Origin: Planctomycetota bacterium
Lineage (GTDB): Bacteria; Planctomycetota; Planctomycetia; Planctomycetales; Planctomycetaceae
Assembly (NCBI GenBank): GCA_027618475.1
Contig: JAQCEJ010000041.1
Coordinates: 1-43,184, forward strand
Length of the DNA stretch: 43,184 nucleotides
Direction: 5' to 3'
Positions within the stretch are counted from its first letter, which is position 1, and the number at the start of each line of letters is the position of its first letter. The notes beneath the pieces were generated by a model, which saw only the letters and a list, made by a program, of their open reading frames with translations, was not told the origin of the DNA and ran no database searches. Of the stretch, positions 1-43,184 are shown one piece after another. Both the position numbers and the translations under genes were made by a program.

Positions 1-142
1 TGCTCATCACCGAACATCAACAGATTTCTTGAGATAAGTCAATAACAGGCTCTAGAGTCCTTCGTTCAGCAAAAAAATGCGTGATTGCAGTCTGAATAGC
101 AACGAAGACGAACGGATCATACTTTCAATCATCGGACGGCCT

Positions 143-1468
143 CTAATTTGTCCGCCGCGATTCGAGATCGTCAAGCCGACGTTTTAATTCGGCTTCAAAA
201 CCGCGATCAGCAGGTTCGTAATACTTGCGATCGACGCCGAGATAATCTTGCTCGACCCATCCCTCGGGATAATCGTGAGCGTAATCATATCCTTTTCCGT
301 GACCAAGCTGCTTCGCACCCGGATAGTGAGCATCCTGCAAATGCACCGGCACCGGCAATACCGCCTTCGTTCGAACATCATTAAGCGCCGAATCGATGGC
401 CCTAATCGCAGCATTTGACTTAGGTGCCAGTGCCAGATATGTCACAGCTTGTGTTAATGGAATGCGGCATTCGGGCATCCCAACGAACTCGGTCGCATTC
501 GCCGCTGCAATAGCGACGACAAGGGCTTGTGGATCAGCGTTGCCGACGTCCTCAGCCGCTGCAATCACAATTCTTCGTGCTAGAAATCGGGCATCCTCAC
601 CCGCTTCAAGCATTCGTGCGAGCCAGTACGTGGCGGCGTGCGGATCGCTGCCACGCATACTCTTGATGAGCGCGCTCGCCGCATCGTAGTGGTCGTCGTC
701 GCCATAACGAACGGCCTTTTTTTGAATCGATTCTTGCGCCACGGCAAGGTCGAGCGATTGGCTGCTATCTGATAACGACAACACACCGATTTCGAGTGCC
801 GTCAGCGCCCTCCGCGCATCACCGTCACAGATTTCTGCGAGAAAATCGATGGCCTCATTGGTGGCCGAGACGTTGTGGCCTCCGAGCCCCCGTTTTTCGT
901 CGGTTAGCGCTCGTTGCAATAGCTGCTTGATGTCGTCGGGTGTCAGAGTCTTAAACTCGAAGACCTGACTGCGGCTGATGAGCGGTGAAACGAGAGAGAA
1001 AAACGGATTCGCCGTCGTAGCCCCGACAAGGCTAACTGAACCCGCTTCGACGTCCGGCAGCAAGACGTCTTGCTGTGTACGATTGAAGTGATGCAATTCA
1101 TCGACAAATAATACCGTCTTTTCGCCGGCGGTCGCCAACCGTTGACGAGCAATCTCCAGCACTTCACGAAGTTCTTTCACGCCCGAGGAGGCTGCGTTGA
1201 GAGTGACGAACTGCCGCTTTGTATGCCGGGCGATTAACTCGGCCAGTGACGTTTTTCCGGTACCAGGGGGACCGGAAAAAATCAGCGACATAAAGCGATC
1301 GGATTTGAGCATCCGATTGAGCAACCGCCCCTCGCCTAGAAAATGCTGCTGGCCAATAAATTCATCGAGCGATTGAGGCCTCATCCTCGCCGCGAGAGGC
1401 AGCGCCTCAAGCAGATGATCTGCTTCCTGCTGGTCGAACAATCCCCGCTTTGAAGATGATTTCGACAC
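143..1468 (-). CDS. rarA: Replication-associated recombination protein A (RarA/MgsA AAA+ ATPase)
   Basis: This is a cytoplasmic AAA+ ATPase of the RarA/MgsA/WRNIP1 family, which acts at stalled replication forks and belongs to the clamp-loader clade. At 441 residues it has full family length. Walker A (GPPGTGKTS) lies at about residues 66-74 and Walker B (VLFVDELHHFN) at about 119-129. A sensor-1-like stretch (SLVGATTANPFF) follows, then the C-terminal RarA tetramerisation half (for example DVGNADPQAL and GYDYAHDYPEGW). The start codon is GTG, with only a weak GGAT-type ribosome site upstream. It is transcribed divergently from aroC across a 360-bp region. A TTGACA hexamer lies on the minus strand at 1509-1514, but no convincing -10 is correctly spaced. 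Family assignment is very secure. Confidence 0.95.
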   Translation of the reverse strand: MSKSSSKRGLFDQQEADHLLEALPLAARMRPQSLDEFIGQQHFLGEGRLLNRMLKSDRFMSLIFSGPPGTGKTSLAELIARHTKRQFVTLNAASSGVKELREVLEIARQRLATAGEKTVLFVDELHHFNRTQQDVLLPDVEAGSVSLVGATTANPFFSLVSPLISRSQVFEFKTLTPDDIKQLLQRALTDEKRGLGGHNVSATNEAIDFLAEICDGDARRALTALEIGVLSLSDSSQSLDLAVAQESIQKKAVRYGDDDHYDAASALIKSMRGSDPHAATYWLARMLEAGEDARFLARRIVIAAAEDVGNADPQALVVAIAAANATEFVGMPECRIPLTQAVTYLALAPKSNAAIRAIDSALNDVRTKAVLPVPVHLQDAHYPGAKQLGHGKGYDYAHDYPEGWVEQDYLGVDRKYYEPADRGFEAELKRRLDDLESRRTN

Positions 1469-1549
1469 AGAATTTGATCCAAACTCGAGAGTGTTGCCAA
1501 TGCTTTAATGTCAACCGCAAAAAGAAGAACCTCCGCCGTAATGCCGTCC

Positions 1550-1691
1550 GGGCAGGGGTTGTTTAATGAACCCGTTAGATTGAAGTGGGAACCGAATCCT
1601 CTCGGGTTGTGTGAGCCGATAAATCGGATATACACGCGGCCGAAAGGCCCAGTTCCCAGAACAGTTGTTGTAGGGTCAACACACGGTGCCC
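1550..1691. ncRNA. Candidate structured RNA or leader upstream of aroC
   Basis: Several helices nest and follow one another. GGGCA (1550-1554) can pair with TGCCC (1687-1691) as an outer closing stem. GGGTT/AACCC (1556-1560/1569-1573) forms a hairpin. TGGGAAC (1586-1592) pairs perfectly with GTTCCCA (1652-1658). That helix encloses CCGA/TCGG (1616-1619/1624-1627, loop TAAA) and GGCC-GAAA-GGCC (1638-1649, a GNRA tetraloop). TGTTG/CAACA (1666-1670/1677-1681) closes a six-base loop. The result resembles a multibranch junction. It matches no riboswitch, RNase P, tmRNA, SRP or 6S signature that I know. The coding strand is unclear because stems read on both strands; the GNRA loop favours the plus strand. 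The helices were found by eye, and no folding energy was computed. Confidence 0.35.
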
Positions 1692-1795
1692 TGGTTCGAA
1701 CATGGCAGAGGTCGGTACTCTTTGCAGAGACCAACTGTATGCTACAATCGGACCTCACCCGAGACAAGAGGCGCACCATTCGATTTTGTCCTCTG

Positions 1796-1822
1796 TTGCG
1801 AACTTCACACACTCTTTACAAT
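1796..1822 (+). promoter_or_regulatory. Possible aroC promoter
   Basis: TTGCGA (1796-1801) and TACAAT (1817-1822) are separated by 15 bp, a short spacer. The start ATG at 1829 begins only 6 bp after the -10, so a transcript from here would be nearly leaderless. This fits the absence of a Shine-Dalgarno sequence. A second similar pair, TTGCAG (1722-1727) and TACAAT (1743-1748), also has 15 bp between hexamers and would give a leader of about 75 nt. Neither is strong. Confidence 0.25.
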
Positions 1823-1828
1823 ATTGAA

Positions 1829-2947
1829 ATGCCAGGAAACTCATTCGGACAAGCTTTGCGGATCACAACGGCCGGCGAAAGCCATGGTCCCGCGAACGTT
1901 GTGATTATCGACGGCGTTCCACCGGGAATTCCGCTCTCCGTTGACGATTTGATGGTTGACCTCAACCGGCGCCGGCCAGGACAAAGCCATCTCGTCACGC
2001 AGCGTGCCGAAGCCGACGAACCCGAGATTCTTTCCGGCTTGTTCGAGGGAGTAACCACCGGCACAAGCCTCGCGATCATGGTTCGTAATCGCGATCAGCG
2101 AAGTAAAGATTACTCCGATATCCAAAATAAATATCGCCCCGGCCATGCCGATTATACTTACGACGCGAAATTTGGTTTTCGAGACTACCGCGGCGGCGGA
2201 CGGTCGAGCGCCCGCGAAACCACCGTCCGCGTCGCAGCCGGTGTCGTTGCCAAAAAAATTATCGCCCAAGCCTTCGGCGGCGAAGTAATTGGTTATGTCG
2301 TGCAAGTCGGTTCGATTCGCGCCAATATCCCCGACCCGGCAGCCGTGACAATGGATCAGGTAGAAAAACTGCCGAATGGCGAGCCAAATCTCGTTCGTTG
2401 CCCCGACTCCTCCTCCGCCTTAAAGATGGTGACGCTGATTGAAGAGATGAGGAAACTGGGTGATTCGATCGGCGGAGCAGCTGAGATTGTGGCTACAGGT
2501 ATTCCACCGGGACTCGGCGAACCGGTGTTCGATAAAATCAAAGCCGACCTCGCGAAAGCGCTGTTCAGCCTCCCTGCTGTGCTCGGTGTCGAATACGGAA
2601 TTGGCTTTGGCTGCGTCACGCTTAAAGGTAGCGAAAATAACGACGAGTTCATCGCACCGATGGACGACGAAAACATCACGACAAAGTCGAATCGACACGG
2701 CGGCATGCTCGGCGGAATCACCAGCGGGATGCCGATCGTTTTGCGTGCTGCCGTCAAACCGACCAGCAGTTTGCCGATGGAACAAAACACCGTTACGAGT
2801 ACAGGCGAAGCGACAACCATCCGCACTAAAGGCCGGCACGACCCGTGTTTACTTCCCCGGTTCGTTCCGATGGCCGAAGCGATGGTCGCAATCGTTCTCG
2901 CGGACCATTGGCTCCGCTGGAAGGGCCAATGCGGCGAGCAATCATAA
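1829..2947 (+). CDS. aroC: Chorismate synthase
   Basis: Chorismate synthase converts 5-enolpyruvylshikimate-3-phosphate to chorismate with reduced FMN, the last common step of aromatic amino acid synthesis. The ATG at 1829 gives 372 residues beginning MPGNSFGQALRITTAGESHG, where SFG...TAGESHG is the family N-terminal signature. Other signatures are GRRRPGQS-like (LNRRRPGQSHLVTQR), YRGGGRSSARET near residue 123, and the C-terminal RHDPCLLPR motif. The frame is open back to 1508, but the extra 107 codons lack family similarity. No ribosome-binding site precedes the ATG. The 3' end is followed by a pair of hairpins that may end transcription before yjbQ. The assignment is secure and the start is fairly secure. 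Confidence 0.96.
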   Translation: MPGNSFGQALRITTAGESHGPANVVIIDGVPPGIPLSVDDLMVDLNRRRPGQSHLVTQRAEADEPEILSGLFEGVTTGTSLAIMVRNRDQRSKDYSDIQNKYRPGHADYTYDAKFGFRDYRGGGRSSARETTVRVAAGVVAKKIIAQAFGGEVIGYVVQVGSIRANIPDPAAVTMDQVEKLPNGEPNLVRCPDSSSALKMVTLIEEMRKLGDSIGGAAEIVATGIPPGLGEPVFDKIKADLAKALFSLPAVLGVEYGIGFGCVTLKGSENNDEFIAPMDDENITTKSNRHGGMLGGITSGMPIVLRAAVKPTSSLPMEQNTVTSTGEATTIRTKGRHDPCLLPRFVPMAEAMVAIVLADHWLRWKGQCGEQS

Positions 2948-2956
2948 TTCTTCTTA

Positions 2957-3003
2957 TTCCCAAGCTCCGCTTGGGAACGCCAGGTATTCGAAGCTCCGCT
3001 TCG
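2957..3003. repeat. Pair of hairpins sharing the core AAGCTCCGCTT
   Basis: Two consecutive perfect hairpins occupy the aroC-yjbQ spacer. TTCCCAAGC-TCC-GCTTGGGAA (2957-2977) has 9-bp arms, and CGAAGC-TCC-GCTTCG (2989-3003) has 6-bp arms. Both present the same AAGC-TCC-GCTT core, so they look like variants of one palindromic unit. There is no T-tract, so this is not a classical intrinsic terminator. It resembles dispersed REP-type repeats carrying CCAAGCTCCGCTTGG seen in many bacterial genomes. Confidence 0.6.
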
Positions 3004-3152
3004 TCGAGGGCGCGACAGATAATCGAATGACACTGACATTTTTACAGGCAGTTTCATAAACCTCTGGACGGCGGATTATTTGGACGATTATTCCGTCGCC
3101 AACCGGGTTATGAAACCAGTTCCAGCAGGCAGGCGAAAAGGGTATTTAAGGT

Positions 3153-3581
3153 ATGACGTGGCAGCAGACTCAGATTTCTCTACCGGCGTGTCGGCGCGGG
3201 TTTCATCTGATTACCGATCTGGTTCTGCAAGGTATCCCGCAGATTCGTGAGATCAAGATCGGATTGCTCAACGTTTTCCTCATGCATACGTCAGCGTCAA
3301 TTTGCATTAACGAAAATGCCGACCCCGATGTGCCGCGTGATCTGGAAATGTCGTTTAATAAGATTGCACCCGAAGATTTTCCGTACATTCATACGATCGA
3401 AGGCCCCGACGACATGCCGGCCCACGTCAAAGCGGCAATGCTGGGTAACTCCTTAACGATCCCAGTCAAAAACGGCAACCTTTGTCTCGGCACATGGCAA
3501 GGAATTTACCTCTGTGAACATCGCAATCGGGCCGGTTCGCGCACGTTGACGCTCACGTTGCAAGGTGAACAACATTCATGA
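3153..3581 (+). CDS. yjbQ: YjbQ/UPF0047 family protein (secondary thiamine-phosphate synthase type)
   Basis: This 142-residue protein spans the whole YjbQ/UPF0047 family. Diagnostic blocks are [11 protein letters not shown] (His45 onward), [11 protein letters not shown] (about 85-95), and the C-terminal [12 protein letters not shown], which supplies a conserved His. The family folds as a small trimeric beta/alpha protein and has weak thiamine-phosphate synthase activity in E. coli; its true role is unsettled. The last four bases (ATGA) overlap the start of the larA-like gene, so the two are probably translationally coupled. No strong Shine-Dalgarno sequence is visible; AAGG sits only one base from the ATG. 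The family call is secure; the function is not. Confidence 0.9.
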
Positions 3582-4861
3582 GGATCACACTCGATTATGG
3601 TAAAACCGGTCTCGACGTCGAACTTCCCGATGACCGTATCGTGGGACCGCTAGAACTTCGCGAAGTTCCTCCGCTCACCAATCCCGCTGCGCGACTTAGC
3701 GAAGCGCTTAAACAACCAACGCATTCCCCTGCACTCTCAACTCTTGCCCGCAACAAAAAATCGGCATGCATTCTCATCTGCGATATCACTCGACCCGTAC
3801 CGAACGAATTTCTACTCACGCCAATGCTTGAGACCCTAGAAGAAAGCGGCGTTCCCCGGGAGGACATTACAATTTTAATTGCGACGGGTCTGCACCGCCC
3901 AAACGAAGGGGACGAACTCGTTGAACTTGTTGGTGCCCGGATTGCCGCTAAATACCGGGTCGAAAATCACCTTGGTAAGGAACTAAGCGAACACGTTTAT
4001 CTCGGCACGACACCGAAGAATGTTCCCGTCTGGATTGATCGGCGGTATTGCACTGCCGAACTTAAAATCGCGACCGGATTGATCGAACCACATCTGATGG
4101 CTGGATACTCGGGAGGCCGCAAGCTGATTTGTCCGGGCATTGCTGCTCTCGAAACAGTCAAAGTCTGGCATGGACCGTCATTTCTGGAACATCCGCGGGC
4201 CGACGCCGGCTTTCTTGAAGGTAACCCCGTTCATGAAGAGAACACCCGCATTGCACGCATGGCGGGTTGCGATTTCATCGTCAACGTCACGCTCGACAAG
4301 CACCGACGGATCACGTCGATTCATGCCGGTGATATGGAAGCGGCGTTTCTCGAGGGGGTGAATTTTGTCGAAAAGGTGGTGAAGGCTCGTATTCCCGAGC
4401 CATGCGATATTGTCGTCACGTCCTCGGCAGGGTATCCGCTTGATACGACTTTTTATCAGTCGATCAAAGGGCTCACCGGAGCGCTGCCGATCGTCAAGGA
4501 CGGGGGAACCATCATCCTCGCGGCAAGTCTGTCGGAAGGAATTGGCGGGCCGGAATTCCAGAGCCTGTTCCGCGAACATGCCAACATCGACGTCTTTATG
4601 AAACGCATTCTCGGCAAAGATTACTTCGTGCTCGATCAGTGGCAACTCGAAGAGATGGCGAAAGTGCTAAGAAAGGCGAAAGTCAAGTACGTCAGCGATG
4701 GGCTGTCGGCCGAAACGCTCAACAGCCTGTATGTCGAAGCTGTTCCGAGTGTTGAACATGCCGTTGCCGAAGCTCTTGACGAATACGGACCCGAAGCACG
4801 GATTGCAGTGATTCCCAAAGGACCGTATGTACTTCCCGTCGTAGGGGTCATGGCATCCTGA
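3578..4861 (+). CDS. larA: LarA-family nickel-pincer racemase
   Basis: LarA enzymes racemise or epimerise 2-hydroxyacids using a nickel-pincer nucleotide (NPN) bound to a lysine. This 427-residue protein has family length. His106 (ATGLHRPN), His172 and Lys182 ([12 protein letters not shown]) reproduce the spacing of Lactobacillus plantarum LarA His108/His174/Lys184 exactly, with an offset of two. DITRP near residue 69 is the other family signature. The catalytic and cofactor-anchoring residues are therefore present. Substrate is unknown because the family contains many specificities. It overlaps yjbQ by 4 bp and precedes nadB by 28 bp, so the three genes look like one operon. No larB, larC or larE lies in the window. 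NPN is built from nicotinic acid adenine dinucleotide, a product of the pathway nadB starts. Confidence 0.9.
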
Positions 4862-4889
4862 AATCCCGCCGGCAATATGGGAGAATATC

Positions 4890-6521
4890 GTGGAATCGCA
4901 GATCGAACTTACCCCCGCCAGACGATATCTGGTGCAGTTTCATCCGAAGCGGATTCCGCACACATTTACCGACGTGCTGATCATCGGAGGCGGAATTGCC
5001 GGTTTACGTGCGGCCATGGAAATTGATCCTCGGCTGCAGGCTATCGTCATCTCAAAGGATAAACTCACTCAGTCGAACTCTGCATATGCCCAGGGAGGAA
5101 TTGCCGGTGTGTTCGACCCCGCGGACGACATTAAGAAGCACGCCGCTGATACTATTTCTGCTGGCAAGGGGCTCTGCAATAAAACCATCGTCGACATGGT
5201 CGTTGGGGAAGCCGCCGAACGCATCCGCGAACTAAGTGAACTAGGGGCAAAGTTCGATCGCATTGATGGTGAAATCGCATTGACGCAGGAAGGAGGGCAC
5301 AGCCATCGCCGTGTCGTACATGCTCTCGGTGATGCGACTGGTAAGGAAGTCATTCGTGCTCTCGTCGAAGCGGTACGAGCACAAGAAGGTGTGCAGATTT
5401 GGGAGCAGACCTTTACGATCGATCTGCTGACCTGTGAGGGCGTTTGCCGAGGAGCACTTGTCTGGAATCCGTATCATGGAAAGACGTTAGTCTGGGCAAA
5501 ACAAACCATTCTAGCGACGGGTGGGGCAGGACGGTTATATCGCGAAACAACGAATCCCGAAATTGCCACTGCCGACGGTCACGCGATTGCGTTTCGTGCC
5601 GGTGCGGAATTACGCGATATGGAGTTTATGCAATTTCACCCGACCGTCCTCTACATCGCCGGCGGAGCCAGACATCTCATCTCTGAAGCTGTACGCGGTG
5701 AAGGAGGTTACCTGCGGGATATACATGGTGTGCGATTCATGTCCGACTACGATTCCGCAATGGAACTCGCTCCGCGTGACGTCGTCAGCCGGGCAATTAC
5801 CGATCAGATGGCCAAGACGCATCATCCGTGTGTGTACCTCGATGTGACGCACCTCGATCCGTTACTCATAGCCGAACGGTTTCCTCACATTCGCAAAGTC
5901 TGCATGGACTTCGGCATCGACATCACCCGCGAGTGGATGCCCGTTCGTCCCGGTGCGCATTACATGGTCGGCGGAGTCTCCGTTGATGCCGACAGCCGGT
6001 CGACGCTGCCGGGATTATTGGCCGCTGGCGAAGCAACAGCCAGTGGATTGCATGGTGCAAATCGACTGGCATCAAACAGTCTTCTTGAAGGCCTGGTCTA
6101 TGGCCGCCGGGCGGGGCAGCTCGCCTCGTCTGAAGCACTCGAATGTGCAGATCGTTTTACGGCATGGCCGCTGTCAGCTCAATGGCCTCCGGCAGACCAC
6201 CAGGAAGACGAACTTAACCTCGACGATATGCGAAATTCACTCGGCAGTCTGATGTGGCGGGCCGTCGGCATTCATCGCAACTCGTCTGCATTGAAAGAAG
6301 CAGCGACACAGGTCGATTTCTGGAATCGATACGTTTCAACTCGCGAGTTTTCCCATCCGCGTGGCTGGGAACTGCAAAATATGCTGCTGGCTTCCCGATT
6401 GATGATCGCAGCAGCCACTGAAAGAACCGAAAGCCGTGGCGTACATTTCCGCAACGACTTTCCTGATACCGAACCGACTCTTGCGAGGCATATACGTCTG
6501 CACTCCAACGCTACGATGTGA
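4890..6521 (+). CDS. nadB: L-aspartate oxidase
   Basis: This FAD enzyme oxidises L-aspartate to iminoaspartate, the first step of de novo NAD synthesis; quinolinate synthase NadA then acts. The 543 residues match the usual length of about 540. The dinucleotide-binding motif (IIGGGIAGLRAA) is near residues 30-41. The stretch SNSAYAQGGIAGVF is the family's flavin/substrate loop, and EFMQFHPTVLY and GAHYMVGGV are succinate dehydrogenase/aspartate oxidase signatures. The C-terminal helical domain (LMWRAVGIHRN) is also present. The start is GTG at 4890, with GGGAG (4879-4883) six bases upstream. It is the third gene of the yjbQ-larA-nadB operon and converges on the small gene at 6556. Confidence 0.94.
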   Translation: MESQIELTPARRYLVQFHPKRIPHTFTDVLIIGGGIAGLRAAMEIDPRLQAIVISKDKLTQSNSAYAQGGIAGVFDPADDIKKHAADTISAGKGLCNKTIVDMVVGEAAERIRELSELGAKFDRIDGEIALTQEGGHSHRRVVHALGDATGKEVIRALVEAVRAQEGVQIWEQTFTIDLLTCEGVCRGALVWNPYHGKTLVWAKQTILATGGAGRLYRETTNPEIATADGHAIAFRAGAELRDMEFMQFHPTVLYIAGGARHLISEAVRGEGGYLRDIHGVRFMSDYDSAMELAPRDVVSRAITDQMAKTHHPCVYLDVTHLDPLLIAERFPHIRKVCMDFGIDITREWMPVRPGAHYMVGGVSVDADSRSTLPGLLAAGEATASGLHGANRLASNSLLEGLVYGRRAGQLASSEALECADRFTAWPLSAQWPPADHQEDELNLDDMRNSLGSLMWRAVGIHRNSSALKEAATQVDFWNRYVSTREFSHPRGWELQNMLLASRLMIAAATERTESRGVHFRNDFPDTEPTLARHIRLHSNATM

Positions 6522-6555
6522 CGATGCCATATCGTCGAAGCGGGCCTTCCTCATC

Positions 6556-6834
6556 CTACAGCAATACATCACTCAACCGAGAGAGTCCGACAACATCAGA
6601 CTTGCGGATGAGTGCCCGTTTACGGTTCGAACGCACACCATGACGACGGGTTTCCACGACATACAACTCGCGTGTGGTCGACGTGTCACGGAGATCGTGA
6701 ACGTCGACATCATCAATGATATAGTAGTGATCATCCTCACCGGTCAATGTGCCGATAACGACGAACGGACTTGCCATATCGAGTACGACGACTTGATTCG
6801 ACAGCGATATCGTCGGAGAAGGATGATCGGACAT
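6556..6834 (-). CDS. Small conserved planctomycete hypothetical protein (92 aa)
   Basis: This 92-residue acidic protein has no signal peptide or membrane segment. It contains a run of beta-prone sequence (VVVLDMASPFVVIGTL) followed by DVHDLRDTSTTRELYVVETR and then a basic patch (RSNRKRALIRK). From memory, short proteins carrying the block VHDLRDTSTTRELYVxExxRHG recur in planctomycete genomes, so I consider it real rather than a chance frame. No function is known to me. The size and beta-strand pattern would suit a small SH3- or Sm-like barrel, but that is conjecture. It stands alone, converging on nadB. A weak GGTGA lies upstream of the ATG. Confidence 0.7.
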   Translation of the reverse strand: MSDHPSPTISLSNQVVVLDMASPFVVIGTLTGEDDHYYIIDDVDVHDLRDTSTTRELYVVETRRHGVRSNRKRALIRKSDVVGLSRLSDVLL

Positions 6835-6921
6835 ATGTCACCGAAAATATGCGGAGGGGGGCGCGGAAGTAACTAATGCGATGATGTACTTTCACACGAG
6901 AATCGTCAACTTCGGTGCGCG

Positions 6922-7818
6922 TCAATATTCGCCGACGATCTCGGTCCCGCTGCGCGTCGCCAACGCCTGTCGGACGAGTTGATCGATATTTTCGGTGAGC
7001 GGGCGAACCGAACCATCCATCATTAGAAAATGGACGATCCCTTCGTGCACGCTGCGAAATGACATTTCCTCGGATGAGTTCGGACCATCTTCAAACATGT
7101 TGAGCGGCGGTCCCATTGAACCGAGGAATTCGGAAAATTCAGACGTACTCGCTTCGGTCGGTCCGGTTTTTTCGACCTCTGGAGACCCGATGTACCAGTG
7201 ATCCTGATTGAGGCCCGGGACATGATTGGTCGCTTCCCCCACTCCGACGGTCGACGTAGAACCATCGACGATATCCTGAATTCGCGTACGGCTGTCGCGA
7301 TAAAACACGCCGTCTTTAAACTCAGCACCAAGTGACGCCGAGCCATCGACAGTTTCCAGCGAATCGGCGCAGGCGATGTAGTTGCCATGGGCTCGACGCG
7401 GGATCATCGCGTTGTTTTCCTGAATGGGTGAGGAATCAGACGGGCAACGAAATACGGCGATCGGCGTTTCAACAGCGATGAGATTGTTACCGGAGATCCA
7501 GATCGATTCTGTGCTTGTCGTGCCGGTATATCCGGCGAAACTTACCAAATTATAAACGCTGGCCTGATCGAGATACGGCAACAAATGATAATGCCAGCTT
7601 GTACCGTGCGGCCGAATGTAACCCGGTGGAAAGGTACCGAACGAACCGTGGTAATTGTGCAGAGACAAACCAATTTGCTTGAGATGGTTTTTGCACTGCG
7701 CCCGCCGCGCCGCTTCGCGCGCCTGTTGAACGGCGGGTATCAATAACGCAATCAGCAATGCTATGATGCCGATCACCACCAGCAGTTCGATCAACGTGAA
7801 TCCACGACAACGTCTCAT
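6922..7818 (-). CDS. DUF1559 protein with prepilin-type N-terminal cleavage/methylation motif
   Basis: This 298-residue protein opens with a type IV prepilin/pseudopilin leader: a short basic head, then the cleavage motif [11 protein letters not shown] and a hydrophobic helix running to about residue 27. The DUF1559 body follows, with the family's N-terminal block [19 protein letters not shown] and the usual C-terminal [16 protein letters not shown] (H/G-x-x-DGSV-type motif). DUF1559 proteins are massively expanded in Planctomycetota and are exported by a type II secretion/pilin-like route; their function is unknown. An inverted repeat ATGTAC-N6-GTACAT lies about 40 bp upstream and may be regulatory. 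The downstream neighbour on the same strand is the 92-residue hypothetical. Confidence 0.92.
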
Positions 7819-7856
7819 GCGTACATCTCAAAATGAAATGCTTACAACACCCCTAT

Positions 7857-7874
7857 ATGTACACTATGGTACAT
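7857..7874. promoter_or_regulatory. Inverted repeat ATGTAC-N6-GTACAT upstream of the DUF1559 gene
   Basis: Perfect 6-bp arms (7857-7862 and 7869-7874) flank a 6-bp spacer, giving the geometry of a dimeric repressor site. On the minus strand it overlaps a weak promoter-like pair, TTGAAA about 16 bp before TACCAT. It lies 39 bp upstream of the DUF1559 start. Candidate operator only. Confidence 0.35.
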
Positions 7875-7941
7875 TTAGTCTGATTCATTTCAAGTCAGGA
7901 GGTTGCGGATTCGCAAAGAATTCACAAGCAGTGGAACCGAC

Positions 7942-9327
7942 TCACGAGCCCTTCAGCACATGCAGGTTCGCCATCGTAATTCCCGAGAGCATCGAACCAA
8001 TGATGCCGAGATATCCCTGGTCGGTCCCGCACAGAAAGAGGCGGCGGACCGGCGTATCGCCCGCAAGCGATTTTTGAGACGCACCATAGACACAGCCGTT
8101 CAAATGACCGGTGAAACGGCGAATTGTTCGCGGCGTAAAACTGTCGGTATCCAGTACGTAGGACCGATAGTCGGGTAACAGCGGCTGAGCTGCGGTAAGG
8201 AGTTTGTCGGTCCATTCCTGCTTGACGTGGGGATAATCGTCGTCAGAAAGATTGATCCAGAACGAGGGGTTGGCGAGAGCTGTAATGCGAATCATTCCCT
8301 CGTCGAGCGGTTTTTCATATTGGAAATTATTAGGCGAGCAGATGATGCCGCTCCTCAGATCGAGCGGTTCATCAGGAGTGTTGTAATGAAATTCGGGAGT
8401 GCGGCTGTAAAAAAGTATGGTGTAGGGGAATCCAAGCTCAGCTGGTTGCTTCTCAATCGGAGAGAGCGTTTCCATAAAGCTGATATCACCTGGTGGATGT
8501 GCGTCGTTCCTTTCGCGGTCTTCGCCGCAAAGCCGCATCGTTTCAGCCGACCCCGCCGACGAAAGAATCGTGCTCGCTTCTAACTGCGTACCATCGTCAA
8601 GTTCGACGCCGACGGCACGATCACCATCGAGCAAAATCTTGTGGACTCCTCCGCGCAGTCGCAATTCGCCCCCGAGCGATTTGTATTTTTTCGTGAGTCG
8701 CTTGAGGATATGGCGAACTCCTTCCCACGGGCGGCCGAATCCCTCGTAGTAAATGCTCTTGAACATGATCACGAACTGATGAAAGTCCATGTCGTGCGGT
8801 GTGGCACTTCCGTAGAACATTAACGGGCAGAGAATCATGTCGATAAGCATCGGGTCGGAGAGATACTCCGCCAACACCATCCGCGCCGAACGAGGTGGTG
8901 GCACAAGGCTCATATCGTCGTAATCGTTGACGGCTTGAACGAAGCGATGAAAACCATCGGCTTGAACTGGGAACGCTTCAATAATCTGTTGTCGGAATTC
9001 AGCAAAGTCGTTGCTGAAATGTAACCGGCAACCGGGAAAATCGATTGCCGAGCCACATTGCGGAAGCAGGCGAAAATCGTCCCAGTCCATTCGCAATTGA
9101 CGCAGCAGTTTGGGAAGCGGCCCATGCTTCGTGCCGCGAACGGCGTAATTCGTGACGGCGTGCAAGCCAACGTCGTAATTGCGGTTGCGCAGCCGGTAGA
9201 ACGAATTCAGTCCACCGATCGTCGTATGCCGTTCGAGAATGCACACGGATTTTTCGTAATACGCCAGCCGAATACCGGCCGAGAGACCCGAAAGACCAGC
9301 ACCAATAATGAGGGCGTCGTATGGCAC
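7942..9327 (-). CDS. Phytoene desaturase (CrtI)-like FAD-dependent oxidoreductase
   Basis: This 461-residue FAD amine oxidase/CrtI superfamily protein starts with a Rossmann dinucleotide motif (ALIIGAGLSGLSAGI, residues 5-19) and the ERHTTIGG FAD-contact loop. It ends with a C-terminal FAD-binding block (LFLCGTDQGYLGIIGSMLSGI). CrtI-type enzymes desaturate, isomerise or saturate polyenes and retinoids. This one lies with an acyl carrier protein and a ketosynthase, which points to an acyl-chain rather than an isoprenoid substrate. CrtI-like proteins alongside FabF and ACP genes have been noted in the proposed ladderane clusters of anammox planctomycetes. The start is GTG without a clear Shine-Dalgarno sequence, 87 bp after the ACP gene. 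Family call secure, substrate unknown. Confidence 0.82.
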   Translation of the reverse strand: MPYDALIIGAGLSGLSAGIRLAYYEKSVCILERHTTIGGLNSFYRLRNRNYDVGLHAVTNYAVRGTKHGPLPKLLRQLRMDWDDFRLLPQCGSAIDFPGCRLHFSNDFAEFRQQIIEAFPVQADGFHRFVQAVNDYDDMSLVPPPRSARMVLAEYLSDPMLIDMILCPLMFYGSATPHDMDFHQFVIMFKSIYYEGFGRPWEGVRHILKRLTKKYKSLGGELRLRGGVHKILLDGDRAVGVELDDGTQLEASTILSSAGSAETMRLCGEDRERNDAHPPGDISFMETLSPIEKQPAELGFPYTILFYSRTPEFHYNTPDEPLDLRSGIICSPNNFQYEKPLDEGMIRITALANPSFWINLSDDDYPHVKQEWTDKLLTAAQPLLPDYRSYVLDTDSFTPRTIRRFTGHLNGCVYGASQKSLAGDTPVRRLFLCGTDQGYLGIIGSMLSGITMANLHVLKGS

Positions 9328-9414
9328 GGGGAACGGCGATTATCAGTGGAAGTTACGGGGGTCACGACGAGGACTGTCCCTTGAAACGCGCGGCGATCGT
9401 CGCATTTGTGGAAT

Positions 9415-9678
9415 CTATGCCGGCGTTCCAGCATTTTTCAGCAGCGGTTCGAGATAATTAACGGTGCCATCCATGGTGTTCAGATTGAAGTAATCTTCTT
9501 CGGGTATCTGAATACGATAGAGTTTACGCAGTTCCATCACGATATCGAGAAAGTCCATGCTGTCGAGTTCCATTTGTTCTCGAAACGGGACATCGTCTCT
9601 GATTTGCGACAGATCTTCATCGGGTGCGATGCGCGCAAGTATATTGACGATGACCTGTCGAATTTGCTCCGGCCTCAT
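9415..9678 (-). CDS. Acyl carrier protein
   Basis: This 87-residue acidic ACP has the phosphopantetheine attachment site in the context MELDSMDFLD, where the DSM serine (about residue 39) is the attachment residue. Helix 2 (SMDFLDIVMELRKLY) and the PEEDYFNL segment fit the family. GGGAG lies 7 nt upstream of the ATG, a good ribosome site, and a promoter-like pair is just upstream. It is unlikely to be the housekeeping AcpP: it is not beside fabD/fabG/fabF in the usual order, and the usual DSLD(T/S)VEL motif is DSMDFLDI here. It probably carries the chain for the adjacent ketosynthase and CrtI-like enzyme. Confidence 0.9.
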   Translation of the reverse strand: MRPEQIRQVIVNILARIAPDEDLSQIRDDVPFREQMELDSMDFLDIVMELRKLYRIQIPEEDYFNLNTMDGTVNYLEPLLKNAGTPA

Positions 9679-9707
9679 TCAGTCACTCCCAGTCCTCAAA
9701 CCTGGTT

Positions 9708-9736
9708 TATATTGACAATCAAATCCACTCAGACAA
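9708..9736 (-). promoter_or_regulatory. Possible promoter of the ACP-CrtI-like pair
   Basis: On the minus strand TTGTCT (9736-9731) and AATATA (9713-9708) are 17 bp apart; TATAAA in the next register gives a 19-bp spacer. Transcription would start about 20 bp before the ACP ATG, leaving room for the GGGAG ribosome site. Confidence 0.4.
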
Positions 9737-9927
9737 TCGCCTTAGCCGTTTTTCAACATCTCCGGAGGGAGAAAACAGCTGAATCATCTACAAATCCCCC
9801 CTTGGCGTTTCGTCGGTGATCGTGCAGGCAATCCGTATTATTGGTGGATCGCCTCGATTTTCCAGTCACAGGCACAAAATATCCAGTCGATAACGGGATT
9901 TGTTAGGGCTCAACCCGAAAAATACTC

Positions 9928-9957
9928 TGTCGACAGTGAACGGACGGTGTCGACAGT
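9928..9957. repeat. Two palindromic TGTCGACAGT sites spaced 20 bp
   Basis: TGTCGACAGT occurs at 9928-9937 and again at 9948-9957. Each contains the self-complementary octamer TGTCGACA, and starts are 20 bp apart, close to two helical turns. The pair lies about 40 bp past the ketosynthase stop and about 250 bp upstream of the ACP start. The geometry suits cooperative binding of a regulator on one face of the helix. Confidence 0.45.
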
Positions 9958-9996
9958 CCGAGGCAATTCAATCTGCGGCATCACCAATGGTTGCCC

Positions 9997-11247
9997 TCAG
10001 CATACCCAGCGACGCACGATCAACACTGAATTGATCCCCAGCATCCCAAACGAATTGTTCAAAATATAGTCGACTCGCTCCAATTCTCGCGGCGTATTCA
10101 AGACAATCTGCCGGAGTCCGCAACGAGGGTCCAATTCGTCAACGTTGATTGTAGCGTGAGCGAGCCTGTCGTCAAAGGCTGGAATATTCCCAAGAAGTTC
10201 CAGTGCCCCAGCAGCCCCCATCGCATGACCGATATAACTCTTGGTATTGTTAATGGCGACGTTTGACTCGTCTCCAAAAACGGCCTTCAGGGCTTCACAT
10301 TCTTCAATATCCCCCTGTTCGGTCGCTGTGGCATGGCTGCTGACGATATCGATTTCGTCTGGACCGATACTTGCCCTTTTGAGGGCTAATTGCATGCATT
10401 CGGTTTGACGCCTGGCATCCGGCAATACGAAATCGGTCGCATCCGAATTCATGGCGTAACCGACAATTTCACCATAAATCTTGGCATTTCGTGCCAGCGC
10501 ATCTGGAAGCCGTTCCAGCGTGCAGATTGCCCCCCCTTCGGCAACCACGATTCCATTGCGTTCGATGTCGAATGGTCGACTCGCTTTCGCCGGATCGTCG
10601 TGACGAGCCAACGCTCCCTGACTTTGGAAACTCGCAAAAATGCCAAACGTGTGAATGCTTTCCGACACTCCGCCGACGATGGCAAGGTCGACTTCGTCCA
10701 GCCGGAGCATCTGTACTCCCTGAATGAATCCTGCATTCCCGGCGGCACAGGCTGCTCCCAACGTGAGATGCGGGCCGGTGATCTTCAAATTGAGCGTAAC
10801 TTCGCCCGCTGGATTATTCGCCACCGTGCGGGGATTGTGGTGATGCGACCAGACAGAGGTATCGTACCCGAACTTTGAAATCTCGAAGATTTCGTTCTCG
10901 GTCTCGACATTACCGTGCTCGGTGATTCCGAGATAGACCCCTACGCGATCGCGTGCCACATGAGACCAATCCAGTTGGGAATCGGAAACCGCCTCGTTGG
11001 CACAGTAAACCGCGATCGAACCGGCTCGCGTGCCACGGCGACGTTCTTTCCGTTTTTGGTATTTCAATTCATCAAAGTCGCAGACGCCGGCGAGTACACC
11101 GCCGATGTAACGGGTTTCGAATGGCACAACGCCTGATTTGCCAGCGAGGAGGGCAGCCCTGAATTCCGACAACGAATTCCCGTTGGGAGCGGTCAAACCG
11201 ACCCCGGTAATGACGATCCTGTTGCGATCGTTAAGGGAAACTGTCAT
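9997..11247 (-). CDS. Beta-ketoacyl-ACP synthase (FabF/KAS II-like)
   Basis: This 416-residue thiolase-fold ketosynthase has an intact active site: Cys167 (LGAACAAGNAG), His305 (SSHATATEQGD), Lys336 (NNTKSYIGH) and His341. It would condense acyl and malonyl units on an ACP in the cytoplasm. Substitutions around the nucleophile (ACAAGNAG instead of the common TACATGAH) set it apart from housekeeping FabF. With the adjacent ACP and CrtI-like enzyme it fits a dedicated lipid or polyene pathway. No ketoreductase, dehydratase or thioesterase gene is in the window, so the pathway must borrow general fatty acid enzymes or use others elsewhere. It starts with ATG at 11247. Confidence 0.9.
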   Translation of the reverse strand: MTVSLNDRNRIVITGVGLTAPNGNSLSEFRAALLAGKSGVVPFETRYIGGVLAGVCDFDELKYQKRKERRRGTRAGSIAVYCANEAVSDSQLDWSHVARDRVGVYLGITEHGNVETENEIFEISKFGYDTSVWSHHHNPRTVANNPAGEVTLNLKITGPHLTLGAACAAGNAGFIQGVQMLRLDEVDLAIVGGVSESIHTFGIFASFQSQGALARHDDPAKASRPFDIERNGIVVAEGGAICTLERLPDALARNAKIYGEIVGYAMNSDATDFVLPDARRQTECMQLALKRASIGPDEIDIVSSHATATEQGDIEECEALKAVFGDESNVAINNTKSYIGHAMGAAGALELLGNIPAFDDRLAHATINVDELDPRCGLRQIVLNTPRELERVDYILNNSFGMLGINSVLIVRRWVC

Positions 11248-11694
11248 GAAAGTTTAAACCTGCCGAGCGGTGTTCGATGGGGGAGCGAATGGCACTCACG
11301 CCCATCCTGACTGTGTTCGCAAGTCTACAGTACCTGCCGAAACTGGCATTATTCGTGGTGACGCCTATGAAATCAAACCCTAGGAGATTAACGCCTGATG
11401 AATTCGCTCGCAAGCGGTTCCACAAATTCTCTCGCCGTCAGTGACAAAGTTCTTGGTAGAACCGGCGATCTGCAAATTGAATTCGTGGTACCCCTTGTCT
11501 CCCTCCCTGCAGCAGAGCATAATGAGCGTTTCTGGCTCACAGCAGGAAGTCTACCGGCGAAGACGACGGCTCCAACAGATTCGCGCGGTGTAATTCAAAT
11601 TTTTTCATCCCCGTATGGATGCCGATTTTCCAAGTTTTTTAGACTTTTTTCTTGTCACCAACAGGACATTGATCCGGCACTAAACACTTGAATC
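11248..11694. other. Divergent intergenic region, no gene recognised
   Basis: These 447 bases separate the ketosynthase gene (minus) from the DUF1080 gene (plus). A 97-codon plus-strand frame (11398-11691) and a 64-codon minus-strand frame have unconvincing composition and no recognisable motif, so I do not call them. T-rich runs occur at 11600-11650 without a convincing hairpin. It must contain the promoters of both flanking genes, but I could not pick them out. Confidence 0.5.
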
Positions 11695-12813
11695 ATGAGG
11701 GTCATCATGAAGCAACTTCTGTTTTTGTTCGCACTTTTCAATGGCGATAATCTCGATAATCTTGTCGTTGAAAACGGTTGCGATGTAGTTGTCGAAGAGG
11801 GAGCGATTCTTCTGAAAGGTGGCGATGGGTGGGTGCGATCTCATCACATGTATCAGGATTTCAAACTACATGTTGAATGGCAGGCACTTCAAGCCGAGAA
11901 TTACGACGCAGGCATTTACCTGCGGGCAGGTCGCGAAGGATCGCCTTTCCCTAAACGCGGCTATCAGGCGAACATGTTGCAAGGGAAGGAAGGAAACATC
12001 GGCAAGATTCCAGCAGCGACCAGCACTGGACTTGCCAAACCCGCGGGTGAGTGGAACACGTTCGATATCACCGTCGTCGGCAATACGGTAGAAATGGTGA
12101 TTAACGGCAAACTGGCTTACAAAGTTGATGGCATCGAAACCGAACCCGGTTATGTCGGCATTCAGGTTGAAGTTCCTAAGGGAGGACAATTTCTAATTCG
12201 CAAATTCGATGTTGTCGAGATCGGCTACCAGTCTCTATTTGAAGGCGACGATTTCGCGTATTGGGAAGGGGCCAATGAGCCAGCCGAAAAATGCTGGATT
12301 GTCGACGACGGCACACTGCAATGTACCGGTGCCGAAGGACCGTGGCTCCGGTCGAAGAAAATGTTCGGCGATTTCAACTTCCGTCTGGAATATCAACTTT
12401 CACCGGGGGGGAACAGCGGCGTATATGTCCGCGTTCCACCGGACGGAAATCATCATCGGGCTAACGATCAGGAACCGAAAGCAGGGTTCGAGGTTCAGGT
12501 GCTTGACGATAACGACCCAAAGTATCAGACATTGATCGATTACCAATATTGCGGTTCGGTGTATGACATCGCCGGTGCTGCACCGCGCATCAGCCGTCCC
12601 GCCGGTGAGTGGAATACGCTAGAAATCAACTGCAAGGGACAAACGATAACGACGGCCCACAATGGCCAGGTCATCGTCCACGTCACGCCCGAAACCCATC
12701 CGTTGATTCTATTACGCGAAGAGACCGGATACCTCGGCCTGCAAAACCATCAGTCGGTTGTGAAATTTCGCAATCTTCGCATCGGTCCGGCAATGGAATA
12801 TGCGGCGGAATAA
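11695..12813 (+). CDS. Tandem DUF1080 (3-keto-disaccharide hydrolase-like) protein
   Basis: This 372-residue protein contains two concanavalin-like DUF1080 domains, roughly residues 10-175 and 178-365. The duplication is visible in matching blocks: YDAGIYLRAGREGSPF versus NSGVYVRVPPDGNHH, and PAGEWNTFDITVVGN versus PAGEWNTLEINCKGQ. Each domain ends with a beta-strand of the type VVKFRNLRIG. Single-domain relatives are called 3-keto-disaccharide hydrolases and are abundant in planctomycetes. A short hydrophobic N-terminus (MKQLLFLFALF) may be a minimal signal peptide, but no clear cleavage site follows, so export is uncertain. Starts at 11695 or 11707 (MKQLL) are both possible. Substrate unknown. 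Confidence 0.82.
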   Translation: MRVIMKQLLFLFALFNGDNLDNLVVENGCDVVVEEGAILLKGGDGWVRSHHMYQDFKLHVEWQALQAENYDAGIYLRAGREGSPFPKRGYQANMLQGKEGNIGKIPAATSTGLAKPAGEWNTFDITVVGNTVEMVINGKLAYKVDGIETEPGYVGIQVEVPKGGQFLIRKFDVVEIGYQSLFEGDDFAYWEGANEPAEKCWIVDDGTLQCTGAEGPWLRSKKMFGDFNFRLEYQLSPGGNSGVYVRVPPDGNHHRANDQEPKAGFEVQVLDDNDPKYQTLIDYQYCGSVYDIAGAAPRISRPAGEWNTLEINCKGQTITTAHNGQVIVHVTPETHPLILLREETGYLGLQNHQSVVKFRNLRIGPAMEYAAE

Positions 12814-12914
12814 CGGTGACAGATCTCCACCCGTAGTTTTTATACTACTCCGCTAAGCAAATCCTTCGTGTTGGAGCCAAACAGTGCCGGGCCTCCTATA
12901 ACTTTCTGTGCCCC

Positions 12915-13403
12915 TCACTGATTCGCAGTATTCCACAGATTAAAAGTAATATGTGCCTGCCCCTGATGATGCCCTTCGTGCCAGGCGATAACATTCAGTA
13001 ATTGGCCAATCGTCCAGCCACGTTCGGCGAAATTGGGAGGTATCGTCAACAAATCGCCTTCAGAAAAGGTGTTTATGGTTTTTATCAAATGTTGCCGCGA
13101 ATGAGTAAGCACATCGCGAATGTGTGCCAGCGTAGGTATGTTGTCATCGGGCGTACTTCCCCCCTTAAACCGCGGGACCAATTCGGAAAAGGAAGGATCG
13201 GTCCCCTTTAGTCGATGCGTTGCAAAAAGTTCTTCAGTAATGCCGATATGCATGATCTGCCAGGCAATATGTGCCCTCCCCTTACCCGGACGAAATGCCA
13301 GCACAGCATCGGATTTACCGGATTTTTCCACCTGATCGAGCAGACCGAGTGTCCGCGTACGGTTGAATTCCCAAGTATTGATCATTGTCGCTATCGTGCT
13401 CAT
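12915..13403 (-). CDS. DinB-like four-helix protein
   Basis: This 162-residue protein of the DinB/YfiT-like fold has three His positions suited to a divalent metal site: one in AWQIMHIGITEE (helix 2 region) and two in the C-terminal AWHEGHHQGQ motif. These proteins include thiol-dependent transferases (bacillithiol, mycothiol) and many of unknown function. I chose the ATG at 13403 because AAGGAGAG lies 6-8 nt upstream; the longer frame opens with a TTG at 13421 that overlaps this ribosome site. It sits between two DUF1080 genes on the opposite strand, and no functional link is evident. Confidence 0.85.
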   Translation of the reverse strand: MSTIATMINTWEFNRTRTLGLLDQVEKSGKSDAVLAFRPGKGRAHIAWQIMHIGITEELFATHRLKGTDPSFSELVPRFKGGSTPDDNIPTLAHIRDVLTHSRQHLIKTINTFSEGDLLTIPPNFAERGWTIGQLLNVIAWHEGHHQGQAHITFNLWNTANQ

Positions 13404-13522
13404 AATGTCTCTCCTTACCAAAGATTGTAGCGGCGTTTGTATGCTGCCATGCAGAGATTATACTAATCTTGATCGCAAGACCACGACCCATCACGTTTTT
13501 CTGTGACTATTAAGGAACTCTT

Positions 13523-14170
13523 ATGAATTCCTCTCTTCGCATGAATCGCTTGTCGATTCAGTTCACAGCGTTTGTGGCGACTGCAATGGTTCTTAACGCG
13601 GTCGCTGCGGACAAGGATTCTGAGGAAGGGTTTGTATCGTTGTTTAATGGCAAAGACTTAACGGGATGGGAGGGAAATTTTGATTTATGGAAGGTCAAAG
13701 ACAAATGCATTGTCGGCGATTCCCCCGGTATCGAACACAATCAGTTTCTTGCCACAATAGAAAAATATGACGACTTCGAACTCCGGCTTGAATTCCGATT
13801 GAAAGACGGAATCGGAAACACCGGAGTTCAGTTTCGATCATCGCGAGTCAAAGATTCGACCGAAGTTCGAGGTTATCAGGCCGACATCGGTGAAAAATAT
13901 TGGGGCTGCCTGTACGACGAATCGCGACGCCGGAAGGTGCTTATTCAAGCTCCGGAAAAACTGTACGACATCCTCAAGCTGGACGACTGGAACACATACG
14001 TTATTCGCGCCGAAGGGAGCCGTGTGAAACTTGAAATGAACGGCTTCGAGACCGTCGATTATGTCGAAGATGACGCCGAAATTGAACGCGACGGTATCAT
14101 TGCATTGCAAGTACACAGCGGCCCACCGCTGAAAATCGAGTTTCGCAACATTCGCATCAAAAAGCTGTAA
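13523..14170 (+). CDS. Secreted DUF1080 (3-keto-disaccharide hydrolase-like) protein
   Basis: This 215-residue single-domain DUF1080 protein has a clear Sec signal peptide: a basic head (MNSSLRMNRLS), a hydrophobic core (FTAFVATAMVLNAVA) and a probable AVA|AD cleavage site near residue 29. The mature domain opens with the family signature FVSLFNGKDLTGWEG and contains NTGVQFRSSRV and DDWNTYVIRAEG blocks. It ends with the characteristic IEFRNIRIKKL strand. It is probably periplasmic or surface-exposed and acts on, or binds, a sugar. It shares domain type but little detailed sequence with the tandem protein at 11695. Confidence 0.88.
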   Translation: MNSSLRMNRLSIQFTAFVATAMVLNAVAADKDSEEGFVSLFNGKDLTGWEGNFDLWKVKDKCIVGDSPGIEHNQFLATIEKYDDFELRLEFRLKDGIGNTGVQFRSSRVKDSTEVRGYQADIGEKYWGCLYDESRRRKVLIQAPEKLYDILKLDDWNTYVIRAEGSRVKLEMNGFETVDYVEDDAEIERDGIIALQVHSGPPLKIEFRNIRIKKL

Positions 14171-14337
14171 GGATCCAGAATCGATTGGCTAGACTGGCGG
14201 TTTTCATTCCATCACTAACCGCGAGCGAGGGATTACGTCCGTTTTCCCCTCAAAAGAAGATGGCCGCAGGCCGGATAAGTGTGCATTAATCTTTTCTGAT
14301 TCACCCCTTACCACTTTCTTAATCAGGAGTCGCCGAC

Positions 14338-15732
14338 GTGACACGGCGGTTTACAACATACGATCAGGCGGTTGAGTTCCTGTTCGGCCGAATTAATTAT
14401 GAACGCCCGCAATTGAATGCGTTAAAAGCGTCAGATTTCAAACTCGATCGCATGCGACTGCTGCTCGAACGATTGGGTAATCCTCAGAATGATATACCTG
14501 CAATTCACATCGCGGGAACCAAAGGCAAAGGTTCGACTGCAGTGATGATTAGCGAAATCCTGCAGGCCGCAGGATTTCGCGTCGGGCTGTTCACATCTCC
14601 CCATCTCGCACAATTCGAAGAACGGATGCGCGTTGATGGCCGGATGCCGAATTCCGATGAAGTACTCGACATCTTGAACACTGTTGCCGATGTTGTCACA
14701 GAGATGGATGCCGATGGCGCAAAAACACCTGTCACGTTTTTCGAAATGACCACAGCCATGGCATGGCTGTTCTACCGACAACAGAATGTCGAGATCGTCT
14801 CGCTTGAAGTCGGACTTGGTGGCCGCCTCGATTCGACAAATATCTGCCAGCCCGAGATCTGCCTGATCACCAACATCAGCCGCGACCATGTCGCCATTCT
14901 CGGCAACACGGTAGAAAAAATTGCCCGCGAGAAGGCGGGGATAATCAAGCCGGGTGTCCCGGTGATCTGCGGCGTCACCACACCCGGACCACGTGCTGTC
15001 ATTAATGAAGTTGCAATCGCAAACACGTCAGAAGTATGGCAGCGCGATCGCGACATATTCGCCACGTATGAATGTACCGGAAACTGCGAATTGTCGCTCG
15101 AACTTGCCGGCTGCGTTGATGTGGAAACTCCCGTGAGATACTGGAAGCAGATACCCGTAACATTGCCGGGGGCGCATCAGGGGAACAACGCTGCACTCGC
15201 CGTAGCAACCGTCGACCGGTTGAATCAGCGAGGCTGGTCGATTTCTGACGAGGCGGTGTACGGCGGCATGCAGCGTGTCCGCTGGCCGGCACGCATCGAG
15301 ATCCTGCATCGTCGACCGTGGGTCATTCTCGACGCGGCACATAATGAAGCCTCGTGCGCAGCTTTGTTGGAAACGCTGAATGCTCGATTTCCCGGCGGGC
15401 GAAAAATTATCGTTTTCGCGGTTTCGAAAGATAAAGACGTACAAGGTCTGTTGCAACAGTTAGTTGGCTATGCCGACAAAATGATCTTTACACAATATCT
15501 GTCGAACCCTCGGGCGATGCCGACTACCGAATTGATTTCTCTGGCCGAGTCATTAAAACCAGGTACCTATCGACATGCCGCGAGCCCGCAACAGGCCTGG
15601 CAAATGGCCGAACAATTGATCGGCCCAAATGATGTTATATGCATCACCGGTTCCTTTTTTCTTGCCGCCGAATTTCGCGAAATCTGGCGGCAACGTTCGC
15701 TTGAATTGTCGGTGCAGCTTGTTAACGCATGA
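14338..15732 (+). CDS. folC: Folylpolyglutamate synthase / dihydrofolate synthase
   Basis: FolC adds glutamate to dihydropteroate and/or folates. The 464 residues fit the Mur ligase-like family: the P-loop (HIAGTKGKGST, about 57-67), the FTSPHLAQFEERMRVDG loop, the LEVGLGGRLDSTNI motif and DAAHNEAS in the C-terminal domain. The start is GTG with AGGAG (14325-14329) 8 nt upstream. It is not coupled to other folate genes. The next gene, an epimerase, begins 30 bp downstream, so they may share a transcript. Whether it is bifunctional cannot be told from sequence alone. Confidence 0.94.
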   Translation: MTRRFTTYDQAVEFLFGRINYERPQLNALKASDFKLDRMRLLLERLGNPQNDIPAIHIAGTKGKGSTAVMISEILQAAGFRVGLFTSPHLAQFEERMRVDGRMPNSDEVLDILNTVADVVTEMDADGAKTPVTFFEMTTAMAWLFYRQQNVEIVSLEVGLGGRLDSTNICQPEICLITNISRDHVAILGNTVEKIAREKAGIIKPGVPVICGVTTPGPRAVINEVAIANTSEVWQRDRDIFATYECTGNCELSLELAGCVDVETPVRYWKQIPVTLPGAHQGNNAALAVATVDRLNQRGWSISDEAVYGGMQRVRWPARIEILHRRPWVILDAAHNEASCAALLETLNARFPGGRKIIVFAVSKDKDVQGLLQQLVGYADKMIFTQYLSNPRAMPTTELISLAESLKPGTYRHAASPQQAWQMAEQLIGPNDVICITGSFFLAAEFREIWRQRSLELSVQLVNA

Positions 15733-15762
15733 AGTTGTACTGCAGCTGTTACGAAAGATCGT

Positions 15763-16722
15763 ATGTCCCTTGTCGTCGTCGATTCTCATACCGCCGGTGA
15801 GCCGACACGCATAATTGTATCGGGTGGCCCTTCGTTGAATTCTGGTTCACTCGCCGAACGGCGCGACCGATTTCGCCACGACTTCGATCATCTGCGCTCT
15901 GCGGTCGTTCACGAACCGCGAGGTTCAGATGTGCTCGTCGGCGGCATGTTGTGCAAACCAACCGACTCGCAATGTGTAGCCGGTGTGTTTTTCTTTAACA
16001 ACGTCGGCTATCTTGGGATGTGCGGACATGGGACGATTGGTGTTGCCGTGACGCTGGCACATCTCGGCCGCATTGCGCCAGGCGAACACTGTCTTGAAAC
16101 GCCCGTAGGTTTGGTTCCCTTCACGTTGCACGACGAAAACAGAGTGACACTCGAGAACGTTCCGAGTTACCGTCTGCAAAAAGACGTAGCCATCGACGTA
16201 TCCGGCATCGGTCGTTTTGTCGGCGACGTTGCCTGGGGCGGTAACTGGTTTTACCTGGTGCATCAGAACAACGAACGTCTCGAGTTCTCGCGCGTCGATG
16301 ATTTGACGTCGGTCGGTTGGAAGATTCGCCATGAACTCCAACGACGGCAGATCACCGGTGCCGATGGTGCCGAAATCGATCATATCGATTTATTCGGACC
16401 ACCGATGTCGTCCGACAATCACAGTCGTAATTTTGTGCTTTGCCCCGGAGGTGCATACGATCGTTCTCCCTGTGGAACGGGGACAAGTGCAAAACTCGCC
16501 TGCCTTGCCGCAGACGGTAAACTACAGCCGGGTGAAGTCTGGCGGCAGGAAAGCATTCTCGGTACGGTGTTCGAAGCTACGTATCGTTGGGACGACGACC
16601 AACACCAGTCGATCGTTTCCAGAATCACGGGATCTGCGTTTGTGACGGGTGAGGCGACATTGCACCTTGATCCTCACGATCCGTTTCGTTATGGCATTTG
16701 TACGGATGTGACTTCTCGTTGA
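15763..16722 (+). CDS. Proline racemase superfamily, probable 4-hydroxyproline 2-epimerase
   Basis: This 319-residue protein has both catalytic cysteines, Cys87 (GMCGHGTIG) and Cys237 (SPCGTGTSA). They act as the acid-base pair in racemases and epimerases of this superfamily, whereas trans-3-hydroxyproline dehydratases replace the first Cys with Thr or Ser. It therefore most likely epimerises trans-4-hydroxy-L-proline to cis-4-hydroxy-D-proline; proline racemase activity cannot be excluded. The following gene is a DadA-like FAD oxidase starting 26 bp later, the expected second enzyme of D-hydroxyproline breakdown. Cytoplasmic, no signal peptide. Confidence 0.88.
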   Translation: MSLVVVDSHTAGEPTRIIVSGGPSLNSGSLAERRDRFRHDFDHLRSAVVHEPRGSDVLVGGMLCKPTDSQCVAGVFFFNNVGYLGMCGHGTIGVAVTLAHLGRIAPGEHCLETPVGLVPFTLHDENRVTLENVPSYRLQKDVAIDVSGIGRFVGDVAWGGNWFYLVHQNNERLEFSRVDDLTSVGWKIRHELQRRQITGADGAEIDHIDLFGPPMSSDNHSRNFVLCPGGAYDRSPCGTGTSAKLACLAADGKLQPGEVWRQESILGTVFEATYRWDDDQHQSIVSRITGSAFVTGEATLHLDPHDPFRYGICTDVTSR

Positions 16723-16748
16723 TACGTACTATTGAAAGTCCGTTATCC

Positions 16749-18005
16749 ATGTCGCAACGGCATATCGTTATCATCGGCGGAGGAATCATCGGTTTGGCAT
16801 GTGCCGATGAATTCTCGCGGACCGGTTGGCAGGTCACCGTTGTTGATAAAGGAGAAATCGGCAAGGGATGTTCACACGGCAATTGCGGACTGGTCTGCCC
16901 CAGCCATGTGCTGCCACTCGCAGAACCGGGGGCAGTGCTAAAGACGGTGAAGGCGTTATTTCAATCCCATTCTCCATTTCGTGTCAAACCGCGGTTTGAT
17001 CTCGCCTTGTGGTCGTGGTTCTGGCAGTTCACTAAACGTTGCAATACGTGCGATCGGTTGGCCTCGGCGGCGTCATGCCATGCTCTGTTGCAGTCGTCGA
17101 TGAATCTTTACCGCGATCTAATGTCCCGAGAGACATTTGACTGCGACTGGGAAACACATGGCTTGCTCTTCGTCTATCAACATCGTCACGAAATGGAAGC
17201 ATTCGCACCGATCGATCGACTATTGAAAGACCAATTTCAACTCGCGGCAAAACGATTAACAGGTGACGAACTCGTCGAATTCGATGCTTCGTTAAAATCA
17301 GGGCTTGCCGGCGGCTGGTTTTATCCCGATGATGCACACGTTCGATCCGATCGTCTGATCGCGGGCTGGAGAACGTCGTTAAAGTCTCGTGGCGTACAAA
17401 TGCTCGAACATCATGAATTCGATCGGTTCATTGGCGAATCGAGCGGTCATATTTCAGGTATCTCTACGACCAAAGGCGCAGATCTTGTAGGAAATCAATT
17501 CGTCATCGCGACGGGCGCATGGACCGGTCTGTTGAATCGCGCATTAAGAACGCGTCTTCCGATTCAACCGGGAAAGGGCTATTCTCTGACCGTGCCGCGG
17601 CCAGAAAATGCGCCGCGTGTGCCGATGCTTTTTCCCGAGCATAAGGTCGCGGCGACTCCCTGGAGATCAGGTTTTCGCCTCGGTTCGATAATGGAATTCG
17701 CAGGTTTCGATGCGACACTTTCACCGACCCGAATGCAACTTCTCCGGGACGGTGCGAAACCGTACCTGCATACACCGATTCCCGAACAACCAGACGAAGA
17801 GTGGTTCGGTTGGCGACCGATGACGTACGATAGTCTACCGATAATCGATCGTCTCCCATGTTTCAAGAATGTCTGGATCGCCGCCGGACACAACATGCTC
17901 GGCCTTTCGATGGCGCCGGCGACTGGGAAGCTGCTCCGAGAATTGGTTGAACAGAAGCCGCCGCATATCGATCCAGGCCCTTACCGAGCGAGTCGCTTTG
18001 CATAA
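16749..18005 (+). CDS. FAD-dependent D-amino acid oxidoreductase (DadA/D-hydroxyproline dehydrogenase-like)
   Basis: From the ATG at 16749 the product is 418 residues, beginning with a DAO-type Rossmann motif (HIVIIGGGIIGLACA) and VVDKGEIGKG for FAD binding. It ends with the family's C-terminal FAD block (WIAAGHNMLGLSMAPATGKLL). Upstream in-frame codons to a TTG at 16698 overlap the epimerase and are not needed. Family members oxidise D-amino acids, including cis-4-hydroxy-D-proline, to the imino acid. Its place directly after the epimerase supports hydroxyproline use. The later steps (deaminase, 2-ketoglutarate semialdehyde dehydrogenase) are not in the window. Confidence 0.85.
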   Translation: MSQRHIVIIGGGIIGLACADEFSRTGWQVTVVDKGEIGKGCSHGNCGLVCPSHVLPLAEPGAVLKTVKALFQSHSPFRVKPRFDLALWSWFWQFTKRCNTCDRLASAASCHALLQSSMNLYRDLMSRETFDCDWETHGLLFVYQHRHEMEAFAPIDRLLKDQFQLAAKRLTGDELVEFDASLKSGLAGGWFYPDDAHVRSDRLIAGWRTSLKSRGVQMLEHHEFDRFIGESSGHISGISTTKGADLVGNQFVIATGAWTGLLNRALRTRLPIQPGKGYSLTVPRPENAPRVPMLFPEHKVAATPWRSGFRLGSIMEFAGFDATLSPTRMQLLRDGAKPYLHTPIPEQPDEEWFGWRPMTYDSLPIIDRLPCFKNVWIAAGHNMLGLSMAPATGKLLRELVEQKPPHIDPGPYRASRFA

Positions 18006-18010
18006 AACCC

Positions 18011-18027
18011 ATGTCGATATTCGACAT
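18011..18027. promoter_or_regulatory. Perfect inverted repeat ATGTCGA-TAT-TCGACAT
   Basis: Seven-base arms (18011-18017 and 18021-18027) flank a 3-bp centre. It begins 6 bp after the oxidase stop and ends 7 bp before the presumed -35 of the WD40 gene. There is no T-tract, so a binding site is more likely than a terminator. Its half-site TGTCGA also forms the centre of the TGTCGACA sites at 9928 and 9948. Confidence 0.4.
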
Positions 18028-18033
18028 TTCTAC

Positions 18034-18063
18034 CTGACAATCGCCATAGTGATCCTTTAGAAT
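18034..18063 (+). promoter_or_regulatory. Possible promoter of the WD40 gene
   Basis: CTGACA (18034-18039) and TAGAAT (18058-18063) are separated by 18 bp. The predicted start is about 25 bp before the ATG, and CAGGAG lies just upstream of the ATG at 18095. Confidence 0.45.
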
Positions 18064-18094
18064 AGAATAACGTAGACCGCATTCAGGAGTCACA

Positions 18095-19006
18095 ATGATG
18101 AACAACTCCATTTCCCTCAGTCCGCGTACGAAAACGCGGCTGAAACACCCCAACGCAGTCTTCTGTGTGGCGTTTCATCCCGAGGGGAAACAGCTCATCA
18201 CAGGTTCGCTCGATAACACGCTTATTCTCTGGGATGTGGCCACTGCGAAAGAGATCATAACGCTCAAAGGACACGGCGATGGTGTATCGGGCGTGAAGTT
18301 CTCTCCTAAGGGAGATCGTATCGCCTCGTCGGGGCTCGATCAGGTCGTACGTTTGTGGGAAACTTCGACAGGATCCATGCAGCAGTCACTCTCTGGACAT
18401 GGAGTCTATCTGACGTGCGTCGACTGGTCGGCCGACGGTAAGATGATCGCATCGGGTGGTTACGACAACATCGTCAAATTGTGGGATGCGAATTCAGGCG
18501 CGAACACAAGAAATCTAGTGGCGCATCAAGGGACGATCTATGCCGTCAGTTTTTCTCCCGACAGCAAGATCGTAGCAACGGCAAGTCACGATCAAAAAAT
18601 CATTCTGTGGAGCGTTTCCGACGGTACACAAATTCGTACCCTCAATGGCCACACCGGCCCTGTCGAAGCCGTGATGTTCTCTCCCGATGGAAAATCGCTG
18701 CTCTCGGTGAGTGCGGATCAGACTTTGCGTTTCTGGGACGTAGATACCGGCGAGACGAAATTTACCGGCAACGGACATTCACAAGGTGTAAAATCTGCCT
18801 CCTATACTCCCGATGGTCGCCATGTCGTTTCCGGCAGCGCCGATTCACGCGTGATGCTCTGGAACGCCGAAACGGGCGAACGTATCGCCGCCTACACTGG
18901 CCACGACAACACCATATACGGTATCGCATTCTCGCAAACTGACCCGTTACTAGCGACAGCGAGCTTCGATCGGACGATCTTGTTATGGGACATTCGAGAG
19001 GAATGA
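18095..19006 (+). CDS. WD40-repeat protein, single seven-bladed propeller
   Basis: The 303 residues are almost entirely seven WD40 repeats of about 42 residues, each ending in a GH pair and containing S-x-D-x-(T/K)-(I/L)-x-LW (for example GSLDNTLILWD, SGLDQVVRLWE, ASFDRTILLWD). This equals one complete beta-propeller with no extra domain, signal peptide or kinase fusion. Planctomycetes often attach WD40 propellers to kinases or cytochromes, so a stand-alone cytoplasmic propeller is presumably a protein-interaction scaffold. AGGAG lies about 6 nt before the ATGATG start. Partner unknown. Confidence 0.92.
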   Translation: MMNNSISLSPRTKTRLKHPNAVFCVAFHPEGKQLITGSLDNTLILWDVATAKEIITLKGHGDGVSGVKFSPKGDRIASSGLDQVVRLWETSTGSMQQSLSGHGVYLTCVDWSADGKMIASGGYDNIVKLWDANSGANTRNLVAHQGTIYAVSFSPDSKIVATASHDQKIILWSVSDGTQIRTLNGHTGPVEAVMFSPDGKSLLSVSADQTLRFWDVDTGETKFTGNGHSQGVKSASYTPDGRHVVSGSADSRVMLWNAETGERIAAYTGHDNTIYGIAFSQTDPLLATASFDRTILLWDIREE

Positions 19007-19097
19007 TTAAGGTTTAAATCCTAATGCCTACAGAATTCCCACGACTCAAAGAGCGGTTGCGGCATGACCATTGGAAAACTGTTAATCATACGTCACC

Positions 19098-20084
19098 TCA
19101 CTTAATGAGCGACGCCAGCACTTTCCTCGTCCCTGTAAACACCTGCCGACCGTGCATCGTCACGAAGTTATCGATCAATGCCACGTCCCCGCGCTGCCAG
19201 GGAACGGGGTAGGACAACTCATCACCAATTTGGGCGGCGTAGCGGACGGCTTCGTCGTCGAGAAATGTGCCGTCGCCGAAGGTGATCGACCGTGAAGGGT
19301 CGTTTCGCAGATCTTTCCATCCCTGATGGGCAGCAATCAATTGATTGAAAAATGTCTCGCGGCCGTCGGGAAGCCGATAGACAGCGGGGAGTACCGGAGT
19401 TGTCGCACGTAAGCAATCACCATCTTCCCACTCCCACGAGTAACCGATGTTTCCCAATCTTCGTTCGGCATCGCTTTTAGTTTCAGCTCGTAAGGTGCTT
19501 TTCCAACTTCGCCCCATCCCCGAGGCAGGATCGTTCTCCGGCGGCATGACGTTCGAGTACTTAAGCCCTTTCTCGCGGCAGTTCGCGGCGAACTCGGGAT
19601 ACTTCTCCGCGAGTTTTTCCCAGAGCAAATCCGATCGGCAGAGTGGTGTCGCCCCGCCGATCTCAGCGGGCTGTTCGCAGAAGAACATCAATTTACTCGG
19701 ATAAATTGGCGTCTGGGCCATTTCATGATGCAGAAATATCTTGACGTCAGCGGGAGCCTCGTTCGCTGTAAAGACACGAGGAGTCTTATTAACGCGCACG
19801 GCATTCGACAGTGATTCTTCGTAGGGAAAATTCTCGAATTCGAACGCGGCGATAAAGGCGTCGAAATCCTCAGGCGTCGTCAGCGGAAAATCGCGAAATA
19901 GAATAGCACCATATTCCGACGCTTGTTGTGAAAGTTCATCCCGATGCGTGCCGATCCAAGCATCGATTGCGTCCCACGCAGGGCTTATCGTTGTGCAGCG
20001 GAGGACGAGGGGAAAGACTTGACCAGCTATGTCCTGTTGACCCGGAATGCGGACGTGTTCGACATGGACAGAAGTGGAGATCAT
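19098..20084 (-). CDS. TauD/TfdA-family Fe(II)/2-oxoglutarate dioxygenase
   Basis: This 328-residue protein has the metal-binding facial triad: His119-x-Glu121 (FLHHEMAQ) and His311 (TMHGRQVF). Arg320 (GTRKVL) is suited to bind 2-oxoglutarate. Use of Glu rather than Asp in HxE is typical of the SyrP/clavaminate-synthase-like subgroup. Such enzymes hydroxylate small acids or amino acid derivatives. It follows an MFS transporter gene by 7 bp on the same strand, so the two are almost certainly cotranscribed and may handle one substrate. It converges on the WD40 gene. Confidence 0.88.
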   Translation of the reverse strand: MISTSVHVEHVRIPGQQDIAGQVFPLVLRCTTISPAWDAIDAWIGTHRDELSQQASEYGAILFRDFPLTTPEDFDAFIAAFEFENFPYEESLSNAVRVNKTPRVFTANEAPADVKIFLHHEMAQTPIYPSKLMFFCEQPAEIGGATPLCRSDLLWEKLAEKYPEFAANCREKGLKYSNVMPPENDPASGMGRSWKSTLRAETKSDAERRLGNIGYSWEWEDGDCLRATTPVLPAVYRLPDGRETFFNQLIAAHQGWKDLRNDPSRSITFGDGTFLDDEAVRYAAQIGDELSYPVPWQRGDVALIDNFVTMHGRQVFTGTRKVLASLIK

Positions 20085-20091
20085 CTGGTTT

Positions 20092-21420
20092 TCACTCCGG
20101 CAGCGGCTGGCCTTTGGTTTCGGGAAGAATCAACATGATCACGGCGCCTGCGAGATACAAAAAACTCAACTGGATTACCGATACCCGCAGGTCGACATCG
20201 GGTCGGGCTTTGAGCATTGCGGAAAACGTTAGCAGTGGTGCCGCGAGCAAACGGCCACCGTTGAAGCATAGCCCCACTCCTGTCGCCCTCAAATGATTGG
20301 GAAAGAGTTCGGGAAAATAAATCGCGTACCCGGCGTGCATCGCCAGTGTAAAATACCCGAACAGCAGCAGCACCGCCAACATCTGCGGATACGTTTGCGG
20401 CACATAACATGTAATCGGAACTATCGCGAAGGCGAGAAGGTGAGAAACGACAAACGTCCGCTTGCGGCCCCAGCGTTCGGCGAAAAATCCGAAACTCAGC
20501 AGGCCGAATCCCCCACCGAGCGTTTGCACGATGCCATATGCAAATTTCGCTTTCTGAGCAGCTTCGTCCTTCGGGAAGTCATGTTTCTTGAGGAGTTCCA
20601 TCGTCAATTCTTGCCCGGCAATCACGACGCCCCAGAACGTCCCGAGTCCGACGGCAGCAAGCAGAATGCCGAGAATCGCTGATTTCCGCCAGCGCCGATC
20701 AGAAAACAGCGCACGAAAACTTCCTTTGGACGATTGCGTCTTTTCGTTTGTCCCAGCCTGTTGCCAACGTTCGGGTTCGGATACGCTGCTACGGACCCAC
20801 AACACAAGCAGGGCGGGGATCACGCCAATTAAATATCCGTACCGCCAGTGTTCGGCGACGACAAGTCCGGCGATTGCCGCCATCCAGGTGCCGAGAACGC
20901 TCGTTGCGTGGAAGATTCCCGACGCTTTTGCGCGAGCACGATTGGGAAATACTTCTGCTACGAGCGCGGCAGCAACGGCCCATTCGCCGCCGACTCCCAT
21001 CGCCACGACGAACCGCAAAACGGCAACGTGCCACAATTCGGTCGCAAAAAATGTCAGACCCGAAAAAATAGAATAACATAAAATGGTCACGATCATCACA
21101 GGCTTGCGGCCCAGTCGATCGGCGAGAGTGCCGAACAATACACCGCCGAGTGTACCGCCTATCAAAAAGATTGAAAGAAAGCGATCGCGACACAACCGCG
21201 TCTGAGAATCGACAGCTTCTGGAGAGAGTTCTGCCGGAAGGAGTTCCTTGAACATCTCGGTGCTGGTAATGTTGAAGATCTGCCCTTCGAACACATCGAA
21301 TACCCAACCTGCCGATGCGATAATTAGCACCAGCCACTGTGCACGAGTGACTTCGGCGTACCAGGGTGTCGAAGGGGTCGATTCGTTCGGCTCCGGCATC
21401 GGCATCGGCATTCTTTCCAC
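20092..21420 (-). CDS. Major facilitator superfamily transporter (metabolite:H+ symporter type)
   Basis: At up to 442 residues it shows about 12 hydrophobic segments, with the MFS loop 2-3 motif (GTLADRLGRKPV) and its internal repeat (FAERWGRKRTF). The overall pattern suits the sugar/aromatic-acid or metabolite:H+ symporter families. The longest frame begins with a GTG at 21420, followed closely by ATG codons at 21411 and 21405; the exact start is uncertain because the region repeats MPMPMP. The dioxygenase gene begins 7 bp downstream, suggesting uptake of that enzyme's substrate. Specificity cannot be read from sequence. Confidence 0.87.
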   Translation of the reverse strand: MERMPMPMPEPNESTPSTPWYAEVTRAQWLVLIIASAGWVFDVFEGQIFNITSTEMFKELLPAELSPEAVDSQTRLCRDRFLSIFLIGGTLGGVLFGTLADRLGRKPVMIVTILCYSIFSGLTFFATELWHVAVLRFVVAMGVGGEWAVAAALVAEVFPNRARAKASGIFHATSVLGTWMAAIAGLVVAEHWRYGYLIGVIPALLVLWVRSSVSEPERWQQAGTNEKTQSSKGSFRALFSDRRWRKSAILGILLAAVGLGTFWGVVIAGQELTMELLKKHDFPKDEAAQKAKFAYGIVQTLGGGFGLLSFGFFAERWGRKRTFVVSHLLAFAIVPITCYVPQTYPQMLAVLLLFGYFTLAMHAGYAIYFPELFPNHLRATGVGLCFNGGRLLAAPLLTFSAMLKARPDVDLRVSVIQLSFLYLAGAVIMLILPETKGQPLPE

Positions 21421-21586
21421 TCGATCGGAAGGAAGGGAAAACCGCTATAATAACAGATCGCGTGACAATCCCCCAGTCCGCGATCGTTCAAGTTCTACTC
21501 CTTGACTCAGTAAATCATCACAACGACCGAAAGCATTAAACCACTTGTCTCTCACAATCCCACATCTCAACGAGTGAGCCCGCGAC

Positions 21587-21615
21587 TTGGGATCGTTGTC
21601 ACTAGCGTCTATAAT
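21587..21615 (+). promoter_or_regulatory. Promoter of the AOR-fwdD-fwdB operon
   Basis: TTGGGA (21587-21592) and a perfect TATAAT (21610-21615) are separated by exactly 17 bp. The start would be near 21622, giving a leader of about 32 nt before the TTG start codon. This is the best sigma-70-like promoter in the window. Confidence 0.6.
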
Positions 21616-21653
21616 ACCGGTAGTTTTTCATCGCTCTCAACGAAAGCCATCCA

Positions 21654-23441
21654 TTGTACGGTTATCACGGTCGCTATCTGCTGATTGACCTCACGAACCG
21701 CATCCGTAGCGAACATCTGCTGCCGGAAGATGTGCTGCGCGAGCGTATCGGCGGTGTGGGGTTGGGAACATGGTTGTTGCACGAACATTCGGTCGATCGG
21801 CAGGAACCACTCGCACGTCAGGCTCCGCTGATATTCGTCTTCAGCCCGCTGGTGGGAAGTCCGTTGACGACATCAGCGAAATTCGCCGTCGTTGGGCAGT
21901 CGCCATTGACCAATCGCATCAACGATTCGCTTTCGTCGTCGCACTTCGCGATCGCCGGTAAGAAAACGGGTTACGATGCGATCGTGATCGTCGGGGCCGC
22001 CTCTTCACCGACGTGCATCGTCGTCGAGCCCGAGAGTGTTCGCTTCGAATCGGCAACCGATGAATGGGGAAAGAGCAGCCGCGAAGCGGGGAAGAGTCTC
22101 GCTCAACAACTCGGCGCCGGGTTTCGCATCGCCTCGATCGGACCGGCGGGAGAAAACCTCGTCCGCTTCGCCACCGTTTCGCACGAAGGCCGGCACGCGG
22201 GTCGCGGCGGCATGGGGGCGGTGATGGGGGCGAAGAGACTCAAAGCCATTGCCGTGCGCGGCGATCGCATCACCCCCTATGCTCACCAGGGACAACTCAC
22301 GGCTTACAGCCGCGATCTTTCGAAGAAATCGTTCGGTCCTGCGACGGCAAAATATCGCGAACTCGGCACACTCGGAAATCTGCTGACGTTCAATCGGCTC
22401 GGTACATTGCCGACACGCAACTTTCAAACCGGCACACTCGCCGGGCTCGAAGGTTTCGCGACCGAGACGCTCGCCGAGTCATTCGGACACGTGCGTAACT
22501 CGTGCGCCGCATGCACGATCGGTTGCGAGCATCTGTTTCAATTGCCGGGAAAGCAGAATGTGCGCATGGAATACGAGAATCTGTTCGCTCTCGGGCCATT
22601 GTGCGGCATCACCGATCCGCAGACCGTGCTCGAAGCGTCCCAACTCTGTGATGATCTGGGAATGGACACCATCAGCGCCGGCGCGACCGTCGCATTCGCT
22701 ATGGAGTGTGCCGAGAAAGGAATACTTTCTCATTCCGAACTGCGATTCGGAAACGGGGAAGCATTACTCGCGATGCTGAAAGATATCTCATCGCGAACAG
22801 GCTGGGGCGATTTGCTTGCGAATGGCACGCGCTACGCTTCGCAAGAACTCGGCGGGGGGAGTGAAGATTTCGCGCCGCATGTGAAGGGACTTGAAATTCC
22901 CGGTTACGAACCGCGCGCATTACAGGCCATGGCGGTTGGGTTCGCTGTCGGTTCGCGCGGTGCCGATCATAATCGTTCGGGAGCCTATCAGATCGATTTT
23001 TCGGAGTCCTTCGACCGGCTTCAAGCCAACGATGAATCAGTTCGTGGGGCGATCGAAACCGAGAACGAAGCCGCAATTATGGATTCTCTCATTCTCTGCA
23101 AATTTCTTCGCGGTGTGTTCGACGACCGCATGATCTCTATGGCCGAAATGCTGCACCTCATTACAGGCTGGAATGTCACCGCCGCTGAGTTGAAGACGAC
23201 GGCCGAACGAATTGTGACGGCAAAGAAACTCTACAATATTCGTCAGGGATGGACGCCGGCCGAAGACACATTGCCGAAACGTTTTTTGAGTGAGGCATTG
23301 CCAGAAGGGGCGAGCAAAGGAGCCGCGTTAAGCAGTGACAACCTGCAACGATTGATCCGGCAATACAATCTGTTCCGAGGTTGGACTCCCGAGGGATTTG
23401 TCCGGCCGATTACCGCTGACAATCGCGGTGTCACTTGGTAG
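21654..23441 (+). CDS. Aldehyde:ferredoxin oxidoreductase (AOR) family tungsten/molybdopterin enzyme
   Basis: AOR-family enzymes oxidise aldehydes to acids with ferredoxin, using a tungsten bis-pyranopterin and a [4Fe-4S] cluster. This 595-residue protein keeps all four cluster cysteines: Cys284, Cys287, Cys291 (NSCAACTIGC) and Cys482 (LILCKFLRGV), with spacing close to Pyrococcus AOR. The N-terminal YGRxLxIDLT-like strand (YHGRYLLIDLTN) and pterin-binding GRGGMGAVMGAKRLKAI block are present. The start is TTG with no ATG nearby. It precedes fwdD- and fwdB-like genes by 43 bp in one probable operon, which suggests a role in C1 or aldehyde metabolism. The natural substrate is unknown. Confidence 0.92.
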   Translation: MYGYHGRYLLIDLTNRIRSEHLLPEDVLRERIGGVGLGTWLLHEHSVDRQEPLARQAPLIFVFSPLVGSPLTTSAKFAVVGQSPLTNRINDSLSSSHFAIAGKKTGYDAIVIVGAASSPTCIVVEPESVRFESATDEWGKSSREAGKSLAQQLGAGFRIASIGPAGENLVRFATVSHEGRHAGRGGMGAVMGAKRLKAIAVRGDRITPYAHQGQLTAYSRDLSKKSFGPATAKYRELGTLGNLLTFNRLGTLPTRNFQTGTLAGLEGFATETLAESFGHVRNSCAACTIGCEHLFQLPGKQNVRMEYENLFALGPLCGITDPQTVLEASQLCDDLGMDTISAGATVAFAMECAEKGILSHSELRFGNGEALLAMLKDISSRTGWGDLLANGTRYASQELGGGSEDFAPHVKGLEIPGYEPRALQAMAVGFAVGSRGADHNRSGAYQIDFSESFDRLQANDESVRGAIETENEAAIMDSLILCKFLRGVFDDRMISMAEMLHLITGWNVTAAELKTTAERIVTAKKLYNIRQGWTPAEDTLPKRFLSEALPEGASKGAALSSDNLQRLIRQYNLFRGWTPEGFVRPITADNRGVTW

Positions 23442-23484
23442 ACTGGCAGTTCGTGTGTCTGTTGCCGAAATCCGTGGACAAAAG

Positions 23485-23838
23485 ATGAATATGCCTAAAA
23501 CATTTATTCTCATCCCCGGCCGCACAAGCCGACAGGGAACCGGCCTTAACGAAGGCAAATATTCGAACGATTATCTGGACGAAATCAACACGGTTTTGAT
23601 CAATCCCGAAGACATGCAGAGGCTTGGGTTGCAGGATGGGGATACCGTTCGTATGTGGACCGATTATGCTGAAGTCCAGGTCACCTGCAAAACCGATAAA
23701 GGAGAATGCCCGCCGGGAATCGTCTTCATTAGTTATGGCGACAAATCGAGCCGGCTGATGCAAGGTGAAACGCACGGCTCGGGAATGCCGACGAGTAAAG
23801 GGATGGACGTGCAGATTGAGAAAGTAATTGCGTCGTAA
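23485..23838 (+). CDS. fwdD: Formylmethanofuran dehydrogenase subunit D-like (molybdopterin dinucleotide-binding)
   Basis: This 117-residue protein has the fold of the molybdopterin-dinucleotide-binding domain, the small FwdD/FmdD subunit that in archaea completes the pterin pocket with FwdB. Blocks seen are FILIPGRTSRQG, VLINPEDMQRLGLQDGDTVRMWT and PPGIVFISYG. A longer frame from 23398 overlaps the AOR gene and is not needed; ATG 23485 (or 23491) fits the domain. It precedes the fwdB-like gene by 90 bp. The partner subunit is encoded next door, so the pair probably forms one catalytic unit. Confidence 0.88.
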   Translation: MNMPKTFILIPGRTSRQGTGLNEGKYSNDYLDEINTVLINPEDMQRLGLQDGDTVRMWTDYAEVQVTCKTDKGECPPGIVFISYGDKSSRLMQGETHGSGMPTSKGMDVQIEKVIAS

Positions 23839-23928
23839 CAAGTCTCGTTACCAATAACAAGATTTCGAAATTCATTGAATTTCACCACGTCCCGTCAAAT
23901 TCACGTTGAACCGTCAAAGATCAAAAAT

Positions 23929-25263
23929 ATGAGCATCGCCGAAGTTGAACCGCAAACCGAGACATCGCTTAAGGTCATTCCCGACGCGACCTGTACATTC
24001 TGCGGGTGCGTCTGCGACGACATTGAACTGACGGTCGAAGATCAGCAGATCAAACAGGCGAAAAATGCCTGCGTGCTCGGCAAAGCCTGGTTCTTCAATC
24101 ATCACATCGAAGATCGACCGCAGGCACTCATCAAAGGTCAACCCGCGACATATGAAGAGGGGATCGCGAGAGCGGTCGAAATTTTGCTGAATGCCAAATA
24201 CCCAGTGACATACGGTTTATCGGATACAACCTGCGAAGCGCAGCGCAAGGCTGTTGCGATCACTGATTGGATCGGCGGTAACATCGATACAACGACTTCT
24301 GTCTGTCACGGCCCTTCGGGAATGGCGTTCCAAACGGTCGGCGAAACGACGTGTAGCCTCGGCGAAATTAAAAACCGGGCTGACTTCCTTATTTTCTGGG
24401 GAGGCAACCCCGCTGAAAGCCATCCGCGGCATTTCACCAAATACAGCCTGATGCCTAAGGGTGATTTCCTTCCCAAAGGACGAAAAGACCGTACCGCGAT
24501 GCTCGTCGATGTTCGCAAGACGAAAAGTGCAAAGGCGGTCGATATTTTTCTGCAAATTAAGCCTCGATCCGATTTCGAACTCTTGTGGGCGATGCGCGGT
24601 CTCGCTAAAGGGATCGACGTCGATCCGCGTGTGGAAGAAAAAACCGGCATTCCGCTGGACAAACTCGACGACATCGTCAAACAGATGAAGCAAGCTCATT
24701 ACGGGGCGATTCTGTTCGGCATGGGCCTGACGATGACCCGCGGCAAGCATATCAACTCCGAAGGGCTTCTCGGGTTGGCTCGTGATATGAATCAACATAC
24801 TCGCTGGGTCGCCAAACCGATGCGCGGTCACGGCAACGTAACCGGTGCCGACAACGTGGTGACATGGTCGACGGGGTATCCGTTCGGCGTGAATCTCAGC
24901 CGTGGCTATCCGCGATTTAATCCGGGGGAATATACGACGTCCGATTTGCTCGCGCGCGGAGAAGCCGATGCCGCAATGATTATTGCTTCGGACCCGATGT
25001 CGAATTTCAGCCAGCCAGCGCGCGAACATCTTGCGAAGATCAACAGCATCGTACTCGATCCGAAGTTGAGCGACACTGCGAAAGTCGCGACCGTGGCATT
25101 CACGACGGCGACGTACGGTATCAACGTCCCCGGCACCGTCTATCGTATGGATGATATCCCGATTCCACTCCGTCCTGCGTTCGAATCGCCTTACTGGAGC
25201 GACCTCAAAATCCTCACGGCGATCGAGAAAGGAATACGTGAGAAACAATTGGCCGTGAATTAA
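23929..25263 (+). CDS. fwdB: Formylmethanofuran dehydrogenase subunit B-like (Mo/W catalytic subunit)
   Basis: This 444-residue protein resembles FwdB/FmdB, the formate-dehydrogenase-like catalytic subunit. The N-terminal [4Fe-4S] motif is complete: Cys22, Cys25, Cys29 (CTFCGCVCDD) and Cys48 (NACVLG). Cys126 lies in the SVCHGPSG motif, where the archaeal enzyme has its metal ligand. Retention of both contrasts with FhcB of methylotrophic proteobacteria, which as I recall has lost the cluster and active-site residues. The start ATG 23929 (MSIAEVEP) is preferred to a TTG at 23875. Subunits A and C are absent here; the operon ends in a convergent DUF1501 gene 43 bp away. Confidence 0.9.
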   Translation: MSIAEVEPQTETSLKVIPDATCTFCGCVCDDIELTVEDQQIKQAKNACVLGKAWFFNHHIEDRPQALIKGQPATYEEGIARAVEILLNAKYPVTYGLSDTTCEAQRKAVAITDWIGGNIDTTTSVCHGPSGMAFQTVGETTCSLGEIKNRADFLIFWGGNPAESHPRHFTKYSLMPKGDFLPKGRKDRTAMLVDVRKTKSAKAVDIFLQIKPRSDFELLWAMRGLAKGIDVDPRVEEKTGIPLDKLDDIVKQMKQAHYGAILFGMGLTMTRGKHINSEGLLGLARDMNQHTRWVAKPMRGHGNVTGADNVVTWSTGYPFGVNLSRGYPRFNPGEYTTSDLLARGEADAAMIIASDPMSNFSQPAREHLAKINSIVLDPKLSDTAKVATVAFTTATYGINVPGTVYRMDDIPIPLRPAFESPYWSDLKILTAIEKGIREKQLAVN

Positions 25264-25306
25264 ATAGCATTACCTTTTACCGCGGTGCAGTTGGTAAAAA
25301 GTTTCT

Positions 25307-26689
25307 CTACAACAATTCCTCGATCGGTGTAGGGTCTTCCAGCACCGGGTTTGGGCGTCCTTGATGATCGAGGATGTGCATATGTGGGTCGATACCCATC
25401 GCCGTGTAGATCGTCGCGTGAATATGATCGGGACGAAGCGGCCGGTCTTTGGGCGCATAACCTTTGCTGTCGGTCGAACCGACGATCGTTCCCCCTTTGA
25501 TTCCACCGCCGCCGAGCAGGCAGAACATTGATGCCCCCCAGTGGTCGCGACCGGGGGTTCCCTGACTTCCCGGGGGACCGCCGTTGCCACCGTCGTTCAT
25601 CTTGGGTGTGCGGCTGAATTCTCCACAGAGAATCACAACCGTCGATTCCCACATTCCCCGTTGATCGAGGTCGTGTAACAGCGCAGCAACCGATGAATCG
25701 ACCATCGGCAGATAACGTTCCATCTCCGATTGCAAACTCCAGTGATGGTCCCAACCACCGAAATGAACAGTGACGAACGTCGAACCTGCTTCGACGAGAC
25801 GGCGTGCGAGCAACGTACTCTGTCCCCAACTGTGCCGGCCGTAGGTGTCGCGTAAACGTGGATCTTCGCTGTTGATATCGAACGCCTTACGAGCACGTTC
25901 ACCCGATACCATCTGATAGGCTTCTTGATCGAATTTGTCGAGCGCGTCGAATGTCCCTTTACTGTCCATGTCGCGGGAAATCTGATCGAACTTTGACATT
26001 AGAAAACGGCGATCTTGTAGTCGTTGTAACGACAACCCCTGCGCGAGATTCAGATTCTGCACCTGGAAGTTGGCGTTATTCGGGTCGCCGCCAGTCTGAA
26101 ACGGATCGTATTGCACACCGAGATAATTGCCTCCGAAGTAACCGGGGGCCAAACCGATACTTGATGCCACAGGAACAGACACGTAGGGTGGCATGCCTGC
26201 TTCGCGCGAGCCTCGTTTCATTGCGATCAGCGAACCGATCGACGGAAATTTACCCGTGCTATTCGCACCACTGACACCCATATTTTTAGTCGTCAACATC
26301 CGGTGACCACCGGCGAAATGGTCGCCGGTTCCGTGCGCCAATGATCGGACGATCGAAAACTTGTCAGCAACCTGTGCCTGAAGAGGAAAGAGTTCTGAAA
26401 TTTCCATTCCCGGCACATTCGTGGGAATAGGATTCCAGATTCCACGATTTTCGGCGGGAGCCTGCGGCTTCATATCATAGAGGTCGAGATGACTCGGTCC
26501 GCCGTCGAGCCAGATCAGTATGGCGGAGATATCTTTCTTGCTGCCGGATTGTTCCGCAGCCGAGGCTTTGGCGCGGAGGACTTGCGATAATCCCGCCGAG
26601 GCCATACCTGCGACACCAAATTGCACAAAACTTCGCCGGCACATGCCGTCACAATATGGGTTGCTGTTACCGAGATCGATGCGGAACAT
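25307..26689 (-). CDS. DUF1501 protein (exported, sulfatase-like)
   Basis: This 460-residue DUF1501 protein has a twin-arginine-type start (CRRSFVQFGVAGMASAGL) and an AxA-like region (AKASAAEQ), so it is probably exported folded. The body carries family blocks IWLDGGPSHLDLYDMKP, GCxxGxDH-like GRDHWGASMFCLLGGGGIKGG, and a C-terminal MGIDPHMHILDHQGRP. DUF1501 belongs to the alkaline-phosphatase/sulfatase fold and is hugely expanded in planctomycetes, usually next to DUF1553 cytochrome proteins. No such partner is here. AAGGAG lies 7 nt before the ATG. The region upstream of this gene was invaded by the IS at 26739. Function unknown. Confidence 0.92.
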   Translation of the reverse strand: MFRIDLGNSNPYCDGMCRRSFVQFGVAGMASAGLSQVLRAKASAAEQSGSKKDISAILIWLDGGPSHLDLYDMKPQAPAENRGIWNPIPTNVPGMEISELFPLQAQVADKFSIVRSLAHGTGDHFAGGHRMLTTKNMGVSGANSTGKFPSIGSLIAMKRGSREAGMPPYVSVPVASSIGLAPGYFGGNYLGVQYDPFQTGGDPNNANFQVQNLNLAQGLSLQRLQDRRFLMSKFDQISRDMDSKGTFDALDKFDQEAYQMVSGERARKAFDINSEDPRLRDTYGRHSWGQSTLLARRLVEAGSTFVTVHFGGWDHHWSLQSEMERYLPMVDSSVAALLHDLDQRGMWESTVVILCGEFSRTPKMNDGGNGGPPGSQGTPGRDHWGASMFCLLGGGGIKGGTIVGSTDSKGYAPKDRPLRPDHIHATIYTAMGIDPHMHILDHQGRPNPVLEDPTPIEELL

Positions 26690-26738
26690 GAGGTACTCCT
26701 TATAAGGCGGGGTAACCGTCCGGTGGGTCCATTCGGGC

Positions 26739-26757
26739 TAGCAGCCCGTTGAAAAAG
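26739..26757. repeat. Left terminal inverted repeat of the IS
   Basis: TAGCAGCCCGTTGAAAAAG, identical to the reverse complement of 28242-28260. Confidence 0.93.
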
Positions 26758-26776
26758 GCCTTTTTCTCTGCCAGTT

Positions 26777-28165
26777 TTATATCGCTACGAGCGCCGAGCC
26801 GGTTTGTGAAAAACTTGCGTCGAAGGTTCCCCGGATGAACAAACAGTCGTTCGGTGGCTCCCATCGACGCTTGGACGCGTTTCTGAAGCACTCCAGCACG
26901 CCAATCAGCGCAGCCAACAGCGCCGCCAGCCCCTGCAGACACCTGGGCTTGCCCACGCCGAACAGTTTGAGCATGATCAGACCCAGGTTTCTCGCCGCTG
27001 CCACCATCTGATAGCGCTTCGTCACCTTCTCGATCCCTCGCAACCACGTGCGTCTTGCGCCCCCCGTCTCGCAGGTATGAGCGAAACTCCGCTCGACCCG
27101 TTCGCTGCGCTGCTTCTGCAAGCGCTGGCCGCGAGCACCTTTGTTCCGCCGACGGTTCGCACGATAAGCCGCTTCGAAGTCCTCAGGCTTGTCGGTCCAG
27201 CGTCGCTCGTGATTCAACTCCGACTCCGCGATATAAGTTCGCGTTCCATAGGTTCCCAACTCCCGGCAGCCGAGCAGCGTCTGGTTCGAGTGATAGCCTT
27301 TGTCTGCCACCGCCTCTTCGATCTCGCTGACCCCCCCCGCCTGTTCCAGGTTGTCGGCGGCGTGACTGAGACTTTCCGTCAGCGTGTGCATGTCCGCTTG
27401 ATGGCCCTGATAAATCGTCGCAGCGAGAATGAATTCGCTGTCGAGATCGATCGTGTGTTCGGCCTTGTACGACAGATGCGTCGTGCCGTCTTTCATCTTC
27501 ATAATGCGGGCAGCGGGATCGCTCGGAGATGCCCACTCGTCGTTCGAAACCTTCTTGTCCTTGCGGTTTTTATCGAACTTTCGCAGGTCGTCGTCAGTCT
27601 CGATCGGCACGCCCGCCGCCTCAGCCAAACCGCGAACGTAGGCTTTCCAGTCGTCGCCGGTGTCTTTGCGGACGATCGATTTCATCGCCGCGTTCGCTTC
27701 CAGCAACGTCGAATCGACGGCCACCGTCTTGTTCGAGAGCAGTCCGAACTCGTCCGCCAGCTTCAGCACGAAGGCAAACACCTGCTCGTGGACTTCCAGC
27801 GGGATCCGCACGCCGATCCGCGACAGACTCGAATGATCGGGCGTCTCTTCGTTGTAGGCATACCCCAGAAACGCCGACAGCGACCGGCTGTCCGCACATC
27901 GCCAGGCGATGCCCCGCTGCGAGTCGATCCCTTCGAAGTAGCCGATAAACAGCATGCGGAAGTAGACCCCCGGAGGAATGCCCCGCCGCCCCATCTTCTG
28001 GGCGTAGTACGGTGCGCAGGTCTCTTCGATCCAGCGATCGAAGTCTCCTTCGGCGAGCAGGGCGTTGAGCTTGTCGTAAAACACGTGACGAGGCACGTCC
28101 GGCAGCGAATCGGTTTCGATCCAGAATTCCTGCTGCCGTTCTTGCGGTTTGCGTCCGAGACTCAT
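26777..28165 (-). CDS. IS1182-type transposase (DDE)
   Basis: From the ATG at 28165 (GGAAA about 9 nt upstream) the product is 462 residues; a longer frame starts with TTG at 28237. The N-terminal DUF772-type domain (DVPRHVFYDKLNALL, GIPPGVYFRMLFIGYFEG) is followed by a DDE_Tnp_1 catalytic core. The candidate acidic residues are the Asp in VAVDSTLLEAN, the Asp in VADKGYHSN and a Glu in SERVERSF. The C-terminal arginine-rich tail (RANRRRNKGARGQR) fits the family. No frameshift or internal stop is visible, so the enzyme should be functional. Confidence 0.92.
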   Translation of the reverse strand: MSLGRKPQERQQEFWIETDSLPDVPRHVFYDKLNALLAEGDFDRWIEETCAPYYAQKMGRRGIPPGVYFRMLFIGYFEGIDSQRGIAWRCADSRSLSAFLGYAYNEETPDHSSLSRIGVRIPLEVHEQVFAFVLKLADEFGLLSNKTVAVDSTLLEANAAMKSIVRKDTGDDWKAYVRGLAEAAGVPIETDDDLRKFDKNRKDKKVSNDEWASPSDPAARIMKMKDGTTHLSYKAEHTIDLDSEFILAATIYQGHQADMHTLTESLSHAADNLEQAGGVSEIEEAVADKGYHSNQTLLGCRELGTYGTRTYIAESELNHERRWTDKPEDFEAAYRANRRRNKGARGQRLQKQRSERVERSFAHTCETGGARRTWLRGIEKVTKRYQMVAAARNLGLIMLKLFGVGKPRCLQGLAALLAALIGVLECFRNASKRRWEPPNDCLFIRGTFDASFSQTGSALVAI

Positions 28166-28241
28166 GCGAGCGGTTTCCGGGGCGTCGGGGGATGGATTAG
28201 AAATCGCGAATATCGAAAATAGCGGCGCGTCCGTCAAGTGA

Positions 28242-28260
28242 CTTTTTCAACGGGCTGCTA
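28242..28260. repeat. Right terminal inverted repeat of the IS
   Basis: The reverse complement reads TAGCAGCCCGTTGAAAAAG, a perfect match to the left end. It ends 2 bp before the ATG of the pilin-like gene. Confidence 0.93.
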
Positions 28261-28262
28261 AT

Positions 28263-28589
28263 ATGAGCTTCATCAAGAAGCTGTGGAGCGACGACGCAGG
28301 TTTCGTCGTTACCAGTGAATTAGTTCTGGTCGGTACCGTCCTGGTGATCGGCCTCACGGTCGGAATGACGTCCTTGCGCGACCAGGTCGTGCAGGAACTT
28401 GGCGATCTGGCGATCTCGATCGGCAGCGTCAACGAAAGCTACTCGTACTCTGGCGTTACGGGACACACGTCGTCAGTCGCCGGTTCGATCTTCGAAGATG
28501 GATTCGATTATTGCGAAGAAGACAGCGACCCGTCCACGTCCGGTGCGGCCTGCCTGAGATTCGATTTTCCGGCACAACCGGAACTCTAA
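28263..28589 (+). CDS. Flp-pilin-like small membrane protein
   Basis: The 108-residue product has a short charged head (MSFIKKLWSDDAGFVV), then one hydrophobic helix (SELVLVGTVLVIGLTVGM, about 18-35) with the conserved Glu of Flp/TadE pilins near its start. An acidic, low-complexity C-terminal half follows, with two cysteines. This pattern recurs in planctomycete Flp-like proteins. The IS ends 2 bp upstream, so the original leader and any ribosome site were displaced; nothing like a Shine-Dalgarno sequence precedes the ATG now. Either the gene is silenced, or it is driven by read-out from the IS end. It is followed by a strong terminator. Confidence 0.75.
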   Translation: MSFIKKLWSDDAGFVVTSELVLVGTVLVIGLTVGMTSLRDQVVQELGDLAISIGSVNESYSYSGVTGHTSSVAGSIFEDGFDYCEEDSDPSTSGAACLRFDFPAQPEL

Positions 28590-28714
28590 TCCGTTTGACA
28601 ATGTCGCGTGAATTGACGCTTTCAGCAGACATCTGTTGAAAGGGAATCACCGCGTCGACATCTTCAAACGGTCGTTACGTGTTTTGAACGTATTACCTGG
28701 TTTGACTAGTCAAG

Positions 28715-28753
28715 AAGCCTCAGGTTGAAGTGAATTCAATCTGAGGCTTTTTT
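28715..28753 (+). terminator. Strong intrinsic terminator after the pilin-like gene
   Basis: AAGCCTCAGGTTGAA (28715-28729) and TTCAATCTGAGGCTT (28735-28749) form a nearly perfect 15-bp stem with one G-T wobble and a five-base loop. The stem runs into a T-tract (28748-28753) on the plus strand. It is the clearest rho-independent terminator in the window. Confidence 0.9.
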
Positions 28754-28813
28754 ATTGACGACGTCTCGCGAATTGACGGTGATCCGCAGCCCGGATATTC
28801 TCGTTTCCATACA

Positions 28814-29530
28814 TTGGGAATCGTGAATCAATGGCACCGGAGGTACGGTTTGGAATTCGTGATCGTCATCTTCATCGTTCTCTTTCTTTTCGTCGGCTAC
28901 TTCGGCCATCGGCAAGCCGTAAAACGCCGGCAGGAGCTGAGTCACTGGGCAAAGACGCTCGGACTGGTCTTTTGCGCCGATAAAGATCGCAGTTTTGACG
29001 ACCGATTCTCCGAATTCTCGCATCTGCAGCAAGGGAGCAATCGCTACGCCTACAACATCATCGAAGGTCGCTACAACAAATACTCGTTCTCGGCGTTCGA
29101 TTACCACTACGAAACCCATTCGACCGATTCCAAAGGACGCCGCGAAACGCATCATCACTATTTTTCCGCCGTCGTCGTCGATACCGGTTTTCCGCTCAAG
29201 CCGTTGTTCATCCGCAACGAAACGATTTTCGATAAAGTTGGCGAATTCTTCGGTTTCGATGACATCGATTTCGAACTCGCCGAGTTCAGCCGCGAGTTTA
29301 TGGTCAAGAGCCCCGACCGTCGCTGGGCGTTTGATGTCTTGCATCAGGAATCGATGGAGTTCCTGCTCGCCTCGCCCCGTTTCACGCTCGATATGCAGAA
29401 TCGTCGCGTGCTGGCTTATCGCTCGGGAACACTATCGGTTGCCGAGTTAGAGCAGGGACTCGACGTTGTCACCGGGCTGATCGATCGACTTCCCGATTCG
29501 GTTGTCCGCGAATTGAAGGAGGCACACTGA
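28814..29530 (+). CDS. Hypothetical membrane-anchored protein coupled to lemA
   Basis: This 238-residue protein has one N-terminal membrane helix (FVIVIFIVLFLFVGYFG, about 15-31), a basic stop-transfer stretch (KRRQEL), and a soluble domain of about 190 residues. That domain includes FDYHYETHS, RRETHHHYF, and a C-terminal region ending LPDSVVRELK. It resembles uncharacterised proteins encoded beside lemA in planctomycetes. The start is uncertain: TTG at 28814, or GTG at 28823. The stop codon overlaps the lemA ATG (TGATG), indicating translational coupling and a shared function at the membrane. I do not recognise a named family. Confidence 0.7.
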   Translation: MGIVNQWHRRYGLEFVIVIFIVLFLFVGYFGHRQAVKRRQELSHWAKTLGLVFCADKDRSFDDRFSEFSHLQQGSNRYAYNIIEGRYNKYSFSAFDYHYETHSTDSKGRRETHHHYFSAVVVDTGFPLKPLFIRNETIFDKVGEFFGFDDIDFELAEFSREFMVKSPDRRWAFDVLHQESMEFLLASPRFTLDMQNRRVLAYRSGTLSVAELEQGLDVVTGLIDRLPDSVVRELKEAH

Positions 29531-30099
29531 TGGATGGTCTGGATGGTCCTCTGATCGTACTATTTGCCATCCCCGTGGTGGGGTTAATCTGGTTCATCGC
29601 CGGGTTCAACGCGCTCGTTCGGATACGAAACCACTGCCGCGAATCGTGGTCGAACATCGACACTGAACTCAAACGGCGCTACGACCTGATTCCCAATCTC
29701 GTGAACACCGTCAAAGGCTACGCTGCCCATGAGAACGAACTCTTCGAACGGGTCACACAGGCTCGTAACACGGCGTTGACGAGCAACGGTTCCCCCGCCT
29801 CGCAGGCTGCGGATGAAAACAACCTCGTGCGCGGCGTACGCCAGCTTTTCGCCGTCGCCGAGAGTTATCCCGACCTCAAAGCGAGCAAGAATTTTCTTGC
29901 GTTGCAAGACGAACTCTCAAACACCGAAGACCGCATTCAACGGGCAAGGCGGTTCTACAACGCAAACGTTCGCGATTTGAACACGCGCATCGAAGTCGTG
30001 CCATCGAACCTCATCGCGAACTGGTTCGGGTTTCAGAAGGAAGAGTATTTTGAAGTTGAGGACGCCATCGTACGCGAAGCACCGGCGGTGTCGATGTGA
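29530..30099 (+). CDS. lemA: LemA family membrane protein
   Basis: This 189-residue protein has a single N-terminal membrane helix (LIVLFAIPVVGLIWFIAGF) followed by a helical cytosolic bundle. The LemA signatures are ESWSNIDTELKRRYDLIPNLV (about 38-58), ARNTAL, and the C-terminal ARRFYNANVRDLN with NWFGFQKEEYFE. LemA proteins are widespread and of unclear function, often paired with membrane proteases or TPM proteins. Here the partner is the 238-residue membrane protein, coupled by a 1-bp overlap. It converges on the Nramp-like gene 13 bp away. Confidence 0.94.
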   Translation: MDGLDGPLIVLFAIPVVGLIWFIAGFNALVRIRNHCRESWSNIDTELKRRYDLIPNLVNTVKGYAAHENELFERVTQARNTALTSNGSPASQAADENNLVRGVRQLFAVAESYPDLKASKNFLALQDELSNTEDRIQRARRFYNANVRDLNTRIEVVPSNLIANWFGFQKEEYFEVEDAIVREAPAVSM

Positions 30100-30112
30100 T
30101 GGAGTTCGCCAT

Positions 30113-31756
30113 CTACCCCGTAATCTTCTTAACCTCCGAATAGACGCCCCAGAGGCCGCTGACCATCATCCCGATGCACGAGACGATCAGTGCGATGTCC
30201 CAGATCAATCGGGGCGTCAATCGGGCATCGGTACGCCTGTAACGGAAGAAGAGGGCGGCGAATCCTAGTATCGGCAGCATGGCACCTTGCATAATGCCTG
30301 CCACGCGAACCATCTTCGGCGGATCGGGATGAAACCAGTAGATGATCATCGAAACCATCGGCAAGGCGACCGACAACGCCTGTACCGCGCGACGAGATAA
30401 CTCTTTCTGTTCGGGTTTGATGACCTTCATCACTTTCAATACATCGGCCAGCATGCGGGCGTTGCTGGCGTTGGCGACGAGAAACGTCGAATAAAGCACC
30501 GCGATCGCACCAATCAGGAACAGCCACGTGGCGTATTCACCAAAGACCGGTCCGTAGGCCATCGCCAGCGTCGAGACCATCCGCATGTCGGAGGGATCGC
30601 CGCCAAGCTGATAGAGGACGACAGCCCCCATCAGATAAAACGCGATGGTGGCAATTGTGTAGAGAACCATCGACGAGAACGAATCGTACAACATGATCTT
30701 CATCCAGCCTTTGGCGCGGGTCGACCAGGCGGTGCTTTCATCGCGCGGGCCGATGAATTTTCCGTACCCCTTTTCGAGGCACCAGTAGGGATAAGCAACC
30801 AGTTCCGAGGCGCCGACGCCGATGATGCCGAACGCCGCGAGTGCCATCGCCAGGGGATCGATCCCACTGCTTGTCATGGCTGGTCGCTGAAACGACAGCC
30901 CATGCCAGACGTCCGCCGCGGTGATGCTCCACTTCTCGGTCGACTGCAGCGCGCAAACGTTGCCAATCGTGATGAATGTAAACATCACGACGAGAAACGT
31001 CGAAATTGTCTGAATGAGGCCGTAGCGACCGGCGAACAACAATGCCGACGTCGCCACCGTCACGAGCGCGGCCCAGATCTTGTCGTCGTATGTGTAGGGA
31101 TCGTTCCATCCGGTCTTCTCGCGAGCGGCGGCGAGAGCCTGTTCTCCCTTTTCCCCTGCCTTCGTCAAAGCGGTACCGATTCGACCATGTGCGGTGAGAA
31201 TGCGTTCTCTCTCTTTCGGTTCGAGATCAGCAAACGGCTCAGTACTCTTCTGTATCACATCGTCCCATCCCACGAATGACACTAGCTCTTTTTGCGAGGG
31301 AACCATCACAGCGTCGACGTAATCTCCGGTAACGGGAAACGTGAGAGCCAGCGATTGTCCCACGCCGCCGACGATGCCGCCGAGTTGCGCCATGATGAAG
31401 GCCATCATCACCAGCCAGCACCAGATAATCCAGTTGATGCCAAACCGGGGGCCGGGAACACCGTCGAGAGCGGTGAGCGTTGTTTCTCCATGCGTAATGG
31501 CATGACGGCCGAGTTCGATTTGCACGAAGACTTTGATGACGCAGCCGGCGATGATCAGCCAGAGCAACGTCATGCCGGCCTGAGCGCCGGTTTTCGTCGT
31601 GGCGATCAATTCGCCTGAACCGACGATGCTGCCGGCGATAATCATACCGGGACCAAGGCGACGAACGATGCCCATAAAGTGACGAGGGGGATCGATCGGC
31701 GACTGTTCGATGTCAGCGGACGAATTGTGCTGCTGCGCGTCAATGGGCTGCGACAT
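30113..31756 (-). CDS. Nramp-like transporter lacking the canonical metal motifs
   Basis: This 547-residue membrane protein has the Nramp/LeuT-like pattern of about 11-12 helices. TM1 reads GPGMIIAGSIVGSGELIATT: where Nramp metal transporters have DPGN, this has GSGE (residues 46-49). In TM6 the usual MPH is replaced by a VAY sequence (GASELVAYPYW, about 315-325). The Asp, Asn and Met ligands for Mn/Fe are thus missing. A hydrophilic insertion of about 85 residues (143-227) lies between two helices. It is probably a transporter of other ions or solutes. It has no visible Shine-Dalgarno sequence and converges on lemA. Confidence 0.82.
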   Translation of the reverse strand: MSQPIDAQQHNSSADIEQSPIDPPRHFMGIVRRLGPGMIIAGSIVGSGELIATTKTGAQAGMTLLWLIIAGCVIKVFVQIELGRHAITHGETTLTALDGVPGPRFGINWIIWCWLVMMAFIMAQLGGIVGGVGQSLALTFPVTGDYVDAVMVPSQKELVSFVGWDDVIQKSTEPFADLEPKERERILTAHGRIGTALTKAGEKGEQALAAAREKTGWNDPYTYDDKIWAALVTVATSALLFAGRYGLIQTISTFLVVMFTFITIGNVCALQSTEKWSITAADVWHGLSFQRPAMTSSGIDPLAMALAAFGIIGVGASELVAYPYWCLEKGYGKFIGPRDESTAWSTRAKGWMKIMLYDSFSSMVLYTIATIAFYLMGAVVLYQLGGDPSDMRMVSTLAMAYGPVFGEYATWLFLIGAIAVLYSTFLVANASNARMLADVLKVMKVIKPEQKELSRRAVQALSVALPMVSMIIYWFHPDPPKMVRVAGIMQGAMLPILGFAALFFRYRRTDARLTPRLIWDIALIVSCIGMMVSGLWGVYSEVKKITG

Positions 31757-31846
31757 AGGAATTCGAACTTCTCAGCAGAGATATGTGAACGAGTAATTAT
31801 GAACTCACGATACTCCGAATGCCGACATCATGCAAACGTGTGGAAT

Positions 31847-31876
31847 CGGAAGTGACACAGAAACAGAACACTTCCG
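31847..31876. repeat. Inverted repeat CGGAAGTG-N14-CACTTCCG
   Basis: Perfect 8-bp arms (31847-31854 and 31869-31876) flank 14 bp. The site lies between ribD (3' end at 31950, minus) and the Nramp-like start at 31756, about 90 bp before the latter. On the minus strand it may be a binding site for the transporter gene or a weak terminator for ribD; no T-tract follows. Confidence 0.4.
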
Positions 31877-31949
31877 TTGTTGTCGATTATCCTGCATATC
31901 TACAGACCTGTCACCCAGTCGATAGCCGGTGTCACGCAACGAAGGGGGT

Positions 31950-33077
31950 TCATCGCAGAACAGCCGCGATGGATTGCGTATGGATGTAGATGTCGTCTGC
32001 GAGATGTTCGACGGCGAGCGGTTCGAACGATGCGTCAGGAACGCTGAGCATGCCTGCACCACCGATCGGCGTCTTAGCGTCGGCGCCTCCGATGATCTTG
32101 GGAGCGATGAAAACATGGCATTCGTCGATGAGCTGTGCATCGAATGCTGCGCCAAGCAGCTCGCCCCCCCCTTCGATGAGAAGATTCGTCGTTTGGCGAC
32201 GGCCCAGTTCGTCAATCAGCCATTTTAATGAGACACGGGAATGATCGGTTTCACCACGTGTCGAGTCAGAAATCACCTCGATGCCGGCAGAACGCAGCAA
32301 CTCGACCTGCTCAGCCGGAGCAGCGGGTGTGCAGGCGACAATGACGGGAACGGTAGCAGCCGACTGCACGAGTTGCGACGTGAGCGGAAGCCGGGCGTGG
32401 CTGTCGACCACGATTCGTACCGCCGTGCGCGGGCCGGGAGGCCGTGCCGTTAACAGCGGGTCATCGGCGAGAACAGTACCGATGCCGACCATAATGGCAT
32501 CCATCCGTCCGCGTAATTCGTGGACTTTCGCGCGCGACGTTTCGTTCGAGATCCATTGCGAATGCCCGGTCGACGTGGCGATCTTGCCGTCGAGCGACAT
32601 CGCCCATTTCGCATGAACGTAGGGTTGCCCGAGCATCACCCCTTTGGCAAACGGCGCGGTGAGTTTGCGGGCGGCCCGTTCGAGCAGACCGGTTTCGACC
32701 TCAACACCTGCTTCTCGAAGACGTGCCATCCCCTGCCCCGCTGCATGGGTCGCCGGGTCGATTCGCGCCACGACGACTTTTTTAATTCGTGCAGCGAGAA
32801 TCGCATCGGTACACGGACCGGTTTTGCCATGATGACAACATGGTTCGAGCGTGACGAACATCGTCCCTCCGCGAGCCCGATCACCGGCGTTCGCGAGAGC
32901 GACGACTTCGGCGTGGGGTCCGCCGAAGCGCGAGTGAAACCCCGATGCGATCTCGTTGAGTTCGTCATCGACAATCACGGCGCCGACCGGTGGATTCGGC
33001 TCGACCGTTCCCACCCCCTGACAGGCAAGATCCAGTGCATACTGCATCACAGCTTCGTGGTGAGGAAAAGATAACAT
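31950..33077 (-). CDS. ribD: Bifunctional riboflavin deaminase/reductase
   Basis: RibD deaminates and then reduces the pyrimidine intermediate of riboflavin synthesis. The 375 residues include the deaminase domain with zinc site HAE (GGPHAEVVAL) and PCCHHGKTGPC, the NPPVGAVIVDD signature, and a reductase domain with KWAMSLDGKIAT, SRAKVHELRGRMDAIMVGIGTVLADDP and LLIEGGGELLGA. Both domains are complete. It stands apart from other rib genes, which is common in planctomycetes. It starts with ATG at 33077, downstream of the SEC-C protein gene. Confidence 0.95.
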   Translation of the reverse strand: MLSFPHHEAVMQYALDLACQGVGTVEPNPPVGAVIVDDELNEIASGFHSRFGGPHAEVVALANAGDRARGGTMFVTLEPCCHHGKTGPCTDAILAARIKKVVVARIDPATHAAGQGMARLREAGVEVETGLLERAARKLTAPFAKGVMLGQPYVHAKWAMSLDGKIATSTGHSQWISNETSRAKVHELRGRMDAIMVGIGTVLADDPLLTARPPGPRTAVRIVVDSHARLPLTSQLVQSAATVPVIVACTPAAPAEQVELLRSAGIEVISDSTRGETDHSRVSLKWLIDELGRRQTTNLLIEGGGELLGAAFDAQLIDECHVFIAPKIIGGADAKTPIGGAGMLSVPDASFEPLAVEHLADDIYIHTQSIAAVLR

Positions 33078-33112
33078 CGTTAATGCAACTGCATGAGAAG
33101 GACACTGGCAAA

Positions 33113-33131
33113 GCCGGTGGCAACCACCGGC
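33113..33131. repeat. Hairpin GCCGGTGG-CAA-CCACCGGC
   Basis: A perfect 8-bp GC-rich hairpin with a 3-base loop lies in the 97-bp spacer between the SEC-C gene stop (33175) and the ribD start (33077). On the minus strand it is followed only by TTT, so termination would be weak. It resembles dispersed palindromes found between planctomycete genes. Confidence 0.5.
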
Positions 33132-33174
33132 CGTTTACTTTTCCTGTCTCGGGATTCTGGAACTCGACTCGTTA

Positions 33175-35346
33175 TCAATCTTGCCCGGGCATCCACAGTT
33201 TCGAAGTTCCTGGTTCCGGAGTTTGTTGCGACTCCGGCGACCAGACGCCTGATACATTGCTCGCATCGCCGGTCCCCGTGACAAGTCGAGACCCCTCCCA
33301 CGGTGGCGTGATTTTCAGGGTACTCAACATGGTCGTGAGATATTGCCTGAGATCGGGAATCTTCGTACCGTAGTAATCCCACATGTGCTGCAGTAGCGGT
33401 TTGAGTGCAGGGTCGTCGGGGTCTTCCACGCGAACGACGACTTCGCGCATCGCCCATTCGAGACTTCGCTCGAAAGATTTTTCTCCGGTTTTTGCCCCTT
33501 CTTTTCCTTTTTCGATCCACGCCAATCGCTCGTCTTTGGCAAACCGTTCGCGCGAAAGTTCGAGCATCGTCATGTACAACCGATTGAGATCGAGATTGAC
33601 CAGGCACGACGGCCTGTCGAGAACTCGATTGAAGATGTCGTATAACAGACGGCCATGATGCACCAGCAAAATGCGATTGAGGCAGTATGCCATCTGCTTG
33701 TCGGAAAGTTGATCGAGCGGCAAGCGCAACAAACCGAGCGACGTGATCGCCTGCAGAGGGGTTTCTTCTGTCACTTCGAGCGGAGGAAGCAGTTTCACCT
33801 GAAGGCGTTCGGCCACATCGTCGATCGGAAGATGATAACTGCGGGTATCGCAATGCGCATCGAGTACATAAATTGCCGCGGTGAGAGGAATCAGAAACGC
33901 GGTATCACCGGCGACGCCGGTCGGGGTCGCTCCCCCTAACGCATTCAGTGTGGCATTCGGCCATTTATCGCTGATGACGCGACGCCAATGCTCCTGTTCG
34001 AAATCCAGCACGACCTTTCCGGGAGTCCCTTCCGGGATCATCCAGTCCCGTTCAAATAACAGTAATTCCTTAGGGTATGTTTCAGCCTCTTCGGGATCCT
34101 GCGGATGGGCGGCGGTAAAATCGATACCGGCACCGGTGATCTCTTGAAGGATGTTAGCGGCCGTTTCCCGGCGTTCTCCTTCGTAGCCGCTGAGCACAAT
34201 GCGCCCCGGAAGCTGACGTTGATCGTCGCGGTCATAAACCTGCACCCGCGCCAGCACAACGGGAAGATCGTCGAGCGTGTACGTTTTCTCGGCTGAATAC
34301 GATTCCACTGATCGGTCGACGACGTCGAATTCGGCGGTAGGAGTCGCGTCGCTCGTATCCGACTGTTCGTCTTCCTGATTCTGTGTCCTACGGAACCGAT
34401 CATGACCATCGAGAACCGTCAGCAGGCGTGAGACCGATTCGACCGGATGCCAGATCGATTTCAGCGGTACGACGTCTTTCGTATGAAACTGGTCGATTAT
34501 CTGAGCCAGCGTTTCACATTCGACGGCCGACGACGAATCGGAATACAGTTTCGCCGCTTTATGAAACGCATCGGCAGCCGCTTCGTTCTGGCCGTCCCAC
34601 GCGAGCGCATAGCCGGTGTTATGCCATAAGGGTGCGGCGACCTCGGGTTCGGAATTCTGTTCGGCGACCGCGACAAACGCCTTGTGAGCCTCGGCAAAGC
34701 AACCGGTTTCGCAATAACGACGCGCCCGGCGATAAGCCTTCTCGTATTCGCCCGACACTTTGCATTCCACCAGCGGATGCACGCTGCGAAACGGATACGG
34801 AATACGACGATCTCCGTCAAACTGCAACAGCTTGACGAAAATCTCCTGCCGCTTGTTCTCGGGCGCCAGTCTCATCGATAGCGCCAGATGTTCTCGCGCG
34901 GCCAGAAACTGGCGATTGAGCATGTTATAGGTCGCCAGAAACATCGCCATGTTGCTGGTTACGTCACTGCCGGCAGCCCCTCCGTGCAAATAGGCGCGAT
35001 AAACGGCAGGCCGGGCTTTATCGATCCCGTCGGCCAGAAGGGCGGCCATGCCAAATAAGGCGATCCCCAGCGGATGATTCGGTTCCTGAATCAACAGTTT
35101 CTGCAGGACCGTTTTCGACGCTTTGTATTCGTTTTCCTGCATCAACAGGTTGGCCTGTTCGATAGCCACCTGCGGGTACAGGGTCGTGCCGGAATTCAGT
35201 TTCTCCAGCGCCTGTATTGCGGAACGAAGTTGTCCGTTCTCGACACTCTGATAGATTTTCGCCATCTCGTCGCTGACGGGATGACAGCAAAACTTGAACT
35301 TCTTGCCACTCCTGCACGGACAAGGCTGATAAACGTCAGTCGCCAT
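33175..35346 (-). CDS. Large SEC-C zinc-binding protein with helical repeats
   Basis: From the ATG at 35346 (AAGGAA upstream) the product is 723 residues; the frame extends 34 codons further without support. The N-terminus carries a SEC-C zinc motif (YQPCPCRSGKKFKFCCHP, residues 5-22), as found at the C-terminus of SecA. A TPR-like region (about 35-290) follows, with blocks such as ALEKLNSGTTLYPQVAIEQA and CFAEAHKAFVAVAEQNSEPE. The remaining 400 residues form an uncharacterised domain with LARVQVYDRDDQRQLPGRI. No signal peptide. It is presumably a cytoplasmic scaffold; function unknown. Confidence 0.82.
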   Translation of the reverse strand: MATDVYQPCPCRSGKKFKFCCHPVSDEMAKIYQSVENGQLRSAIQALEKLNSGTTLYPQVAIEQANLLMQENEYKASKTVLQKLLIQEPNHPLGIALFGMAALLADGIDKARPAVYRAYLHGGAAGSDVTSNMAMFLATYNMLNRQFLAAREHLALSMRLAPENKRQEIFVKLLQFDGDRRIPYPFRSVHPLVECKVSGEYEKAYRRARRYCETGCFAEAHKAFVAVAEQNSEPEVAAPLWHNTGYALAWDGQNEAAADAFHKAAKLYSDSSSAVECETLAQIIDQFHTKDVVPLKSIWHPVESVSRLLTVLDGHDRFRRTQNQEDEQSDTSDATPTAEFDVVDRSVESYSAEKTYTLDDLPVVLARVQVYDRDDQRQLPGRIVLSGYEGERRETAANILQEITGAGIDFTAAHPQDPEEAETYPKELLLFERDWMIPEGTPGKVVLDFEQEHWRRVISDKWPNATLNALGGATPTGVAGDTAFLIPLTAAIYVLDAHCDTRSYHLPIDDVAERLQVKLLPPLEVTEETPLQAITSLGLLRLPLDQLSDKQMAYCLNRILLVHHGRLLYDIFNRVLDRPSCLVNLDLNRLYMTMLELSRERFAKDERLAWIEKGKEGAKTGEKSFERSLEWAMREVVVRVEDPDDPALKPLLQHMWDYYGTKIPDLRQYLTTMLSTLKITPPWEGSRLVTGTGDASNVSGVWSPESQQTPEPGTSKLWMPGQD

Positions 35347-35763
35347 GTCGCTGTTTCCTTCTAACAAATCGATCAATAGCCCATCTTGATCGTGAGGGAT
35401 TTCGGTGTCATGTTTTCGGTGAGTCCCGAGGCGATCGGCGCGGAGCAAAACCCGTTACGGAACCTCTAACTCAAATCGAACTGGTGAATTCTGCATCCTA
35501 CCAAACGGCAACCATTTTCACAGGCCATACAACCGTTGCCACCCTAAAATCTGTTGAATCGACCCTGCATATCCCCCGGATGCGGCATATTCTGACCGGA
35601 TGATCCGTCATACGTGTTACAACCGGCACAACTCTTCCCGGCGACCCCGAGAATTCCCGATCAAAGGGAGACGTTCGTATCTCATTTCGCCGATACGTGT
35701 TAAGGATATTTCGCGTCGAACGGATTGACGCACGGGGATTCTCATTTCTGAATCGGAACTTTT
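35347..35763. other. Divergent intergenic region upstream of asnB
   Basis: These 417 bases hold no convincing gene. A candidate asnB promoter lies near the 3' edge. Otherwise I see only AT-poor spacer with scattered short repeats (for example CCGGATG and CCGGATGATCC around 35577-35608). Confidence 0.5.
35725..35753 (+). promoter_or_regulatory. Possible asnB promoter
   Basis: TTGACG (35725-35730) and CTGAAT (35748-35753) are 17 bp apart. The ATG begins 10 bp after the -10, so a transcript from here would be nearly leaderless, consistent with the lack of a clear ribosome site. Confidence 0.3.
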
Positions 35764-37683
35764 ATGTGCGGCATTCTGGGTATTGTAAACCGGCACGATC
35801 AGCCGTGCGACATCTCCGCAGCTGAACTCATCCGCATGCGAGACACGATGACCAGTCGCGGACCGGACGGTGCCGGCGTGCTGCAGACGAAAAACATTGC
35901 CTTCGCGCATCGCCGACTCGCCATTCGTGATATCCAACATGGGGCTCAGCCCTGGGTCAGCGACGACGGACGATTCGTGCTGCTCTACAACGGCGAACTC
36001 TACAACGATGACGAACTGCGCCGACAACTCATCGCACGAGGACATCGCTTCATCACAAACTGCGATACCGAAGTCGTGCTCGCAGCGTATCGCGAATGGG
36101 AATCATCCTGTGTCGATCACTTCCGCGGCATGTTTGCACTCGGCGTGTACGACCTCGAACGGCAAAAACTATTCTGCGCCCGCGACCGCTTCGGCATCAA
36201 ACCGTTGTTTCTCACAGAACTCGACGGACATTTTCTTTTCGCCAGCAGCATCGCCGCGTTAATCGCCCATCTGAAGTTCGTCAAACGACCGAACTTGAAC
36301 GCCATCAGCCATTATCTGACGACCTTTCGCCTTACGCTCGGACGAGAGACCCTGTTCGAAGGAATCTGGCAACTCCTTCCCGGCGAACGCCTCTTGCTCG
36401 ACGACCATCACGTTCACGTCGAGCGGTATTGGGATTACCCGGAACAGACCGAAACCGATATCACCTACGACGAAGCTGTCGAGCGTCTGAATTCTCTGCT
36501 CGATGAATCGATCCGGGGGCAACTCCTCAGCGATGTCCCGGTCGGAATGTTTCTCAGCGGCGGCGTCGACTCCAACACTCTCGCCGGCCTGATGAAACAG
36601 CAACGAGGCCAGCCGTTCGCCGTCGTCTGCGGCGGGGGAGAGACCGAAGATGCCGACGATTTCCCCTACTCGCGGGCATGTGCCGGCCATCTGCAACTCG
36701 ATTACGACGAAGCCCGTCTCGGACCCGAAAACTATCTCGAAGGCTGGCACGAGTTGATCGACCATTACGCGACTCCCGTTTCGACCCCCAGCGATGTGAT
36801 CATTGCGCGCATGGCGCGGCACATCAAACCGTCGGCGGGTGTCGTTCTCGGCGGTGAGGGAGCCGATGAGCTTCTTTGCGGTTACGCCGTTCAACATTGG
36901 AGCGGCATCGATTTCGATCTCGCCGAAAACCTGCACTACGGAACATGGCCGGTCGACGCCGCCACGCGGCTGCGTTACGCCGAAAGTCTGAAGAAGCATT
37001 ACGGCAAACAGCATTTCGCGTCACCGGTCGCTCAATATTTCGACCTGAACAGCCTGATTCCCACCGCGACGAAAGCCGCACTCTTCCGTCCGGAAATCTG
37101 GCAACAGCTCAACGACGACCGTCCGATGTACGACACCTATCTGGCGGCGTTCGTGCAATGGGGCGAACGTCCCACGTCAGAGAAACTGCACCGCCTGCTG
37201 CACCGCGTCAATCTTGAAGCCCTTCTCGCCCGACTCGACTCGGCCACGATGTCCGCCGGCCTCGAAGGCCGGGTGCCGTACACCGATCATCGTCTGGTCG
37301 AAGAGATGTTCCGCATGCCTCGGAGTTTTCGCATCGACGTCGATCCGGAAGAGCCTTCGCCGTATCTCGCGGCGGGAGAACTTCATCAGCGCGGCAGCTT
37401 GCGTTCGAAACGGATGCTGCGAACGCTCGCCGATCGATTGTTGCCGCGACAGTTGGCCCGGCGTCCGAAAGCAAGTTTCCCGACGCCGGTGCAGAGTTGG
37501 ATGAGCCGGCATTGGCATAACGAGATTCGTGAAAAATTCCAGACCAGCCCCTTCGGTCGCGAGTTGTTCCGCGAAGAGATCCTGCACGCCGCCGGCGAAC
37601 ACCCAGAGCAAATCGGCATGCGCGCCTGGCCGATCTGGAACCTGCTCGAATGGGGCGACCAGCACTTCACCCGCGCGGCGTGA
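35764..37683 (+). CDS. asnB: Glutamine-hydrolysing asparagine synthase
   Basis: AsnB makes asparagine from aspartate, ATP and glutamine. The mature N-terminal nucleophile Cys2 (MCGILGIVN) opens the glutaminase domain, with FNGELYN-like LLYNGELYNDDEL and the RDRFGIKPLF block. The synthetase domain has the ATP-pyrophosphatase loop (FLSGGVDSN, about 262-270) and VVLGGEGADELLCGY. The 639 residues match the AsnB/exopolysaccharide-type family length. It stands alone. Close homologues also amidate peptides or sugars in biosynthetic loci, so amide acceptor specificity is inferred. Confidence 0.93.
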   Translation: MCGILGIVNRHDQPCDISAAELIRMRDTMTSRGPDGAGVLQTKNIAFAHRRLAIRDIQHGAQPWVSDDGRFVLLYNGELYNDDELRRQLIARGHRFITNCDTEVVLAAYREWESSCVDHFRGMFALGVYDLERQKLFCARDRFGIKPLFLTELDGHFLFASSIAALIAHLKFVKRPNLNAISHYLTTFRLTLGRETLFEGIWQLLPGERLLLDDHHVHVERYWDYPEQTETDITYDEAVERLNSLLDESIRGQLLSDVPVGMFLSGGVDSNTLAGLMKQQRGQPFAVVCGGGETEDADDFPYSRACAGHLQLDYDEARLGPENYLEGWHELIDHYATPVSTPSDVIIARMARHIKPSAGVVLGGEGADELLCGYAVQHWSGIDFDLAENLHYGTWPVDAATRLRYAESLKKHYGKQHFASPVAQYFDLNSLIPTATKAALFRPEIWQQLNDDRPMYDTYLAAFVQWGERPTSEKLHRLLHRVNLEALLARLDSATMSAGLEGRVPYTDHRLVEEMFRMPRSFRIDVDPEEPSPYLAAGELHQRGSLRSKRMLRTLADRLLPRQLARRPKASFPTPVQSWMSRHWHNEIREKFQTSPFGRELFREEILHAAGEHPEQIGMRAWPIWNLLEWGDQHFTRAA

Positions 37684-38113
37684 GTTCGCTCGCGAACAGA
37701 AATTTCACAACGAACGGGGGCTGTCTTCCGACCTCGTTACCACTGCGGTCGAAACGCACCAAAGACAGGATATCAAACAGAGCCGCGCACGAAGTAAGCG
37801 GTCATAAGAGAACGTCTTCCGCAACGCTTCGACCATGCGAAACCGCCGGTCGATCGCCTCGGGGGACATATCGACAGCGGGAAGATGATTTCGCTCAGAC
37901 GTCATCGGTGCGCACTCCCAGCATTTGCAGGTCACTCCGTCAGATGCAATTTTCGCCAGCGGCGAACGCCGCGCCAGCATGTAGCCGTGAAGTGGTATCC
38001 CGGATAGACGATCGGCAAGTCGGAGCCTGTTTTAATCAACTGTACCAACCACGATCAATTCATTCCCTGCACGATTGTCGGCGACATTAGAAACATTTTT
38101 CACAACAACAAAG
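37684..38113. other. asnB downstream spacer
   Basis: This convergent region of 430 bases contains one possible small minus-strand ORF (37705-37905). The rest has no recognisable gene, strong hairpin or repeat. Confidence 0.5.
37705..37905 (-). CDS. Possible small ORF or gene remnant (66 aa)
   Basis: The 66-residue frame starts at an ATG with GGGAG about 9 nt upstream. It begins MTSERNHLPAVDMSPEAIDRR; the segment SPEAIDRRFRMVEALRK looks like a genuine helix. From memory, short planctomycete proteins with a VD-x-SPEAIDRRLR head occur. The C-terminal part (LCLISCLWCVSTAVVTRS) reads like non-coding sequence, so this may be a truncated or frameshifted remnant. It lies between two convergent genes. 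Confidence 0.35.
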   Translation of the reverse strand: MTSERNHLPAVDMSPEAIDRRFRMVEALRKTFSYDRLLRARLCLISCLWCVSTAVVTRSEDSPRSL

Positions 38114-39577
38114 TCATTGTGTTCTCACGACACGAAAACCGACGTTGACGAAGGAACTGTCAGGCGACCATCCGGCACGACGTGCAGAGCGGGTGAAATT
38201 GATCCAATCATACCACGAGCCGCCACGCATCAAGCGTTTATCTGTGCCGGTAGTGACAAACGGGGCGTCTGTCGTTTCGCTCCGGTTTTTATAAGCATTC
38301 TCGTCATAAATATCCCGACACCATTCCCAGGCGTTCCCATGCATATCATAAATTCCGAACGCGTTCGGTTGAAATTGTCCCACCGGAGCTGTGAAGACAT
38401 AACCGTCCGAAGATTTGATGGTGTCCCACTCCGTGAATTTTTCCTTTGCCGTTGCATCCTTGACATTACCTACTACGACCAGCCCTTCGACATCATTACC
38501 AAATGACCAGGGTTCTTGACTCCCCGCCCGGCAAACATATTCCCACTGTGCCTCGGTCGGCAATTGATACTCTTCCTTCTCCCGTTCGCTAAGCCATTCG
38601 CAGAATTGGACGGCGTCATCCCAACTGACGTTTAAGACCGGATGATCGTCGGTCTGTTCAAAGCCGGGGTTCTTCCAGGTGAATTCCTTCTTCGCTTTGA
38701 ATTTCCCGGTTATTGCGTCATACCCATTACCACCAACTCCGTTTTGTTCCGCAGTTGTTTTATAATTCGTTTCCTGCACGAAGTGGGCGAATACTCCTTT
38801 TGTCACTTCATGCTGACCCATATAAAACGGTTTTGTGAATCGGACTTTGTGTTGCGGTCTTTCTCTTTGTTCGGCATCTTTGAATGAATCGGGGCTTCCC
38901 ATCATGAACTCTCCCGCCGGGATCAAGACCAGCTTCATCCCGATGGAGTTCGTGATCAAGGCGTCGGAGCCCTCTTCAGCCGGGAGGTCGCTTGCTTTAG
39001 CCTGGTTAAGAGGTCCAGCGTTATCATCTCGATTTGCCACCAACGGTCCGTTGTTTATGCCCCTGCCGATTTCAACCATTTGGTGCGACGGATCGGATTT
39101 TGAATTAAACATCTTTTGCCAGGGGAGCAGAAACGAGGCGGCGGCCATACCGAAAAACGCCACACAGAGAATGGCGACGAGCTTGCCATATTCTTCGACG
39201 AAGCCGGTCTCGACTCCCGCCGAACTGGCACGATAGGGAGGGATTTCATTCCCATACGCATTGAGTCGTCGACTCTTCTTTCGCTTCTGAAACAGTTTCA
39301 TTCTTTGGTCATAATCACGCCTCAGGTCGGGTGAGATGAGCGTCATCTCGGCTTCGGCGAGCAGATACAGAATTTCGGTCACATGATCGTCATACCCTTC
39401 ACCCCGCTTCGATTTAACGAAGTCTTTACGCTGTTTCGCGGCGAATTGAATGACCTCATGATCTTCTTCATCCAGCGACACCGCCAAGAGTTCGTAATGC
39501 GTCGGCGGTCGTTTTTTGCTGGAGATTCCTAACCACTTGCGGAAACCGTCGACTTCGTCATGATCAGCATTTCCCAC
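38114..39577 (-). CDS. SUMF1-domain protein with planctomycete J-like N-terminal module
   Basis: I chose the GTG at 39577 because GAGGAG lies 9 nt upstream and the frame before it lacks family sequence. The 487 residues begin with a J-domain-like module (FRKWLGISSKKRPPTHYELLAVSL ... DLRRDYDQRM, to about residue 100), described in many planctomycete proteins. One membrane helix follows (LVAILCVAFFGMAAASFLL, about 130-150), then an SUMF1/formylglycine-generating-enzyme-like domain (SIGMKLVLIPAGEFMMGS to GFRVVRTQ). In true FGE two cysteines are catalytic. Here the matching stretch is TRSARRAGWSPDSS, with Ser in place of the second Cys, so it is probably not a sulfatase activator. Confidence 0.86.
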   Translation of the reverse strand: MGNADHDEVDGFRKWLGISSKKRPPTHYELLAVSLDEEDHEVIQFAAKQRKDFVKSKRGEGYDDHVTEILYLLAEAEMTLISPDLRRDYDQRMKLFQKRKKSRRLNAYGNEIPPYRASSAGVETGFVEEYGKLVAILCVAFFGMAAASFLLPWQKMFNSKSDPSHQMVEIGRGINNGPLVANRDDNAGPLNQAKASDLPAEEGSDALITNSIGMKLVLIPAGEFMMGSPDSFKDAEQRERPQHKVRFTKPFYMGQHEVTKGVFAHFVQETNYKTTAEQNGVGGNGYDAITGKFKAKKEFTWKNPGFEQTDDHPVLNVSWDDAVQFCEWLSEREKEEYQLPTEAQWEYVCRAGSQEPWSFGNDVEGLVVVGNVKDATAKEKFTEWDTIKSSDGYVFTAPVGQFQPNAFGIYDMHGNAWEWCRDIYDENAYKNRSETTDAPFVTTGTDKRLMRGGSWYDWINFTRSARRAGWSPDSSFVNVGFRVVRTQ

Positions 39578-39654
39578 TCTGAAACTCTCCTCTGCAAAAA
39601 CTACTTTAGATGACGATTTCCTGCTGATGTAACAATATAACCTCATAATAGCAG

Positions 39655-39686
39655 GGTAGCCCCGGTTGTAAGCAACCGGGGCTACC
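39655..39686. repeat. Long perfect hairpin with 14-bp arms
   Basis: GGTAGCCCCGGTTG (39655-39668) and CAACCGGGGCTACC (39673-39686) flank a TAAG loop. It lies between the stop of the DUF1501 gene (39702) and the SUMF1-domain gene start (39577). It could block read-through, but it lacks a T-tract on either side. It looks like a dispersed planctomycete palindrome. Confidence 0.7.
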
Positions 39687-39701
39687 TTGCCTGACTTGAC
39701 A

Positions 39702-41204
39702 TCACGCAATCACATCCCAAATCACTTCCGATGGTTGCACCCCCGTCAGTTTGTGATCCAACCCGCCATAAAAATACGTCAGCAACTCGGGGTCCAATCC
39801 CATCAAGTGCAGAATCGTCGCGTGCAGGTCGCGGATGTGGTGGCGGTCGGTGACGGCTTCGTGGCCTAAGGGATCGGTCTCGCCGTGGCTGTGGCCGGGT
39901 TTCACGCCACCGCCGGCCAGCCAGTACAAGAAACCTTTCGGGTTGTGGTCGCGGCCGCCGTTTCCTTGCGAGACCGGTTGCCGGCCGAATTCGCCTCCCC
40001 AGACGATCAGCGTTTCGTCGAGCAGGCCGCGCTGTTTGAGGTCGGCGATCAGGCCGGCGATGGGGCGGTCGATTTCGGGGGCGTGGATGATGAGGTTTTC
40101 TTCCATGCCGTTGTGGGCGTCCCAGTTCTCTTGCTGGTGTCCTCCGCCGGAGTAGATCTGCACGAACCGCACGCCGCGCTCGACGAGTCGGCGGGCAATC
40201 AAACATTGCCGGCCGAACGGTTCGGGGCCGACCGAAATTTTGTGATCGGGCTTCGGGTCGAACAACCCGTACATTTCTTGCGTCGCCTGCGTTTCTTGCG
40301 AGATATCCATCGCTTCGGGAGCGGTCGTCTGCAATTGGAACGCGAGTTCGTAACTCGCGATGCGCGCGGGCAACTCCGAATAACCGGGCCTGTCACGCAG
40401 ATGCTCGGCGTTGAAGGCCGAGAGCGTGTCGATGAGATCGCGCTGCATCGCCGGCGTTTGCGTCGGCCGGCCGGTGAGATCGAGAATCGGTTCCCCTTTG
40501 TTGCGGAGGTGTGTCCCCTGATACGCCGCCGGCATAAAACCGCTCGACCAGTTCGCCGCACCCGAGATCGGTCCGCCGCGCGGGTCGATCATCACCACAT
40601 ACGACGGCAGGTTTTCGTTCTCGCTCCCCAGGCCGTACGACATCCACGACCCGATCGACGGCGAACCTTGAATGATGCGGCCCGTATTCATCTGAATCAT
40701 CGCCGAGCCGTGCGCGAATGTGTCGGCGTACAAACTTTTGATGACGCAGAGTTCATCCATCTGCGTGGCGATATGCGGAAAGGCGTCGGAGCACCACAAC
40801 CCCGACTCGCCGCACTGCTTGAACGACCGCTTCGACGCGAGCAGCTTCTGCTGTTGAATCGAATGCCGACGGATTTCGATATCGACCGTCTGCCCGTCGC
40901 GTGCCTGCAGTTCGGGTTTGTAGTCCCAGGTATCGACCTGCGACGGCCCGCCGTACATAAACAGGAAAATGCAATGCTTCGCTTTGCCGACGATGTGGGG
41001 CGGCAAGAGCGAAAGAGGATTTCCGACAGCGGGACGGCCATCGGCGGCTTTCACATGTTTAGAGAAAAACCCATCGCGACTGAGAGAATCGGTCAGCGCG
41101 AGCCCGGCGAACCCGGCTCCCATCTGCCACAAAAACTCACGCCGACTGCCGGTGCAGAGCGCGTGTTGTTTATTCGGCGCGTTTTCGTTCGTTGTTCGTT
41201 GCAT
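39702..41204 (-). CDS. DUF1501 protein (exported, sulfatase-like)
   Basis: This 500-residue DUF1501 protein has a twin-arginine-type signal (SRREFLWQMGAGFAGLAL) near residues 20-37. Family blocks include IFLFMYGGPSQVDTWDYKPE, GCGGRDHNP-like GNGGRDHNPKGFLYWLAGGGVKPG and a C-terminal HLMGLDPELLTYFYGGLDHKL. It is a paralogue of the protein at 25307, of the subtype usually encoded beside a DUF1553/cytochrome partner. No partner is adjacent; the neighbouring spacer is a palindromic repeat cluster. Export by the Tat system is inferred. Confidence 0.93.
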   Translation of the reverse strand: MQRTTNENAPNKQHALCTGSRREFLWQMGAGFAGLALTDSLSRDGFFSKHVKAADGRPAVGNPLSLLPPHIVGKAKHCIFLFMYGGPSQVDTWDYKPELQARDGQTVDIEIRRHSIQQQKLLASKRSFKQCGESGLWCSDAFPHIATQMDELCVIKSLYADTFAHGSAMIQMNTGRIIQGSPSIGSWMSYGLGSENENLPSYVVMIDPRGGPISGAANWSSGFMPAAYQGTHLRNKGEPILDLTGRPTQTPAMQRDLIDTLSAFNAEHLRDRPGYSELPARIASYELAFQLQTTAPEAMDISQETQATQEMYGLFDPKPDHKISVGPEPFGRQCLIARRLVERGVRFVQIYSGGGHQQENWDAHNGMEENLIIHAPEIDRPIAGLIADLKQRGLLDETLIVWGGEFGRQPVSQGNGGRDHNPKGFLYWLAGGGVKPGHSHGETDPLGHEAVTDRHHIRDLHATILHLMGLDPELLTYFYGGLDHKLTGVQPSEVIWDVIA

Positions 41205-41679
41205 CAGTCGAAATCGCCTTTTTGCCAGAGAGATTGTTTATAGATCTTATAGTATCCCCAGAATTCGAACCGACGACAAGATTGAACGCCATGTGCAGGC
41301 ACGTCGACGGCTTGGTTTTCAGCCTCGAAGAGGCGGCATTCAATAGCCTGGGGCGAAAGCCCCAGGGGAAGCAGCGATGTTACCAGCCTAGCCCCGAGAG
41401 GGGCGACAGACGAACGGAACACGACGAACTATCGCCCCTCTCGGGGCTCAGATTCGGGGCATTTCGCCCACCTGGGGCTTCCGCCCCAGGCTATTCACGA
41501 CCACCCCTTGCGGGGTTTAGATGGCATTGCATCTTGACAAGAGCACCGTTTGTGCGGATGAGACGAATGCGCACCCCGCTCTCTCCGTTTCAATTTCTCC
41601 TGAAAAAGCATAAAACGCAGAGATCGCAGTGCAGTACCAAAATGCCTTTTAAAATCTGTTCCCGGAAGAAAGACCGTTT
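41205..41679. other. Gene-free spacer with repeats
   Basis: This spacer of 475 bases holds the palindromic cluster at 41342-41516 and the upstream region of the hydrolase gene. I found no convincing gene; plus-strand frames through it are repeat translations. Confidence 0.6.
41342..41495. repeat. Nested palindromic repeat cluster
   Basis: Two inverted pairs are nested. The outer arms (41342-41366 and 41471-41495) match in 24 of 25 positions; the core is CCTGGGGCG...CCCCAGG, itself a hairpin. The inner arms (41390-41409 and 41429-41448) match in 19 of 20, core GCCCCGAGAGGGGC, again a hairpin. An extra ACCCC-TTGC-GGGGT hairpin follows at 41503-41516. The whole lies in a 475-bp gene-free spacer between the DUF1501 and hydrolase genes. 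It could form a large cruciform or a multi-stem RNA. It encodes no protein. Confidence 0.85.
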
Positions 41680-43077
41680 ATGAGCGACCCCTTCATCGAA
41701 CAACTTACAACCGGTATCGAGGCACGCGTCGCCGATGAGATGCGTAAAGGACGAATCCCTTCGCTTGCCGTCGGCGTGGTGCGCGATCAGGAACTCGTCT
41801 GGTTCAAAGGTTTCGGCCAGGTGAATCTCGCGACAGGACAGGTCGCCGACGTCGACACGCTGCACCGTGTGGCGTCGATCACCAAAACGATCACCACCAC
41901 CGCGCTGCTGCAACTGCGCGATGAGGGAAAACTCGACCTCGACGATGCGCTGACAAAATACATCCCCGAATTCAAAAACGTGAAAGTCAAAGCGGGAACG
42001 CTCGCCGGTGTGACGTTGCGTCGGCTGTTGTGCCATCACTCCGGTCTCGTCAGCGAGACGCCGTTGCCGACGTGGGAGGCGCTCGACTTCCCGTCGATCG
42101 ATGAGATTTTCGCCGCAATGCCCGAAACCGAGGTCGTCATTCCGCAAGATTCGGCGTTTAAATATTCGAATCTCGCCTACGGTCTGCTTGGCGAAGTGAT
42201 CGCCCGCGTTTCGGGTCTGCCGTATTTCGAATACGTTCACAAAAACATTCTCGTACCGCTTGGCATGACGAATAGCCTCTTTACGCTCGATGAAAAATCG
42301 CGGAGGAATTTCGCCGTCGGCTATATGGCCGATTTGTTTAGCGATCAATTCGAACCCGCGCCGTATTCACAGCTGAACGGCGTCGCCGCGTGCGGACAGT
42401 TGCACGCATCGGTCGGCGATCTCGCAAAATGGCTCTCGGCCCAGTTTCGCAACGATGCCGACAAACGCGACGGCAAAAACATTCTCAACGGGACGACGCT
42501 CGACGAAATTCATCGCCCGCAGTTTCTCGAACCCGACTGGAGCATCGCCTACTGTCTTGGCTGGCGGGCCAATCGTTACGGGAACGACGTCTTCCACGGC
42601 CACGGCGGCGGCATTCACGGCTTTGCTTCGCAGATTTCGTTTTCGAAAGTCCACCGGCTGGGCGTCATCTGCCTCGCCAACATCTGGCCCCACCCCGGCG
42701 TGCTGCCGCTGGCGAGCGATCTGTTATTACACGCCGTCGCCGTGCAAAAATCGGAACAAACTGCAGCGGGGCAGAAAGCGAGTAAAGCGGGTCTTGGCCA
42801 GACGTCGCCCGTCCCGACAGAATTCAAACCGCTGCTCGGGCTTTACATCGCCTTTCCGCAGATTCCGTTGCACATCAGCTGGCGAAACGGGCATCTTACA
42901 CTGGAAGCATCCGGCATCTCGGAATACCCGCTGCATACCTCGGCCCAGCTTGTCCCCGCCGACGATCGCTCGTTCGTAGTGCGAGGCGGACGAGGTTCGG
43001 GAGAGACAATACAATTCGAAGAACGCAACGACGGTCTGCAATTCACGCTCGGCGGGTTCGTGTATCGGAAACGGTGA
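41680..43077 (+). CDS. Serine hydrolase of the beta-lactamase class C/DD-peptidase family
   Basis: This 465-residue protein has the serine beta-lactamase fold. The SxxK motif is Ser66-Ile-Thr-Lys69, the YxN motif is Tyr162-Ser-Asn164 (KYSN), and a HGHGGG motif stands where penicillin-recognising enzymes have KTG or HxG. It lacks a signal peptide, so it may be cytoplasmic, unlike AmpC. A C-terminal beta-rich domain (about 375-465) follows. Such proteins include esterases and D-amino-acid peptidases as well as lactamases, and the substrate is unknown. The start ATG is 41680, with GGAAG about 11 nt upstream. Confidence 0.9.
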   Translation: MSDPFIEQLTTGIEARVADEMRKGRIPSLAVGVVRDQELVWFKGFGQVNLATGQVADVDTLHRVASITKTITTTALLQLRDEGKLDLDDALTKYIPEFKNVKVKAGTLAGVTLRRLLCHHSGLVSETPLPTWEALDFPSIDEIFAAMPETEVVIPQDSAFKYSNLAYGLLGEVIARVSGLPYFEYVHKNILVPLGMTNSLFTLDEKSRRNFAVGYMADLFSDQFEPAPYSQLNGVAACGQLHASVGDLAKWLSAQFRNDADKRDGKNILNGTTLDEIHRPQFLEPDWSIAYCLGWRANRYGNDVFHGHGGGIHGFASQISFSKVHRLGVICLANIWPHPGVLPLASDLLLHAVAVQKSEQTAAGQKASKAGLGQTSPVPTEFKPLLGLYIAFPQIPLHISWRNGHLTLEASGISEYPLHTSAQLVPADDRSFVVRGGRGSGETIQFEERNDGLQFTLGGFVYRKR

Positions 43078-43184
43078 AACGTTTTCACAAATTGCCCCAA
43101 AGAGCGGCGGGGTTCACCCCAGTATAGTTCGGCTCAATTTCTGCACAGGGGTGGGGTTGTCCAAGTTGTTGCTGGGCGGCTGGT

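Follow-up and report, generated by a model that had tools for sequence, protein, structure and literature searches.

An aldehyde:ferredoxin oxidoreductase (AOR) and the cysteine form of FwdDB, the metal-binding pair of subunits of a formylmethanofuran dehydrogenase, an enzyme of archaeal type that converts CO2 into a carrier-bound formyl group and back, are inherited together across the 120 planctomycete genomes searched, and this co-inheritance suggests joint working. FwdDB is probably a true molybdenum or tungsten formylmethanofuran dehydrogenase that is linked to ferredoxin and works with the AOR. Both the co-occurrence and a sister clade with an in-frame TGA at the metal ligand go beyond the first-pass annotation of the window, i.e. 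of the whole stretch of 43,184 nucleotides analysed. According to its open reading frames AOR, fwdD and fwdB are intact, consecutive and all encoded on the + strand:

21587-21615, + strand: sigma-70-like promoter match TTGGGA-N17-TATAAT, 10/12 positions, weak evidence only
21654-23441, + strand: AOR, TTG start at 21654, stop at 23441, 595 aa, matches to AFOR_N and AFOR_C
23485-23838, + strand: fwdD, FwdD-like molybdopterin-dinucleotide-binding subunit, ATG start at 23485 or 23491, matches to Molydop_binding and to FwdD in the PDB
23929-25263, + strand: fwdB, Mo/W catalytic subunit of formylmethanofuran dehydrogenase, Cys form, ATG start, 444 aa
23992-24072, + strand: codons of Cys22, Cys25, Cys29 and Cys48 of FwdB ([4Fe-4S]), aligned with the archaeal cluster cysteines
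24304-24306, + strand: codon TGT of Cys126 of FwdB, metal ligand, in-frame TGA in the selenocysteine (Sec) relatives
24829-24831, + strand: codon of His301 of FwdB, corresponding to His290 of the solved archaeal enzyme

The first-pass annotation had placed the three genes under one promoter. The stretch contains five promoter-like sites as compared to 2.8 ± 1.9 in shuffles, so that the match at 21587-21615 is no evidence for a promoter; the single promoter is thus unproven, although gaps of 43 nt (AOR-fwdD) and 90 nt (fwdD-fwdB) fit co-transcription. The gene order, whose conservation was to be checked, recurs on the same strand in 15 of 46 Cys-type FwdB loci from 12 genera and is thus not due to chance.

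Metal sites of AOR and FwdB

The AOR matches both family profiles (AFOR_N, 202 bits; AFOR_C, 360 bits), and its four [4Fe-4S] cysteines 284, 287, 291 and 482 as well as the pterin-contact residues Thr239, Glu308, Tyr418 and His439 are conserved in 35/35 aligned AORs of the 48 in the clade. In aldehyde-oxidizing tungsten oxidoreductases the pterin contacts are Thr243, Glu313, Tyr427 and His448 (PMC13328260), Glu308 aligning with Glu313 of that list. There is no gene for a partner subunit beside the AOR.

FwdB scores 498 bits against TIGR03129 (cut-off 328) and up to 372 bits against solved archaeal FwdB chains. In the alignment with 5t5i_B Cys22, Cys25, Cys29 and Cys48 coincide with the cluster cysteines, Cys126 with Cys118, and His301 with His290, a residue near the metal (PMC11656701). 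Thus, the retention of the metal ligands claimed from the sequence holds and extends to His301; the misalignment that would have spoken against it is not seen, and the presence of the archaeal metal-site residues supports the predicted tungsten or molybdenum enzyme. At the position of Cys126 9sfi has an X, which we read as a presumable selenocysteine.

Relatives were assigned to types by hand, at least 67% identity defining window-like (Cys-type) proteins, about 55% with a TGA the Sec type, and the rest being FhcB-like; the 46 Cys-type genomes include three with partial genes (G058, G113, G117). The ligand is Cys in 43/43 Cys-type proteins with letters there, the four cluster cysteines are conserved without exception wherever a Cys- or Sec-type relative has letters at these positions, and His301 is kept in 46/46 Cys-type and 22/22 Sec-type proteins, but in only 1/17 planctomycete FhcB-type proteins. 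Seventeen FhcB-like proteins, plus four from genus g3, were aligned: the N-terminal four cysteines are kept in 17/17, the ligand position is C, G or S in 11, 5 and 1 of the 17, and it is deleted in 4/4 g3-type proteins. Hence the N-terminal four do not set FwdB apart from planctomycete FhcB, which corrects the first-pass annotation, and the idea that Fe-S cysteines are proof of a metal enzyme had to be given up, as FhcB-type proteins also keep them. What separates FwdB from FhcB is the invariant Cys/Sec ligand, His301, FwdD and the tree, in which the window FwdB groups with five archaeal FwdBs, the only archaeal rows, away from planctomycete FhcB (support 100/99; long-branch warnings, rows <380 aa omitted). 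Loss of the metal site as in methylotroph FhcB is not seen in FwdB when planctomycete FhcB is used for comparison.

FwdD matches Molydop_binding with 52 bits and FwdD chains in the PDB with up to 67 bits (2ki8), whereas its 80 bits against the archaeal FwdD model NF042908 lie under the cut-off of 175; its assignment as the FwdD subunit is based on the PDB matches. Among the matches listed for the 120 genomes, FwdD and a Cys- or Sec-type FwdB occur both in 66, FwdD only in 3, FwdB only in 1 and neither in 50.

In the sister clade the ligand codon itself is an in-frame TGA in 22/22 Sec-FwdB genes, accompanied by a SECIS-like stem-loop and Sec machinery: SelA is present in 22/22 genomes, and the best tRNA-Sec (RF01852) match reaches at least 55 bits in 18/22, G064, G095, G108 and G109 having weaker matches only. 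Two further genomes (G097, G112) contain Sec-type FwdD, but were excluded from this count as a good FwdB row is missing among the matches listed. The window FwdB is not of the Sec form, having TGT at the ligand, and SelA over the cut-off was not found in its genome. A Sec-FwdB has already been published for one planctomycete (PMC4807772). The FwdB paralogue on contig C128 of the window genome was considered as a Sec protein on account of one TGA and rejected, the TGA being a normal stop and the ligand Cys.

Co-occurrence of AOR and FwdB

The sample comprises 120 genomes of the window's order, with genus labels as assigned by the search tool and co-occurrence counted without a species tree; 80 additional loci overlap those of the genome search and are not independent of them. 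Among the matches listed, this AOR and Cys-type FwdB occur both in 44 genomes, AOR only in 4, FwdB only in 2 and neither in 70. The exceptions are four genomes of genus g2 with AOR but without FwdB, G031 with FwdB but with neither AOR nor FwdD, and G058, whose Cys-type FwdB lacks residues 1-148 and which has no AOR. In six genera in which both genes vary, they agree in 38/38 genomes, which no within-genus shuffle reached, whereas the control pair AOR-SelA agrees in 8/15, under the shuffle mean of 9.7, i.e. shows no association. As AOR lies nearby in only 16/46 Cys-type FwdB loci, linkage alone does not explain the co-occurrence, and G016 and G061, each assembled as a single contig, have both genes although these lie more than 1 Mb apart.

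Two observations qualify this picture. Within genera AOR also tracks the presence of two FwdA genes (31/36; reached by 4/20,000 shuffles), which is expected if the Cys-type operon carries its own fwdA, so that the signal may in part reflect operon transfer. Moreover, this AOR clade is found in 0/22 Sec-FwdB genomes, which coupling of AOR and Fwd as such does not predict. One Sec genome, G091, has a distant AOR-like match (32%) that was not counted in this clade.

Other genes that a formylmethanofuran dehydrogenase would need were to be sought elsewhere in the genome, and FwdA (C68, 756 bits) and FwdC (C176, 259 bits), both over their cut-offs, as well as Ftr are encoded on contigs other than the window. 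Absence of a pterin or tungsten pathway had been named as grounds against the metal enzyme; as far as moaA is concerned this does not apply, the genome having a moaA gene that is divided across two contig ends, each piece singly under the family cut-off. On C19 the genome also encodes the alpha subunit of a conventional formate dehydrogenase, scoring over its cut-off; the candidate reading of FwdB as the sole formate-dehydrogenase-type enzyme of the genome was thus rejected, and formate may be oxidized independently of FwdB.

Proposed function and alternatives

For the scheme that follows we infer direction, substrate, metal and carrier. FwdDB would hold a [4Fe-4S] cluster in addition to a Mo- or W-bis-pterin, docking on the FwdA and FwdC that may also serve the FhcB-based hydrolytic complex of the cell. 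C1 units of formyl-tetrahydromethanopterin would pass to the furan coenzyme via Ftr, FwdA would free formate within the complex, and FwdB would oxidize it to CO2, reducing ferredoxin, rather than releasing it. The AOR would oxidize formaldehyde or another aldehyde of the same metabolism, feeding the same low-potential ferredoxin pool, and pterin and metal supply may be common to both enzymes. The ferredoxin coupling of aldehyde oxidation to formyl-C1 proposed in the first-pass annotation has become more likely through the co-inheritance. The operons that contain fwdA (26/46 Cys-type stretches) and ftr (11/46) tie FwdDB to FwdA and Ftr. In the FwdA tree (quick method, many weak forks, rows <450 aa omitted) FwdA from Cys-type genomes is intermixed with that from FhcB-only genomes, and Sec-type FwdA forms a deep separate branch that also holds a second copy from G030. 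The idea that FwdB travels with its own FwdA therefore fits the Sec type, but fails for the Cys type.

We tentatively speculate, regarding this as possible rather than probable, that these genes form an undescribed planctomycete aldehyde-C1 module in which AOR and a metal-bearing FwdDB exchange electrons via ferredoxin and FwdDB is a swap-in catalytic B subunit that makes the shared hydrolytic Fhc complex (FwdA/FwdC) a reversible dehydrogenase. If so, a single complex may act within one cell as a hydrolase when it contains FhcB and as a dehydrogenase, forming or fixing CO2, when it contains FwdDB. A Mo/W FwdDB inherited with one AOR clade would imply that many planctomycetes may end C1 oxidation with ferredoxin or reverse it. 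In single genera, e.g. g20, FhcB-only, Cys-FwdDB plus AOR, and Sec-FwdDB genomes are found next to one another, and this makes the question of hydrolase or dehydrogenase directly testable.

Several other explanations, whose likelihoods are not mutually exclusive, have to be weighed. The system may run reductively, very low-potential ferredoxin made by the AOR driving FwdDB with FwdA and FwdC to convert CO2 into formyl groups for the tetrahydromethanopterin pathway. Aldehyde/acid couples lie at least as low as the midpoint of formyl-methanofuran, the archaeal Fwd of methanogens runs in the CO2-reducing direction, and strict co-inheritance of the AOR would be expected if it were the electron source. 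That midpoint is about -0.53 V (PMC11656701). As, however, Sec-FwdB genomes do without this AOR, Cys-type FwdA shares a pool with FhcB-only genomes, and methylotroph relatives are oxidative (PMC10100899), we consider this direction rather unlikely. Shared cofactor supply alone, with both enzymes requiring tungsten/pterin maturation while the AOR detoxifies aldehydes and FwdDB does separate C1 work, would agree with the genes neighbouring AOR, a MoaD-like gene on 12/16 AOR-bearing Cys-type stretches and MoeA on 4/46 Cys-type stretches, and with aldehyde detoxification being among the roles assigned to the simpler tungsten oxidoreductases of Class I-III (PMC13328260). Sec-FwdB, by homology, needs a like cofactor, yet never occurs with this AOR, and the AOR adjoins fwdD specifically, even where fwdB is located elsewhere (G057, G016), which makes this explanation unlikely.

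FwdDB might also act outside the furan coenzyme as a ferredoxin-linked formate dehydrogenase without FwdA, oxidizing formate that the AOR makes from formaldehyde. FwdB is related to formate dehydrogenases, and fwdA is off the fetched stretch in 20/46 Cys-type loci, the window included; the presence of fwdA on 26/46 and of ftr on 11/46 stretches, and ten genomes in which Cys-type FwdB is the sole FwdB-family match among those listed and which all have FwdA over the cut-off (and AOR, 10/10), render this quite improbable. It is hardly credible, finally, that FwdB is a metal-free scaffold like methylotroph FhcB with cysteines kept by happenstance: the FhcB paralogue encoded elsewhere in the window genome does keep the Fe-S cysteines and SICHGPS, but has Pro at the position of His301, which is present in 68/68 Cys- and Sec-type proteins; moreover, it is precisely the ligand at which the sister clade has exchanged Cys for Sec, and FwdB is tracked by FwdD, which also binds the pterin.

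Comparison with known systems

A description of the AOR-FwdB pairing was not found in the parts of the literature available to us. The planctomycete P2, a Rhodopirellula, has an fmdD-fmdB-fmdA-fmdC operon, some organisms including P2 possess both Sec and Cys forms, and three other planctomycetes have glycine-containing homologues (PMC4807772). Like the window, P2 thus has planctomycete fwdD and fwdB, but one of its forms contains selenocysteine and is treated there as a selenoprotein, whereas the window FwdB belongs to the Cys clade, with which AOR co-occurs; the main text of that paper contains neither "aldehyde ferredoxin" nor "tungsten". The tungsten-containing oxidoreductases of PMC13328260, in whose main text "Planctomycet", "fwd" and "formylmethanofuran" are absent, resemble the window AOR in the large subunit, all four pterin-contact residues being conserved.

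In the Hakuba actinobacterium an fwdDBA-ftr-fwdC operon lacks fwdE, fwdF and fwdG, and its FwdB is reported with a [4Fe-4S] domain and the catalytic Cys118, although the same sentence, apparently by mistake, denies tungstopterin motifs (PMC7325909). The organism belongs to another phylum, and AOR is mentioned there in connection with acetate/acetaldehyde rather than as a member of the fwd operon (PMC7325909). The tetrahydromethanopterin C1 pathway of methylotrophs is described as ending in formate via a complex with metal-free FhcB, listed as being without Mo/W-bisPGD (PMC10100899). In contrast to the window FwdB, 16/17 planctomycete FhcB-type proteins have lost His301 and 6/17 the ligand Cys. 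Methylotroph Fhc, of which we take 6s6y to be the formyltransferase/hydrolase complex, resembles the window genome in its homologous FwdA/FhcA, FwdC/FhcC and Ftr/FhcD. A 2016 opinion article held fwdD to be absent from planctomycetes (PMC5020050), which the presence of FwdD in 69/120 genomes of the window's order contradicts. With archaeal FwdABCD(FG) (5t5i, 8rja, 9sfi, 7bkb, 9sw6) the window shares the FwdB cluster cysteines, the equivalents of Cys118 and His290, and FwdD, and its genome FwdA and FwdC homologues; unlike the archaeal enzyme, the system is bacterial, linked to an AOR and draws its FwdA from the FhcA pool.

Three consecutive genes and their counterparts in related genomes

The genes for an aldehyde:ferredoxin oxidoreductase (AOR) and for FwdD and FwdB, the metal-binding subunits of formylmethanofuran dehydrogenase, are consecutive in the window, with gaps of 43 nt (AOR/fwdD) and 90 nt (fwdD/fwdB):

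21654-23441, + strand: AOR, both AFOR domains present
23485 (or 23491)-23838, + strand: fwdD, short Molydop_binding protein
23929-25263, + strand: fwdB, above the TIGR03129 cut-off

The nearest PDB match of AOR is 1aor (343 bits), and archaeal FwdD chains are the top PDB matches of FwdD. The first-pass annotation placed the genes under one promoter and regarded their order as unusual. The promoter-like match at 21587-21615 is no better than chance expectation for such a scan; the order is as described, and on one strand it is found in 15 of the 46 loci with a window-like, Cys-type FwdB (L041-L060, L086, L101-L124 and the window), i.e. in 12 genera. These 15 include L060, where other ORFs separate AOR from fwdD, and L054, where fwdD and fwdB are 1.3 kb apart; the AOR gene of L056 is divergently oriented. 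The longest arrangement, moaD-AOR-fwdD-fwdB-fwdA-ftr, is found in L058, L112, L114 and L120. As many stretches stop at contig ends, the gene counts on the 46 stretches are lower bounds: fwdD at least 31, fwdA at least 26, AOR at least 16, ftr at least 11, fwdC and MoeA at least 4 each, and a MoaD-like gene at least 12, every one together with AOR. In genomes G057 and G016 AOR and fwdD are neighbours despite fwdB lying elsewhere. Among the best 80 of 403 named relatives of the window FwdB, 78 carry planctomycete names, 61 have fwdD on the stretch and 19 have AOR.

The genome that contains the window (5.93 Mb in 218 contigs) does encode FwdA (contig C68) and FwdC (C176), which the first-pass annotation had proposed to seek outside the window, as well as Ftr (C214), an FhcB paralogue, i.e. 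the methylotroph-style counterpart of FwdB (C128), and a conventional Fdh-alpha (C19). Its moaA is split across the ends of C151 and C106; the pieces score 83 and 277 bits, so that neither reaches the cut-off of 284.

Several neighbouring features were also observed. A DUF1501 gene (25310-26689, - strand) lies between fwdB and a DUF772/DDE transposase gene (26780-28237, - strand), 1.5 kb downstream of fwdB, and a row of Mur-ligase-like, proline-racemase family and FAD-dependent DAO oxidase genes (14338-18002, + strand) perhaps serves hydroxyproline catabolism. A related gene directly precedes moaD-AOR in L041, L131, L132, L141 and L146, the L131 copy belonging to the PIG-L deacetylase family (Pfam). 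L212, a record titled Euryarchaeota archaeon, contains a planctomycete-type fwdB (70% identity) and is probably a mis-titled or mis-binned MAG.

Metal sites of FwdB and AOR

Alignment to the solved archaeal FwdB chain 5t5i_B bears out the presence of the metal ligands: Cys22/25/29/48 fall on the cluster cysteines, Cys126 on Cys118 and His301 on His290. PMC11656701 describes a Cys (or Sec) metal ligand and lists His290 with the residues that surround the metal. The cluster cysteines had been taken to set the protein apart from FhcB of methylotrophic proteobacteria; from planctomycete FhcB they do not: in an alignment of 46 Cys-type, 22 Sec-type (in-frame TGA), 17 FhcB-type and 4 g3-type (genus g3) proteins they are retained in all four types wherever the sequence reaches, and thus alone prove nothing. 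Position 126 is Cys in 43/46 Cys-type proteins (the other three have no letters there), an in-frame TGA in 22/22 Sec-type, 11 Cys, 5 Gly and 1 Ser in the FhcB-type, and deleted in 4/4 g3-type proteins. His301 is present in 46/46 Cys-type and 22/22 Sec-type, 1/17 FhcB-type and 0/4 g3-type proteins. FwdDB is very probably a real Mo/W enzyme. The g3 proteins (L072-L075), which lack the CHGP stretch and retain all four Fe-S cysteines, are candidates for a metal-free, cluster-bearing FhcB.

For AOR, the Pyrococcus residues Thr243, Glu313, Tyr427 and His448, listed in PMC13328260, correspond to Thr239, Glu308, Tyr418 and His439; each of these, like the four cluster cysteines, is conserved in 35/35 aligned AORs (out of 48 in the clade).

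Co-inheritance and possible function

Across 120 genomes of the window's order, 48 have an AOR of the window clade and 46 a Cys-type FwdB: both are present in 44, AOR only in 4, FwdB only in 2 and neither in 70. The four are G001, G006, G009 and G079, all of genus g2, G079 still having a Cys-type FwdD; the two are G031 and G058, the latter with a partial copy. Six genera vary in both, and here the two agree in 38/38 genomes, a value reached by none of 100,000 shuffles within genus labels (mean 22). AOR and SelA, the control, show no association within genera (8/15, shuffle mean 9.7), Sec-type FwdB and SelA do (12/12; reached by 85/20,000 shuffles), and AOR is associated with the presence of two FwdA genes (31/36; 4/20,000), as expected from an operon with its own fwdA. 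FwdD of any type agrees with Cys- or Sec-type FwdB in 116/120 genomes (66 both, 50 neither). AOR and FwdB are strongly associated genetically.

Ten genomes with Cys-type FwdB have no second FwdB-family protein among the matches listed, and all ten contain AOR and FwdA. Being the sole FwdB-family protein there, and tied by operon to FwdA and Ftr, FwdDB is favoured as a formylmethanofuran dehydrogenase over a free formate dehydrogenase, and we argue for the former. The association suggests flow between AOR and FwdDB, where C1 units and aldehydes would both be oxidized with ferredoxin. The same partners could run in the opposite direction, with aldehyde driving CO2 fixation, which we consider less likely, favouring the oxidative direction instead. 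The literature matches listed, as far as their text was accessible, contained no description of an AOR-Fwd pairing in planctomycetes.

The selenocysteine sister clade and the FwdB and FwdA trees

In Sec-type FwdB the TGA lies within TSL-U-HGPTE, precisely at the ligand position. SelA, a protein of the Sec machinery, exceeds the cut-off in 22/22 Sec-FwdB genomes versus 20/98 others, and tRNA-Sec scores at least 55 bits in 18/22. Downstream of the TGA, the 22 Sec sequences have as their consensus fold a hairpin with a stem of 7 bp and a loop of 4 nt (alifold energy -13.5 kcal/mol, versus -0.7 for 43 Cys sequences). The best SelA match in the window genome, whose FwdB uses Cys, is sub-cut-off at 35 bits. 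Of the 22 Sec-type stretches, 19 carry fwdD, 19 fwdA, 18 fwdC and 5 ftr; AOR is on none of them, and window-clade AOR is found in 0/22 of the genomes. A Sec fmdB of planctomycete P2 was already published in 2016 (PMC4807772). L086 (genome G058) holds, at 6621-13953, FwdD-FwdB(Sec)-FwdA-FwdC followed by a partial Cys-type FwdB and a second, Cys-type FwdA; this FwdB lacks residues 1-148, the segment that contains the ligand as well as the cluster cysteines. No AOR of the window clade was found in G058.

In the unrooted FwdB tree, which carries long-branch warnings chiefly for FhcB-type and archaeal rows, one branch (100/99) splits FhcB and g3 from archaeal, Cys- and Sec-type FwdB, and the Cys-type (98/82) and Sec-type (100/100) proteins each form one group. 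End branches of FhcB-type proteins (0.36-1.46) are longer than those of Cys- and Sec-type proteins (0-0.25), sampling differing too; such lengths would be expected of a subunit released from catalysis. A quick-method FwdA tree places FwdA of Sec operons on a deep separate branch, together with one second copy from the Cys-type genome G030, and intermixes FwdA adjoining Cys-type FwdB with that of FhcB-only genomes, the window genome's only FwdA falling in this mixed part. In this, FwdA differs from FwdB.
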